Notes: generated from the letters alone by a model not told the origin. DNA of 64,000 nt from Synechococcus sp. PCC 7336 (GCF_000332275.1 NZ_CM001776.1:1473268-1537267), one strand, 5' to 3'; positions 1 to 64,000 are shown, numbered from the stretch's first letter. Program-made: numbers and translations.

Positions 1-459
1 TGCCTGTCGTTCGGCCAACAGAGCTTTAATTTCGGCGAGTTCGCGGGCAACGGTGGCGGTGTCGGGGGCAGTGCGGGCTTTTTCCAAGAGGTTTTGGGCG
101 ATCGCCACCAACTCGTCTGGCTCGAACGGCTTTGGCAAATAGGCATCCACCCCAGCGTTGTAGCCCTGAATGCGATCTGCTGTCAGCCCTTTGGCCGTCA
201 GGAAAATAAACGGAATCTGCCGATAGGCAGGCTGCTCCCGCACCTGCTTTAAAAACGCATAGCCATCCACACGCGGCATCATCACGTCGGAAATAATCAG
301 TTCGGGGGGATTTTGCTGCAGCTTTTGCAAGGCAATCTGCGCATTGGCTGCTGCCTCTACCGCAAAGCCGCTATCTTCCAAATACGCCTGAACCGCATCC
401 CGCAATCCCGGCTCGTCATCGACTAATAAGATAGTCCCATTCATATCTCGCTCGCCCAT
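1..459 (-). CDS. Response regulator, receiver domain (3' end outside window)
   Basis: The reading frame starts at an ATG at 459 (or an internal ATG at 444, giving MNGTILLVDDE) and runs off the left edge. A complete receiver domain is visible: the acidic pair in LLVDDE, the phospho-acceptor Asp in ISDVMMP, the Thr of FLTAK and the Lys of LPKPFEP. The remaining ~25 visible residues after the receiver are helical and lead to an unseen output domain; the family resemblance is to cyanobacterial NarL/Ycf29-like regulators, which is an inference. It lies downstream of two histidine kinase genes on the same strand (44 bp from the nearer one), so it is the likely phosphoryl acceptor of that cluster. 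Confidence 0.85.
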   Translation of the reverse strand, partial: MGERDMNGTILLVDDEPGLRDAVQAYLEDSGFAVEAAANAQIALQKLQQNPPELIISDVMMPRVDGYAFLKQVREQPAYRQIPFIFLTAKGLTADRIQGYNAGVDAYLPKPFEPDELVAIAQNLLEKARTAPDTATVARELAEIKALLAERQA

Positions 460-502
460 TGCTTCTCTAACTTAATTGACGCTTCGACTCAGTTTTGGCA
501 TC

Positions 503-1201
503 TCAACCCCTTCGATCGCCCCCCGATCTCGGCAGCCGCACTGAAAACTCAGTCCCCCCCCCCACTTGGCTGCTCGCCGAGATCTCCCCCCCCATTTGCC
601 AGACCAATTGGCGGGCGATCGCCAACCCCAAGCCGTGCCCCGGCTGATGCTCGTCTCCTCGATAGTAGCGATCGAACACCTGTTCCAGATCCGCCTGCGC
701 AATCCCAGACCCCGTATCGCTCACCGTTAAAGCAATCTTATCCCCATCCGCACGAGCAGTCAGGCTCACCCTCCCTCCAGCAGGAGTGTATTTGAAAGCG
801 TTATCCATCAAGTTATCCAACACCTGACGCAAGGCCAGTGCATTTGCAATCAGTTTCAGATCTGCTGAGGAGGAATTCCAATCGGCGATCGCCTCCACGC
901 CGCAATCGACTGCCAACGTTTGGTAGGTGGGCCACAACCCCTGCAGAAATTCGTTCACATCAATCTCGGCTACCGCCTCTGCAGAGACCGCCGTCGCCTC
1001 TTTCGCCTCAAAGTCATCCAACAGCGATCGCAGGTGCTGGCACTCTTGCTGAATGCGATCGACAATCCAGCCGTCGGGATCGTCCGGTTGGCTGCGCTTT
1101 TCTAACAGCTTGGCAAACGTGGTTAAGGCCGTGAGGGGATTGCGCAACTGGTGCAGCAGCGTCTCGACGCGATCGGTCTCGGTGGATGGCACATTCGACA
1201 T
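503..1201 (-). CDS. Small cytoplasmic sensor histidine kinase
   Basis: This 232-residue protein is almost only a kinase core. It has an H-box (LLHQLRNPLTAL, phospho-His near residue 18), an N-box (LDNLMDNAFKYTP), a G1 box (VSDTGSGI) and a G2 box (GHGLGLAIARQLV), so dimerisation and ATP-binding domains both look complete. There is no membrane segment and no recognisable sensor domain. The ATG at 1201 is chosen over an upstream TTG at 1219. It follows the longer kinase at 1229-2635 by 27 bp and precedes the response regulator, so the three genes are probably one operon. Since it lacks a sensor, it may take its input from the neighbouring kinase-like protein. Confidence 0.85.
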   Translation of the reverse strand: MSNVPSTETDRVETLLHQLRNPLTALTTFAKLLEKRSQPDDPDGWIVDRIQQECQHLRSLLDDFEAKEATAVSAEAVAEIDVNEFLQGLWPTYQTLAVDCGVEAIADWNSSSADLKLIANALALRQVLDNLMDNAFKYTPAGGRVSLTARADGDKIALTVSDTGSGIAQADLEQVFDRYYRGDEHQPGHGLGLAIARQLVWQMGGEISASSQVGGGTEFSVRLPRSGGDRRG

Positions 1202-1228
1202 AGTAGGGGGATGTAGCAATTGGAATAA

Positions 1229-2635
1229 CTAGCGATGCTGCGGTAGGTAGATGGTCAAGGTTTCTCCCTTGTGGGGTCTGTGGCGGACGGTGAAGTGCGC
1301 TCCCAGGGCTTCAAACAGGTGTCTCGTCATGGGAATGCTGAGGCTGAGGGCACCGGTATCGGGCTGAATGACCAACCACTGACCCAAGGCTTGCATGGGA
1401 GGAGAGCGATCGCCCTCTTCCAGTTCCAATCCCTGACAGTCCACCTCGAACTGCAGCTTGACCTGCTCGCCAGCCGTCACCCCTCGGACGACGATGCGGC
1501 TGCCTGCTGGCGCACTGCGGGAGAGGCGATCGATTGTGCCGGTCAGCATGGCATCGAGGGTATTGGGATCGCTGACAACTGCTGGAAAATCCTCCGGCAG
1601 GTCGAATTCTAAGCTAGAGCCCCGCCGCTCCACTTGCTGCTGCCAACTGGGCCATTTGCGCTCCAATAATTCCACTAGCGAAGTTGTTTGCAAGTGAACC
1701 TTGTCGGGGTTCAGCTCGGTGGCGCGGAAGAATAAGCCGAAGCGATCGATCTGTTCGGTGCATTCCCGCTCGATGCTTTGGACGTGGCGGCGGGCGATGG
1801 GAGAGAGATCCTTGCGACGCAGCAGTAGGCGGGTAAGGGTGCGGATGGTGGTGAGGGGGGTCTGCACTTCGTGGGCGATCGCCCGCAGCAGTTCCGATTC
1901 GGTCAGGGGGTCTTGAGGTTTGTCCGAACGGCCATTGCTTTGGCCTCGACCTGACGCCGTCTCGGGGGACGAATTTGCCACGGTTCCATTGCTGGTTTGG
2001 ATCGCGGGGGGCATCAAAAACAACTGCTGTTCGGGATGGCGTTCGGGTAGGGGCAGGCGATCGCGGGCCGACATCACCAGCAGCGAACTAAACCGAGAGA
2101 TGGCCCGATAGTCTGGCGGCAGCAGCGGATAATCTTCCAGTACCGCATCCCACAGATCGATCGCGTCGGGGCGGACTGCTTGCAGTCGCAGTCGCAGTGC
2201 AGCCCACATGCGCCGCAACACCTGTGGCTCGAACGAGAACATGACACCCCCCTCTCCCGTTTCGGGGTGCCTGCCTCGTACGGCGATCGCCCCAAACGCA
2301 GGGGCGATCGCGCAAAAGAATTCTTCTGCCTGCATCGGGTCCCGAGGCATGACGGGTACAACAATTTGGCTGGGCTGTGACAAGTTGCCCACCGACAGAT
2401 TGGAGGTAAATAACCACCGTTGTCCCTGCAAAATTTCGCGATCGCCGCTGGTTGGGGGCCACCAAGCAACGGGAGCACTCGCCCCCACCCCCGCGAGTCC
2501 CACATCCATCCAGAGCTGCTGCAGCGCTGCCAACGTCTGTTGCCACGCCCGATCTTCAGACCCCGACAGCCATTCTGGTGCAGGCAGGTTCGACCACATT
2601 GTGTCAGCGAGCGAAGGATAAAATCGGCTGCTCAC
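1229..2635 (-). CDS. Histidine kinase-like protein with degenerate ATP-binding domain
   Basis: A 468-residue protein from a GTG start. The N-terminal ~200 residues (WLSGSEDRAWQQTL onward) form a soluble region that I do not recognise by name and that probably senses a signal. A low-complexity linker rich in Ser/Gly follows at about residues 215-245, then a convincing H-box (AIAHEVQTPLTTIRTL). The catalytic domain is recognisable only by position: the usual N-box Asn residues are missing (DAMLTGTIDRLSRSAP), and the G1 region reads VDCQGLEL without DxGxG. No GxGLGL motif is visible. It may therefore be a phosphorylatable but non-ATPase partner of the intact kinase encoded 27 bp downstream. Confidence 0.75.
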   Translation of the reverse strand: MSSRFYPSLADTMWSNLPAPEWLSGSEDRAWQQTLAALQQLWMDVGLAGVGASAPVAWWPPTSGDREILQGQRWLFTSNLSVGNLSQPSQIVVPVMPRDPMQAEEFFCAIAPAFGAIAVRGRHPETGEGGVMFSFEPQVLRRMWAALRLRLQAVRPDAIDLWDAVLEDYPLLPPDYRAISRFSSLLVMSARDRLPLPERHPEQQLFLMPPAIQTSNGTVANSSPETASGRGQSNGRSDKPQDPLTESELLRAIAHEVQTPLTTIRTLTRLLLRRKDLSPIARRHVQSIERECTEQIDRFGLFFRATELNPDKVHLQTTSLVELLERKWPSWQQQVERRGSSLEFDLPEDFPAVVSDPNTLDAMLTGTIDRLSRSAPAGSRIVVRGVTAGEQVKLQFEVDCQGLELEEGDRSPPMQALGQWLVIQPDTGALSLSIPMTRHLFEALGAHFTVRHRPHKGETLTIYLPQHR

Positions 2636-2734
2636 GCAAATACCTCACGGGCTGGCCCACCGCTAGTGTAAACATCGATCTCGCGCGAGTGCGAGGGGAT
2701 AGCCGCACTGTGGGGGGGGCGATCGCCGTCCGGT

Positions 2735-5335
2735 TTAGGACGGTTTTGAGGCTAAATTGCGAAACTGGGTGTACTGATTTTCAAATAATAACTTCACCGT
2801 ACCCGTCGGTCCGTTGCGGTGTTTGACAATCATTAGCTCGGCCAAACCCTTCTCGGTGGTGTTGGGATCGTAATATTCCTCCCGATACAGCATCAACACG
2901 AGATCGGCATCCTGCTCGATACTGCCCGATTCGCGCAAATCCGACAGTTGCGGTCGTTTGTCCGAGCGCGATTCTACCGCTCGACTCAACTGGGACAGCA
3001 CCACGACCGGGGCATTGAGTTCTTTCGCCAGTGCCTTGAGACCGCGCGTAATCCGGGCCAGCTCCAAGACGCGGTTATCCGATCCGGAGCCCTCCATCAA
3101 CTGCAAGTAATCCAGCAGAATCATGCCCAACGCGCCCCCTTGCTCTGCCTGGAGGCGGCGGGCTTTAGAGCGAATCTCGGTGACCGTAGAGTTGGCGGTA
3201 TCGTCAATGAAAATGGGCAATTCGGATAGGTGTCCGATCGCCTGACTGAGCCGCTGCCATTCGTGCTCGCTAATGCGTCCCGAGCGCAGGCGGTGGCTCT
3301 CGATTTTGGCTTCGCTGGAGAGCATCCGCTGCACCAACTGCTCCCGCGACATCTCCAAACTAAACACCGCGATTGGCAGTTTGGACTGAGCCGCGACATT
3401 GTGGGCGATGTTGAGACAAATGGCCGTGTTGTGAACGCAGATGTCGTTGGCGACGAAATTATGGGTGTCGGGAATCGTCAGGTCGTAAACCTGTTTGTAA
3501 CCAGTCGCTTCGATGCTGACGATTTCATCCCAGTAAATCTCATCGTTCGTCGCCAGCAAATCCTGATGAGTTTGACGGTGCCGCTCGGACAAAGCTTGCC
3601 GTACCTCGTCTAGCGCAGCTTCTTGCCCGAAGATGCCAATTCGATCTGCGAAGGTACGGATGGACTGGGCTTCGGTAATCTCCAATTGCCAAGTGGGGCG
3701 GCGATCGCCCCGGTCGTTCCCCCAGCACTGTTGCAATCGGGCAATCACCCCAAATCGCAAGAGGAGATGCTGCAGTTGTCTAGCGAGGCGTTCGCTCGCC
3801 GACGCATATCCCAGTTGAGGCCGACCGCTGGCTGAAACTACAGCCCAACCTTGGCTGGCAAACATGCGATTGAGGAATAACGCGAGTTGTTGCCGCTCTA
3901 AGCGAAACACCCCTGCGGGCAAGCATTGCTCGGCAGCCCCTTTGCCCCACAGTCCTAACTCTTGCAGCCACAACATGAGTGCGATCGCGGATTGGCCCCC
4001 ATCCCCTAACCCCTTCCCCCAATCTTGGGGGAAGGGGAACTGGACGAAACCTAGAGGTTCCTGGCTGTTACTCCCCTCTCCCAAACTTACGGCTGACGCC
4101 ACGCTTCGCGAGGGGAGAGGGGCTGGGGGTGAGGGCCATTCGGCGTCACCAAAGCCATCGGCCAATGGCTGACTTCTTGCGAGTAGTAACTCTCGCTCGC
4201 CAAAGTCCTCCAGCTTGACACCCAACCCAGCAAACTCAGCCGCCGCTCCTGCAAACTCAGCCCGCAAAACTGGATTGCTGTGGACAAACTCGGGCGCTGC
4301 TTGTGTCAGACAGCTATCTCCAATCGTATAGGCCAGCAGTTTGACAGCACAGTCTCGCCAGTGCTCTCGACCGAACAGATCGATCTTGCGGGGAACGGCA
4401 ATGCGATCGCCCACTTGCAACTCCCCTAGCGATCGCCATCCCTGCAGCGTCAAAAAGGGATGGACGAGCGTGGTTTCTACCGCCCGCCCCAGCCGCGTCG
4501 TCACCCGAAATACTGGCTTGAGACCATCGTTTACAAACGCCGACGGCTGCGCGAGGCCAAACCGTCCATCGCGCTTGAGAGTCAACAAATCCGCTGCCCC
4601 TCGCCGATAAATTTGGGCAATGGTGACAATGCTGCCATCTGCCAGCACTAGCTCGCTCTCCGCCGCCAAACATTTCCCCATCGACGGACGACCCGCCACA
4701 ATAATCAGATCCGATCGCTGCAGTCCTTGAGTTTTACTGTCTAGGTCGTAGAACCCCGTAGGCAGGCCGGGAAGAGAATCATCCCGCTCGGCTTTTTCTT
4801 CTAACTGAGCGAAGATATTGAGCAGGATATCCGAGGCCGGAACGAGGGCTCTTTGCACGCGATCCTGCGTGACTTCAAACATTTCCTGCTCGATCCGATC
4901 CATCACCTGCGGCACTTCCATGCTGGTGTCGTAGGCTAAGCTAGCCGCTGCATTGCTAGCCCGCAGGAGCTGGCGGCGAATGTATTTATCAACCACCAAC
5001 TTGGCATATTGGTCGATGTTGATGCTGCTGGGGGTTTGTTCCACCAACTGCCGCAGCACCGCCGTACCGCCCACCCGATCCAACAGCTCGCGATCGGCCA
5101 GCCAAGCCGAAACGCTCATCAGATCGGTGGGACGACCCTGAGCCGCCAATAGCATGGCAGCCCGATAGATCTCCTGGTGAGCCGTGAGATAAAATGCCTC
5201 CGGCTTGAGCACCTCTGAAACCCGCGCTAACGCATCCGGGTCGAGCAAGATGCCACCGAGAATCTCAGTTTCAGCCTCAATATTCTGGGGCGGCAGGCGA
5301 TCGCCCGCAGCCCCCAGTTCGAAATCATTAGCCAC
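2735..5335 (-). CDS. dnaB: Replicative DNA helicase DnaB with an in-frame intein
   Basis: The 866-residue precursor consists of an N-extein (1-221), an intein (222-636) and a C-extein (637-866). Splicing would leave a 451-residue DnaB, the normal family length. The N-terminal domain binds primase (start VANDFELG from a GTG). The RecA-like motor has its Walker A motif split by the intein: GRPSMGK just before it and TAICLNIA just after. Walker B (MILLDYLQL) and the DnaB motif LSQLSRAVESR are intact. The helicase unwinds DNA ahead of the replication fork. Because the P-loop is split, an unspliced precursor cannot hydrolyse ATP. The gene follows rplI by 29 bp, a frequent cyanobacterial pairing. 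Confidence 0.95.
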   Translation of the reverse strand: MANDFELGAAGDRLPPQNIEAETEILGGILLDPDALARVSEVLKPEAFYLTAHQEIYRAAMLLAAQGRPTDLMSVSAWLADRELLDRVGGTAVLRQLVEQTPSSINIDQYAKLVVDKYIRRQLLRASNAAASLAYDTSMEVPQVMDRIEQEMFEVTQDRVQRALVPASDILLNIFAQLEEKAERDDSLPGLPTGFYDLDSKTQGLQRSDLIIVAGRPSMGKCLAAESELVLADGSIVTIAQIYRRGAADLLTLKRDGRFGLAQPSAFVNDGLKPVFRVTTRLGRAVETTLVHPFLTLQGWRSLGELQVGDRIAVPRKIDLFGREHWRDCAVKLLAYTIGDSCLTQAAPEFVHSNPVLRAEFAGAAAEFAGLGVKLEDFGERELLLARSQPLADGFGDAEWPSPPAPLPSRSVASAVSLGEGSNSQEPLGFVQFPFPQDWGKGLGDGGQSAIALMLWLQELGLWGKGAAEQCLPAGVFRLERQQLALFLNRMFASQGWAVVSASGRPQLGYASASERLARQLQHLLLRFGVIARLQQCWGNDRGDRRPTWQLEITEAQSIRTFADRIGIFGQEAALDEVRQALSERHRQTHQDLLATNDEIYWDEIVSIEATGYKQVYDLTIPDTHNFVANDICVHNTAICLNIAHNVAAQSKLPIAVFSLEMSREQLVQRMLSSEAKIESHRLRSGRISEHEWQRLSQAIGHLSELPIFIDDTANSTVTEIRSKARRLQAEQGGALGMILLDYLQLMEGSGSDNRVLELARITRGLKALAKELNAPVVVLSQLSRAVESRSDKRPQLSDLRESGSIEQDADLVLMLYREEYYDPNTTEKGLAELMIVKHRNGPTGTVKLLFENQYTQFRNLASKPS
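3428..4672 (-). mobile_element. DnaB intein at the P-loop site, with decayed homing endonuclease
   Basis: This 415-residue intein begins with the nucleophile Cys (CLAAESELV) and ends VHN, followed by Thr+1. The block B Thr/His pair (TTLVHPFL) and block F (YKQVYDLTIPDTHNF) are present, so splicing is probably active. A LAGLIDADG-type endonuclease is implied by LLAYTIGDSCLT. The second catalytic motif reads FLNRMFASQGW, where an Asp is expected before the Gly, which suggests the nuclease is dead. The site is between GRPSMGK and TAIC. This differs from the RESG/SIEQDA site used by the well-known Synechocystis DnaB intein, which is uninterrupted here. A repeat element sits inside the endonuclease region (3993-4138). 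Confidence 0.9.
3993..4138. repeat. G/C-tract palindromic repeat inserted in the intein
   Basis: A ~146-bp element with imperfect terminal inverted repeats: the left end starts TGGCCCCCATCCCC, and the right end, read in reverse complement, starts TGGCCCTCACCCCC. Inside are a perfect hairpin (CCTTCCCCCAA facing TTGGGGGAAGG) and a GAGGGGAGAGGGG block. It is translated in frame as a Pro/Ser/Gly-rich segment of about 49 residues in the intein endonuclease region. Elements of this composition are common dispersed repeats in cyanobacteria. Confidence 0.7.
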
Positions 5336-5364
5336 AGTAACGACGGACTAGCGCGAGAAACGAC

Positions 5365-5826
5365 CTAAGCTGCAGTGACCTGCAGTCGAATCGTAGCAGT
5401 CACTTCGGGGTGCAGCTTGATTTCTACGGAATAATCCCCGAGTTGCTTGATCTCGTCAACAGAGATGTTGCGGCGATCGACCTCTTGACCACTGCCTTGA
5501 AGAATAGCATCCGCAATGTTTTGGTGGGTCACCGCGCCAAAAATGGCATCCCCTTCACCCGCTTTAACCTTGACGGCAAAGTTGTTAATCATCTCCAGAG
5601 CAGTCTTCTTGCTCTCAGCCAGTTGTCTCTCTTCCAGCTTGCGCTGTGCCTCTTGTGCCTTGCGCAGTTCAATCGTCTTGAAGACGCCGGGAGTGATGCG
5701 CTCGGCCAAACCATTTGGGAACAGATAGTTGCGCGCATAACCGGCGGCAACGCCTACAACTTCGCCCGCCTTACCCAGCTTGGCAACCTCTTGCCGGAGG
5801 ACCACCTGCACGTTTTTCTTCGCCAT
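5365..5826 (-). CDS. rplI: Large ribosomal subunit protein bL9
   Basis: A 153-residue protein beginning MAKKNVQVVLRQEVAKLGKAG, the classic bL9 N-terminal domain with the conserved GYARNYLFP loop that binds 23S rRNA. A long connecting helix rich in Glu/Lys/Arg (residues ~48-75) leads to the C-terminal domain (GDAIFGAVTHQNIADAI). The length matches the family. The ATG at 5826 is chosen over upstream in-frame codons because the MAKK start is conserved. dnaB follows 29 bp downstream on the same strand, so they are probably cotranscribed. Confidence 0.95.
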   Translation of the reverse strand: MAKKNVQVVLRQEVAKLGKAGEVVGVAAGYARNYLFPNGLAERITPGVFKTIELRKAQEAQRKLEERQLAESKKTALEMINNFAVKVKAGEGDAIFGAVTHQNIADAILQGSGQEVDRRNISVDEIKQLGDYSVEIKLHPEVTATIRLQVTAA

Positions 5827-5860
5827 AATGCTGTTGCCGTAAATTTTTCCCAGGCTTACC

Positions 5861-5866
5861 AGTATA
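5861..5866 (-). promoter_or_regulatory. Candidate -10 box for rplI-dnaB
   Basis: On the minus strand TATACT lies about 35 bp upstream of the rplI ATG in the gap after the preceding gene. No good -35 hexamer is seen at the usual spacing, so this is only a candidate. Confidence 0.3.
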
Positions 5867-5897
5867 AAGGATTTGGTGGAGCAAATTCCCCCATCGC

Positions 5898-7571
5898 CTA
5901 GACGATCGGACAACTGAGATCCTGTAGCCGCTCTGTTAACCTGAGATTCTCGCCGTAGTCAATTGGGCAGTCAATCACAACGGGGCGATCGCACTGCATC
6001 GCTTTGCGCAAGAGATCGGGAAAGTCTTCCGTCCGTTCCAGTCGGAACCCCTCTGCTCCAAAGCTATGGGCAAGAGCAACAAAATTGGGGTTCTGGAAAT
6101 CCACTCCCGTGGCAGCCCCAAACTTATTCTGCTGCTTCCAGCGAATCAGACCGTAACCGTTGTCGTCAAACACAATAATGACGATCGCCAGCTTGAGACG
6201 AACGGCAGTTTCCAACTCCTGTACGTTCATCATGAAGCCGCCATCGCCGCAGACTGCCACGATGTTCCTCTCGGGATGGACCAACTTGGCAGCGATCGCA
6301 GCGGGCAGGGCAAACCCCATCGCGGCAAACCCATTCGAGATCAACACCGTATTGGGTCGGTAGGCCGGGAACATCCGCGCCACCCAGACTTTATTGGCTC
6401 CCACATCCGAAATTGCAATATCTTCGGGGGCTAGGGCTTGCCGCAGCTCGTACAGCGCTTTTTGGGGCTTGATGGGATAGCTGATATCGTCCTTCGTCAG
6501 CAGGTATTCGTGCAGAATGCGATCCTGCAACTCCTTGTAGCGCTTGAAGTCTTTCGGCTGAAACACCATCCCGGCCAAGCGGGAAACAATGCGTTCCACA
6601 TTGCCGACAATTTCCACTGCAGGCACGTAGTTGCGATCTACCTCGGCTGGCGTCGCACCGATATGAATTATGGTCTTAACTCGATCGCGATTCCAATATT
6701 CGGGACCGTATTCCACATAGTCGTAGCCAATGGCAACCACCACATCGCTGCCATCCATACCGCAGGCCACGTGATCGCGCGCCTGCAACCCAATCGTGTA
6801 GAGACTGTTGGGATGCTGCAGGCTGAGCGCCCCCTTAGCCATGAAGGTGTTAACCACCGGCACGTTTAAGGTTTCAGCCAACTGCTGTACTGCGACGGAT
6901 GCCCGCGCCCGAATGACGCCGTTGCCCACCAAAATAATCGGGGATTGGGCTTGCTCGATGATTTCGGCGGCCTGTTGCAGGAGTTCTTGGGGGGCGATCG
7001 CACTCTCGCGACTGGACTGGGGGGTATGGGGCAGGGGCAACTCCGGGTATCCCTCGGCAATGGGCATCGCTGCAACATTTTCCGGTAGCTCGATATGAGT
7101 GGCTCCGGGGGGTTCGGCTTCTGCTAATTTAAAGGCTTTGCGCACTACTTCGGGGACGGGCTCGGGAGAACTGATGCGGGCGGTCCATTTGGTGAAAGGA
7201 CGAAAGACGGAGTTGATGTCAATATATTGGTGAAAATCTTGGTGAACGCGGCGCAAGTCTGCTTGACCGGTGATGGCGACCAAGGGGGCGCGATCGAGGT
7301 TGGCGTCGGCAATCCCCGTAATCAAATTGGTGGCCCCCGGTCCCAAGGTGGCCAGACAGACCCCCGCTTTGCCAGTCAGACGCCCGTAGGCATCGGCCAT
7401 AAACGCAGCCCCCTGTTCGTGCCGCACCGACACGAACTGAATGTCAGACTGACGCAAAGCATCATTAATGTCTAACGTTTCTTCGCCCGGTAAGCCAAAG
7501 ACATATTGCACTCCCTCATTTTCCAGGCAGCGAATCAACAAATCTGCAACGCGCATGAGAAATACCCGCAT
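5898..7571 (-). CDS. Thiamine-diphosphate enzyme, acetolactate synthase large-subunit type
   Basis: About 557 residues. The N-terminal pyrimidine-binding domain carries the catalytic Glu in FGLPGEETLD and the FAD/dimer signature FRPFTKWTARI. The central domain follows, and the C-terminal pyrophosphate domain has the Mg-ThDP motif starting CGDGGFMMN and ending FDDNGYG. Enzymes of this type condense pyruvate to acetolactate, either for branched-chain amino acids or in catabolic acetoin metabolism. No regulatory small-subunit gene is adjacent, and the sequence resembles stand-alone acetolactate-synthase-like proteins, so the exact substrate is uncertain. The start could be the ATG at 7571 or at 7556 (MRVADLLIRC). 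It ends 72 bp before rplI on the same strand. Confidence 0.85.
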   Translation of the reverse strand: MRVFLMRVADLLIRCLENEGVQYVFGLPGEETLDINDALRQSDIQFVSVRHEQGAAFMADAYGRLTGKAGVCLATLGPGATNLITGIADANLDRAPLVAITGQADLRRVHQDFHQYIDINSVFRPFTKWTARISSPEPVPEVVRKAFKLAEAEPPGATHIELPENVAAMPIAEGYPELPLPHTPQSSRESAIAPQELLQQAAEIIEQAQSPIILVGNGVIRARASVAVQQLAETLNVPVVNTFMAKGALSLQHPNSLYTIGLQARDHVACGMDGSDVVVAIGYDYVEYGPEYWNRDRVKTIIHIGATPAEVDRNYVPAVEIVGNVERIVSRLAGMVFQPKDFKRYKELQDRILHEYLLTKDDISYPIKPQKALYELRQALAPEDIAISDVGANKVWVARMFPAYRPNTVLISNGFAAMGFALPAAIAAKLVHPERNIVAVCGDGGFMMNVQELETAVRLKLAIVIIVFDDNGYGLIRWKQQNKFGAATGVDFQNPNFVALAHSFGAEGFRLERTEDFPDLLRKAMQCDRPVVIDCPIDYGENLRLTERLQDLSCPIV

Positions 7572-7712
7572 CGGTATCGATCCCCCTACTACCGAGTGTG
7601 ACACACCGATTGAGGCGAACAATTTATCGCTTAACCAAGCTCAATCATTCATCGCAATTGCAAGCACTGGTGCCAAACCCGAGGGACTTAGTTTGAAGGA
7701 TCTTAGAAGGCA

Positions 7713-9278
7713 TTAGGCCAGCCCGAGCAGAGTCTGAAGGATAGGAGGAACGGGCAAAACCACTAAAACTAACAGCGTCAAAATTCCCAAACCCAATAGG
7801 TCTCTCCGTTCGTCGAGATCGGTCACATCATTGAGAGCGGGCTCGTCAACACTGGATAGAAAGAGCAGTAACAGCGCCCACACTTTGAGCCATTCCTGCA
7901 TGCTGAAGGCTAACAGCAACACGAGAATGCGGGCCACTTTGCCGATATTGGCTCCCATCTGGTGACCGTAGACGGCATGGACGATATGGCCGCCCCCCAG
8001 TTGACCGATGGGCATGAGGTTGAGGGAGATGACCAACAGGCCCAACCAGCCAGCATATCCAATCGGGGAGAAGTGAATCACGTTTCCCGGCTCTAAAGCG
8101 CTGCCCAAGACCAGCTTGGCGACGATCGCCAACATGATGGAGAGGCTAGGATCGAATAGATCGAAATTCAGGCGCGCTACGGTCTCCCCCTCGGCGGGGA
8201 GGGGAAAAGGCACCACCTCCGAGTGGCTCAACCCCCAAATCAGGAGGGGTAAGGCGATCGCCAAACCCGCTAGCGGGCCAGCAATCGCCACATCAAACAG
8301 CGATTTGCGATTGGGCACGGGGCCTTTGAGCTGAACGAACGCGCCAAAGGTGCCTAAAACAAAGGGAACCGGGATGAAATAAGGCAGTGTCGTTTTGAGT
8401 TGGTGGCGGCGAGCAACCACATAGTGCCCCAGTTCGTGGGCGGCCAAAATAGCCGACAGGCCGAGGGCGTAAGGCAAGCCCCGCAGTAGGTTCCAGGGGG
8501 GGCTAAACAGGGCTTCGGGGGTGACCCCACTGGCGATCGCCCCCACAATGGTGGTGGAGATTAGCGTCGCTACCAGTAGCGCTAAAGCTAACCCCGGTCG
8601 CTCGCCCTCATCTGCGATCGCCTCCCCTGCTTTGCGGGCAGCGGGGTTGGGAACCAGCGCAAAGAAGGGCTTGCCCGCAAATCCTTCTTGCAAAACCAAA
8701 AGAAAGCGCTCCCCAAATCGGTCCTCGATGTTGCCTTTAATGCGATCGTAAGCTTCATCTGGATCGGAGCGCAGATTGCCGCGACAAACGATCGCCTGGG
8801 GTCGATATTCGAGATCCTTCAAGTAATAGACCGTCCAGGGAAAGCAACCCCGCAATTTTTCTTGTGGCACTTCGGCAAGGGAGCGATCTGGGGTCGGTTG
8901 CCAACTGGACAGTTGCGGCAGTGCTGCCGCAGGCGAGGGGTTTACGTCTGGCTGCAATTCCGTTGCCCCGTCACTGGCTGTCGAGTCGCGTTCGCGATCG
9001 TCAGATGGATCGGGGGTTGATGGATTGCGGGGCGGAGGCTTCAATCGATCGCGCCGTAACAAAATTACACTGGCAATGTAGGAGGCAAAAAAGAGGAGCA
9101 AGATCGCTACCGGCGGGGGCTCCCACTGAAACACCTCCACCGACACCACCCAGACAGAAGGGGGCAGCATCATCACACCCCAGAGCAATTGCCAGCGAAT
9201 ATTGGTAAAGCGAGCCACCCCCTGACGCAGCATCCCCAGGATCAATAAACCCAATAGGGCGAGCAAAATCCAATTCAT
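7713..9278 (-). CDS. Site-2 protease family intramembrane metalloprotease (EGY type)
   Basis: A 521-residue membrane protein, with start chosen at MNWILLALLGLL. Two N-terminal membrane helices are followed by a long soluble region (about residues 75-230) with Pro/Ser-rich linkers. The membrane-embedded protease core has the zinc-binding HELGH (SAILAAHELGHYVV) and the second M50 signature NLMPIGQLGGGH. Relatives in plastids (EGY1/EGY2) and cyanobacteria cleave membrane-bound regulators. In most M50 enzymes the second signature contains an Asp as third zinc ligand (LDG); here the residue is Gly (codon GGG), so activity is uncertain. Confidence 0.85.
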   Translation of the reverse strand: MNWILLALLGLLILGMLRQGVARFTNIRWQLLWGVMMLPPSVWVVSVEVFQWEPPPVAILLLFFASYIASVILLRRDRLKPPPRNPSTPDPSDDRERDSTASDGATELQPDVNPSPAAALPQLSSWQPTPDRSLAEVPQEKLRGCFPWTVYYLKDLEYRPQAIVCRGNLRSDPDEAYDRIKGNIEDRFGERFLLVLQEGFAGKPFFALVPNPAARKAGEAIADEGERPGLALALLVATLISTTIVGAIASGVTPEALFSPPWNLLRGLPYALGLSAILAAHELGHYVVARRHQLKTTLPYFIPVPFVLGTFGAFVQLKGPVPNRKSLFDVAIAGPLAGLAIALPLLIWGLSHSEVVPFPLPAEGETVARLNFDLFDPSLSIMLAIVAKLVLGSALEPGNVIHFSPIGYAGWLGLLVISLNLMPIGQLGGGHIVHAVYGHQMGANIGKVARILVLLLAFSMQEWLKVWALLLLFLSSVDEPALNDVTDLDERRDLLGLGILTLLVLVVLPVPPILQTLLGLA

Positions 9279-9304
9279 TACTGCTGCTCGCTCCTCAGTT
9301 GGCA

Positions 9305-9582
9305 ACCCTGGGTTGAAAAAACTAGTGTAGAACTCAGGGATACCTGATTTCCGATCGCCATCTCTATCACTAGCTATCCTCCACAGGGCAAGGTCGTCAA
9401 TCCGGCTGAGAGCCCGAGGGCAATCTGCAGTAGTGGGTGCCGCAGGATCCGTCTCTGCGCTCCCATCGCCGCAGAATTGAGCACGCGTTTTATCATTCTA
9501 ACTGCCCCTTCTCGAGGGTTGGCAGAATTGGCGTGGGAAAGCGACGAGATCGAGGTTGCTCGCAGACTGAGGATGCGGATGG
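9305..9582. other. Intergenic region with possible structured RNA
   Basis: There is no gene here. Around 9428-9470 arms TGGG/CCCA and CGCAG/CTGCG can form a hairpin with an internal loop. I cannot match it to tmRNA, RNase P RNA, SRP RNA or a known riboswitch. Confidence 0.3.
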
Positions 9583-9954
9583 CTAGTCTTCGCGCTTCAT
9601 CAGCTTTTTGTAGAACGCCCGACTAAAATCTGGCTCTTGGTCCCGTTTGGAAAGACTGACCACGTCGATCAGGAAGTCAATGAATTCGAAATTCGAGAGC
9701 GAAATTTCATAGGTCAGCTCTGCGTCTCGATCGAACTGCACCTGGCAGAGGGTGAGGTCGGAGGGAAGGGGCAAGACGGGCCAAGTGGCCACAAAGGGGA
9801 TGGCGGCTTCCCCTTCTATTTGGCGATTGCCTTCAAAGCTCTTTTGATTGTAAAGTCCCACAGCAAAGGGAAGTAGCGGTCGCCGACCGACAGCGTAGTA
9901 GGGGGCATAGACAGAAACTTGTCCGGGATTGGCAGGCTCAATTTCGAGGGTCAT
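9583..9954 (-). CDS. EbsA-like protein (type IV pilus/biofilm-associated in cyanobacteria)
   Basis: A 123-residue soluble protein without signal peptide or membrane segment. Its pattern (QVSVYAPYYAVGRRPLLPFA, IPFVATWPVLPLPSDLT, ISLSNFEFIDFLIDV, DFSRAFYKKLM) matches, from memory, the small cyanobacterial family that includes EbsA. EbsA takes part in type IV pilus assembly and biofilm self-suppression in Synechococcus elongatus. That assignment is recollection, not a search result. It is transcribed in the same direction as ycf48 and lies 222 bp downstream of it. Confidence 0.6.
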   Translation of the reverse strand: MTLEIEPANPGQVSVYAPYYAVGRRPLLPFAVGLYNQKSFEGNRQIEGEAAIPFVATWPVLPLPSDLTLCQVQFDRDAELTYEISLSNFEFIDFLIDVVSLSKRDQEPDFSRAFYKKLMKRED

Positions 9955-10176
9955 AGTTACGCTTTCACAACCGCGATCGACGCTTGCTGGCTATGAACTG
10001 CGCAGGGCAGATCGAGGCGATCGCCTCCTCCAGCACCTTCAAGTTACCCGCCCGATAGACTGTTCTTGTCAGCGGGATGCCGTCTGGGATCGCAAAAGGC
10101 AGCCCAGATGCGAAAGGCTGCCCCATCGAGGTTTGCGAAGACCGAACAGTCGAGCGCTCGATTCGAGGTGCAGAAA

Positions 10177-11148
10177 TCAGGAGGTGGGGGTATATCGCAG
10201 CAGGGTTCCCCGCTGGCCCAAAATGAAACCGCGATCGCCCTCAAAGAACTTGACCGAGTAGAAGTTCGCCGGAATATTTTTGACCTGCTTCACCTGTTCC
10301 CAGGTTTGACCGCCATCGGCACTGTGGACGAGGGTGGCACTACCGCCCACCAGCCAAATATTGTCTTCATCTTGATAGGTTGCGCCCAAATAGCCAAAGC
10401 TAGTGGTTCTGCCGGGACGTTTGACTTTTTCCCACTCCCCCGTGGTGACATTGTCCGTAAAGGCAATCTCGGCACCGCGATTGATTTTCCAGGCGGAGCC
10501 ATTGGGTCCAAAGCCCATGTTCTGCAGGCGACGGGAGGAGTCTCGATTGAAGGGCTGCCAGACACGATCCCCCGGTTGATAGAGGGTGTAGAAATTCCCG
10601 CGAGAGGAGACTGCGATGTAGGCACCATCCCCTCTGCGGCTGACATTTCTCAAGACGCCGATCGCGTCATCCACCAGAGCTGTCCAGTGTCGTCCCCCAT
10701 CTTCAGTGCGATAGATAGCCCCCACTGTCGTCACCATCTCAGCCGAGTTGGGACCAATTGCGGCGACTAGCATGGGCTCGCCGGGGAGTTTGTCGCTGAG
10801 GGGAATTTGTTCCCAAGTATCGCCACCGCTGGTGGTGTGCAACATCACTTTGGGTTCCCCTGCCACCCAGCCCTCCGGGCCGTTAAAGCTGACCGAATCC
10901 AAGTAATAGTCGGGGTTGCTGGTTTGTAGCGTGCGAGCCTCCCAGTTGATGCCGCCATCGCGGGTTTCGAGTAGGGTGCCTTTATCCCCCACAATCCAAC
11001 CGCGATCGCTGTTGTCGACAAAATCGATCGCGAGTAAGGTGCGATCGACGGGCAGATCCACCACTTGCCAGGGGGAAACCCGCATATTAGGCAAGCCAGC
11101 GGCCATGAGAAGCAGAGAGAGAGCAATAGCAACAGCGCGAAGCATCAT
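10177..11148 (-). CDS. ycf48: Photosystem II assembly factor Ycf48 (HCF136 family)
   Basis: About 323 residues. A hydrophobic N-terminal segment (LRAVAIALSLLLMAAG) precedes a seven-bladed beta-propeller with recurring blade motifs such as GWIVGDKGTLLETRDGG, YRTEDGGRHW, LVHSADGGQTWEQV and GFILGQRGTLLRY. Ycf48 binds newly made D1 and assists assembly of photosystem II reaction centres on the lumenal side of the thylakoid. Many cyanobacterial Ycf48 proteins carry a lipobox Cys after the signal; none is seen here, so the N-terminus may be a cleaved signal or an anchor. rubA lies 42 bp upstream on the same strand. Confidence 0.92.
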   Translation of the reverse strand: MMLRAVAIALSLLLMAAGLPNMRVSPWQVVDLPVDRTLLAIDFVDNSDRGWIVGDKGTLLETRDGGINWEARTLQTSNPDYYLDSVSFNGPEGWVAGEPKVMLHTTSGGDTWEQIPLSDKLPGEPMLVAAIGPNSAEMVTTVGAIYRTEDGGRHWTALVDDAIGVLRNVSRRGDGAYIAVSSRGNFYTLYQPGDRVWQPFNRDSSRRLQNMGFGPNGSAWKINRGAEIAFTDNVTTGEWEKVKRPGRTTSFGYLGATYQDEDNIWLVGGSATLVHSADGGQTWEQVKQVKNIPANFYSVKFFEGDRGFILGQRGTLLRYTPTS

Positions 11149-11190
11149 GAGGCAATGGGGATGAACGACGAACGAGACGAGCAAAGGGGA

Positions 11191-11619
11191 TTATTGGAGC
11201 AGGTAAAGGCTCATAAAGAAGGCGAAAGCCGTTGCGAGTGCTCCGAAAATCAAAATATTTTTTTGACCGGGGGTCAAAGTGTTGACGCCGATGCCGTAGC
11301 CCAAGTTCTCTTCAAAGCCCGAGGGCTTCCCTTTGGGACCGACATCCTCAAATAGAGCTTGGGAGGCACCGCAGACGGGGCATTTCCAGTCTGCGGGTAA
11401 ATTCTCAAACGGGACACCAACAGCAATGTTGTTTTGGGGGTCGCCTTTGGTGGGTTCGTAGGCATATCCGCAAGATCGGCACTCGTAGCGGTGCATTTCC
11501 TGCGGGGTGAGAGTGGGGCCAGATTCTTCTGCTTCAATATCGCCGCTGAGATCGACGATCGGCGGTTCGACAGAATCGGCAGTTGGGTCGGAAGGGACTG
11601 GAGGAATGTCAGCAGGCAT
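11191..11619 (-). CDS. rubA: Membrane-anchored rubredoxin RubA
   Basis: A 142-residue protein with an acidic Pro/Ser-rich N-terminus and a rubredoxin domain with two CxxC iron-binding motifs (YECRSCGYAYEP and WKCPVCGASQ). It ends in a C-terminal membrane helix (ILIFGALATAFAFFMSLYLL). RubA is needed for photosystem I and II assembly in oxygenic phototrophs. The ATG at 11619 is used; an earlier TTG exists. It leads the rubA-ycf48 pair. In many cyanobacteria psbEFLJ follows, but here that position holds the EbsA-like gene. Confidence 0.93.
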   Translation of the reverse strand: MPADIPPVPSDPTADSVEPPIVDLSGDIEAEESGPTLTPQEMHRYECRSCGYAYEPTKGDPQNNIAVGVPFENLPADWKCPVCGASQALFEDVGPKGKPSGFEENLGYGIGVNTLTPGQKNILIFGALATAFAFFMSLYLLQ

Positions 11620-11800
11620 TCTCAAAAAGCGCTCGTGCAACTTGCGTACTGCTTTTGATTATGGGTGTTTCTGTTACAAAAATCCATACATTGAGAGATC
11701 GCCCATACTTGTTGCGCGGGGGGTGTTGTGCGGGGGGCGATCGCCAAGACACGATCGGTTTAATCTGGTTCGCGGGCACAAGATTGAGGAAGGCGTAGAG

Positions 11801-12163
11801 ATGCTAGATCGAGCCATGCTATACGAAAATGTGCCGCTGTTAGCGATTGGTCTGGTTTTAGGTGGGGCGATTGGAGCTGTGACGGTGGGGGCGATCGCCC
11901 CTTGCGAGAGTCCGGCCTTCGGTCGAGCGCTCTCGCGAGCTTCTGAAGCCGTTGCCATTGGCCAGCAGGCCCCCCAACTAGAACCGAGCGAAGCGCTGAG
12001 GGAGTGGCGGATGGCCGAGCAACTGTGGAGTGAAGCATTAGCAGATCTCGCTCTTGTCCGTCGATGCAGCCAAAACTATGACGCCGCCCGAGAGCGGCTG
12101 GACTCCTACGAGCGCTATCGACAGCAAGTGGAACGCGAGATGGCAAAATTGTCTGCGCTGTGA
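11801..12163 (+). CDS. Hypothetical membrane-anchored protein
   Basis: A 120-residue protein starting MLDRAMLYENVPLLA. A single hydrophobic segment (LLAIGLVLGGAIGAVTVGAIAP, residues ~11-32) is followed by a charged helical region with coiled-coil character (REWRMAEQLWSEALADLALV, then RERLDSYERYRQQVEREMAK). I do not recognise a family. It is divergent from rubA, separated by 181 bp. An in-frame opening upstream overlaps rubA but is antisense to it, so the internal ATG at 11801 is preferred. Confidence 0.65.
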   Translation: MLDRAMLYENVPLLAIGLVLGGAIGAVTVGAIAPCESPAFGRALSRASEAVAIGQQAPQLEPSEALREWRMAEQLWSEALADLALVRRCSQNYDAARERLDSYERYRQQVEREMAKLSAL

Positions 12164-12400
12164 ATCCAGGGTTGGGTTACGGCGACCCGAAGCAATCGAG
12201 GCAGAACCTATTCTTTCCCAGTCTCTCAAATTTGCTGGAAAATTTGCTGAAAACCGAGTCTTTCAAAGTCATCCAGATTTAGACGGCTCGGTTCTGTTTC
12301 AGAAGACTGAATGCACCACCGAATTAGAATGTCGGCCTCTTTTAAGAGTATATTCTTGCGTTAAAATATCCGTATCGAGAATATTTTGGCTGCTCGCGAT
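12164..12400. other. Intergenic stretch, nothing recognised
   Basis: This is AT-richer sequence between the hypothetical gene and the HicB-like remnant. No RNA gene or convincing promoter was seen. Confidence 0.4.
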
Positions 12401-12512
12401 ATGGAGAGAAAAAAGTTTATCTACTGGCAAGATGAAGATATGTGGTTAGGATACTTTGAAGAGTACCCTGACTACTGGACTTAAGCTGAGACTGAATGGC
12501 GGAAAACACGAT
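12401..12512 (+). pseudogene. HicB-like antitoxin remnant
   Basis: The sequence encodes MERKKFIYWQDEDMWLGYFE and then EYPDYWT before a TAA at 12482-12484. The N-terminal pattern (FIYWQDEDMWLGY..EYPDYWTQGET) is typical of small cyanobacterial HicB-family proteins. Reading past the stop gives AETE in the same frame, so TAA probably replaced a CAA Gln codon. The rest of the gene is lost where the dispersed repeat begins at about 12,513. The assignment rests on my recollection of the family pattern. Confidence 0.5.
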
Positions 12513-12784
12513 GCACTCGGCCCCCTAAATCCCCCACTGGTGGGGGACTTGTGAGAGGCTATTGGCTTCGTTCTACAACTTTAATGACCGCGATTCGCTG
12601 GTTCGTCTTCCCCGTCTCCAAACCCCAGCTAGCACTGTCGTCAAGTCCCCCAGAATGGGGGATTTAGGGGGTGAATGCAGCGATCGACAGCGCTAGTGAG
12701 AGGGACTAATAGGTGTCTCATCAATAGGTGTCTCATCAATAGGTGTCTCATCAAAACTACGGGTTTCAGACTAGACTCGGCTTA
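12513..12784. repeat. Dispersed palindromic repeat (MITE-like), copy 1
   Basis: The core 12,521-12,671 has long terminal inverted repeats: CCCCCTAAATCCCCCA at the left and its near-complement TGGGGGATTTAGGGGG at the right. A conserved interior (TTCGTCTTCCCCGTCTC, GTCAAGTCCCCCAGAATGG) lies between them. Similarity to a second copy at 59,735-59,977 extends beyond the palindrome on both sides. This copy also has three tandem units of TAGGTGTCTCATCAA at about 12,711-12,755. It carries no coding capacity. Confidence 0.8.
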
Positions 12785-12938
12785 AGTGACAGCTAAACCC
12801 AACATGCCGAGTGACGTAGATCTGATTCAGTCTCGCTAGAATTCTTTGGCCGTTCATCAACTGTGTCGATCTGAGAAGAGGCCGTTATTGTCCCGAGGGC
12901 AGTTCGAGTTACAGTCGAAACACTGCCAAATCACAGCT

Positions 12939-14438
12939 ATGGTGTATCCCGACTTCTCCCGCTTCAAAGCGTTAGCCGCAGCAGGCAACTTCATCCCGGT
13001 TTATCGCGAACTCGTCGCCGACCTCGAAACCCCCGTCTCCGCCTGGTACCGCGTTTGTGCCGGACAGCCCTACAGCTTTCTGCTGGAGTCGGTGGAAGGG
13101 GGAGAACGCCTAGGTCGCTATAGCTTCTTGGGCTGCGATCCGCTGTGGGTTTTGCAGGCGAGAGGCGATCGCACCCGCCAAACCCACCGTAACGGCAGCG
13201 TCACGGAATATAAGGGCGATCCCTTCAACATTCTGGCCGATTGCCTCGCCCCTCTCAAACCCGTTCACCTGCCCGAGTTACCCGCCAGTATCGCTGGCCT
13301 AGTCGGCTACTGGGGCTACGACTTAATGCGCTGGATCGAGCCCACTGTGCCGGTGTTCGAGCCCGAACCGGACGATCCGCCGGACGGCCTGTACGTGCAA
13401 GTGGACAGTATCCTCATCTTCGACCAAGTCAAGCGCAAAATTTGGGTTGTCGCCTATGCCAATTTACAAGATCGCGACCTCGAAACCGCCTACGCAGACG
13501 CTTGCGATCGCGTTCAAGCGCTTGTCGATAAACTGACTGCCCCCCTCGACAGCGCCAAGCTATACCTCAATTGGTCGCCCCCCAGCACCACCGACATTCC
13601 TTACACCGCCAGCGTTAGCCAAGAGCGGTTTTGCGAGCAAGTGGTTGCTGCCAAGGAATACATCAAAGCAGGCGATATTTTCCAAGTGGTCTTGTCTCAG
13701 CGGCTGACTGCCCCATTCGAGGGCGATCCGTTTACCCTCTACCGCGCCCTGCGGTTGATTAACCCCTCCCCCTACATGGCCTATCTGCAGTTGGGAGACA
13801 TGCAACTGATTGGGTCGAGTCCCGAAGTGATGGTGAAACTCGATCGCGCAGGCGATCGCAACATCGCCTCTGTCCGACCCATTGCCGGCACCCGCCCGCG
13901 CGGTCGCACCCAAGCGGAAGACCTCGCGCTAGGAGAAGAGTTGCTGGTCGATCCGAAAGAGCGGGCCGAGCATGTCATGTTAGTGGACTTGGGCCGTAAC
14001 GATTTAGGCCGGGTTTGCGATCGCGGCAGCGTTTCGGTAGACGAGCTGATGAGTATCGAGCGTTATAGCCACGTCATGCACATCGTCAGCAATGTCGTGG
14101 GGACTTTAGAACCCGATCGCACCGCTTGGGACCTACTGAAGGCCACCTTTCCGGCAGGCACCGTCAGCGGAGCCCCCAAAATTCGAGCCATGCAAATTAT
14201 TCACGAACTGGAAGGGCTGCGTCGCGGTCCCTACTCTGGCGCCTACGGATTCTACGATTTCACCGGCCAGCTCAATACGGCCATTACGATTCGTACGGCG
14301 ATCGTCCAGCAAGGCCGAGTGTTCGTGCAGGCAGGGGCGGGCATTGTGGCGGATTCCGAGCCCGAGAAGGAATATCAGGAAACCTTGAATAAGGCGCGGG
14401 GCATGTTAGAGGCGATCGCGTTGGCAATGCAGGCTTGA
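12939..14438 (+). CDS. trpE: Anthranilate synthase component I
   Basis: A 499-residue protein starting MVYPDFSRFKALAAAGNFIP. The N-terminal domain has the Trp-feedback signature region (FLLESVEGGERLGRYSFLG). The chorismate-binding domain carries the family motifs MQLIGSSPEVMV, PIAGTRPRGRT, VDLGRNDLGRVC and GTVSGAPKIRAMQIIHELEG. The enzyme converts chorismate and ammonia or glutamine to anthranilate, the first committed step of tryptophan synthesis, with a TrpG amidotransferase that is not in the window. The ATG at 12939 fits the family start; an earlier in-frame TTG does not. The gene stands alone and no attenuator leader was noticed. Confidence 0.95.
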   Translation: MVYPDFSRFKALAAAGNFIPVYRELVADLETPVSAWYRVCAGQPYSFLLESVEGGERLGRYSFLGCDPLWVLQARGDRTRQTHRNGSVTEYKGDPFNILADCLAPLKPVHLPELPASIAGLVGYWGYDLMRWIEPTVPVFEPEPDDPPDGLYVQVDSILIFDQVKRKIWVVAYANLQDRDLETAYADACDRVQALVDKLTAPLDSAKLYLNWSPPSTTDIPYTASVSQERFCEQVVAAKEYIKAGDIFQVVLSQRLTAPFEGDPFTLYRALRLINPSPYMAYLQLGDMQLIGSSPEVMVKLDRAGDRNIASVRPIAGTRPRGRTQAEDLALGEELLVDPKERAEHVMLVDLGRNDLGRVCDRGSVSVDELMSIERYSHVMHIVSNVVGTLEPDRTAWDLLKATFPAGTVSGAPKIRAMQIIHELEGLRRGPYSGAYGFYDFTGQLNTAITIRTAIVQQGRVFVQAGAGIVADSEPEKEYQETLNKARGMLEAIALAMQA

Positions 14439-14945
14439 AGAAGAGAGCGATCGCATTGGGCGAGACGGGGCGGGGGAAAACTGGCAGGTGGCTACGGTGG
14501 CAACCCATAGAACAGGGAGCCGGAGATGGGGGAGTAATTTTAAGTTATGCGATCGCCCTTCCCCCCTCCAATCCAGCCAAACGCTGAGTTGAAACCCAGC
14601 TAGGACAGACTGCAAACCCTTACATTGACTGACTTCGACTGAGCTGAGGTCGTCGGTCGATCTCATACCCAAAATTCCGCGCAAACTCTGAAGATGTGAC
14701 TCCGATCGTTGACATCCGATACCTTATTTAATATTTCTTTCGATCTACACGCATTTATTTATACTAATCCCCGTGAATATACGCATGTATTTACAACTAG
14801 ATCGCGGTTAAGTTTGACCCATTCCAGGGATTTCATCGCACTCTCAGCTTGTTTTCACGGCACTCCCATATATGGGTAGGCCACTTGCCGTTTTGTCTGG
14901 ACGCAGACCGTTTCTATCCCGATAGTAGTCAGGTATTCAGTTCCC
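14439..14945. other. Intergenic region upstream of the RHS gene
   Basis: There is no gene here. It contains an AT-rich stretch and a candidate -35 box (see next entry). Confidence 0.5.
14709..14737 (+). promoter_or_regulatory. Candidate promoter for the RHS gene
   Basis: A perfect -35 hexamer TTGACA is followed after 17 bp by TATTTC, a weak -10, about 210 bp upstream of the RHS start codon. Confidence 0.3.
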
Positions 14946-17900
14946 ATGCCTTTATCTGATTCGCCCCTCAACACTGGCGGTGCGTCGATCGCCTCTGGCC
15001 TTGTCCTCAATGACGAACTGCCCAGCGGCTCTCTGCTAGAGCAGGCCAGCTTGGAAGGCAATCCCTTCTCGTCGGCCGCCGAATTCGCTAGCCCTGTGGG
15101 GTTTAGCGGGCCGACATCGGGAGACTTAGAGTTGGCTGGCTCATTCGAGGGAGAAGCCATCCCCTTCGAACTGGAAGACCCCAACCAACTGTTCCCCACT
15201 GCCCCCTCCAGTTCGGGCTCGGGCTCTCCAGGCAACAGTTTTCTCTCTTCTCTGGGCTCCGAAGCGGCTGCGACATCACCCGATGCCCTCGCAGGGGAAG
15301 GGACGCTCGCGCTACTGGAGGGCGATGTTGGCTTTGTCACGGCGGCGATCGCCGAACCGTCCAGTGGAGCGACCCTCAGTCTGGCCACCACCTCAGACAG
15401 CTCGCTTGCCTCTGCCAGCCTCACCACCTCTCAAACCATTGAGCTACCCCAGCAGGGGTTCTCGGTGGTCGCCGAAGGGCAATTGTTTATCAATACGGGC
15501 GGAGATTTTGACGGGCAACCCCTAGACCCTAGCGACGATGCACTGATTTATGCAGCCGGTGGATTTACGATCAACAGCCGCCCAGTCCTGCCGGTGGAAA
15601 GGGATGCGAATGGCGATACGGTGACGGACGCGAATGGATTGCCCATTTTAATTGAGGGGGCGATCGCCGTTGCCGCCAACGTCACCACCCTCAACGCCCC
15701 CACCGACCTCTACAGCAATCTGGTTCCGCCGCAAATTGTGACCGAGCAGACGGTCACGGTGTCGGACTGGCAGCAGTTGCGGGATAGTCGTCTGGCGGAG
15801 TTGCCTGTCGATATCCCGACGGTGACCCGACTGTCCAATCTCAATACGGTGGCGGATTTCGAGTCCGCCGTGCCCAGTGGGGCCAGTGCCGACAATCCCA
15901 CGCTCTTGCGGATCGAGCAGGGGGGCTTAACCTTGCCGGATGGAGTCAGTCTCAGCAATGCAGTGCTGATTGTGGAGGCTGGGGCGATTAATTTCAATGG
16001 CTCGGCCACGTTTGAGCATGTGGTGTTGGTGGCCAATGGCGGCAATGTCGATTTGGGGGGCATTCAGGCGACTGGGTTGGAGGTGTATGGCTCGGGCACC
16101 CTCAACATGAATGCGCAGGCTAGCTTTAGCGGCGCGAACAGCTTGGCGGTGGGGGGCAGCGCTCAGTTCAACGGTCGTACCGCCACGACCGAACCGGCAG
16201 ATTTTGTGCAGGTGTCGGCGTTAGGAAATCTGACCTTCAATGCTGTGGCCGATACGCGGGCGGAGTTTCGTACGGCGTCCGATTTTACCTTTAACAATTC
16301 AGCTCAATTAGTTGGCTCGATTGGAGCGAAGCAGAACATCTTTTTCAATGGCGATGCCACGGTGATTGGGGCCTCGGTGGGGGATGGCGATGCGATTCGG
16401 TTGGTGGAAGGCAGCGAGTTTACGGTGACGGCAGAGCAACTGTTGGCGATACCGGAGCAGCCCAGCCTATTGCGTTTCACCTATGACAATCTGCTGTTCG
16501 ATACCGCCGACCCAGATTCGGTTAACGATGCCTTTGAAGTGGCATTGGTGGATGCAACTGGTAACCCATTGGTGCCTGCAATTGGGGGCGATCTGTCTGC
16601 GTTTTTCAACATCACGGAGGGATTGGCGATCGCCACGGGGTCTGGCGTCACCGTTAACGGTCAAACCGTCACGGTCGATTTGTCGGGGATTTCTCCAACA
16701 GCAGAGGCCAATCTGATTTTCCGACTGGTGAATAACGACGAGGATACGACAACTGAGGTTACGATTCGCAATATCGAGCTTTTGGGGGGCGGCAGTGGAG
16801 TCGCGCCGAGTGGCGTGCCCGAGGTGGCGACAGCGGCGCTGACGACTGCGATTGACTTTAGTGGGTTGGAGGATGTGTCGGCCAGCATTCGGGCGGAGTA
16901 CGGTCGCACCACTTGGGATATTGATGGCACGAGGCTGTTTGCGGACTTAGCGGCGCTCAATCGCGGCGGGTTTGATGTGGGCGGGCGATTGTTGGCGGTG
17001 GTGGAGAATATTAGTTCGCCGGATGTGCGCTTGCAGCAGTTTGATGGATTTACGCCGGAGGGATTGCGCTATCTCGATTTGACCCATTTGATTGAGGATG
17101 GCATTCTCTCGCCGGATGAGGTGAGTGGCAGTCGAGAACTGGTGTTCCTCAATCCCGGACAGGTGCAGTTTGACTACGATTTGACCTTTTTGGCTCAGCT
17201 CAATCGGGCTCCCGAGTTTGTGACGCAGCCAGATGTGGAGGTGGTGGCGGGGCAATCCTATCGCTACGATGCCGATGCTGCTGACTTGGATGGAGATGCG
17301 TTGGTCTATACGCTGCTGACGGGACCGAAGGGGCTGACGGTGGATGCGGCGACGGGGTTGGTTAGTTGGGAGACGACGGCTGGGGATGCGGGCACCCATG
17401 TGGTGACGCTGGAGGTGTCGGACGGGCGCGGCGGCATTGATACTCAAATCTATGTGTTGGAGGTGGTGGGAGAGATCCCCAATCGTCCGCCTGTGTTTGT
17501 GTCAACGCCTGTGGTAGATGCCAATGTGGGGTTGGCCTATGAATACGATGCCGATGCGGTGGATGCGGATGGAGATGTACTCACCTATACGTTGTTGGAT
17601 GGGCCGGAGGGATTGGCGATCGATCCGGGGACGGGGTTGATTGAGTGGGAGCCGACGAGCGAGCAATTGGGGTTGCGAGCGGTAACGGTGCAGGTGGAAG
17701 ACAGTCGCGGCGGCGTGGCGATTCAGAACTACGACATTTTGGTACAGCCCGATCCCGAAAACAATGCGCCTATTATCATTAGCGATCCGCTGACTCAATT
17801 TGGTCTATCGGGTTTAGCAAATCCTGCTACGGGAGATGTGAATCCCGATGCGATCGATCTCAACTTGAATGTGGGAGAAAGTTCGACCCAGACGATCTCG

Positions 17901-20900
17901 CTCACGTTACCTGAGGATACTGTCACCACGGCTGTCGATGTCTTTCTCTTATTTGACGATACGGGTAGCTTTGCCAGCACAGCGCCGACACTAGTGTCTC
18001 AGTTCCCGAATGTGATTGACCAACTGGATATCTTGCTACCCAACATCGATTTTGGTTACGGCGTCGGGCGGTTTGAGGATTACTTTGGCTCTGACAAATC
18101 TTTTGTGCTCAACCAACCCATTATTAATACCAACACGACTGGCTTCAGTGACGCGATCGCCGACGCCCTCAACCGTCGTGCCCCAGGAGGAGGGGGAGAT
18201 GGTCCCGAATCGTTGATTGAAAGTCTATTTCAAGTGGCTACAGGTGCGGGCTTCGATACTGATGGCGATGGCGATACCACCGATCGCGGCCCTGCTGGTT
18301 CCAACGACGCTCAATTGCTCGGTGGTGGCGACATTCCAGCCTTCGATACGTTTGAGCCGAACGCTGGTTTGAATGTCTTAGCTCCCAGCGGCAGGTTGGG
18401 TGGAGTGGGTTTTAGAGAAGGAGCCTTGCCGATTATTTTGGCCGCCACGGATGTCGGGACTGCCTATCAACCGGATGGGACCACGACGATTACTGGCAGT
18501 GGTGGTGTAACATTGCCGATCTCTGAGTTTCTCAGCAGCTCTCGCGGCTCTACCCCTGGAGGTCGCGGGGCTACGATTCAAGGCACAGTCGATGCTTTAA
18601 ACGACTTAGGAGCTTTGGTGATTGGATTGGGCACGGGCACCTCAGCGACCTCTGCTCCCCGCCGAACTTTGCAAGCCTTATCGATTGTGACAGGGGCGGT
18701 GAACGGATCTTCTGAGGCGATCGAGAGTGGCATTTCTGGCGATCCAGTTTCCCCAGACGATCCGTTCTATTTCTTAATCAACCGTTCTTCAGGAAGCAAT
18801 TTGGCCACAGGCATCGTGTCTGCTATTCAGTCGGCAGTGACTGCAGTTGATTTCGATATTGATGTCATCCCATCCGATCCGACGGTTTCGGTGACGAATC
18901 TAACTGGCGTGGTTGCAGGGATAGGAACTGGCGAGACTGCTACCTTCGAGCTTGAGTTTGCAGGGGAGAGCACGGCGCGAGCCTTTGACTTGCAGTTTGT
19001 TCGAGCGGGCACGGAAACCGTACTGGGCTCCATTCCCGTCACTATCAATAACGATTATTTCTACGACACTGACGCCATCGATCCCGATGGGGATATCCTT
19101 ACCTACAGTCTGTTAGAGGCCCCCGACGGAGCCACGATTGATGCCGCCAGCGGTCTGATTGCCTTTGAACCCACTCAAAATGGCGAGTTTGACTTCACCG
19201 TGCAAGTGGAAGATGGGCGCGGCGGCTTCGACAGTCAAACTTACATGTTAGACGTGACCGGCATTGCTCCCGGCAGCATTAGCGGCACCAAATTCAACGA
19301 TCTAGACGCAGACGGCATCTTGGACGATGTCGAAGTGCCCGTCGAGCCAGGCTTACCGGGAGTGACCATCTTCCTCGACGACAATGGCAACAATCAGCGG
19401 GACGATGGGGAACGGTTTACCACCACCGATGCCAATGGCAATTACACGTTCTCCGGTCTGTTGCCCGGAACTTACACGGTCGCGGAAGAGCTCCAACCGG
19501 GTTGGGAACAGACAGCCCCTACCGGATTCACCCACGAGGTCGTGGTGGCCTCCAGCCAAGCGGTAACAGACATCAATTTCGGCAACCGCGAAGTACCGCT
19601 CGCCCCCAACCAATCGCCAGAATTTGTCACAGAGCCAGATACGGCTGATATTTTTGCAGGGGATTTCTTCAGATACGAGGCGCGGGCAGAAGATCCTGAG
19701 CGCGAGCGGCTCACCTACGATTTAGCCTTGGCTCCTGCCGGTGCATTGGTCAATCCAGAAACGGGCTTGGTGTTGTGGCAAACTCGACCGGAGCAAATTG
19801 GCCTGCAGAATTTTGTCTTGCGGGTACAGGATGAAAGCGGCGGTGTGGAATTGCAAGCGTTCCAATTAGTGGTGCAACCGCCCAATATCGCCCCCACGAT
19901 TACTTCGGCTCCTCCAGTGCAGGCGATCGCCGAGCTGCCCTTCCAATATCAAGTGCTGGCCCAAGATGCCGATGGCACCGTAGTCGAATATCGCCTCGAT
20001 AGTGCTCCGGCAGGCGTGGCGATCGAGCCGACCACTGGCCTGGTGAGCTGGACCCCCAGCGCCGCTCAAATCGGTCCGACCACGGTTGAAGTGACGGCGA
20101 TCGACGATCGCGCTGCTGAAGTCAGCCAAACCTTCAGCCTCGACGTGGTAGCCGCTGCCCCCAACGATGCCCCCGCGATCGTTTCCACCCCGCGCACCAG
20201 CACGCAGGTGGGTTCGCCCTACTTCTACACAGTCCAAGCCAACGACCCCAACGGCGACCCCCTCAGCTTCACCCTGCTCGACGCCCCCGCAGGCATGACC
20301 GTCGATGCACAAGGCAATCTCGCTTGGCTGCCCACCCCCGACCAATTTGGCGACAACACCGTCACGGTTGAAGTGAGTGACGGTCGGGGCGGCATCGCGC
20401 AACAGAGCTTCACCCTCTCAGTGGTGGCCCAGCGCCTCAATCAAACCCCCGAGATTACCTCGGTTCCCACCAGCTTCAGCGCCACCCTCGGGAACGAATA
20501 TGTCTATGACGCAGTGGGGATCGATGCCGATGGCGATCGCCTTTTCTGGAGTCTAGAAACCGCCCCCCTCGGTTTATCGTTAGACCCCCAAACCGGCACC
20601 CTACGCTGGACCCCCACCGCCGATCTCGTCGGTCGCCACGAAGTCATCCTGCAGGCCACCGACAGTCAGGGAGCCTTTGTCAGTCAAGGGTTTACCCTCA
20701 CCGTTCGCGGTGCCAATCTCCCCCCCGAAATCCTCTCGCCTCCCCTCACTCAAGCAGCATTGGGGCTCCCCTATGCCTACGCCGTCGTAGCACGAGATGA
20801 GGAAGAGGATGCCATTAGCTTCGCGTTGGAATCGGCTCCAGCGGGCATGACCATTGACGGCCAAACCGGTTTGATTAGCTGGACGCCCGATACCCTCGGT

Positions 20901-23900
20901 CCGGTCGAGGTGACGGTAGCGGCGAGTGACAGTCAGGGAGCCATTAGTCGCCAGAGTTACACCCTGGCAGTGACGGAAACGGCAGCGAACCAAGCGCCTG
21001 CCATCACCTCTCAGCCGATCTTTGTGGCAACGCCAGATACCCCCTACAGCTATCAAGTCACTGCTGCCGATCCCGATGCGGGGGATACTCTCACCTTCCA
21101 GTTGTTGGAGGGACCGGCGGGAATGGCGATCGATCCGGCCACCGGGCTCTTGAGTTGGGACCCAACTGCTTTAGATATCGGCACGTTTAGCGTGTCGGTG
21201 GAGGTGGTGGACGCTGGCGGTTTGGCTGGGGCTCAGCAATATACGCTGACGGTGTTGCCCAATACTGCTCCGGTGATTCTTTCCGCTCCGGTGACGCAAG
21301 CGGCGGCAGGACAGATCTATCGTTACGACCTGCGAGCAGCAGACCCCGATGGAGATGCGGTGCAGTTTGAGTTGCTGCAGGCACCAGCTGGCTTGACGAT
21401 TGATGGGTTGGGTCGCATTCGCTGGGAGCCCGGATTGGCGGATGCCGGTCCAGCCACTGTGGAAGTTCGGGCGACGGACGGGCGCGGCGGGATTGCCACG
21501 CAGCTTTTCGAGCTGACGGTGGCGGTGGACGATATTGTGCCGACGGTGGATGTGTTCCCCAGTCTTCGTCCGGTGGGAGTTGGGGAGAGTGTGACGCTGT
21601 TTGCGACTGCTGCGGACAATGTGGGGGTAGAATCGCTCAGTTTGACGGTGAATGGGGTGGCGGTGCCTCTGGATTTGAATGGGTTCTATACGTTTGCGCC
21701 GGAGGTGGCGGGGGATGTGGTGGCGATCGCTACGGCCACGGATGCGGCGGGGAATAGTTCTCAGGCTCAGACGAGCTTTCAGGCGATCGACTTTAGCGAT
21801 GTGGAAGCGCCTGTCATCGATCTGCCAGACTTGTCAGATTTAATAATCACCGCGCCCACCGACATTATCGGTACGGTGAGTGACGACAACTTGCAGTTCT
21901 ACACGCTCTCGGTTGCCCCCATTGGCACTGAGAACTTCCAGGAAATCTTCCGAGGGACGACCCCAGTGGTGGATGGAGTGTTGGGGAGTTTTGACCCGAC
22001 TTTGTTGCAGAACGATGCTTACACATTGCGATTGGAGGCAGTTGATGCGGGAGGTAATTCTATTTCAGTCGATCGCACCGTCAACGTCGCGGGCGATCTG
22101 AAACTCGGAAACTTCCAGCTATCCTTTACGGATTTAGAGATCCCCATTGCAGGGATACCCATTACTATCACTCGGACCTACGACACCCTGACTTCCAATA
22201 TTAGTGATGACTTCGGCTTTGGTTGGCGACTGGAATTCCGCGACACCAACCTGCAGACCAGTCTGGGCCGAGACGAAGTATTCGAGCAATTCGGCATCCG
22301 AACACAAGCCTTTGACGAACGCACTCGTGTTTACATCACATTGCCGGGCGGTCAGAGACAAGCTTTCACCTTTGCACCTACAATCGATCCCATCTCTGCA
22401 TTCTTCCCCTCCATCGGGGGAGGAGACCCTACCTTGTTCAAGCCCGCCTTTATTGGAGATGCTGGAGTCACAAGCACTCTAGAGGTTGAAGATGTTCGAT
22501 TAGGTCGCGCTGCAGACGGAACCTTCTTTGGACTCAATGGCAGTGGGTACAATCCGGCAGATGCCGCGTCGGGGTTTGGCGGTTTTTATAAGCTCACGAC
22601 CAAAGAGGGCGCAATCTACCGAATTGATGCCAATACCGGTGATGTGGAGACCATTACCGATCCTAACGGGAACACCATTACCTTTACTGACGCTGGAGTG
22701 GCTAGCTCCACAGGACAGGCGATTGACTTCGAACGGGATGCCAACAACCGAGTGGCAGCTATCCTCGACCCACTTGGAGAACGCATTCTTTATGAGTACG
22801 ATGTGGAGGGAGATTTGATCGCCGTCACCAATCGAGAAGAGAATACAACTCAATTTAACTATTTAGACACGAGAACCCATTTCTTAGATGAAGTCATCGA
22901 TCCGTCAGGCAATCCTGGTGCGCGTATCAACTATGACGAACAGGGCCGTCTACAACAGGTTTTAGATGTTAACGGAGAAGCAACTCTATTCAGTTTCGAT
23001 CCCAATAATTCAGTTCAAGATATTACAGATATTTTTGGGACTACTCGTATATACGAATATGATGAACGGGGCAATATCCTAACCGAGATCGATCCGACCA
23101 ACACAATCGTTCGACGTAAGTATGATATCAACAACAACATTATTGAGGAAATTGTCTCGACAGGCCCCTCTGAATCGGACGTGCAAGTTACAACCTTCAC
23201 CTACGATAATCTCAGCAACCGCTTGAGTAGAACTAATCCTCTTGGAGAAACAGATCTCTATACCTATACCTCCGGCAGTCAACTGACAAGTCGAGTCAAT
23301 CCATTAGGCCACTCAACACTGTTTGAATACGATGATAATGGCAATTTAAGGTTGAGACAAGATGCAGAAGGTAACATTACAATATATAACTATGATAGTC
23401 GTGGGAACCTTTTAGTTGTTGACGAAGGAACTGCTGGTATTACAACCTTTACCTACGATCGCTTTAACAATGTTGAGTCTGAAACTGACGCACTTGGCAA
23501 TACAACTATCTTTACTTACGACCTAAATGGAAATCAACTCACTGAATCAAGGATAGCCACTACTCCAGAGGGAGTGAGGACAATACTTTCGAGAACAGAA
23601 TATGATAGAGAAGGGAATATAGTTTTAAGTGTTAATCCAGAGGGCGAGGAAACTCGCTCTGAATACGATGCAAATGGAAGAAGAGTCACAGAGATAGATG
23701 CTCTCGGGCGTCGAACAAATTTTGTTTACGACGAGAAGGGGAATCTCATTGAAACAATTTTCCCAGACAATACCCCTGAAAATCTGAGTGACAATCCAAG
23801 AATTCAATCTGGTTTCAATGCAGCTGGCAATCAAATAGGGTTTATCGACCGTGAAAATAATATATTTGGCTATACATATTCCGCTATCGATCAAATTTCA

Positions 23901-26489
23901 AGCTTTATTTTGCCTGACAATTCTCCCGAAGATCTAAATGACAACGATCGCTTTTCCATTGATTACGATATAACGGGATTGGTATCCCAAATCACTCATC
24001 CAAACGATCGGATTACAGAGCTAGAATATGATTTAGCAGGACGACTGGTAACAACTCGTGAATTTGTCAGTGAGGGGCTATTCGCAGAATTTAATGTTAT
24101 TTATGATGCTGATGGCAGAGAGATTGCCAGGATAAATCCGCTAGGAGAAAAAACGGAGTTCATTTATGACAATCTCGATCGACTGATTGAAACTATTTAT
24201 CCTGATTTAAGCCGTGAAACCAGAGAATACGATCGTTCAGGCAATCTCTTAGGTATTGTCGATCGCAATGGAGACAGTACAAGATTTGAATATGATTTAC
24301 TAAATCGTGTTACTGCTGTCGTCAACCCTCTCGGTCATCGCACCGAGTATGAATACGATGAAGTTGGCAATCTCATTCTCCAACGAGATTCTAATGAGAA
24401 TGAAACTCGGTTTGAATACGATGGCATAGGTCGCCAAACGGCGATTGTTCTGCCCTTGAGCCAGCGCAGCCAGACTGTCTATGATGATGTAGGAAATGTC
24501 ATTCAGAGAATTGATTTTAATGGAGAGACAACCAACTTTGAATACAATGCAGAAAATCTTCTAACAGGTATCGACTTCTTATCTGAAGGCCGTACCCTAG
24601 AATTCACCTACACGCCTAATGGCCGAAGAGGCACGGCAATTGACGAACGCGGCACCACTATTTATGAGTATGATGCCCAAGGCAATATTATCTCTCGCAC
24701 AGAGCCTGATGGCAGGAATGTCAGTTACACCTACGATACATCTGGGAATGTGACAAGTGTAACCACCGGTTCTGGTACAACTCAATATGTCTACGATCTC
24801 CTCAATCGATTGGATACTGTTACTCGAAATGGTGAAATTACAGATTATGATTACGATCTCACTGGTAATATCACCCGCATTAAGTATCCAAATGGAATTA
24901 TCGAGTCAAGAGAATACGATAGAGAAAGTCGTGTTACCTCTATAAACAGTCAAACACAGGCAGGTAATATTCTTGCCAGCTATCAGTATACCTATGATGC
25001 TGCTGGCAACATTACATCCGTTGAAGAGCTAGATGGACGGATTGTTACCTATACCTATGATGAGCTCAATCAGCTCCTTCGAGAAGAGATCCAAGATCCT
25101 ATTTCTGGCAATAGAACACTTGAATATACTTACGATAAAGTCGGCAACCGACGGTCACTAGTAGATTCTATCGTTGGTAACATCAGCTATGTCTATGACG
25201 ATAACGATCGCTTGATTTTAGAAATTGAGCCTGACAATACAATCGCTTACTCCTATGACGAAAATGGCAATTTACTAAGATCTGAAGGGTTAGATGGCAA
25301 CAGCAATCAATATACATGGAACTCCCAAAATCAACTAGTTCAAGTGGAATCCTTACTAGCTGGAGAGATCCAGACAGTTGTGCAATATTCCTACGATGCT
25401 GATGGTATTCGTATTGCAACCAATGTTAATGGTGAAGAGATTCGATACCTTATAGATAATAGTCAAGAGTTCGAGCAGGTGCTGGAGGAGTATACTCCAG
25501 ATCTGACTACATTGAGATCGTATGTACACGGCCTATCTAGAATCTCTGAAAGTGAAGACGGTGTTTCGACATTCTTATTACATGACGAGCACAGTGGTAT
25601 TAGGCAAATAACCGATGGAAATGGTCAAGTTCTACAGGAATATGCTTACGATGCTTATGGCAACCCTTCTATTGATGCCGATCGACCAGTAAATGAATTT
25701 CTTTATCAAGGTGAGGCTTACGATGAAGCAGTCGATTTGCAATATCTCCGAGCCCGCTATTACGATCCATCTATTGGACGATTTATCAGCACCGATCCTT
25801 TCCCAGGATTTATCCAAGTTCCACAATCTCGACATAAATATCTCTATGCTAATAACAATCCAGTCAATATCACGGATCCAAGTGGATTGATCTCTACTAC
25901 AGGGCAGGCGAGTGCAGCGCTAGGTGTGCTACAAATTATCCTAGGAACTTACCTTGCTGCAATTGGCTTATCGGTTGCACAAAGTGCGGTAACAAGCTTG
26001 GGTGGTGGTAACGTTGAGTGGACAGGTACTCTCACTCTTGGGAGCACAGGGCCATTATTACCTCAGTTACCTGGGATCAGCGTATTTGAAGGTGAAGGTA
26101 GTTTGCGCGGAACTGCTCAAGGCCAATCTACAACTGTTGAAGTATTCTCAAATCGATGGTTTCAAATTACATCTGGTGTCACAGGCTTACCATCAGCGCC
26201 ATTACCAGATATTCCTTCTTTTACCTCAACGAGGAAAGCTACTTTATTCTCTCCAGGTTTTATTGGGGCTCAAGCAGGAGCCCTAACAGGTGGAGCCACT
26301 TTTATAAGTGGGCGGGCGGGGCTAGCCTCTGGTGGAGCAATAGAACTTGGGTTTGGCATTGGGAACTTTGCTGATGGCTTCGATCAAAGTTTCAGTCGAA
26401 CCGATAATGTTTCATTAAGTACAAGAGTTGGTTTTTCACTTCCACTTGGTAAGCCAGATAATGATTTTGATGTTCGTGTTACGATGTGA
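14946..26489 (+). CDS. Giant modular RHS/YD-repeat protein with variable C-terminal tail
   Basis: 3,847 residues without an obvious signal peptide. Visible order: a Ser/Gly-rich acidic N-terminus (1-160); a beta-helix/adhesin-like region rich in Asn and Gly (~160-600); two Ig-like repeats (~753-940); a VWA-like domain with a DDTGS metal-site motif near 1004; another Ig-like unit; an SdrD-B-like domain (~1443-1545, GVTIFLDDNGNNQRDDGE); seven Ig-like repeats of about 92 residues (~1554-2195); a DUF6531-like entry (LGNFQLSFTDLEIP); many YD repeats (~2590-3590); and the RHS core (QYLRARYYDPSIGRFISTDPF). The tail (~200 residues) starts right after DPSG near residue 3644. Such proteins form a shell around a C-terminal effector. 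The tail is unlike toxins I know. From about 22,900 base composition is distinctly more AT-rich. Confidence 0.9.
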   Translation: MPLSDSPLNTGGASIASGLVLNDELPSGSLLEQASLEGNPFSSAAEFASPVGFSGPTSGDLELAGSFEGEAIPFELEDPNQLFPTAPSSSGSGSPGNSFLSSLGSEAAATSPDALAGEGTLALLEGDVGFVTAAIAEPSSGATLSLATTSDSSLASASLTTSQTIELPQQGFSVVAEGQLFINTGGDFDGQPLDPSDDALIYAAGGFTINSRPVLPVERDANGDTVTDANGLPILIEGAIAVAANVTTLNAPTDLYSNLVPPQIVTEQTVTVSDWQQLRDSRLAELPVDIPTVTRLSNLNTVADFESAVPSGASADNPTLLRIEQGGLTLPDGVSLSNAVLIVEAGAINFNGSATFEHVVLVANGGNVDLGGIQATGLEVYGSGTLNMNAQASFSGANSLAVGGSAQFNGRTATTEPADFVQVSALGNLTFNAVADTRAEFRTASDFTFNNSAQLVGSIGAKQNIFFNGDATVIGASVGDGDAIRLVEGSEFTVTAEQLLAIPEQPSLLRFTYDNLLFDTADPDSVNDAFEVALVDATGNPLVPAIGGDLSAFFNITEGLAIATGSGVTVNGQTVTVDLSGISPTAEANLIFRLVNNDEDTTTEVTIRNIELLGGGSGVAPSGVPEVATAALTTAIDFSGLEDVSASIRAEYGRTTWDIDGTRLFADLAALNRGGFDVGGRLLAVVENISSPDVRLQQFDGFTPEGLRYLDLTHLIEDGILSPDEVSGSRELVFLNPGQVQFDYDLTFLAQLNRAPEFVTQPDVEVVAGQSYRYDADAADLDGDALVYTLLTGPKGLTVDAATGLVSWETTAGDAGTHVVTLEVSDGRGGIDTQIYVLEVVGEIPNRPPVFVSTPVVDANVGLAYEYDADAVDADGDVLTYTLLDGPEGLAIDPGTGLIEWEPTSEQLGLRAVTVQVEDSRGGVAIQNYDILVQPDPENNAPIIISDPLTQFGLSGLANPATGDVNPDAIDLNLNVGESSTQTISLTLPEDTVTTAVDVFLLFDDTGSFASTAPTLVSQFPNVIDQLDILLPNIDFGYGVGRFEDYFGSDKSFVLNQPIINTNTTGFSDAIADALNRRAPGGGGDGPESLIESLFQVATGAGFDTDGDGDTTDRGPAGSNDAQLLGGGDIPAFDTFEPNAGLNVLAPSGRLGGVGFREGALPIILAATDVGTAYQPDGTTTITGSGGVTLPISEFLSSSRGSTPGGRGATIQGTVDALNDLGALVIGLGTGTSATSAPRRTLQALSIVTGAVNGSSEAIESGISGDPVSPDDPFYFLINRSSGSNLATGIVSAIQSAVTAVDFDIDVIPSDPTVSVTNLTGVVAGIGTGETATFELEFAGESTARAFDLQFVRAGTETVLGSIPVTINNDYFYDTDAIDPDGDILTYSLLEAPDGATIDAASGLIAFEPTQNGEFDFTVQVEDGRGGFDSQTYMLDVTGIAPGSISGTKFNDLDADGILDDVEVPVEPGLPGVTIFLDDNGNNQRDDGERFTTTDANGNYTFSGLLPGTYTVAEELQPGWEQTAPTGFTHEVVVASSQAVTDINFGNREVPLAPNQSPEFVTEPDTADIFAGDFFRYEARAEDPERERLTYDLALAPAGALVNPETGLVLWQTRPEQIGLQNFVLRVQDESGGVELQAFQLVVQPPNIAPTITSAPPVQAIAELPFQYQVLAQDADGTVVEYRLDSAPAGVAIEPTTGLVSWTPSAAQIGPTTVEVTAIDDRAAEVSQTFSLDVVAAAPNDAPAIVSTPRTSTQVGSPYFYTVQANDPNGDPLSFTLLDAPAGMTVDAQGNLAWLPTPDQFGDNTVTVEVSDGRGGIAQQSFTLSVVAQRLNQTPEITSVPTSFSATLGNEYVYDAVGIDADGDRLFWSLETAPLGLSLDPQTGTLRWTPTADLVGRHEVILQATDSQGAFVSQGFTLTVRGANLPPEILSPPLTQAALGLPYAYAVVARDEEEDAISFALESAPAGMTIDGQTGLISWTPDTLGPVEVTVAASDSQGAISRQSYTLAVTETAANQAPAITSQPIFVATPDTPYSYQVTAADPDAGDTLTFQLLEGPAGMAIDPATGLLSWDPTALDIGTFSVSVEVVDAGGLAGAQQYTLTVLPNTAPVILSAPVTQAAAGQIYRYDLRAADPDGDAVQFELLQAPAGLTIDGLGRIRWEPGLADAGPATVEVRATDGRGGIATQLFELTVAVDDIVPTVDVFPSLRPVGVGESVTLFATAADNVGVESLSLTVNGVAVPLDLNGFYTFAPEVAGDVVAIATATDAAGNSSQAQTSFQAIDFSDVEAPVIDLPDLSDLIITAPTDIIGTVSDDNLQFYTLSVAPIGTENFQEIFRGTTPVVDGVLGSFDPTLLQNDAYTLRLEAVDAGGNSISVDRTVNVAGDLKLGNFQLSFTDLEIPIAGIPITITRTYDTLTSNISDDFGFGWRLEFRDTNLQTSLGRDEVFEQFGIRTQAFDERTRVYITLPGGQRQAFTFAPTIDPISAFFPSIGGGDPTLFKPAFIGDAGVTSTLEVEDVRLGRAADGTFFGLNGSGYNPADAASGFGGFYKLTTKEGAIYRIDANTGDVETITDPNGNTITFTDAGVASSTGQAIDFERDANNRVAAILDPLGERILYEYDVEGDLIAVTNREENTTQFNYLDTRTHFLDEVIDPSGNPGARINYDEQGRLQQVLDVNGEATLFSFDPNNSVQDITDIFGTTRIYEYDERGNILTEIDPTNTIVRRKYDINNNIIEEIVSTGPSESDVQVTTFTYDNLSNRLSRTNPLGETDLYTYTSGSQLTSRVNPLGHSTLFEYDDNGNLRLRQDAEGNITIYNYDSRGNLLVVDEGTAGITTFTYDRFNNVESETDALGNTTIFTYDLNGNQLTESRIATTPEGVRTILSRTEYDREGNIVLSVNPEGEETRSEYDANGRRVTEIDALGRRTNFVYDEKGNLIETIFPDNTPENLSDNPRIQSGFNAAGNQIGFIDRENNIFGYTYSAIDQISSFILPDNSPEDLNDNDRFSIDYDITGLVSQITHPNDRITELEYDLAGRLVTTREFVSEGLFAEFNVIYDADGREIARINPLGEKTEFIYDNLDRLIETIYPDLSRETREYDRSGNLLGIVDRNGDSTRFEYDLLNRVTAVVNPLGHRTEYEYDEVGNLILQRDSNENETRFEYDGIGRQTAIVLPLSQRSQTVYDDVGNVIQRIDFNGETTNFEYNAENLLTGIDFLSEGRTLEFTYTPNGRRGTAIDERGTTIYEYDAQGNIISRTEPDGRNVSYTYDTSGNVTSVTTGSGTTQYVYDLLNRLDTVTRNGEITDYDYDLTGNITRIKYPNGIIESREYDRESRVTSINSQTQAGNILASYQYTYDAAGNITSVEELDGRIVTYTYDELNQLLREEIQDPISGNRTLEYTYDKVGNRRSLVDSIVGNISYVYDDNDRLILEIEPDNTIAYSYDENGNLLRSEGLDGNSNQYTWNSQNQLVQVESLLAGEIQTVVQYSYDADGIRIATNVNGEEIRYLIDNSQEFEQVLEEYTPDLTTLRSYVHGLSRISESEDGVSTFLLHDEHSGIRQITDGNGQVLQEYAYDAYGNPSIDADRPVNEFLYQGEAYDEAVDLQYLRARYYDPSIGRFISTDPFPGFIQVPQSRHKYLYANNNPVNITDPSGLISTTGQASAALGVLQIILGTYLAAIGLSVAQSAVTSLGGGNVEWTGTLTLGSTGPLLPQLPGISVFEGEGSLRGTAQGQSTTVEVFSNRWFQITSGVTGLPSAPLPDIPSFTSTRKATLFSPGFIGAQAGALTGGATFISGRAGLASGGAIELGFGIGNFADGFDQSFSRTDNVSLSTRVGFSLPLGKPDNDFDVRVTM

Positions 26490-26513
26490 GTTAAATTTTA
26501 CCTAGTAAATAAC

Positions 26514-27221
26514 ATGTATCTTAAAATATTTGATGATGGCTTACATTTGTGGAATGATTTGTCGCTCTATTTTAAATTCTTGCTAGTAGTCTACGTCGTT
26601 TCAGGTTCAGTATTAGGCTATCGCTATGTGTTTGGCACTATCATGAAGTACCGTGTATCAAAAGGCTTACTTCCTATTAGATTAAAAGAGTTTCCAGTCT
26701 ATCAAGCTGACAGGCAGAGATATGCAGAGATCAAAAATCGATGTGACAATTTCATTAACTTAACTCTTAATGGCCAATCTTCTATCCTTCGTCTGAGCTC
26801 CTCTGATATCAATGAGATGTTCTTAATGGGAAGAAGTCGTAGTAAGGCTTCGCCAGGGCGGCATGATTATTACAAGATCGAAGATGAGCGTATCATTCAA
26901 ACAACAATTGAATGGCCTGAGATTACTCGAGATGGATGTTATACGCAAAGAAGAGAAATCACTTTTTCACAAAGACAAGAGGATTGGATAGAGAACTCAC
27001 ATTTCTTTAACAGTCAAGATCATCTACTTAGTAGTCCTAAGGAATGCTATTCAAATGTAAGATTACGTGACTCAAAGATAGTTTCAAACGTTCTCGGAGT
27101 AACGCAATATACTGGAATCCTAAAAAGAACCGATCCAGAAAGATATGAAGAATATGCAAGACTGACAGAGTCTTTTAAAGAAGTAAAAATCAAAGATAAT
27201 ACTCTCACTTTTGTTTCATAG
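26514..27221 (+). CDS. Membrane-anchored protein, candidate immunity partner (copy A1)
   Basis: 235 residues, starting 24 bp after the RHS stop codon. One N-terminal membrane helix (FKFLLVVYVVSGSVLGYRYV) is followed by a cytoplasmic-looking domain. Motifs shared with the proteins at 27,335 and 47,443 are ILRLSSSDINEM, YYKI, IEWPEITRDGC and RREITFS. I do not recognise the family. The position directly behind a variable RHS tail, and a homologue behind a related tail elsewhere in the locus, suggest an immunity role; this is inference. AT-rich like the 3' part of the RHS gene. Confidence 0.7.
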   Translation: MYLKIFDDGLHLWNDLSLYFKFLLVVYVVSGSVLGYRYVFGTIMKYRVSKGLLPIRLKEFPVYQADRQRYAEIKNRCDNFINLTLNGQSSILRLSSSDINEMFLMGRSRSKASPGRHDYYKIEDERIIQTTIEWPEITRDGCYTQRREITFSQRQEDWIENSHFFNSQDHLLSSPKECYSNVRLRDSKIVSNVLGVTQYTGILKRTDPERYEEYARLTESFKEVKIKDNTLTFVS

Positions 27222-27334
27222 TTTACCGATCCTAAGAGCCGACTATAGCGATTCTAGATGAACTATAAATATCGAACCTTGATATCGCTGAGTTTCAGCT
27301 CTCGAAGCGTTTACAACTAATTTAGGATCGCTAT

Positions 27335-28042
27335 ATGTATCTTGAGATCTATGGAATTGGTCGGCATTTGTGGAATACTTTGCCAGCTTATGGGAAATTG
27401 CTGCTAGTAATCTACACAGTCTCAGGCTCAGTATTAGTCTATCGCTATGTGTTTGGCGCTATCATGAAGTACCGTGTATCAAAAGGCTTACTTCCTGATA
27501 GATTGAAAGAGTTTCCTGTCTACCAAACTAGCAGACAAAGATATACAGAGGTTAAGACCCGTTGTAATAGTTTTGTTGCCCTAGCTCTCAATGGCCACTC
27601 TTCTATCCTTCGCTTGAGTTCCTCCGACATCAATGAGATGTCTTTAGTAGGGAAGAGTTGTAGTAAGACTTTGCCAGGGCGACACGATTATTACAAGATT
27701 GAGAATGGATATATCGTTCAGAGAAGAATCGAGTGGCCTGAGATGACGCGAGATGGATGCTGTACCACGAGAAGAGAAATTACTTTTTCAAAGCAGGGAG
27801 AGAATTGGCTGGAGAATTCGTATATTCTGAATGGTCAAGATCGCCTATTTAATAACTCCAAGGAGTACCATTTGAGTGTAAGGTTGCGTGACTCAGAGTT
27901 CATCTCAAACATTCTTGGAGGAACAAGATATACTAGTATTTTAAAAAGATCTGACTCAGAAATATATAAAGAATACATGACATTGACAAAAGCTTTCAAA
28001 GAGATAAAAATTGAAGGTGACAGGCTCGTTTTTGTCTCATAG
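27335..28042 (+). CDS. Second membrane-anchored candidate immunity protein (copy A1')
   Basis: 235 residues, clearly a paralogue of the preceding gene: identical stretches such as YRVSKGLLP, SSILRLSSSDINEM, PGRHDYYKIE and RREITFS, with the same N-terminal membrane helix. It has no RHS tail of its own upstream, so it resembles an orphan immunity gene kept after its partner tail was replaced. The 3' end lies 57 bp before the truncated second RHS copy begins. Confidence 0.7.
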   Translation: MYLEIYGIGRHLWNTLPAYGKLLLVIYTVSGSVLVYRYVFGAIMKYRVSKGLLPDRLKEFPVYQTSRQRYTEVKTRCNSFVALALNGHSSILRLSSSDINEMSLVGKSCSKTLPGRHDYYKIENGYIVQRRIEWPEMTRDGCCTTRREITFSKQGENWLENSYILNGQDRLFNNSKEYHLSVRLRDSEFISNILGGTRYTSILKRSDSEIYKEYMTLTKAFKEIKIEGDRLVFVS

Positions 28043-31000
28043 TCTTCTCCAGGGTAGTCGCACTTAGTTTCGTATTAATTGTACTTGATAAAACGTAGAG
28101 GCGTGGCGATCGAGCCGACCACTGGCCTGGTGAGCTGGACCCCTAGCGCCGCTCAAATCGGTCCGACCACGGTTGAAGTGACGGCGATCGACGATCGCGC
28201 TGCTGAAGTCAGCCAAACCTTCAGCCTCGACGTGGTAGCAGCCGCCCCCAACGATGCCCCCGCGATCGTTTCCACCCCGCGCACCCGCACAAAGGTGGGT
28301 TCGCCCTACTTCTACACAGTCCAAGCCAACGACCCCAACGGCGACCCCCTCAGCTTCACCCTGCTCGACGCCCCCGCAGGCATGACCGTCGATGCACAAG
28401 GCAATCTCGCTTGGCTGTCCACCCCCGACCAATTTGGCGACAACACCGTCACGGTTGAAGTGAGTGACGGTCGGGGCGGCATCGCGCAACAGAGCTTCAC
28501 CCTCTCGGTGGTGGCCCAGCGCCTCAATCAACCCCCCGAGATTACCTCGGTTCCCACCAGCTTCAGCGCCACGATTGAGAACGAATATGTCTATGACGCA
28601 GTGGCGATCGATGCCGATGGCGATCGCCTTTTCTGGAGTCTGGAGACCGCCCCCCCTCGGGTTGTCGTTAGATGCCCAAACCGGCACCCTACGCTGGACG
28701 CCCACCGCCGATCTCGTAGGTCGCCACGAAGTCGTCCTGCAAGCCACCGATAGTCAGGGAGCCTTTGTCTCTCAAGGGTTTACCCTCACCGTTCGCGGAG
28801 CCAATCTCCCCCCCGAAATCCTCTCGACTCCGCTCACTCAAGCAGCGTTGGGGCTCCCCTATGCCTACGCCGTCGTAGCACGGGATGAGGAAGGGGATAC
28901 CATTAGCTTCGCGCTGGAATCGGCTCCAGCGGGCATGACCATTGACGGCCAAACCGGTTTGATTAACTGGACTCCCGATACCCTTAGTCCGGTCGAGGTG
29001 ACGGTGGCGGCGAGTGATAGTCAGGGAGCCATCAGTCGCCAGAGCTACACGCTTGAGGTGACCGAAACGGCAGTGAATCAAGCGCCTGCCATCACCTCTC
29101 AGCCGATCTTTGTGGCAACGCCAGATACCCCCTACAGCTATCAAGTCACTGCTGCCGATCCCGATGCGGGGGATACTCTCACCTTCCAGTTGTTGGAGGG
29201 ACCGGCGGGAATGGCGATCGATCCGGCCACCGGGCTCTTGAGTTGGGACCCAACTGCTTTAGATATCGGCACGTTTAGCGTGTCGGTGGGGGTGGTGGAC
29301 GCTGGCGGTTTGGCTGGGGCTCAGCAATATACGCTGACGGTGTTGCCCAATACTGCTCCGGTGATTCTTTCCGCTCCGGTGACGCAAGCGGCGGCAGGAC
29401 AGATCTATCGTTACGACCTGCGAGCAGCAGACCCCGATGGAGATGCGGTGCAGTTTGAGTTGCTGCAGGCACCAGCTGGCTTGACGATTGATGGGTTGGG
29501 TCGCATTCGCTGGGAGCCCGGATTGGCGGATGCCGGTCCAGCCACTGTGGAAGTTCGGGCGACGGACGGGCGCGGCGGGATTGCGACGCAGCTCTTCGAT
29601 CTGACGGTGGCGGTGGACAATATTGCGCCGACGGTGGATGTGTTCCCCAGTCTTCGTCCGGTGGGAGTTGGGGAGAGTGTGACGCTGTTTGCGACGGCTG
29701 CGGACAATGTGGGGGTAGAGTCGCTCAGTTTGACGGTGAATGGGGTGGCGGTGCCTCTGGATTTGAATGGGTTCTATACGTTTGCGCCAGAGGTGGCGGG
29801 GGATGTGGTGGCGATCGCTACGGCCACGGATGCGGCGGGGAATAGTTCTCAGGCTCAGACGATTTTGCAGGTGCTCGACTTTAGCGATGCGGAAGCGCCT
29901 GTCATCGATCTGCCAGACTTGTCAGATTTAATAATCACCGCGCCCACCGACATTATCGGTACGGTGAGTGACGACAATTTGCAGTTCTACACGCTCTCGG
30001 TTGCCCCCATTGGCACTGAGAACTTCCAGGAAATCTTCCGAGGGACGACCCCAGTGGTGGATGGAGTGTTGGGGAGTTTTGACCCGACTTTGTTGCAGAA
30101 CGATGCTTACACATTGCGTTTGGAGGCAGTTGACGCAGGTGGCAATATCGTTTCGGTGGATCGCACTGCCAATGTTGCAGGCGAGCTCAAATTAGGGAAT
30201 TTCCAAATCTCCTTCACCGATTTAGCCTTGCCGGTGTCTGGCCTTCCCATCTTCCTTACTCGTACCTACGACAGCCTTAGCGCCAACAATAGAGATGAAC
30301 TTGGATTTGGCTGGCGTCTGGAATTCCGCGATACCGACTTGCGTACCAGTTTGGGACGAGATGAGACCTTCGAAATATTCGGTATCCGCACCGAAGCCTT
30401 CAATGAATCCACTCGAGTCTACATTACCTTGCCAGGTGGGAAACGAGAATCCTTTACGTTTGCCCCTACTATCGATCCGGTTTCAGCCTTCTTCCCCTCC
30501 ATTCCAGAAGGCGATCCAACCCTCTTCCGACCGGCCTTTAAAGCAGATGCTGGCGTAACCAGTACCTTAAAAGTGCAAGATGTGCGCTTGGGTCGCGATG
30601 CCAACGGCGATTTCTTCGGGCTGAATGGCGGTCGATACGATCCTGCCAATACTGACTATGGTTTTGGTGGTTTCTATGAACTGACAACCAAAGAAGGGGT
30701 TGTCTACCGCATTAATGCAACCACTGGCGATCTCGATACTGTTACGGATACCAACAGCAACGTCATTACCTTTAGCGATGATGGGGTCGCTAGCTCCACG
30801 GGCCAAGCGATCGTCTTTGAAAGAGATGCCAGTGGTCGCCTCTCTGCCGTCACCGATCCGAACGGTGCGTCCATACTCTACAGCTATAACGCTCTCGGGG
30901 ATCTGGTTGAAGTGACAGACCGCGAAGGGAATACCACTCAGTTGGACTACAGTATCGAGCGCGAACATTTCTTACAGAACATTGTCGATCCGCTAGGAAG

Positions 31001-34000
31001 AACGGGAGTTCGCAACGAATACGACGAACGAGGACGTCTCGTACAATTGATCGATGTAGCTGGTGAGACCATCGATCTGACTTACGATCCGGCTAATGCC
31101 ATCCAAACCACTGTCGATCGACTGGGCAATACGACGATCTCTGAATTTGATGTTCGGGGCAATACTGTCCGAGAAGTCGATGCCTTGGGTGGAATCACTA
31201 CTCGTAGTTTCGATGACGATAACAACGTTCTCAGTGAAACGAATCCAGACGGGGAAACTTCTACGTTTAGCTACGACAGTAACCGCAATTTACTCTCCCA
31301 GACCGATCCTTCAGACAATGGCTTTGTATACTCCTACAGTACCGCCAACCGCCTCAGCTCCACAACCGACGCTTTGGGCAATACAATCCTGTACGCTCGT
31401 GACAGTCGGGGAAATCTGACTGTAGTGACGGATGCCCTCGGCAATGTCACCCGCCACACATACGATCTCGCTGGCAACCGGACCTCAACCACCGACCCAG
31501 ATGGAAGTGTCACCCGATTCAACTACGATCGCTTTGGCAATCTCGTTCTCGAGGTCGACGCTCTCGGCAACGAGACGGCGTCCACTTTCGACAGCAGTGG
31601 CAACCAACTAACTGAAACTAGGACCCGTACTAGTGCCACAGGAGTCGAGACCGCCACCACTATCTTCACTTACGACGCTAATGACAATCAAACCTCGGTA
31701 CTAGATGCTGAAGGGAACCTCATCCAGATGGAATTCGATGCTTTGGGAAACCTGACCGCAACGATCGATGCCTTGGGGCGGCGGACGGATCGGGTTTATG
31801 ACGAAGAAGGGCGACTAATCGAAATTCGTAATCCCGACAGCACCGTCGAGACCTACGCCTACGATGCCGAAGGCCGACAAATCTCTGCCAGCGATCGGGC
31901 GGGAAGGACGACTACCTTTGTCTACGATGCCTTGGGTCGCCGAGTTGAAACGATTTTCCCCGACGCTACGCCAGAGACTCAGGATGACAATCCCCGTCGC
32001 CGCGTCGAATACGATCGCCTCGGGCAAGTAACAGCTCAAATTGACGAATTGGGGCAACGGACCGAATACGATTACGACGAGGCCGGCCGACTGATTCGCG
32101 TCCTGCTCAGTGATGGTGCCGTTGAAACCTTCGAATACGACGCTGCGGACAATCAAATTGCCGCGACCGATGCCCTCGGTCGCACCACACAATTTACCTA
32201 CGATGCCCTCAATCGCCCGATAGAAACGCGCCTGTCTGATGGTAGTACGATGCTCAGACGATACGACGTTAACGGTAATTTAATCGAGGAAATCGATCCG
32301 AGCGGCCAAAGTACCCGTTTTGAGTACAATGACCTCGATCGCCTCACGGCTGTAGTCGATGCCTTGGGCGGGCGGACAGTATATGCCTACGACGAACTCG
32401 GCAACTTGGTTGCCCAGCAGGATGCCAACGATAACCTAACGCAATACGAGTTTGATAATCTCGGACGACGCACGGCGATTGTACGCCCCTTGGGTCAACG
32501 CTCCACTGCCACCTACGATGCCGTCGGCAATCTAATCTCGTCCACCGACTTTAACGGCAACACGACAACGCTGGAATACAACCTCGCGAATTTCTTAATA
32601 TCCCAAGCTTTCGACGATGGCTCGACGATCGCCTACACCTACACACCTACTGGAGAACGAGAAACTGTCACTGACAGCAGCGGCACGACAACGTATGTCT
32701 ACGACGAACGTCAGCGGTTGCTCTCCCGCACCGAGCTGGACGGACAGTTTGTCACTTACACATATGACTTGGCAGGTAATATCGCTTCGGTTTCAACAGC
32801 AACCGGAACGACGCAGTACACATACACATCGCGCAATCAACTCGCTAGTGTCATTGACGCTAATGGTGGGACGACAAATTACAGCTACGATCCCGTCGGC
32901 AACCTCCTTGAAGAGAGATTGGCGAATGGCTCCGTAGTTAGCCGCACATACGACGTCCTCGATCGCGTTTCGAACTCGCAAACAGCCGATAGTAGTGGTA
33001 CCTTACTGGCCAGCTATATCTATACCTTTGATGCCAACGGCAACCGTACCTCCGTCAGCGAGCTAGACGGACGCAGCGTAGATTACACTTACGACGAGCT
33101 CCAACGCCTTGTCGCAGAACAGATGACCAATCCCAGCATTGGCGATCGCACCATCTCCTATACCTACGATGCTGTCGGCAACCGTACCACTCGGACAGAC
33201 TCGCTTGATGGCATCACTACCTACAGCTACGACGATAACGATCGCCTGCTAAGTGAAGTCCTCGCCGGAGACACCACCACCTACAGTTACGACAACAACG
33301 GTAATTTAGTCGCAGAAATTGGGACAACTGCACAAACTACTTACAGATGGAACGCACGCAACCTCCTCTCTGCAATTGAAATCGTCGACGCCACCAGCAT
33401 TCGACGCACCGACTATACGTACGATGCCGACGGCTTGCGTACAGGCGAAGTGACAGACGGTCGGGCCACTCGCTTCTTACTGGATACTAATCGGGCCAAC
33501 GCTCAAGTCTTAGTGGAGCTGGCTTCAGACGGCACTCCTCAAGTTTCTTATACTTACGGCCTCGCTCTCATCTCTCAAGATCGCGATGGCAGCCAGTCAT
33601 TTTATCTCCATGACGAACATAGCGGCGTCCGAGCCCTAACAGATGCCTCTGGATTAGTGACCGATAGCTATATCTACGATGCCTACGGCGAGATCGTTCA
33701 GGCGATCGGTCTCACCGAAAATGTCTATCTTTACCGTGGCGAACAGTTCGACACAGACTCAGGGCTGCAATACCTCCGCGCCCGCTACTACGATCCCGGC
33801 ATCGGTCGATTTACTAGCACCGACCCCTTCGAAGGGTTGCTGACATCGCCGATATCTCGCCACCGATACCTATACGCCAACGACAACCCCATTACATTCT
33901 TGGACCCGAGTGGTGCAATATCAATCACCGCAGAACGAGGGGCAGCCGACCAGATTTTTGCCACCCTGCAGCGAATTAATTGGAATCGTGTAGTCGGCGT

Positions 34001-34307
34001 CGGATCAATTGCCCTCGGTGTTTTGGCGTCGCTCCGTAATGGCTTTATCCGATGGTCCGGGACATCGCGCTCTTTTGGAGCCAACGTCCCCGCGTTGGAA
34101 AGTATGACAGGGATATTCGGTTCTGCAGGATTCACTCTTGTTGATACCACATCCGAATGTGCGGTCGGACTCAATACTGGCTTCACTCCTCTGGAAGTCA
34201 GCGCGAGGTACGTTCTTGCCACCATCGGAGCCGGTATCCCTATTGATGGTTCTGCTGGGCCGAGTGTCACCCTAGACATCGCGGGAGAATTCGAAGCATT
34301 CACTAAG

Positions 34308-35167
34308 AGCGTGTCTGAAAAGGTCAGCAGATAAAGTTGAGAGGCTGAGTTAGAGCCTCCCAACCAATGACACGCCAATCCTACGACACCGATCTAACCC
34401 CTGCCCAGTGCGAGCTTCTAGCTCCGCTATTACCGCCAGCTAAGCCAGGCGGTCGTCCCCGCAGCGTCAACGTTTTCGAAGTGGTCAATGCCATCTTCTA
34501 TCTGTTGAGAGCCGGATGTGCCTGGCGTCTGCTGCCCCACGACTTCCCCGCTTGGCAAACGGTCTACTATTACTTCCGTCAGTGGGAAGCCGATGGCACC
34601 TGGGAAGCTCTCAACCATGCTCTGCGCCAGCAACTGAGAGAAACGGTGGGGCGCAATCCTTCTCCCTCGGCAGCCTGCCTGGATTCCCAATCGGTCAAAA
34701 CAGCTGGTGCCGCTCAAGAAACAGGCTTTGATGGAGGCAAAAAAGTTAAAGGTCGCAAGCGCACTATCCTGGTTGATACGATGGGTCTACTGCTGGGTGC
34801 CAAGGTCCACAGTGCCCGACGCTCCGACCATGACGGCCTCACCTTGCTGGGGATTTGGTTTGCCAGTATGTGGAGTTGCTTGCAATTGATTTGGACCGAT
34901 AAAACCTTTGGTGGCAAATCTTTTGTGGCTTGGGTTGAGCAAGCGTTTGGCTGGACTATTGAAGTCGTACAACGGCCTGCTGAGCAAAAAGGGTTCCAGC
35001 TTTTACCTCGGCGATGGGTGGTTGAGCGCACCTTTGCCTGGTTTGGTCGATACCGTCGCTTGAGCAAGGACTACGAATATTTGCCCACTACGAGTGAGAC
35101 GATGCTTTACGCTGCTATGGTCAATCTCATGCTTCGTAGGCTGGCTTGAGACTTTTCAGACACGTTC
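34308..35167 (+). mobile_element. IS5-family insertion sequence
   Basis: 860 bp with terminal inverted repeats (left GAGCGTGTCTGAAAAGG; right end in reverse complement GAACGTGTCTGAAAAG) and a 3-bp target duplication TAA at 34,305-34,307 and 35,168-35,170. It interrupts the tail of RHS cassette 2. Confidence 0.9.
34367..35149 (+). CDS. IS5-family transposase
   Basis: 260 residues, intact. The N-terminal region (DLTPAQCELLAPLLPPAKPGG) is the usual IS5 DUF4096-type domain. The DDE domain shows DSQSVKTA with its Asp, HDGLTL and IWTDKTFGG, and the terminal WVVERTFAWFGRYRRLSKDYE with the catalytic Glu. It should be functional. It lies in the same orientation as the interrupted RHS frame. Confidence 0.92.
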   Translation: MTRQSYDTDLTPAQCELLAPLLPPAKPGGRPRSVNVFEVVNAIFYLLRAGCAWRLLPHDFPAWQTVYYYFRQWEADGTWEALNHALRQQLRETVGRNPSPSAACLDSQSVKTAGAAQETGFDGGKKVKGRKRTILVDTMGLLLGAKVHSARRSDHDGLTLLGIWFASMWSCLQLIWTDKTFGGKSFVAWVEQAFGWTIEVVQRPAEQKGFQLLPRRWVVERTFAWFGRYRRLSKDYEYLPTTSETMLYAAMVNLMLRRLA

Positions 35168-35426
35168 TAAGGGCGAGTTGGGACCCGATCCGTTCTTACT
35201 CACCCCCTTCACTGTGCAGCTGGATGTCAATACCTCTGCTGCCGGAGGCGGACAGATCGTTAGCTTCCTCATGGGAGTTGGTGCTGCTACAATCGCCGCG
35301 CCTACGTCTGCCATACCCGCTGTATCCGCAAGTATCAACGGAGGACTTTCGCTACCCGTTCCGGGAACAATTGTTCGCCATCCTTGTTCATTATAGCCTG
35401 CACGATTCGTGGCCGATGGTTAATAA

Positions 35427-35594
35427 TACTTACACAATCTTTTCGACTTAGCTTTCAGTAATTATGGGGAAGTTACAATTGATTTCCACATTAAAAAGAT
35501 GAGTTCTAGATATGCTGAGGACTGGAAGTATATTTGCATGCCTAGTGAATTACCTAGACTAGTATGCGCCTTTGGTGAAAAGGAGAGTAAGTGA
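35427..35594 (+). pseudogene. Short gene remnant ahead of the ankyrin gene
   Basis: An open frame of 55 codons (includes NYGEVTIDFHIKKMSSRYAE and DWKYICMPSELPRL) ends in a TGA that overlaps the GTG of the ankyrin gene. It has protein-like composition but no start codon at its 5' end. It could be the 3' end of a lost immunity gene; I do not recognise it. Confidence 0.3.
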
Positions 35595-36664
35595 ATCAGA
35601 TTGATAGCATAGCTGCGTTGCAGGCGATCGCGATTCTCTTTGCGATTGTTCTTCTAGGGCCGTCAGTGCTCAACTGGATTCTGGGCTGGTTTGCCACCAA
35701 GACACTGAGCGAAGTTGGAGATCTCGTCGATCCACCTTCTCCTTTCAAAGCCGCCACCTCGGGCAATATTGCCCAACTAGATGAGTGGCTCGCCACTGGT
35801 GCCTCTATCGATAGTCAAGATACCTATGGCAGAACCCCTTTGCACTGTGCAACTGCTGCCAGACACCTAGATGTCATGGATTGGTTACTCCAGCGGGGGG
35901 CTAGTTTGGACTTCAAAGTACGAGGAGATATGACGGTGTTGAATATCGCTGCGTCTTCTCAATGGCGAGAGGGGGTGGAGTTATTGCTCCAATATGGCGC
36001 TGAAATGGAGCCTGCTGCTGCCGCATTACTCGGCGATCTGGATTATTTCAGGACTTATCTGGATCGGGGCGGCGGCTCAAACGACGAATCCTCAGGACGT
36101 CCTTTACTTTATCTGGCAGCGTTCAATCGCGATATCGAGATGGTTCGCTTACTGTTGGATACTGGAGCAGATGTCAATAGTTGCGATCGCAATCTAGGGT
36201 GGACAGCACTACATTTTGCAGCCCAAAGCCAGTCCAAACTTGCTGAATTATTGCTCCAGCAAGGGGCAGATATAGAACGACAAGATAAATGTCGTCTGAG
36301 GCCCCTTCATGTCGCCGCCTCAAATGGTGCAGCCGATATTGTGGGAGTTCTGCTGGATAATGGTGCCGAAATTGAAGCAAACAGCAATGCTGGCACTCCC
36401 TTACAAGCTGCTGCTACAAAAGGGCATGCCAATGCAATCAAAATTCTCTTGGAACGAGGGGCGATTTGCGATCGACGTAATGGTATGGGAGAGACACCGC
36501 TTCATTTAGCTGTGGAAAAAGGGCATCTTGAAGCTGTTCGAGTTTTGCTTGAGTGGGGGGCAGATGTCAAGCTGAAACCGGCTCCCTTTCTAACGCCAGT
36601 TGCTCAATTAACGAGTGACGAAGCGATCAAACAACTCTTATATCAATACGGAGCATCTGCCTAA
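35591..36664 (+). CDS. Membrane-anchored ankyrin-repeat protein, candidate immunity protein
   Basis: 357 residues from a GTG preceded by GGAGAG. An N-terminal membrane segment (ALQAIAILFAIVLLGPSVLN) is followed by about nine ankyrin repeats (for example YGRTPLHCATAARHLDVMDW, GWTALHFAAQSQSKLAELLL, LRPLHVAASNGAADIVGVLL, GETPLHLAVEKGHLEAVRVL). Ankyrin-repeat proteins are known immunity proteins in polymorphic toxin loci. Here the gene follows the tail of RHS cassette 2 in the slot where the other tails have the small membrane proteins. Immunity is inferred from position. Its TAA stop is also the target duplication of the next MITE. Confidence 0.8.
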   Translation: MNQIDSIAALQAIAILFAIVLLGPSVLNWILGWFATKTLSEVGDLVDPPSPFKAATSGNIAQLDEWLATGASIDSQDTYGRTPLHCATAARHLDVMDWLLQRGASLDFKVRGDMTVLNIAASSQWREGVELLLQYGAEMEPAAAALLGDLDYFRTYLDRGGGSNDESSGRPLLYLAAFNRDIEMVRLLLDTGADVNSCDRNLGWTALHFAAQSQSKLAELLLQQGADIERQDKCRLRPLHVAASNGAADIVGVLLDNGAEIEANSNAGTPLQAAATKGHANAIKILLERGAICDRRNGMGETPLHLAVEKGHLEAVRVLLEWGADVKLKPAPFLTPVAQLTSDEAIKQLLYQYGASA

Positions 36665-36775
36665 GAGCGTGTTTGAGAAGTCTACCGTCCTACGAAGGAA
36701 TAGGGGTTCCAGACATCAACTCCGAACGCGAGAATTAGGGTTTCAGGCTTCTTAGCTACCTTTTCAAACGCCCTC
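36665..36775. mobile_element. MITE related to the IS5-family element
   Basis: 111 bp with inverted ends (left GAGCGTGTTTGAGAAG; right end in reverse complement GAGGGCGTTTGAAAAGG) and a TAA duplication at 36,662-36,664 and 36,776-36,778. The ends and target resemble those of the IS at 34,308-35,167, so that transposase probably mobilised it. It carries no coding capacity. Confidence 0.75.
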
Positions 36776-36897
36776 TAAGAGGCCATCATTAGACCTCTTG
36801 CAAAAAAGTTTTGTGATAGAATGGCTGACTTTTCGCTCCGCTGAAGGACTGGCGGATGTAGCGCTAGATATGGCATACAACAGGACGAGAAACATTG

Positions 36898-37269
36898 ATG
36901 TTGCTGCCAATGAACTACGAATCGGCCCAACGACTCCACCCCAACTCGTTTAAACGGCGATTTGGCGTGCGTCGCGACACCTTTAAACGCATCCTCAAAG
37001 CCTTAAAAGGGCAAATGCCTCAACCCTCAGGGCGGGGTCGAAAGCCAAGCCTCAGCCTGGAGGACCGCGTCTTGGTGGCTTTGGAGTATTGGCGAAAATA
37101 TCGCACATACTTTCATCTCAGTACCGATTGGGGGGTGTCCGAATCGACTATTTGCCGCATCGTGCATTGGGTCGAGGATGCTTTGATGAGCTCTGGCTTG
37201 TTTCGTTTGCCCGGTAAGAAGCGCTTAATCCGGCGTGGTTCAACCATGTGGATTTGTCAATGGCGATGA
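36898..37269 (+). pseudogene. Truncated transposase with N-terminal helix-turn-helix
   Basis: About 123 residues containing the helix-turn-helix part of an IS5-like transposase (FKRRFGVRRDTFKRILKALK, RGRKPSLSLEDRVLVALEYW, then TDWGVSESTICRIVHWVED). The DDE catalytic domain is missing: the frame ends shortly after KKRLIRRG. It is an IS fragment. Confidence 0.7.
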
Positions 37270-37474
37270 CGCTCGTGTGAACGATCTTAATCTTCAAACA
37301 TTTTATACTATCCTTAAAGTACTCAGAGCAGTGCGATCGTGAAATCTCCTCGACAATCAACCATCCGTAGTCATCGTCGTAACGACGCCACACTTTCCTC
37401 ATTCGTTGTGAAGGTGCTGCGCCGCAATCAAATATAACGTAGTTGGTAAACCACTCACAGAACCACGCACGCGG
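37265..37474 (-). pseudogene. Unidentified gene fragment between IS elements
   Basis: A minus-strand frame with protein-like composition (AWFCEWFTNYVIFDCGAAPS, then RMRKVWRRYDDDYGWLIVEE) has no proper start and is cut by the IS fragment on its 3' side. It might be a remnant of an accessory or immunity gene. No family is recognised. Confidence 0.3.
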
Positions 37475-37576
37475 TCACAGCTGAAGAATCTATCGATGAA
37501 TTCTCAATCGCTTTATACTCCTTTCTTTTCTAAAGTTACACAAAACCCTGTCGAAATCCAAGAGAATTTCATGGTC

Positions 37577-38623
37577 TTAATATCCCATTCGGTAAGCCTC
37601 TCCATGTTGAAAAGCCGCCCGAATTCTACCAATCAACTTTCTGGCAACAGCTACGATGGCTCGCTTCTTCCCGGTATGAGGATGGAGTCTTTCAAAAAAT
37701 TCGGCTAATGCCTTGTCTTTTCCAATTGCACGCCAAGCAATTTCTATTAATATTCCTCTTACTCTGCTATTGCCCTGCTTGGTAATGTGCCCTCTTCGGA
37801 TATTTTCACCGGTTGAATATTCACTCGGCGTTAGACCTGTAAAACTGAACAACTGGCGCTCATTCTTAAACTGAGACATATCTCCTAATTCATTAGAAAG
37901 AACCCGAGCTGATACCTTCCCGATTCCAGGGGCCGATTGGTAGGTACTCTCATTGGGGTCACTTTCAGCCTGATGCTTCAGCACTTTGTCTAATTTAGCG
38001 ATCTGTTGGTCTAGGCTCTTCCAGATATCCCAGTAGGCTTCAACTGCAATAGTCAGCTCTTCCGAAAGATTCTGCTTGAACAACTCCCTGACTAGCTTGT
38101 GACTCATTCTCCGATTGTCGTCATGGTTGATGAGCCCCAGTTGATGGAACTTCATTCTAATTTTATTCTCGACAGCAGTTCGGTCCTCAACAAGCTGTTG
38201 TCTGGTTCGGCTGAGCATGCGGTGTAGTTCTTCTTCCTCGGTTAGGATTCGAACTCCCTTCAAACGTCCTGCTTCCAACAGAGAAGCCAGTTTATGGGCA
38301 TCTCGTTTATCAGTCTTTACGCGATCGTTAACGGCTACTTCAATCGAAGGGACATGAACGACAATACTATCGATTCCATATTTCACCAGTTCTCGGTGTA
38401 GAACAAATGCAGAGAACCCAGCTTCATAGACAGTATGGATTCTTGCCCCTTCAAAGTATTTGAGAAGCTGTTCTGCAAGTCCCTGTGGTGAGGCTGCTGT
38501 CGTCCATTTCTTGACGACTTCACTGTCAGCCCTGGCAACAACTGAATAGGTTTTCTTGTGAACGTCAATTCCCACGAAAATATCTTTCCCAGAATAGGAG
38601 ATGTGTTTGGTAGGTTTCTTCAT
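37577..38623 (-). CDS. IS110-family transposase
   Basis: 348 residues. The N-terminal DEDD/RuvC-like domain begins with FVGIDVHKKTYSVVARADSE and continues with the region around VNDRVKTDKRDAHKLASLLE. The C-terminal IS116/IS110/IS902 domain contains APGIGKVSARVLSNELGDMS and FTGLTPSEYSTGENIRRGHI, with the conserved Ser in GNSRVRGILIEIAW. It is full length and probably functional. IS110 elements specify target choice through a bridge RNA from their noncoding end, expected here in the 5' flank between about 38,624 and 38,760; I could not delimit the ends. Confidence 0.9.
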   Translation of the reverse strand: MKKPTKHISYSGKDIFVGIDVHKKTYSVVARADSEVVKKWTTAASPQGLAEQLLKYFEGARIHTVYEAGFSAFVLHRELVKYGIDSIVVHVPSIEVAVNDRVKTDKRDAHKLASLLEAGRLKGVRILTEEEELHRMLSRTRQQLVEDRTAVENKIRMKFHQLGLINHDDNRRMSHKLVRELFKQNLSEELTIAVEAYWDIWKSLDQQIAKLDKVLKHQAESDPNESTYQSAPGIGKVSARVLSNELGDMSQFKNERQLFSFTGLTPSEYSTGENIRRGHITKQGNSRVRGILIEIAWRAIGKDKALAEFFERLHPHTGKKRAIVAVARKLIGRIRAAFQHGEAYRMGY

Positions 38624-38797
38624 TGGGTACCTCGCTCTCCGTAGAGACTAAATTCCTTTCCAAGTAGAGCTCACATGCCCTCAACACACCCAAATCCATC
38701 ATAGAAACAATTGCGGGTTACACCTTCGACGCGATCGGGTGGAGCGATCGGTGTAATCTGAATGCTTGTCGTCGCCGCTCCGAATCGATCGCACCGA

Positions 38798-40272
38798 ATG
38801 AAATCAGCCCCTTCAGTCGCAGCCAGCTTAAGCCCAGAAGTTCGCAAAACGATCGCCATTCAGGCGCTCTCCAAGTCAGAACCGATCAGCCATCTGGCAG
38901 CGGAGCTGCAGGTCAGCCGGAAATTCGTCTATCAACAAGCGAACCAAGCCCAACAGGTACTCGATGAGTCCTTTGCGCCTTCAGCAGATGACCAAGAGGT
39001 ACTGTTCCATCTGCCCATCACCAAGGCTTGGCTGTTTCAGCTCATCCTGGCGTTGGTGCCGATCTGCCACTGCTCCTATCGAGGAGTCGTCGAACTGTTT
39101 CGCGATCTGTTCGACCTACACATCAGTGTCGGCACGATCCACAATCGCCTCCAAGCGGCAGCAGTGAGCGCTATGAAAATCAATCAATCCCAAGACCTGT
39201 CTACGATTGAGATCGGTCTCCACGACGAGATTTATCAGGGAGCTCAACCGGTATTGGCGGGAGTTGATGCCGCCTCAACCTACTGTTACCTGCTCCAAGC
39301 AGCAGAAACACGAGATGAAGATACCTGGGGCTGGCATTTACTCGAATCGATGGAGCAAGGATTCCAGCCGCGCTACACGATTGCGGATGGGGGAGCCGCT
39401 CTCAGAGCAGGCCAGAAAGCGGTCATGCCCGAGATTGACTGCCATGGCGATGTCTTCCACATCCAGCAGCAATTTTCCACCGTCGCCAATAGCTTGTCCC
39501 GACAAGCCAAAGGGGCGACCTCACGCCGACTCCAGCTAGAGCAGCAGATTGCCAAGGCCAGACTGACCCACCGAGTCACGCGACAGATGAACAGCCGCTT
39601 GGTCCACGCCAAACAACGAGAACGCAGGCTGGTGCCTCTGGCTCAGGATCTCAAAACACTGTTGCAGTGGCTCTGTCATGACGTACTCGAACTGGCAGGT
39701 TCATCCCTGGAGGTGCGTCAGGAACTGTTTGACTTCATCGTTGTTGAGCTCCAGAAATTAGAGTGCAAGCAGCATCCCACGATTCGCACACTCCGTAAGT
39801 CCTTACGCAAGCAGCGGGACGATCTGCTGGCGTTTGCTGGTGTGCTGGATGGCAAACTTGCCGCGATCACCCAACGCTTTGACTTGCCCTTGGAGACGGT
39901 GCGAGAGGTTTGTTTGCTCTATCGAAAACAGCCCACATCCCAGGTTTACTGGGAGAGCTGGAATCAATTGCATGGCGAGCTTTCGAGGCGGTTTCACCCC
40001 TTGATGGGGGTTTGGGTGAGGCTCTCACCCAAACCCCCAGGGCCAGTTCTCTGGTGGAGAATCTCAACTCCCGCTTGCGCAACTACTTTTTCCTGCGCAA
40101 GACACTGAGCGACTCCTATCTGGACCTGCTACAATTCTTCCTCAATCATCGCCGCTTCATCCGCAGTCAAGTCCCAGAGCGCTCGGGCAAAAGTCCTGCC
40201 GAGCTGATGACGGGGATTGCTCATCCACACTGGCTCGAACTGTTGGGATTCCAACGCTTCCAAAGAGCGTAA
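38798..40272 (+). pseudogene. DDE-type transposase with frameshift at a perfect hairpin
   Basis: The first frame (to about 40,000) contains an N-terminal helix-turn-helix (ISHLAAELQVSRKFVYQQAN) and catalytic-core motifs (LAGVDAASTYCYLLQ, RYTIADGGAALRAG, DCHGDVFHIQQQ). The family's C-terminal signature (SSLVENLNSRLRNYFFLRKT, then NHRRFIRSQVPERSGKSPAE) is read in the -1 frame. The change falls inside a perfect inverted repeat at 40,005-40,039. I could not assign an IS family or find terminal repeats. It is probably inactive unless the shift is programmed. Confidence 0.75.
40005..40039. repeat. Perfect 16-bp inverted repeat inside the transposase gene
   Basis: Arm TGGGGGTTTGGGTGAG, loop GCT, arm CTCACCCAAACCCCCA. 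The reading frame of the host transposase changes across this hairpin, which looks like a small palindromic insertion. Confidence 0.8.
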
Positions 40273-41827
40273 TCCGACCCCGTATGTCTAGCCTGGTCAT
40301 CCTTCAGTGATGGCCCACTTTGTCGTGAAAGTGTTACCCAAAAGAGGCCAAAAATGAACCATGCCGCCAGAGTTACACGCTTGAGGTGACCGAAACGGCA
40401 GTGAATCAAGCGCCTGCCATCACCTCTCAGCCGATCTTTGTGGCAACGCCAGATACCCCCTACAGCTATCAAGTCACTGCTGCCGATCCCGATGCGGGGA
40501 TACTCTCACCTTCCAGTTGTTGGAGGGACCGGCGGGAATGGCGATCGATCCGGCCACCGGACTCTTGAGTTGGGACCCAACTGTTTTAGATATCGGCACG
40601 TTTAGCGTGTCGGTGGGGGTGGTGGACGCTGGCGGTTTGGGTGGAGCTCAGCAATATACGCTGACGGTGCTGCCCAACAATGCTCCGGTGATTCTTTCCG
40701 CTCCAGTGACGCAAGCGGCGGCAGGACAGATCTATCGTTACGACCTGCGAGCAGCAGACCCCGATGGAGATGCAGTTCAGTTTGAGTTGCTGCAGGCACC
40801 AGATGGTCTGACGATTGATGGGTTGGGTCGCATTCGCTGGGAGCCTGATGCGGCCGATGCCGGTAACGCGACGGTGGAAGTTCGGGTGACGGACGGGCGC
40901 GGCGGGATTGCCACGCAGCTTTTCGAGCTGACGGTGGCGGTGGACGATATTGTGCCGACGGTGGATGTGTTCCCCAGTCTTCGTCCGGTGGGAGTTGGGG
41001 AGAGTGTGACGCTGTTTGCGACTGCTGCGGACAATGTGGGGGTAGAATCGCTCAGTTTGACGGTGAATGGGGTGGCGGTGCCTCTGGATTTGAATGGGTT
41101 CTATACGTTTGTGCCAGAGGTGGCAGGGGATTTGGTGGCGATCGCCACGGCCACTGATGCGGCGGGGAATAGTTCTCAGGCGGAGACGATTTTGCAGGTG
41201 CTCGACTTTAGCGATGCGGAAGCGCCTGTCATCGATCTGCCAGACTTGTCAGATTTAATAATCACCGCGCCCACCGACATTATCGGTACGGTGAGTGACG
41301 ACAATTTGCAGTTCTACACGCTCTCGGTTGCCCCCATTGGCACTGAGAACTTCCAGGAAATCTTCCGAGGGACGACCCCAGTGGTGGATGGAGTGTTGGG
41401 GAGTTTTGACCCGACTTTGTTGCAGAACGATGCTTACACATTGCGATTGGAGGCAGTTGATGCGGGAGGTAATTCTATTTCAGTCGATCGCACCGTCAAC
41501 GTCGCGGGCGATCTGAAGCTCGGAAACTTCCAGCTATCCTTTACGGATTTAGAGATCCCCATTGCAGGGATACCCATTACTATCACTCGGACCTACGACA
41601 CCCTGACTTCCAATATTAGTGATGACTTCGGCTTTGGTTGGCGACTGGAATTCCGCGACACCAACCTGCAGACCAGTCTGGGCCGAGACGAAGTATTCGA
41701 GCAATTCGGCATCCGAACACAAGCCTTTGACGAACGCACCCGTGTTTACATCACATTGCCGGGCGGTCAGAGACAAGCTTTCACCTTTGCACCTACAATC
41801 GATCCCATCTCTGCATTCTTCCCCTCC

Positions 41828-43323
41828 CTAGTGCTATCCATTAGGCACAAGTCGATGGAGAGCTTACTGTGACTGGATTATAAACTGCAGTAGAGACTGA
41901 AGCAGTTGTAGCCGGAGGGAGAGAAACCATGCAAGATTGGGTCAGCCAAGAAATCAACCCGATCCACTTCGCCGATTTGCGACATGCAAAGCGGTTGGGG
42001 CAGATCGTCACAGACTTGAGTGAGCAGCCCACAGCGAGCGTGCCTCAGGCGAGTGGGAATGCCTCAGTGGCCCAAGGAACCTATCGATTTTGGGCCAACC
42101 CGAAGGTGAGCACGAGCAGCATTCTGGACAGTCATCGTGATGGAGTGGTCAGGCGGGCCCTCACGGGCAAGACGGTGCTGGCCATTCAAGACACAACGGA
42201 TTTCGACTTCACCACTCACCCCCAGACCGAAGGGCTGGGCTTCATCAATCAAAGCCATCAACAGGGAATCAAAGTCCACAGTTGTTTTGCGGTGAGCGGC
42301 GAGGGAGAACCCTTAGGTCTGTTGAGTCAATTCATCTGGAATCGCAAACAGCGGCGCGGGAAGAAAGAAAAACGCTCAGTGACTCCCATCGAGCAAAAGG
42401 AAAGCTATCGCTGGATAGCAACTCTCGCAGCCGTAGAGCGAGAGCTCGCGGGCCAAGAGCAAGTGGTTCATATTGGCGATCGAGAAGCAGACATCTTCGA
42501 ACTGTTTGCCCATCCCCGTGCGGACAACAGGGAGTTACTCATCCGCGCAAGGCACAATCGCAAACTTAGCCACGAGCTGGGCAAGTTCATCCCCACCCTC
42601 GAACAAGCCCCAGTCTTGGGAGCGATGAGCCTGCAAGTGCAGCGTAATCCCAAGCGAGCGGCCCGCATTGCCCAGTTGCAGGTGCGGGCGATGGCGGTGA
42701 CGCTGGAGGTGCCATCGCATCACCTCAAAGCCGCGAGCTTAGAGCCCGTGCGCCTCAATGCCATCTTCGTGGAAGAAACCGTCCCCCCTGATGATGGCGC
42801 TCAGCCGATTCGCTGGTTTCTGCTGACCAGCTTGCCAGTTGAGAGCTTCGAGCAGGTCTGTCAGTGCATCCGCTGGTATAGCTACCGCTGGCTGATTGAG
42901 CGGTTTCACTTCACCCTCAAAAGTGGCTGTGGCATCGAACAGCTCCAACTGCAAAGCTATGAGCGCTTGCTCAAGGCTCTGGCAACCTACAACGTTGTAG
43001 CTTGGCGATTGATGTGGCTGACCTACCGCGCTCGACTCACCCCGCAAGCCTCCTGTGAGCTCGTTTTACAGCCTGCTGAATGGCGGCTGTTACGACGCAA
43101 GTTTGTGCCGAAAAGTCGCTCTCAAAAGCCACCCACTCTGCAACAGGCAATGCTGTGGATTGCTCGATTGGGAGGCTTCTTGGCTCGCAAGGGCGATGGC
43201 AACCCTGGATTGAAGACGCTTTGGCGAGGGCTGACCAAACTCCACCATTTGCTTGAAGGGGCTCAACTGGCTTCTCAAAGCTAGTGCCTGTCTATGGTTC
43301 AGCTACTTTTGCCTAATGGATAG
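41828..43323 (+). mobile_element. IS4-family (IS50-like) insertion sequence
   Basis: About 1.5 kb, bounded by inverted CTATCCATTAGGC ends (left copy set 6 bp in; right copy at 43,311-43,323). Comparison with the uninterrupted intact gene defines the insertion. TCC is the only duplicated target sequence seen (41,825-41,827 and 43,324-43,326). Confidence 0.8.
41929..43284 (+). CDS. IS4-family transposase (Tn5/IS50-like)
   Basis: 451 residues, intact. The N-terminal DNA-binding part (HFADLRHAKRLGQIVTDLSE, then GTYRFWANPKVSTSSIL) is of the Tn5 type. DDE-core motifs are LAIQDTTDFDFTTHP (first Asp), VVHIGDREADIFELF (second Asp) and a YREK-like WLIERFHFTLKSGCGIEQLQ (Glu). The C-terminal dimerisation region is present. 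It is probably active and lies in the same orientation as the interrupted RHS frame. Confidence 0.9.
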   Translation: MQDWVSQEINPIHFADLRHAKRLGQIVTDLSEQPTASVPQASGNASVAQGTYRFWANPKVSTSSILDSHRDGVVRRALTGKTVLAIQDTTDFDFTTHPQTEGLGFINQSHQQGIKVHSCFAVSGEGEPLGLLSQFIWNRKQRRGKKEKRSVTPIEQKESYRWIATLAAVERELAGQEQVVHIGDREADIFELFAHPRADNRELLIRARHNRKLSHELGKFIPTLEQAPVLGAMSLQVQRNPKRAARIAQLQVRAMAVTLEVPSHHLKAASLEPVRLNAIFVEETVPPDDGAQPIRWFLLTSLPVESFEQVCQCIRWYSYRWLIERFHFTLKSGCGIEQLQLQSYERLLKALATYNVVAWRLMWLTYRARLTPQASCELVLQPAEWRLLRRKFVPKSRSQKPPTLQQAMLWIARLGGFLARKGDGNPGLKTLWRGLTKLHHLLEGAQLASQS

Positions 43324-46300
43324 TCCATCGGGGGAGGAGACCCTACCTTGTTCAAGCCCGCCTTTATTGGAGATGCTGGAGTCACAAGCACTCTAGAGGT
43401 TGAAGATGTTCGATTAGGTCGCGCTGCAGACGGAACCTTCTTTGGACTCAATGGCAGTGGGTACAATCCGGCAGATGCCGCGTCGGGGTTTGGCGGTTTT
43501 TATAAGCTCACGACCAAAGAGGGCGCAATCTACCGAATTGATGCCAATACCGGTGATGTGGAGACCATTACCGATCCTAACGGGAACACCATTACCTTTA
43601 CTGACGCTGGAGTGGCTAGCTCCACAGGACAGGCGATTGACTTCGAACGGGATGCCAACAACCGAGTGGCAGCTATCCTCGACCCACTTGGAGAACGCAT
43701 TCTTTATGAGTACGATGTGGAGGGAGATTTGATCGCCGTCACCAATCGAGAAGAGAATACAACTCAATTTAACTATTTAGACACGAGAACCCATTTCTTA
43801 GATGAAGTCATCGATCCGTCAGGCAATCCTGGTGCGCGTATCAACTATGACGAACAGGGCCGTCTACAACAGGTTTTAGATGTTAACGGAGAAGCAACTC
43901 TATTCAGTTTCGATCCCAATAATTCAGTTCAAGATATTACAGATATTTTTGGGACTACTCGTATATACGAATATGATGAACGGGGCAATATCCTAACCGA
44001 GATCGATCCGACCAACACAATCGTTCGACGTAAGTATGATATCAACAACAACATTATTGAGGAAATTGTCTCGACAGGCCCCTCTGAATCGGACGTGCAA
44101 GTTACAACCTTCACCTACGATAATCTCAGCAACCGCTTGAGTAGAACTAATCCTCTTGGAGAAACAGATCTCTATACCTATACCTCCGGCAGTCAACTGA
44201 CAAGTCGAGTCAATCCATTAGGCCACTCAACACTGTTTGAATACGATGATAATGGCAATTTAAGGTTGAGACAAGATGCAGAAGGTAACATTACAATATA
44301 TAACTATGATAGTCGTGGGAACCTTTTAGTTGTTGACGAAGGAACTGCTGGTATTACAACCTTTACCTACGATCGCTTTAACAATGTTGAGTCTGAAACT
44401 GACGCACTTGGCAATACAACTATCTTTACTTACGACCTAAATGGAAATCAACTCACTGAATCAAGGATAGCCACTACTCCAGAGGGAGTGAGGACAATAC
44501 TTTCGAGAACAGAATATGATAGAGAAGGGAATATAGTTTTAAGTGTTAATCCAGAGGGCGAGGAAACTCGCTCTGAATACGATGCAAATGGAAGAAGAGT
44601 CACAGAGATAGATGCTCTCGGGCGTCGAACAAATTTTGTTTACGACGAGAAGGGGAATCTCATTGAAACAATTTTCCCAGACAATACCCCTGAAAATCTG
44701 AGTGACAATCCAAGAATTCAATCTGGTTTCAATGCAGCTGGCAATCAAATAGGGTTTATCGACCGTGAAAATAATATATTTGGCTATACATATTCCGCTA
44801 TCGATCAAATTTCAAGCTTTATTTTGCCTGACAATTCTCCCGAAGATCTAAATGACAACGATCGCTTTTCCATTGATTACGATATAACGGGATTGGTATC
44901 CCAAATCACTCATCCAAACGATCGGATTACAGAGCTAGAATATGATTTAGCAGGACGACTGGTAACAACTCGTGAATTTGTCAGTGAGGGGCTATTCGCA
45001 GAATTTAATGTTATTTATGATGCTGATGGCAGAGAGATTGCCAGGATAAATCCGCTAGGAGAAAAAACGGAGTTCATTTATGACAATCTCGATCGACTGA
45101 TTGAAACTATTTATCCTGATTTAAGCCGTGAAACCAGAGAATACGATCGTTCAGGCAATCTCTTAGGTATTGTCGATCGCAATGGAGACAGTACAAGATT
45201 TGAATATGATTTACTAAATCGTGTTACTGCTGTCGTCAACCCTCTCGGTCATCGCACCGAGTATGAATACGATGAAGTTGGCAATCTCATTCTCCAACGA
45301 GATTCTAATGAGAATGAAACTCGGTTTGAATACGATGGCATAGGTCGCCAAACGGCGATTGTTCTGCCCTTGAGCCAGCGCAGCCAGACTGTCTATGATG
45401 ATGTAGGAAATGTCATTCAGAGAATTGATTTTAATGGAGAGACAACCAACTTTGAATACAATGCAGAAAATCTTCTAACAGGTATCGACTTCTTATCTGA
45501 AGGCCGTACCCTAGAATTCACCTACACGCCTAATGGCCGAAGAGGCACGGCAATTGACGAACGCGGCACCACTATTTATGAGTATGATGCCCAAGGCAAT
45601 ATTATCTCTCGCACAGAGCCTGATGGCAGGAATGTCAGTTACACCTACGATACATCTGGGAATGTGACAAGTGTAACCACCGGTTCTGGTACAACTCAAT
45701 ATGTCTACGATCTCCTCAATCGATTGGATACTGTTACTCGAAATGGTGAAATTACAGATTATGATTACGATCTCACTGGTAATATCACCCGCATTAAGTA
45801 TCCAAATGGAATTATCGAGTCAAGAGAATACGATAGAGAAAGTCGTGTTACCTCTATAAACAGTCAAACACAGGCAGGTAATATTCTTGCCAGCTATCAG
45901 TATACCTATGATGCTGCTGGCAACATTACATCCGTTGAAGAGCTAGATGGACGGATTGTTACCTATACCTATGATGAGCTCAATCAGCTCCTTCGAGAAG
46001 AGATCCAAGATCCTATTTCTGGCAATAGAACACTTGAATATACTTACGATAAAGTCGGCAACCGACGGTCACTAGTAGATTCTATCGTTGGTAACATCAG
46101 CTATGTCTATGACGATAACGATCGCTTGATTTTAGAAATTGAGCCTGACAATACAATCGCTTACTCCTATGACGAAAATGGCAATTTACTAAGATCTGAA
46201 GGGTTAGATGGCAACAGCAATCAATATACATGGAACTCCCAAAATCAACTAGTTCAAGTGGAATCCTTACTAGCTGGAGAGATCCAGACAGTTGTGCAAT

Positions 46301-47442
46301 ATTCCTACGATGCTGATGGTATTCGTATTGCAACCAATGTTAATGGTGAAGAGATTCGATACCTTATAGATAATAGTCAAGAGTTCGAGCAGGTGCTGGA
46401 GGAGTATACTCCAGATCTGACTACATTGAGATCGTATGTACACGGCCTATCTAGAATCTCTGAAAGTGAAGACGGTGTTTCGACATTCTTATTACATGAC
46501 GAGCACAGTGGTATTAGGCAAATAACCGATGGAAATGGTCAAGTTCTACAGGAATATGCTTACGATGCTTATGGCAACCCTTCTATTGATGCCGATCGAC
46601 CAGTAAATGAATTTCTTTATCAAGGTGAGGCTTACGATGAAGCAGTCGATTTGCAATATCTCCGAGCCCGCTATTACGATCCATCTATTGGACGATTTAT
46701 CAGCACCGATCCTTTCCCAGGATTTATCCAAGTTCCACAATCTCGACATAAATATCTCTATGCTAATAACAATCCAGTCAATATCACGGATCCAAGTGGC
46801 TTAATTGCTTTAATAGAACAAACTAGCGCTTCACAAACTGTCTTGGGAATTATAACAAATATCTATGCAAGTGCTATCGGATTGGTTGTTGTACAGGTTG
46901 GTATCAGTAGTGCTTTGCCCAGAGAGATTGAGTGGAATGGACCATTATCTAGCCTCGATTTGACCAGTATATTGTTGACCCGTGGAACTCTGTTTGAGGG
47001 CACCTCCTCAACAGGTGGGGCGTTTTTAGGGAGATTTGGAACTTCTGAAGTCTTTAGCAATAATTGGGTTCAGATTGCTTTTGGAATTCCTCTATTTCCT
47101 AGCTCTCCAGTTCCTGATTTTATTCAATTTGGATCGGCAAGATTATTGTCTCCAACTTTAATTGGAGCTCAAGCTGGAGCTCTAACAGGAGGAGCACTAT
47201 TTGGTTCTGCAAGATCGGGTATTGCTTCTCTTGGGACATTAGTTCTCGGATTTGGAATTGGTGATTTTGCGGTGACTTTTGACCAGAGCTTCAGTAGAGC
47301 TAGTAATGTTTCTTTTAATTCTCAAGTTGGCTTTTCTCTTCCTCTTGGCAGATTGCAAGATGGTATTGATGTTACATAGAATTTCGTACGTGACGCATCT
47401 CTTGAATCTTGATATTTGTCTTCCGAATAGGAATTAAACATC

Positions 47443-48105
47443 ATGGGTATATATTATAAAGTCCTGTTCTCGATCTGTATCGTACCAGCATTGTTCTTAC
47501 TGTATTCTACAATCCATAGTGAGGTTGTCAGCTATAATGTAGCAAGAGGTAGACCTCCTAAGAGGCTAAAGAATTTTCCTACGCATCAACCAGATCGATC
47601 GAGATATTTGCAGCTTAAAGAAAAGAGTCAAGAGTTTATTTTATCTACACTTGAAGGAAGGTCATTCATCCTCAAGTTAGATTCATTAGATCTCAACGAG
47701 ATGTATTTAAGGGGAGAAAATCGAAGTAAATATCTTCCAGGAGTACACTATTATTATGAGATTGTTGGAGATCGCATTGTCGAACTGCGCATACAATGGC
47801 CTGAAACCACTAAAGATGGATGCTATATGTCTCGAAGAGAGATATCTTTTTCTAGAAAAGACAGTGATTGGATTGAGGAGTCTCACTACTACTATAGTCA
47901 AGATCATGTTTTGAGCTTTTTGAAGGAGCAAACATTAAGTCTAAGATTATTCGAGTCTACTTTTTTGGCAGTCAGTCTTGGGGTGACAAATGTACTTGCT
48001 CTCTTTAAGTATCACGAGCCTGAAGAATATAGAAAATTTGTATGTTTTACTCGTAGCATCAAAAATATAGAAATTTTTGATGATTGTTTAGTTCTTACTT
48101 CTTAG
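47443..48105 (+). CDS. Membrane-anchored candidate immunity protein (copy A2)
   Basis: 220 residues, starting 63 bp after the stop of RHS cassette 3. It has an N-terminal membrane helix (VLFSICIVPALFLLYST) and the family motifs ILKLDSLDLNEMYLRG, YYYEIVGDRIVE, IQWPETTKDGC and RREISFS. It is much more diverged from the copies at 26,514 and 27,335 than they are from each other, in parallel with the divergence of its RHS tail. Function is unknown; immunity is inferred. Confidence 0.7.
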   Translation: MGIYYKVLFSICIVPALFLLYSTIHSEVVSYNVARGRPPKRLKNFPTHQPDRSRYLQLKEKSQEFILSTLEGRSFILKLDSLDLNEMYLRGENRSKYLPGVHYYYEIVGDRIVELRIQWPETTKDGCYMSRREISFSRKDSDWIEESHYYYSQDHVLSFLKEQTLSLRLFESTFLAVSLGVTNVLALFKYHEPEEYRKFVCFTRSIKNIEIFDDCLVLTS

Positions 48106-48159
48106 CCTTAGTCATGTTATGGAATTCTTTTCATTGTCCCCGATGGCAGCTTCAGTTTT

Positions 48160-48868
48160 GAGACTCTCTCAATGGCGATCGAGGATATCGACATCGTGGA
48201 GCCCAACCAGAATTTCTTCGGCGTCAATTTCGGCACCGGTCGCCTGTTGGGAGCTGCCGCCTCCGACTTTGAGGAAATCGTCGGGGATATCATCCTCACG
48301 CAAGAATTCGATACGGGCACGGACTATTCCGTCTCTTCTGGAATGGCACTTCCCTACAAACCCACCGTTTGGAACTCACGTCAGACTCAGCCATTCCCGG
48401 TCGATGGGAACACATCACGTTTGCCCCCAACGGTCTGATTGAAGTGCCTGTCGATCCGGGCTTACCGGGAGTGACCATCTTCCTCGACGACAATGGCAAC
48501 AATCAGCGGGATGAAGGGGAACGGTTTACCACCACCGACGCCAATGGCAATTACACGTTCTCCGGTCTGTTGCCCGGAACTTACACGGTCGCGGAAGAGC
48601 TCCAACCGGGTTGGGAACAGACAGCCCCTGCTGGATTCACCCACGAGGTCGTGGTGGCCTCCAGCCAAGCGGTAACAGAGATCAAGCGATCGCTTTTGAA
48701 AGAGATGCCAGCGATCGCATCTCTGCTGTCACTGACCCGAACGGTGCCTCCATTCGCTACGGCGATAACGCTCTTGGAGATCTGGTTGAAGTGATCGATC
48801 GCGAAGGGAATACGACTCAGTTGGACTACAGTGTTGGAAGAATCATTCAGGGCATGGGTATTCGATGA
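48160..48868 (+). pseudogene. Decayed RHS remnant 4
   Basis: Short frames in different phases: first IEDIDIVEPNQNFFGVNFG (unrecognised, adhesin-like), then the SdrD-B-like segment GVTIFLDDNGNNQRDEGERF closely matching the intact gene. It jumps directly to a YD-repeat piece (FERDASDRISAVTDPNGAS, DREGNTTQLDYS) resembling cassette 2. The Ig-like array between them has been deleted. No intact gene remains. Confidence 0.75.
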
Positions 48869-49500
48869 AAAGGGACGTTTTTAGGCACGCTTATCTGGAG
48901 AGTGGAAAAAACTGGGGAAAGCTTGTGAAGGCTACGATCGAGCTTGGTTGCCTACATGCGACACCTCCCCCAAGCTCTGCCATGCGGGATTGAGCTCCCG
49001 TTGCGCTCGGGATTCACTTTCCTGCCGGAAGCATTCTCCCCCGGTTTTTCGCCCTCTAATGAGAGACACTTTTTGTCTGATGCTGTATTTTTTTGGCAAT
49101 CTGAAAACCTTTTTACACACATCTCCTCTAGTTGCCACTCAAGCTCAAGCTTTAGCTTTGCTTTGGTTTTATATTGGTACATAAGAAACTCTATTTCTTG
49201 ATACGTAGGACAAAACTTTATAAGGCATGAAAGGAATATGGAGTCATATTATAGGCTTCTTACTAGAGGAGTAGCTCTGCTTCCCTAGAGCGATAGATAA
49301 ATCTCGAACAGATGGCAGGCACCCGATTGGCTGACTTGTGATATAAGCCTACTGGTGCATATCAAGAAAGGCATGACATATTTCTTTCTTGTTAAGTTGG
49401 GAAGGTAGCCTAAAACGGGGTTTGCAGAAGAACCCCCAAAAGTGACGAATCTGATTATTGAACAGATAGTTGCGATAGAAAACTTTACGACATCTTTGCT
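48869..49500. other. Noncoding stretch between RHS remnant and recombinase fragment
   Basis: Only short frames without protein character occur. I see no RNA gene, IS end or repeat that I can name. Confidence 0.4.
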
Positions 49501-50366
<866 letters not shown>

Positions 50367-50408
50367 CTCTGCGACGCTTTAGTCTGCACTGCATATTCAT
50401 CCGACTTC

Positions 50409-52215
50409 GGGGTCTTGTCCGCTTTTGGTGATCGTTAAATCTGTCCTAAATGAGGCGCTTATTTCGTATAAGAATCAACTGATTAGGATGAGGCGCTTGG
50501 CCAATAGCTCGAGCCCAGCCCTTCCAAACATCTGCCGTTTCAGCATTTTTAGTCGGTTGTTTTGACCCTCCACTGGCCCATTGCTCACCTCGAGTGTGAG
50601 AGCTGCTTTCACCGCATCGTAATCTTCTTGAAGACCCTTGGCAAAACTCCGTAATGCCTTGATTGAGCTGCTCACAGCTGTCTCCAGCCAATCGTCGAAT
50701 TCCCCAGGCAGTCGCTCGCGCACCAGTTTGATGAACCCCTGAGCCAGAGCGATCGCCCCCGATAACTTTGGCTGCTGGCCCAGTTTTTCCAGCAGGGTTT
50801 TCTCCTCAGGCGTAAGGTTTTCAGGCCGTGTCAACAGCAGCCAAGCCGCCCGCTTGGCACTCAAAGGCTCTGACACTGGTGTGGCGGGTGATGGCGCTGG
50901 TCCCCGACCCGGTAAGTCATTGAGGGATTCTCGGCTGGGCTTGATGGAGGGCAGAGAGCAACGCAACTGCCGAGTGTAACGGGCGACGGTCATATAGCTG
51001 CCCGGGTACCCTTGCTGTTGGATCTCGCCAAACAACTGTTTAGTTTGTTGGCGCCCTTGCTGCCATTGCTCTGACAGGTAAGCCTTGTATGGATCCAAAC
51101 AACTGGGGTTTCTCCGCCGCCCCACAGGATATTGCCATTCCGGAAACGTTGACGCGGCCAGGTAGGTATACACCGTTCGCTCGCCAATGCCGAGGTGATG
51201 GGCAATGTCTTTAATGGCATAGCCTTGCTTGCGTAGAGCATGGGTTTGTTCCCACTTCTCCAGTCGTATGGCCCGATTGACTTCCCTTTGGGTTCGATAT
51301 CTATCCGGAGCAGCTTCGGGGGTCGGTGCTTCGGTTGGCTGTTGGGCTTGAATCTGTTGCTGCTCAACCTGTTCGAGCGACTGGGTTTGTCCCTTAAAGA
51401 CTTTCTCTAAAGCCTCTTCGAGATTCTGCAACAGATGAAAGCGATCGGCTACCTGGATGGCATCGGGTGCTCCATCGCTCATGCCTCGCCTGTAGGCTTT
51501 GGAGCGATCTCTCGAGAGAATCTTCACGCCAGGCTGCTCTTTCAACCAGGCTGCTAAGGTCCCAGCCGCCCGGTCGGGGAGTAGTGCGATCGGTTGGTTG
51601 GTCTCCAAGTCGACCAAGATCGTTCCGTAATGATGACCCGTGCGAAACGCGAAATCATCCACCCCCAATATCTTTGGCGTGGCCATGACTGGTAGGGGCA
51701 ATTTGGAGATGGCTCGCAAGATGGTGTTGCGTCTGTATCCGTATCCGAGCTGATGGCTCAAGCGGGCTGCTGCCGAACCACCGAGGGCTAAGCCCATCGC
51801 TTCCAGTTGAGCCGTGTAGCGAGTCGTGCGTCTGGCCCAAGGCGCGACAACCTCGGGCAGACGCTCCGTAAAGATACGCCGAGGGCAACGCTCGTTGAGG
51901 CAGAAGAACTTACAGACTTGGAGCAATATCGTCAGCGTGAATTGAACCAATGGCAAATCCCTCAACGTTCTCTCATAGTGGCTATGGATGCGATCGGTGG
52001 AGCGATGACACAGCGGGCAACAGGCCACCGTTTGAGTCGAGCAGAGGTTAACAACGAGCTGTTGGTTGGCCGGATCGATACTCCAACTGTTCAAGCTCAC
52101 ATCCGTTTGGCTGGGCAGGAGATGCTGTAAAAGTTCCACGGGCTTGGCAGAGTGAGGGTTTGCACCTGGTATTCTCCTATACCTTCTCTGCATCACCAAA
52201 AGCGGACAAGACCCC
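50409..52215 (-). mobile_element. ISL3-family insertion sequence inside the CRISPR array
   Basis: 1,807 bp with long inverted repeats: left GGGGTCTTGTCCGCTTTTGG, and the right end is its reverse complement. The inverted similarity continues 5 bp outward (ACTTC/GAAGT). No direct target duplication is visible: the 8 bp outside are CCGACTTC on the left and GAAGTTGG on the right. Confidence 0.9.
50475..52193 (-). CDS. ISL3-family transposase
   Basis: 572 residues from the ATG at 52,193. An N-terminal zinc finger (CCPLCHRSTDRIHSHY and CLNERCPRRIF) is followed by a helix-turn-helix and the DDE domain (ILGVDDFAFRTGHHYGTILV with the first Asp, KILSRDRSKAYRRGMSDGAP with the second). The C-terminal NGPVEGQNNRLKMLKRQMFG has the catalytic Glu. 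A second helix-turn-helix insert (QGYAIKDIAHHLGIGERTVY) lies in the middle. It is apparently intact. The frame is open upstream into the array, but the start inside the IS is used. Confidence 0.92.
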   Translation of the reverse strand: MQRRYRRIPGANPHSAKPVELLQHLLPSQTDVSLNSWSIDPANQQLVVNLCSTQTVACCPLCHRSTDRIHSHYERTLRDLPLVQFTLTILLQVCKFFCLNERCPRRIFTERLPEVVAPWARRTTRYTAQLEAMGLALGGSAAARLSHQLGYGYRRNTILRAISKLPLPVMATPKILGVDDFAFRTGHHYGTILVDLETNQPIALLPDRAAGTLAAWLKEQPGVKILSRDRSKAYRRGMSDGAPDAIQVADRFHLLQNLEEALEKVFKGQTQSLEQVEQQQIQAQQPTEAPTPEAAPDRYRTQREVNRAIRLEKWEQTHALRKQGYAIKDIAHHLGIGERTVYTYLAASTFPEWQYPVGRRRNPSCLDPYKAYLSEQWQQGRQQTKQLFGEIQQQGYPGSYMTVARYTRQLRCSLPSIKPSRESLNDLPGRGPAPSPATPVSEPLSAKRAAWLLLTRPENLTPEEKTLLEKLGQQPKLSGAIALAQGFIKLVRERLPGEFDDWLETAVSSSIKALRSFAKGLQEDYDAVKAALTLEVSNGPVEGQNNRLKMLKRQMFGRAGLELLAKRLILIS

Positions 52216-52253
52216 GAAGTTGGCGTTATTTTGCATGCACCCCCGGAGATCTT

Positions 52254-55200
52254 GTTTCCAATCAGGTGATTTCCCAAGGTGTGGGAAAGGAAGCTGGATA
52301 CCTGTCCCCGTACCGGCATGTCGTGTTTCCAATCAGGTGATTTCCCAAGGTGTGGGAAAGCCAATCCTGCTCAACGACCAATCCCTGTTTTACTTGTTTC
52401 CAATCAGGTGATTTCCCAAGGTGTGGGAAAGAAAAGTAGCTAGGCTGTGTGCCGATCAGTATGGCTCGTTTCCAATCAGGTGATTTCCCAAGGTGTGGGA
52501 AAGAAGTGAGAATCTTAATCACTCAATCGGTTTTCGATCGTTTCCAATCAGGTGATTTCCCAAGGTGTGGGAAAGAATCTCGGTACTGAACAAGCCCGGT
52601 ACTTCTAGACTGGTTTCCAATCAGGTGATTTCCCAAGGTGTGGGAAAGTGATCGGTAATCTCTGCTGGAGTAAACAATGCTCCGTTTCCAATCAGGTGAT
52701 TTCCCAAGGTGTGGGAAAGTTGACCTTCGCAGCACCGGATGGCTCGCATGTATCGTTTCCAATCAGGTGATTTCCCAAGGTGTGGGAAAGATCTCCAAAA
52801 GTCCCCGGTGCGAGAGGATTAAATTGTTTCCAATCAGGTGATTTCCCAAGGTGTGGGAAAGGAGTATCCGAACGGTCAGAAAGCAACAGTCGGCTTGTTT
52901 CCAATCAGGTGATTTCCCAAGGTGTGGGAAAGACCATAAACCGCATCGACAGTAGCATAATTTACTCGTTTCCAATCAGGTGATTTCCCAAGGTGTGGGA
53001 AAGTCGAGACTCAGCAGGCAAATGCAATCCCTTTCAAAGTTTCCAATCAGGTGATTTCCCAAGGTGTGGGAAAGTGATCTACTCGGGCTCGGGGCGCGAG
53101 GTGAAGATTGTTTCCAATCAGGTGATTTCCCAAGGTGTGGGAAAGGAGACAAATTTGGCGTGGACTTTTGGGAGCGCAAAGTTTCCAATCAGGTGATTTC
53201 CCAAGGTGTGGGAAAGTCGAGGTCAATTCAAGCACTCTGAATCGACTGATCAAGTTTCCAATCAGGTGATTTCCCAAGGTGTGGGAAAGTGGGGACTTAG
53301 TTTGAGTGCCGAAGAATTAGATTCGTTTCCAATCAGGTGATTTCCCAAGGTGTGGGAAAGGTAGGTTCTAGACCTTCTAAAGATATAGATAATCGTTTCC
53401 AATCAGGTGATTTCCCAAGGTGTGGGAAAGCATCCCAAGTAGTACTTAAAAACTGATATCGACCTCGTTTCCAATCAGGTGATTTCCCAAGGTGTGGGAA
53501 AGAGAAGTTGAATATGCAGAATAGACAAATGGTATTCAACGTGTTTCCAATCAGGTGATTTCCCAAGGTGTGGGAAAGTCTCCACAAGCCCCGTGAGCTC
53601 ACCAATCTTGGCAGGTTTCCAATCAGGTGATTTCCCAAGGTGTGGGAAAGGATTCCCTCCCAGGATGTTGTCAAAGTTCCGCTCGATCGGTTTCCAATCA
53701 GGTGATTTCCCAAGGTGTGGGAAAGGGGGTTCTATTCCCGTGATTCCAATCACAAAAACTTGTTTCCAATCAGGTGATTTCCCAAGGTGTGGGAAAGTCG
53801 AGCTAGCATTCTGGACAGCAATTCAGGGTGATAGTTTCCAATCAGGTGATTTCCCAAGGTGTGGGAAAGTATAAATGCAGGTCATCCAACTTTACACACT
53901 AATCACGTTTCCAATCAGGTGATTTCCCAAGGTGTGGGAAAGTATCTATGTGTTTATGTAAGGATTGATAAACTTCAGGTTTCCAATCAGGTGATTTCCC
54001 AAGGTGTGGGAAAGGGAATTACGCGGCGCGCTCACCAATCATATGATTACGTTTCCAATCAGGTGATTTCCCAAGGTGTGGGAAAGGATCAAAGTCGATA
54101 AATGCATTCAACAATTCAACAGGTTTCCAATCAGGTGATTTCCCAAGGTGTGGGAAAGAGGTATGTGATTTATGTTGGGCTGGTCCTAAATTAGTTTCCA
54201 ATCAGGTGATTTCCCAAGGTGTGGGAAAGTAGAAAAAGATAATCTTCGACCTATTATCAAAAGAGTTTCCAATCAGGTGATTTCCCAAGGTGTGGGAAAG
54301 TGTTCTCTGGGAGATTGCCCGACAGATACCCTACGGTTTCCAATCAGGTGATTTCCCAAGGTGTGGGAAAGGGCGATCAACGGGCTCTATCGGCCATCCA
54401 GGGGTCTGGTTTCCAATCAGGTGATTTCCCAAGGTGTGGGAAAGTAGCATTGACCGTTTAGCTTTGGAAGCATTCGATGGTTTCCAATCAGGTGATTTCC
54501 CAAGGTGTGGGAAAGTTGAAATCGAAGTCAACTCGACCTCCCTCAATCAGTTTCCAATCAGGTGATTTCCCAAGGTGTGGGAAAGTCGATTACTGGAGTG
54601 TCCTAGTGTCACAGCTATTCAGTTTCCAATCAGGTGATTTCCCAAGGTGTGGGAAAGAGCTGTCAGGGCTGGATATGGCTCGACCACTAGATTCTTTCCC
54701 AGTTTCCAATCAGGTGATTTCCCAAGGTGTGGGAAAGGTCCCGAGTTTCGCTAGGATGATCGCCTCACAGACGTTTCCAATCAGGTGATTTCCCAAGGTG
54801 TGGGAAAGATTGGTGGTGCGTTCCGAGTGGGATCAGCCTTTACCGTTTCCAATCAGGTGATTTCCCAAGGTGTGGGAAAGTTCCGGTAGGTCTGGGCTAC
54901 CACAATTATCTTGTAACGTTTCCAATCAGGTGATTTCCCAAGGTGTGGGAAAGCGGGCCGGCGAAGAAGTTGGCTACATCCCGGACGGCGTTTCCAATCA
55001 GGTGATTTCCCAAGGTGTGGGAAAGATCGAAATCGAGGTCAACTCGGCAAACCTGAACCACCTGGTTTCCAATCAGGTGATTTCCCAAGGTGTGGGAAAG
55101 CTAGACTAGCCGACGCACTAGAAACCTTTGGACACGTGTTTCCAATCAGGTGATTTCCCAAGGTGTGGGAAAGCTGTTCTGCCTGTCTGCCTCGGTTGCG

Positions 55201-58200
55201 TCTGCCACGTTTCCAATCAGGTGATTTCCCAAGGTGTGGGAAAGCTTGAACCAGGGCTACCCCTTCGGGGCCATAGGCGGGTTTCCAATCAGGTGATTTC
55301 CCAAGGTGTGGGAAAGAACTCGACATGACTTGGTCCCCCACCAGACAGGAAGCGTTTCCAATCAGGTGATTTCCCAAGGTGTGGGAAAGACGTTCTTGAG
55401 GTCGCCAGCAACTACCGAGAGAAGGTTTCCAATCAGGTGATTTCCCAAGGTGTGGGAAAGTTAAGAACGAACTTCAATTAGTTACTCTTTATCCAGTTTC
55501 CAATCAGGTGATTTCCCAAGGTGTGGGAAAGTCGTAAGTCAGCTCAAAAACGTGCCGCTTTACTCTAAGTTTCCAATCAGGTGATTTCCCAAGGTGTGGG
55601 AAAGACAATAGGCCAGTCTTTGGGATATGCTTGCTCGCTAGTTTCCAATCAGGTGATTTCCCAAGGTGTGGGAAAGGCGATTCACTCAAATCTTAGACAG
55701 GTTATTCGTCAAAGTTTCCAATCAGGTGATTTCCCAAGGTGTGGGAAAGAGGATACGCTGAGGTTTGCGCAATTAAAAGTCGGTTTCCAATCAGGTGATT
55801 TCCCAAGGTGTGGGAAAGTTTCGGCTGCGCGAGAGACGGCCTCAGATTTTGAGGTTTCCAATCAGGTGATTTCCCAAGGTGTGGGAAAGTCGCAGAATCA
55901 GGATTGAAAAGCCCCTTGTAAGTGTTTCCAATCAGGTGATTTCCCAAGGTGTGGGAAAGGAAGCAAGGGCGCTCTACAAGCAGCATATTGACAAGTTTCC
56001 AATCAGGTGATTTCCCAAGGTGTGGGAAAGCAGTATTTGCGCTGAAGGCAACGCAGCGCACTATTGTTTCCAATCAGGTGATTTCCCAAGGTGTGGGAAA
56101 GGAGAAGCCAACCGAGTTATTGACCTGCTCCCTGACAAGTTTCCAATCAGGTGATTTCCCAAGGTGTGGGAAAGGCGTTAGAGCCCTCGGACCAGTACCC
56201 GCCAACGAAGTTTCCAATCAGGTGATTTCCCAAGGTGTGGGAAAGCTAGAACGGTGTTTGCATCTTAATGCGTTGAAAAAGTTTCCAATCAGGTGATTTC
56301 CCAAGGTGTGGGAAAGATTCCTAGCTTGGTTAGTGGACTTCGATGGCGACCCCAAGTTTCCAATCAGGTGATTTCCCAAGGTGTGGGAAAGTATGTGAGG
56401 TGGAATGTTTACCCACAGCCCTTCGTAAGTTTCCAATCAGGTGATTTCCCAAGGTGTGGGAAAGTCGATATACTGACAAAGAGACAGGGTACGCCTTACA
56501 GGTTTCCAATCAGGTGATTTCCCAAGGTGTGGGAAAGTTTTTCCCACTCGGGAAAGGGAGCGGGGCTTATCGGGTTTCCAATCAGGTGATTTCCCAAGGT
56601 GTGGGAAAGGGGCTAAGGGATTTGACAGCAATCTTTGTAAGCAGGTTTCCAATCAGGTGATTTCCCAAGGTGTGGGAAAGCAACTCGATTGCTCTCGATT
56701 CTCTCACTCAAATGAGCGGTTTCCAATCAGGTGATTTCCCAAGGTGTGGGAAAGGTAGGAAGTTGGAAAGGCCAAGTTCAGTTTGATAAACGTTTCCAAT
56801 CAGGTGATTTCCCAAGGTGTGGGAAAGTCTGCTGGCGTTCGATCGCCAGTAGTGGCTGCGTAGTTTCCAATCAGGTGATTTCCCAAGGTGTGGGAAAGTG
56901 GTCCAGCCCGGCGATCGCTTAGATGGCCGTCCGGTTTCCAATCAGGTGATTTCCCAAGGTGTGGGAAAGAAACTTTTATTGCTGAGGCGAATTACTGCGA
57001 GTCGCGTTTCCAATCAGGTGATTTCCCAAGGTGTGGGAAAGGATCGCAGAAATTCGCGCGAGATCTACCTCGCTAAAATGTTTCCAATCAGGTGATTTCC
57101 CAAGGTGTGGGAAAGCAAACGACAAACGCCTGGTACTTTGCGATCGCCAAATGTTTCCAATCAGGTGATTTCCCAAGGTGTGGGAAAGTGTTATTCCGGT
57201 ATGTTTGCGCGACTACAATCACTTTGGTTTCCAATCAGGTGATTTCCCAAGGTGTGGGAAAGTAGTCTAAATGATGCGCGTAATGTTGTGAAGTATATGG
57301 TTTCCAATCAGGTGATTTCCCAAGGTGTGGGAAAGTACTTTGAGGAAAAGCCCCATCAGCAAGCCGCACTCGAGTTTCCAATCAGGTGATTTCCCAAGGT
57401 GTGGGAAAGGAAGTATCCCAGGTCGAAGACCCCAGATCGAAAGAGTTTCCAATCAGGTGATTTCCCAAGGTGTGGGAAAGGATCTCAAAGGGGTTATCCG
57501 CAATCGACGATCTCTGGTTTCCAATCAGGTGATTTCCCAAGGTGTGGGAAAGAATACGAAATCAGATCTATATCCGCTTGCCCCTCGCAGTTTCCAATCA
57601 GGTGATTTCCCAAGGTGTGGGAAAGCGAGGTGCTTGGTAGGATCGAAGTCTGCGAGGCGATGTTTCCAATCAGGTGATTTCCCAAGGTGTGGGAAAGGAT
57701 TAAATGAGTAGACTAACAAGAGTAGGAGACAAGTTTCCAATCAGGTGATTTCCCAAGGTGTGGGAAAGTTGTAAAGTGCTTTATGCCCTACCTTGCCTTC
57801 ATCTCGTTTCCAATCAGGTGATTTCCCAAGGTGTGGGAAAGTTGTACAGCTAATAACAAAACTTTAGTTATATTCTCGTTTCCAATCAGGTGATTTCCCA
57901 AGGTGTGGGAAAGGAGTTGCTGCAGGTATTCGTTTTGCCGCTGAGAACGGTTTCCAATCAGGTGATTTCCCAAGGTGTGGGAAAGTTGTCTACAGGGGGA
58001 AAGTCGATCCACTCTTACTGGTTTCCAATCAGGTGATTTCCCAAGGTGTGGGAAAGCTACCCATTGGGTAGGGCTGTCTTCGGTTGGGAAGGTTTCCAAT
58101 CAGGTGATTTCCCAAGGTGTGGGAAAGTAGTTCCACTCGTTTTATAGATTCACTTCCTTGGGGTTTCCAATCAGGTGATTTCCCAAGGTGTGGGAAAGGC

Positions 58201-59073
58201 GATCGAGGGGATCTTTGACCAATTCCATACAGACCCGTGCGTTTCCAATCAGGTGATTTCCCAAGGTGTGGGAAAGCATTTCCACAGCGCCATCACTCCG
58301 GTCATTGTCAGGTTTCCAATCAGGTGATTTCCCAAGGTGTGGGAAAGAACGATTCAGGCTGCTGTCATTGGTCGCGGTGCCGATGTTTCCAATCAGGTGA
58401 TTTCCCAAGGTGTGGGAAAGAACGACTTCACCACCTTCCAAGAACTTCTTCCCACGTTTCCAATCAGGTGATTTCCCAAGGTGTGGGAAAGTCTTTAAAG
58501 CAATCGCGATCGCCCACAATTCCCAGTTTCCAATCAGGTGATTTCCCAAGGTGTGGGAAAGGTTGTATATGCCGTGGCTTCATTGTGTCTTTAACAGGTT
58601 TCCAATCAGGTGATTTCCCAAGGTGTGGGAAAGTTGGCGATCGGTCGATCGCCAACGCCAACGCGCACTGCGGCAGAGGGTTTCCAATCAGGTGATTTCC
58701 CAAGGTGTGGGAAAGTAGCGGGAGAAAGCAACTCGTTTGCGCTGCAAACGGTTTCCAATCAGGTGATTTCCCAAGGTGTGGGAAAGGTGGCGGGATTATG
58801 GCCTGGTTCACCCCAGACAGGTTTCCAATCAGGTGATTTCCCAAGGTGTGGGAAAGGAGTTGCGCTGCGGATATCCAAGAGGGTTGTTTCGGTTTCCAAT
58901 CAGGTGATTTCCCAAGGTGTGGGAAAGAATATGATTGCTGAATCAGTGAGCCATCCAAACGCGGTTTCCAATCAGGTGATTTCCCAAGGTGTGGGAAAGG
59001 GAGCAACAATAATGGCGATCGCCTGTCTTTAAGTCAAGTTTCCAATCAGGTGATTTCCCAAGGTGTGGGAAAG
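52254..59073 (-). CRISPR. CRISPR array, main part (95 repeats)
   Basis: I counted 95 copies of the 36-bp repeat, the first at 52,254 and the last at 59,038-59,073, with 94 spacers mostly of 34-39 bp and a few of 42-46 bp. No variant repeat was noticed, including at either end. The repeat end TGATTGGAAAC on the minus strand, the direction of the cmr operon and the AT-rich region to the right all place the leader at 59,074 and beyond. Type III-B association is inferred from the neighbouring cmr genes. Confidence 0.95.
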
Positions 59074-59302
59074 TGGCGGGCTCTGAAAGCCTTACCCTGC
59101 AAGGGCTCCCAAGCAAGTTTGCAAGGATGTCCAAAAAGCAAGATAAGCAATTGAGAATAGCCTCAATAGACGCAGCTCAAAATAGCCTCAAACCCCGTCA
59201 CAGCAGCAAATGTAAGCAAGGCAACGAAACAATGCGGGTTTCAGCGATCTGGGTAGATGCTTGCAAAACCAACAAAAGCACGCTGTTTCACCATCATATA
59301 TA
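59074..59302 (-). promoter_or_regulatory. Probable CRISPR leader
   Basis: This is noncoding sequence next to the last repeat. On the minus strand a TATATATG -10-like box lies near 59,295-59,301, and the motif TGAGGCTATT occurs twice, 25 bp apart (plus-strand AATAGCCTCA at 59,156 and 59,181). Duplicated motifs are common in leaders. Confidence 0.5.
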
Positions 59303-59331
59303 ACCCTGCGGACCGGCGCTAATCGAAACAC

Positions 59332-59708
59332 TCACGATCGCCCGAGGGGAAAAACCTGATGGATGCGTGCCCCCTCCCGTGACTTCAACAGCGAAATAAA
59401 CTCCTTCCTCGGACTGGCATTGGCCCCAAACACCGTCACCACCTGGAATCTACCTTCAGGATTGGAAACCCAAACCAGCGTAATCTCATATAGCTGCGAG
59501 TGCGAGGCTAAAGCGGTCCAGTTTCCAGCGATCGCCAGCAGCCTGCCATAAGGGTGAATCTGGTAGTTAGGGGAGACTCTTCAATCTGGTAAGAGACACT
59601 ATCGGAGGGAGACACAAAGCTTGAAATATCGTTGGCGATCTCAGCAATTCTGCTTGTCAAGCTGGCTGTCTGGCAGCACTCCCCAAACCATTGATAAACC
59701 GCATCCAT
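59332..59708 (-). pseudogene. Frameshifted small gene between CRISPR and cmr operon
   Basis: The first frame (MDAVYQWFGECCQTASLTSR, then ISSFVSPSDSVSYQIEESP) stops at about 59,508. The neighbouring frame continues with protein-like sequence (YGRLLAIAGNWTALASHSQL, LVWVSNPEGRFQVVTVFGAN, EFISLLKSREGARIHQVFPL) to a TGA at 59,332. One indel near 59,570 explains the break. I do not recognise the family. Its 5' end abuts the dispersed repeat. Confidence 0.5.
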
Positions 59709-59734
59709 GTTGAGACCTGGAGTTTTCAGGCATT

Positions 59735-59977
59735 GCACTCGGCCCCCTCAATCCCCCACCAGTGGGGGACTTGTGAGAGTCTGTTGGCTTCGCTCTACAC
59801 CTTTAATAACCGTGATTTGCCGGTTCGTCTTCCCCGTCTCAAGACCTCAGATAGCACTGTCGTCAAGTCCCCCAGAATGGGGGATTTAGGGGGCAAATGC
59901 AGTGCTTAACAGCGTTAGTGAGGGAGACTAAAAGGTGCCTCATTAAAACTACAGGTTGCTGACTAAACTTGGTTTAG
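59735..59977. repeat. Dispersed palindromic repeat (MITE-like), copy 2
   Basis: This is similar over its whole length to 12,513-12,784, including the inverted C-tract/G-tract ends, GGTTCGTCTTCCCCGTCTC and GTCAAGTCCCCCAGAATGG. It has one TAAAAGGTGCCTCATTAA unit where copy 1 has three tandem units. Outer ends GCACT and AGTGC are complementary. Confidence 0.8.
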
Positions 59978-60002
59978 GCTCTCGCCATAGCAAACACGCG
60001 AA

Positions 60003-61670
60003 TTATGGCGATACCCCAAAGAGATGACGAGCATCGTCAATACTGGCAAGATCTTGAAGGAAACGCTGCCGCAATGCATTATCGGCCCCCAAAAATAAGC
60101 ACACCACCTCTTTCGGTCCACGGCTAGTGGGCATACGACGGATACTCACCCAGGAACAATAAGCCCCTCCATTCCCAGCACTTCCACCAACATCATTTTT
60201 ACGCTTATATTGAGGGTTATAAATCAGATCGATCCCTGCTCCCCGCGTTCTTTCTGGAAGACTTTCACGCCAACTAAAATTGTCAAGATCTAGCGGACGA
60301 TCCGGTGGCCCAGGTACAAGATATACAGCACAAGAGTTTGGCGAAAACACCTCCGCCTTTTTAAAACTGCGTTCTGGAGAGAACCGCTGCGGCCAACGCT
60401 TCCGAACAGCACTCTCCCATTGCGAATACACATGCTTCCAGTACTTTGCTTCCGGTGGTATGACTAACTGCTTCGTTTTTTCCCTATCGACATGCGTGAG
60501 ATTGAGAAACCCGCCGCGAGCAGCTTCGTAACCATTATCTAGCCTGAAAACATGTAGCGGCCTTCTCCCCCCTCGCCCGACACAACAGACAGAATTACCT
60601 ATGCGTATGACAGGAACAACAAGGGATTCAAGGATTTGGCTGGGAGCATGTACGTCAACGTGACCTTGCCAACCATAAAACCTTGGAGAATCACTCGATC
60701 GCTGCCCCCAAACCCCACCCCGATGCATCTCTAAGCGGATTAACCCCCGCACTGCATTCGGTTCAATTTCTCCCATCAACTCCGCCAACGTTATTTGGGC
60801 GTCCTCATGGCTCATCACCCCCAACAACAGACGCATCATCCAAGACCGCAGCCACCCCCGCCAGTGAGAAGGTCTTAACTCCATCGTCTGCGTATCTGGC
60901 CCAGCGCACCCCTGGCTGTACAAACTAAAAGTCAGCCTCTTCTTCTCCCAACCAGGATTTGGCTCGATCGCCTTATGGGTCTCGCCAAAACCAGCGATCG
61001 CCCCATACCCAGAAGCAGTCCTGCTACCCACCCCATTCAGTAACAGCGCTTGCTGCACCCACCCCCAAACTTCCTCCACATCATCGGCAGTGACCTTGCC
61101 AGGAAGCCCCCGAATCGCCACCCGAAAGACAATCTCTTGCTCGCCATCACCCAGCGTATAGAGAGATAAAGGTGTCCCTTGCCCCTCGTGATAAACCTGA
61201 AACTGCTGCTGTGGATTGACGATATCTAAAGACAGCCTGGTGGCCTTCAGAGGCCAAGCATCGAGAAACTGGATCTTGCCCGCAACGATCTCGCGCTTGT
61301 CCTGATGCCCCAGCAACGCCAGCATCTTAGGTTCAATCTCGGATCTCTTAGCAGCCCAAGCCCGCACTAATCCGCGAATAGATGCTGCTGGAATATAGCC
61401 ATTAATAGGCAGCTCGTGAAGAGACTCCCAGTTTTCCCCTACGTTGCGTTTTCCCTCGGGGCGACGCGCATCCTGAGGTAAGCCAGACCCGACAAGCCAA
61501 GCCCCAGAAGCCTCTCCCGCAGAAATCATCGTTTCTAAATCGGGATGGGGGTACGACCCGGCTTTGGCCCGCCACTGGAGCTTGAATTCTCCCTGACGGA
61601 CGAGATTGCGCCCTCTTGCCTGCTCCTGCCGAGCTAGCAACTCCACCAACTTTGGCCCGGTGTACAGCAT
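60003..61670 (-). CDS. cmr6: Type III-B RAMP protein: Cmr6 domain joined to a second RAMP-like domain
   Basis: 555 residues, roughly twice a typical Cmr6. The first ~235 residues show Cmr6/RAMP features: INGYIPAASIRGLVRAWAAK (the IPGSSIKG-type loop) and the Gly-rich end GVGSRTASGYGAI. The second half begins KKRLTFSLYSQGCAGP and has ELRPSHWRGWLRSWMMRLLL, which resembles the Cmr1 signature of a RPSSIRG-type loop followed by an LRFWWR-type helix. No separate cmr1 is visible in the window. A Cmr6-Cmr1-like fusion is therefore plausible but not proven. In the Cmr complex Cmr6 and Cmr1 cap the 3' end of the crRNA. The ATG directly follows the cmr5 stop codon (TAGATG). Confidence 0.75.
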   Translation of the reverse strand: MLYTGPKLVELLARQEQARGRNLVRQGEFKLQWRAKAGSYPHPDLETMISAGEASGAWLVGSGLPQDARRPEGKRNVGENWESLHELPINGYIPAASIRGLVRAWAAKRSEIEPKMLALLGHQDKREIVAGKIQFLDAWPLKATRLSLDIVNPQQQFQVYHEGQGTPLSLYTLGDGEQEIVFRVAIRGLPGKVTADDVEEVWGWVQQALLLNGVGSRTASGYGAIAGFGETHKAIEPNPGWEKKRLTFSLYSQGCAGPDTQTMELRPSHWRGWLRSWMMRLLLGVMSHEDAQITLAELMGEIEPNAVRGLIRLEMHRGGVWGQRSSDSPRFYGWQGHVDVHAPSQILESLVVPVIRIGNSVCCVGRGGRRPLHVFRLDNGYEAARGGFLNLTHVDREKTKQLVIPPEAKYWKHVYSQWESAVRKRWPQRFSPERSFKKAEVFSPNSCAVYLVPGPPDRPLDLDNFSWRESLPERTRGAGIDLIYNPQYKRKNDVGGSAGNGGAYCSWVSIRRMPTSRGPKEVVCLFLGADNALRQRFLQDLASIDDARHLFGVSP

Positions 61671-62198
61671 CTAACGATCCTCGTAGGCGCGTGCCCAGAA
61701 ATTCCAGTGGTTGACCATAAGCAACGCCTGTCGCCACCCCACCAAATAGGCCGAGGCATCATTGTTGGCAATCTCCACAACAGCCTTCATCAAGTCCTTG
61801 GGATCGATATCTGGATCGTCCTTAATTAACTGACCTAACAAAGACTTCCACACGGGCACCGTCCGTTTGCGGACTTCCCCTTCCCGAGAATTTTCTTGGT
61901 TGATATAACCAACTGCTGAGAGCAAGCCAAACAAGCGCAAATGCTGCGACAACCTCAGCACAGCAGTGACGCTATCCCGATCTAAAGCAGACTGGTCTTC
62001 TCCCTTCATATAAACCTGGATATGTTCGTGAGCTTCGAGGCTGGCTCGCTCGGGCTGTACAACAATAGATGACATTTTCGAAGAAGAAGACATTGAGGCT
62101 GGCTTGGGCTTCACTTGGGTGAAACTGGTTTGGCGATCGCTCGACGGTGTTTGCGTTTTAGATTTTGACTTTTGGTTGCGCTTATTCTTGTTTGCCAC
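61671..62198 (-). CDS. cmr5: Type III-B small subunit Cmr5
   Basis: 175 residues from a GTG with a strong GGAGG 8 bp upstream that overlaps the end of cmr4. The Lys/Ser/Thr-rich first ~50 residues look disordered and lengthen the protein beyond the usual ~130. The helical domain ends SAYLVGWRQALLMVNHWNFW, the typical Cmr5 C-terminal pattern. Cmr5 lines the belly filament of the complex along the target RNA. The alternative in-frame ATG (MSSSSKMSS) lies past the first part of the disordered region. Confidence 0.82.
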   Translation of the reverse strand: MANKNKRNQKSKSKTQTPSSDRQTSFTQVKPKPASMSSSSKMSSIVVQPERASLEAHEHIQVYMKGEDQSALDRDSVTAVLRLSQHLRLFGLLSAVGYINQENSREGEVRKRTVPVWKSLLGQLIKDDPDIDPKDLMKAVVEIANNDASAYLVGWRQALLMVNHWNFWARAYEDR

Positions 62199-62202
62199 GG
62201 AA

Positions 62203-63096
62203 TTAACCTCCTACGGCAGGCGTTGCTTGCCTGTCATCTTGTTTCACCTGCGGAGCCTCACTCTTTCCTACCCAGCTCTGCACCCAGCCACGACCGACAT
62301 TTGCTTGACCACCCACCTGGAGAAGTCCAGAGAGCAAATCGTGCAAAACCTCGTGGGCTTCGAGAGTTTTCTCGGTTGCAGTGCTGTAGCCCCAAGGGAA
62401 ATACAAGAGGGTATCTTTGGGGATGCAAATGTCCGTCCAAAACACCTCTGCCGAACCACCCGCTTCCTCCTCGGTGTCTGCCTGAATTTTGTTGCGGACC
62501 TGAGTCCACAGGGAATGCTCCATCAACACCTGAAAATCAGCATCCGGTAAGACAATGCGATTTTGCGACCAGGTTTGTGCAATCTCCCCTTGCAACGACA
62601 GCGGCCATTCCTGGCTAAGAGCCAAAGCCGGTGAGACTTCTGTGGGAATCGTTTGTACCTCAATCCTGGCATCGGCGACGTGATAGGTTCCTGCACGAGT
62701 GCCAATCGGATGTTTGGGAAGCGTCGGACAGGCTTGCTTACTGACAAGAGCACGATCTCGAATCAGGGAGTGGCAACTCACCCAGGTAAAGACCTCGCGA
62801 GTGCCGTTGAGTGCCATCGTCCGCATCGGCACCCATAAGAGCCGCGCATCCCCAAACCAGACTTGATGTACCCCCATTTGCTGTCTCTCCTTCTGTTCTT
62901 GCCCAAAGAGCAAGTCAGCATAGGGAGATAGAGATTCAACCTCGCGACGCAAACTTCCCCGCAATGACGAGCCCGGAATGTAAGGAAACTGGGTATGGAC
63001 CTCGCGAGCAATATCCAAAATATTGCCGAGATCTCCTTCTCCACCGCAGTGGATTGGAGCTAAGCCATAAAGATAACCAATACGAAAATCAGTCAA
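62203..63096 (-). CDS. cmr4: Type III-B backbone RAMP protein and RNase Cmr4
   Basis: 297 residues. The N-terminus YLYGLAPIHCGGEGDLGNIL is followed by Asp28, the position of the catalytic Asp that cuts target RNA at 6-nt intervals, and then by the family loop FPYIPGSSLRGSLRR. The C-terminal Gly-rich LLQVGGQANVGRGWV is also characteristic. Multiple copies form the backbone of the complex along the crRNA. It lies 9 bp after cmr3 and 4 bp before cmr5, so it is cotranscribed. Confidence 0.88.
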   Translation of the reverse strand: MTDFRIGYLYGLAPIHCGGEGDLGNILDIAREVHTQFPYIPGSSLRGSLRREVESLSPYADLLFGQEQKERQQMGVHQVWFGDARLLWVPMRTMALNGTREVFTWVSCHSLIRDRALVSKQACPTLPKHPIGTRAGTYHVADARIEVQTIPTEVSPALALSQEWPLSLQGEIAQTWSQNRIVLPDADFQVLMEHSLWTQVRNKIQADTEEEAGGSAEVFWTDICIPKDTLLYFPWGYSTATEKTLEAHEVLHDLLSGLLQVGGQANVGRGWVQSWVGKSEAPQVKQDDRQATPAVGG

Positions 63097-63105
63097 AATT
63101 TCACC

Positions 63106-64000
63106 TCAAAAAGTTGTCCAAAGCATGTTGGAGTAACCCAGTTGATACCAACGTTTGACGTAGTTAGGGGCATCGTCGCTGGCCTGATACAACTGGGGCC
63201 GATCGCCCTTGAGAGCATTCAGGTAATACTGACTGCCAGCCGGAGCCGCAAAGACCTGTGGGGACGGCAGACTAGCCTTAGTGCGTCCGCGAGCCTGCTG
63301 CTCGGAAGTTGGCTCGAACTGGTAACGACCGCCGATCGGCACCGGCTTATCGGTAGCGACGCTAACGAGGGGACCAGGAGTCTGGTTGGGATTGGCTGGC
63401 GTGGCCAGACTCCATTCCCAGGGCCAAGCCCGACAGTAGGCAACCTGCTTTTCCTTCGGAGCCTTGGGGTAAGGAAGGCGGCGACGCTCGAACACACCGG
63501 GCGTGGCGAGGTAAGCCACAAGCTGGCCTCCCTGTTGGGAATTCTGCTCGGAAGTCTGGGCGATCGCCTGCCATTCCTTCGCGATGGTTGTGGGCGCGCG
63601 GTCGAGGATAGCGCGGTGACCTTCGCCGCCAAGACGCAGAGTGGCAGGACATTGGACATCGAGAGGGTCGCGGAGGGCGATCGCCAAACACCAATAAGGC
63701 TTCAGACGAATGGCATTCTCAACGAAATAGCCATCAGCATTCTTCACCTGGCGGGAGCCCGCCTGCATCGAGTTGTGCGGTCGGTGCTCGATCTCCCAAG
63801 GCTCAGAGGCATCGTCCCGCTCGGTCGGAGAGCGGGGGCTGCGTCGATTGGTGAATGTGCCCTGGCAGTGGCCGACTTTGAGGTAGTTGAGGAGGTCTTT
63901 GGCGGAGATGTAGGGAATCGGACGCTCTTTGGAAGACGTTTCAGGCACCTCAGATTGGGAGTGGTGGATGAGGGGGCTGGGGACGCTGGGATCGCTGAGG
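63106..64000 (-). CDS. cmr3: Type III-B RAMP protein Cmr3 (5' end outside window)
   Basis: The frame is open through the right edge, so the N-terminal part is missing (about 297 residues are visible). Recognisable Cmr3 features are the IPYISAKDLLNYLKVG region and the conserved Glu-Arg/His context (EPWEIEHRPHNSMQAGSRQV) with DGYFVENAIRLKPYWCLAI. Also present is the Gly-rich LRLGGEGHRAIL and, near the end, PIGGRYQFEP and KRWYQLGYSNML. Cmr3 binds Cas10 and the crRNA 5' handle, so it should match the GGAAAC handle of the adjacent repeats. cas10 is expected just upstream, outside the window. Confidence 0.82.
   Translation of the reverse strand, partial: LSDPSVPSPLIHHSQSEVPETSSKERPIPYISAKDLLNYLKVGHCQGTFTNRRSPRSPTERDDASEPWEIEHRPHNSMQAGSRQVKNADGYFVENAIRLKPYWCLAIALRDPLDVQCPATLRLGGEGHRAILDRAPTTIAKEWQAIAQTSEQNSQQGGQLVAYLATPGVFERRRLPYPKAPKEKQVAYCRAWPWEWSLATPANPNQTPGPLVSVATDKPVPIGGRYQFEPTSEQQARGRTKASLPSPQVFAAPAGSQYYLNALKGDRPQLYQASDDAPNYVKRWYQLGYSNMLWTTF

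What the first reader, a model, noticed from the sequence alone, without database searches (positions are those of the whole stretch)
25887..28042. New candidate tail-immunity family: Gly-rich hydrophobic RHS tail with membrane-anchored WPE-DGC protein
Two RHS tails (after 25,886 and after 46,800) are homologous but diverged, sharing GAQAGALTGGA and VGFSLPLG, and each is followed within 65 bp by a member of one small-protein family (WPExT[RK]DGC, RREI[TS]FS, one membrane helix). Tail and partner diverge in parallel. I do not recognise the tail as a nuclease, deaminase or other named toxin; the hydrophobic segments and membrane-anchored partner would fit a membrane-active toxin. Function is inference.
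Basis: partly seen in the sequence, partly recalled or inferred. Interest (0 to 1): 0.75.

Follow-up and report, generated by a model that had tools for sequence, protein, structure and literature searches.

The report
RHS toxin tips with membrane-anchored partners
A cyanobacterium carries two versions of an undescribed, probably membrane-attacking tip on its large RHS weapon proteins, each followed by a membrane-anchored protein that probably protects the producer; the partner protein family also lives alone in other cyanobacteria, so it is not dedicated to these tips.

Summary
Two RHS genes are identical for 3,476 bp and then, at the DPSG/Leu junction, switch to tails only 51% identical. Each is followed 24 or 63 bp later by a member of one single-helix membrane protein family (43-66% identical; three copies, the only ones in the genome). 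Low GC, spacing and purifying selection match the immunity genes behind this genome's other ~20 RHS tails, some with recognisable toxin or immunity domains. So a tip-immunity module is the best reading. The claim of one 'tail-immunity family' needs correction. Partner homologues in nine other cyanobacteria never lie beside RHS genes, and four of those genomes lack RHS genes. A tail homologue in another cyanobacterium (E 4e-5 among ~90 RHS tails) sits after an RHS core but precedes an unrelated multi-helix membrane protein. The tail therefore pairs with membrane proteins in general, not with this family. That supports a membrane-acting toxin, but toxicity is untested and the tail could not be modelled (pLDDT 27). 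The partner models well (pLDDT 89.5) with only a weak, non-unique resemblance to TULIP/YceB lipid-binding folds. Closest precedent: the Rhs pore-former Tse5 with its membrane immunity protein Tsi5.

The parts
14946..26489 (+). RHS protein 1 (3847 aa): Ig/cadherin-like repeats, RHS repeats, core end, tail 1
   Evidence: ORF; Pfam RHS_repeat 2e-99, He_PIG 2e-97
22410..25885 (+). RHS core block, 100% identical to 43324-46799
   Evidence: blastn
25875..25892 (+). DPSGL|I junction; Leu-Ile is the cleaved bond in Tse5
   Evidence: sequence; PMC10684867
25887..26489 (+). tail 1, candidate membrane-acting tip; hydrophobic segment at residues 9-36, GAQAGALTG Gly repeat
26514..27221 (+). partner P1 (235 aa), N-terminal membrane helix plus alpha/beta domain, candidate immunity
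   Evidence: GC 36%
27335..28042 (+). partner P2 (235 aa), paralogue of P1, 66% identical, dN/dS 0.23
28464..34334 (+). third RHS gene; tail from 33915 weakly related to tail 1 (z 4.5-4.9), cut by an IS
34367..35149 (+). transposase of the IS that interrupts the third tail
35150..35400 (+). remnant of the third tail beyond the IS, ending GGLSLPVPG
35591..36664 (+). membrane-anchored ankyrin-repeat protein, possible partner of the third tail
   Evidence: Ank Pfam hits; N-terminal hydrophobic helix
43348..47379 (+). RHS protein 2, 5' end broken by an IS4-type element; tail 2 from 46801
46801..47379 (+). tail 2
47443..48105 (+). partner P3 (220 aa)

Best explanation
These are two (probably three) alleles of an RHS polymorphic-toxin tip. 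The RHS shell should cut itself after DPSGL and release a ~200-residue tail that opens with a hydrophobic segment and is rich in Gly/Ala/Ser. Most likely the tail inserts into the cytoplasmic membrane of a rival cell and depolarises or permeabilises it. The adjacent membrane-anchored protein is the producer's immunity factor, holding its soluble domain at the membrane (cytosolic face by the positive-inside rule) to block insertion or assembly. Shown: architecture, tail homology, partner family. Predicted from sequence: the membrane helix and its orientation. Inferred: cleavage, toxicity, membrane target, immunity.
For: Core identical, tip and partner diverged at the DPSGL junction. Partner gap and GC (36-40% vs core 53%) match the genome's other RHS partner genes (31-41%, mostly 0-60 bp), some of which are SUKH or Imm32, behind tails such as Tox-REase-2 and PT-HINT. 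Partners under purifying selection (dN/dS 0.23). Tail homologue in another genome, also straight after an RHS core (E 4e-5 among ~90 tails; z 9.0-9.6), with a multi-helix membrane partner 77 bp on. Membrane partners follow 4 of 4 tails of this type against 14 of 79 other cyanobacterial RHS tails (Fisher 0.0017; 0.009 counting only the 3 firm members). No recognised enzymatic toxin domain. Literature precedent: Tse5/Tsi5 (PMC9637101, PMC10684867), EsxX (PMC12744356), CDI ionophores with membrane immunity (PMC11630599).
Against: No toxicity data. The tail's first hydrophobic segment is also common in this genome's nuclease-bearing RHS tails, so it may be only a linker. Gly-zipper count is not above shuffled expectation in tail 1 (P 0.16; tail 2 P 0.03). 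The tail model is unusable. Partner homologues in nine other genomes are not near RHS genes. The membrane-partner test was made after the pattern was seen, on few and non-independent tails.
Confidence: 0.5

Rival explanations
1. The tail is an enzyme acting at or outside the cytoplasmic membrane (lipid, cell wall), and the membrane-anchored partner neutralises it there.
For: Membrane-anchored partners also suit toxins with periplasmic targets; conserved Trp, Asp/Arg positions such as FDQSFSR in tails 1 and 2.
Against: The FDQSFSR stretch is not kept in the tail of L107/L242; no enzyme family hit; P1-P3 have positive charge after the helix, predicting a cytosolic domain.
Confidence: 0.17
2. The tail is only an RHS linker or entry segment whose toxin domain was lost or was never there; the partner is a leftover or unrelated gene.
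For: Gly-rich hydrophobic segments occur in linker regions of the genome's other RHS tails, ahead of their toxin domains; partner relatives live without RHS.
Against: Length (~200 aa) matches complete tails; 51% identity with saturated synonymous sites means the full tail has been kept by selection; motifs at the very C-terminus (VGFSLP) persist in another genome.
Confidence: 0.17
3. The partner family has a general cellular role in cyanobacteria (membrane-tethered, perhaps lipid-handling) and was recruited once beside an RHS gene, then duplicated with it; it may or may not be immunity.
For: Solo homologues beside housekeeping genes in nine genomes, four of which have no RHS; weak TULIP/YceB-like fold (Z 4.8).
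Against: In this genome all three copies, and no others, stand at the immunity position with immunity-like GC; orphan immunity genes are common, e.g. ExiC/ExiD (PMC12744356).
Confidence: 0.16

Closest known systems
Tse5/Tsi5 (Rhs pore-forming effector and membrane immunity, Pseudomonas aeruginosa; PMC9637101, PMC10684867)
   Same: RHS shell, DP...DPxGL junction with Leu-Ile after it, short C-terminal fragment without a known enzyme domain, membrane-protein immunity gene
   Different: No detected sequence similarity in the PDB search; Asp-Asp spacing 27 here against 22-23; Tsi5 has two predicted membrane helices, P1-P3 have one plus a ~180 aa domain; no PAAR or T6SS part seen
Glycine-zipper membrane-depolarising toxins (TelE, EsxX; PMC10434224, PMC12744356)
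   Same: GxxxGxxxG stretches in a hydrophobic C-terminal domain; membrane-bound immunity in part
   Different: Zipper not conserved in position between tail relatives and not above shuffled expectation in tail 1; different carrier (LXG vs RHS)
CDI ionophore toxins and CdiI (PMC11630599)
   Same: Polymorphic tip plus small hydrophobic immunity protein, both diverging
   Different: Different carrier; five-helix ionophore vs unmodelled Gly-rich tail; CdiI are 72-100 aa two-helix hairpins
Bacterial TULIP proteins YceB/DUF1439 (PMC6791001)
   Same: Partner C-terminal domain gives a weak structural match to YceB 3L6I (Z 4.8, 122 residues) and to CETP and LBP
   Different: Actin-capping protein scores equally (Z 5.0); no sequence match; YceB is a periplasmic lipoprotein, the partner is predicted to face the cytosol

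Membership tests
RHS polymorphic toxin tip-immunity module | RHS repeats and Rhs-associated core directly before the tail | tested here: met
RHS polymorphic toxin tip-immunity module | Conserved core with exchangeable, diverged tip | tested here: met
   100% identity to 25885, then 51% aa identity
RHS polymorphic toxin tip-immunity module | Small gene immediately downstream with tip-like composition | tested here: met
   Gaps 24 and 63 bp, GC 36%
RHS polymorphic toxin tip-immunity module | Tip toxic, neighbour neutralises it | not testable with these tools
   Needs expression assays
RHS polymorphic toxin tip-immunity module | Partner family tied to toxin loci in other genomes (supporting, not strictly required: immunity genes can be orphans) | tested here: not met
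   Homologues in nine genomes, none beside RHS
Rhs pore-formers of Tse5 type | Aspartyl-protease motif DPXG-X18/19-DPXG | tested here: inconclusive
   DPFPG...DPSGL with both Asp kept, but spacing 27
Rhs pore-formers of Tse5 type | Sequence homology to Tse5-CT | tested here: inconclusive
   No PDB sequence hit with the tail profile; no fold comparison possible
Rhs pore-formers of Tse5 type | Membrane-integrated immunity protein | tested here: met
   By prediction only: one helix in P1-P3; multi-helix partner in L242
Rhs pore-formers of Tse5 type | C-terminal fragment forms membrane pores | not testable with these tools
   Needs expression and electrophysiology or dye assays
Glycine-zipper toxins | Conserved GxxxGxxxG in the toxic domain | tested here: inconclusive
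   GAQAGALTG in tails 1 and 2; not above shuffle in tail 1
TULIP / YceB fold (partner) | TULIP fold | tested here: inconclusive
   Z 4.8 to 3L6I, tied with CapZ 5.0; no Foldseek hit under E 0.001

The most novel reading that the evidence does not exclude
A new fold class of RHS pore-forming tip, neutralised by interchangeable, unrelated membrane-tethered immunity proteins, one of them a membrane-anchored lipid-binding-like domain co-opted from a cyanobacterial housekeeping family.
Probability: 0.15. Interest if true: 0.7.

Novelty: new member of a known kind. Interest (0 to 1): 0.45.

Why it matters
Few RHS tips without an enzyme are known, and Tse5 is the main studied case. A second, unrelated tip family in cyanobacteria with swapped membrane partners would show that membrane attack by RHS proteins is broader, and would give a clean system for testing how different membrane proteins block the same toxin. 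The partner family, without a match in Pfam, NCBIfam or PHROGs, is also a route to see how an ordinary cellular protein becomes an immunity gene.

Tried and rejected
Pfam, NCBIfam, PHROGs and PDB sequence searches with tails and partners gave nothing meaningful; PADLOC gave one weak hit to one partner member (PDC-M19B, 6e-4), not followed. Scans of genome contigs with tail and with partner motifs found no relatives. One viral-contig hit to the Gly-rich part (L092) is probably chance and was not followed. Plasmid tblastn: none. AlphaFold of the tail failed. Foldseek gave no significant hit to the partner. Hydrophobic-moment analysis does not decide between helical and beta insertion (beta z 0.2-1.9, alpha about -1 to 0). 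Tail B in L242 and the IS-cut third tail share W-x-G and G-x-SLP motifs with the family, but statistics are weak (z 2.2-4.9), so they are called possible and probable members only. Partner presence correlates with RHS presence across 390 cyanobacteria (6 of 9 vs 91 of 381, Fisher 0.009), but four of the nine are one genus and adjacency is never seen outside this genome.

Full report
What is there. The window lies in a cyanobacterial chromosome of 5.07 Mb held as one contig (that it is a cyanobacterium is inferred from gene content and HIP1-like gcgatcgc sites). RHS gene 1 (14946-26489) and RHS gene 2 (43348-47379) share a block of 3,476 bp that is 100% identical (22410-25885 and 43324-46799). 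The first mismatch falls at the codon after DPSG, that is, where RHS proteins of this type are cut (Leu-Ile in Tse5, PMC10684867). Beyond that point the two tails are 50.5% identical with synonymous sites saturated, so they are old alleles joined to a recently homogenised core.

Partners. P1 (26514-27221) follows tail 1 by 24 bp, P2 (27335-28042) follows P1, and P3 (47443-48105) follows tail 2 by 63 bp. P1 and P2 are 66% identical, P1 and P3 43%. dN/dS is 0.23 for P1-P2 and for P1-P3, so they are maintained genes. Each has one N-terminal hydrophobic helix with net positive charge after it, predicting a cytosolic C-terminal domain. They are the only family members in the genome.

Local control. 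The genome has 31 Rhs-associated core matches. The tails behind them include Tox-REase-2, PT-HINT and DUF4258-like regions, and the next genes include SUKH and Imm32 proteins. Partner genes sit mostly 0-60 bp behind the tail at 31-41% GC against about 53% in the cores. P1-P3 fit that pattern (36-40%). They differ in one respect: none of the 18 other RHS partner genes within 250 bp (transposases set aside) has a membrane helix by the same criterion.

Partner family elsewhere. A profile of six partners finds the family in 9 of 390 cyanobacterial genomes, own included, and a single-sequence search of another draw added one more genome (G340). In every one of the nine other genomes the neighbours are ordinary genes (gnd and an aldo/keto reductase, ABC-2 permeases, oligopeptidase and RecQ, phosphoglycerate kinase and others), never RHS. 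Four of the nine have no RHS core at all.

Tail family elsewhere. The tail alone was not found in the other genomes of a 386-genome cyanobacterial draw, nor in genome contigs. A two-row tail profile run on 45 chosen genomes gave one full-length weak match (E 0.045) that proved to lie exactly behind an RHS core ending in DPSGL (L107/L242). Against about 90 cyanobacterial RHS tails collected it is the only significant match (E 4.1e-5), with z 9.0 and 9.6 to tails 1 and 2. Shared features are a hydrophobic N-terminal segment, EWxG, LxSPxxxGA...L[TS]GG and VG[FI]S[LI]P. Its neighbour, 77 bp on, is a 172-aa protein with at least two membrane helices, unrelated to P1-P3, and that genome lacks the P1-P3 family. 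A second RHS tail there, pointing the other way, has W-x-G and GISLP motifs and also a membrane partner, but its kinship is not statistically secure. In the window a third RHS tail is probably of the same type. It is cut by an IS and its pieces were compared apart (pre-IS piece against tail 1 z 4.5-4.9; post-IS piece against the L242 tail z 3.4). The next intact gene after it is a membrane-anchored ankyrin protein.

Reading. Tails of this type are followed by membrane proteins of different families in 4 of 4 loci with an uninterrupted tail, against 14 of 79 other cyanobacterial RHS tails (Fisher 0.0017; 0.009 with the three firm members). The comparison was made after the pattern was noticed and the tails are few and related, so it is suggestive only. 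It nevertheless favours a toxin acting at the membrane. The closest functional model is Tse5, an Rhs pore-former neutralised by the membrane protein Tsi5 (PMC9637101). Enzymes at the membrane or in the periplasm remain possible, as does a tail that is only a linker.

Structure. AlphaFold gave no usable tail model (pLDDT 27). The partner model is good (pLDDT 89.5, pTM 0.80): a membrane helix, a second helix, an alpha/beta core with a five-strand sheet, and a C-terminal helix with a strand pair. Foldseek found nothing significant; VIA-align put capping protein (Z 5.0), YceB (Z 4.8), CETP (4.5) and LBP (3.9) close together. TULIP-like is a lead, not an assignment.

Verdict. A tip-immunity module is likely, a membrane-acting tip is the best of several readings at about one in two, and the specific tail-partner family pairing does not generalise. 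It is a new member of a known kind.

Noticed in passing
G000, whole genome; e.g. 3.44-3.60 Mb (L030-L034): The genome carries 31 Rhs-associated core matches, one of the larger RHS sets seen here, many with different tails on shared cores.
   Followed up: partly
window 33900-36664: Third RHS tail interrupted by an IS and followed by a membrane-anchored ankyrin protein, a possible alternative immunity gene.
   Followed up: partly
L242:7568-10625: Another cyanobacterium has two oppositely oriented RHS modules, each with a Gly-rich tail and a membrane partner, meeting tail to tail.
   Followed up: partly
window 49835-59047: CRISPR array with 103 copies of the repeat core CAGGTGATTTCCCAAGGTGTGGGAAA; the minus-strand genes at 60003-63948 look like type III effector genes (by eye only).
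   Followed up: no
G000:C1:3604171-3604617: Phage-sheath-family gene directly beyond the main RHS cluster, so a contractile injection system could be the delivery route.
   Followed up: no
L059, L061, L057: One relative genome (G474) holds three divergent copies of the partner family on separate contigs, suggesting expansion unrelated to RHS.
   Followed up: no
L131, L247: Other cyanobacterial RHS tails that end in beta-like Gly-rich sequence (PGIGLKVPF, FAPFGIGAGV) and precede membrane proteins; may be further membrane-type tips.
   Followed up: no
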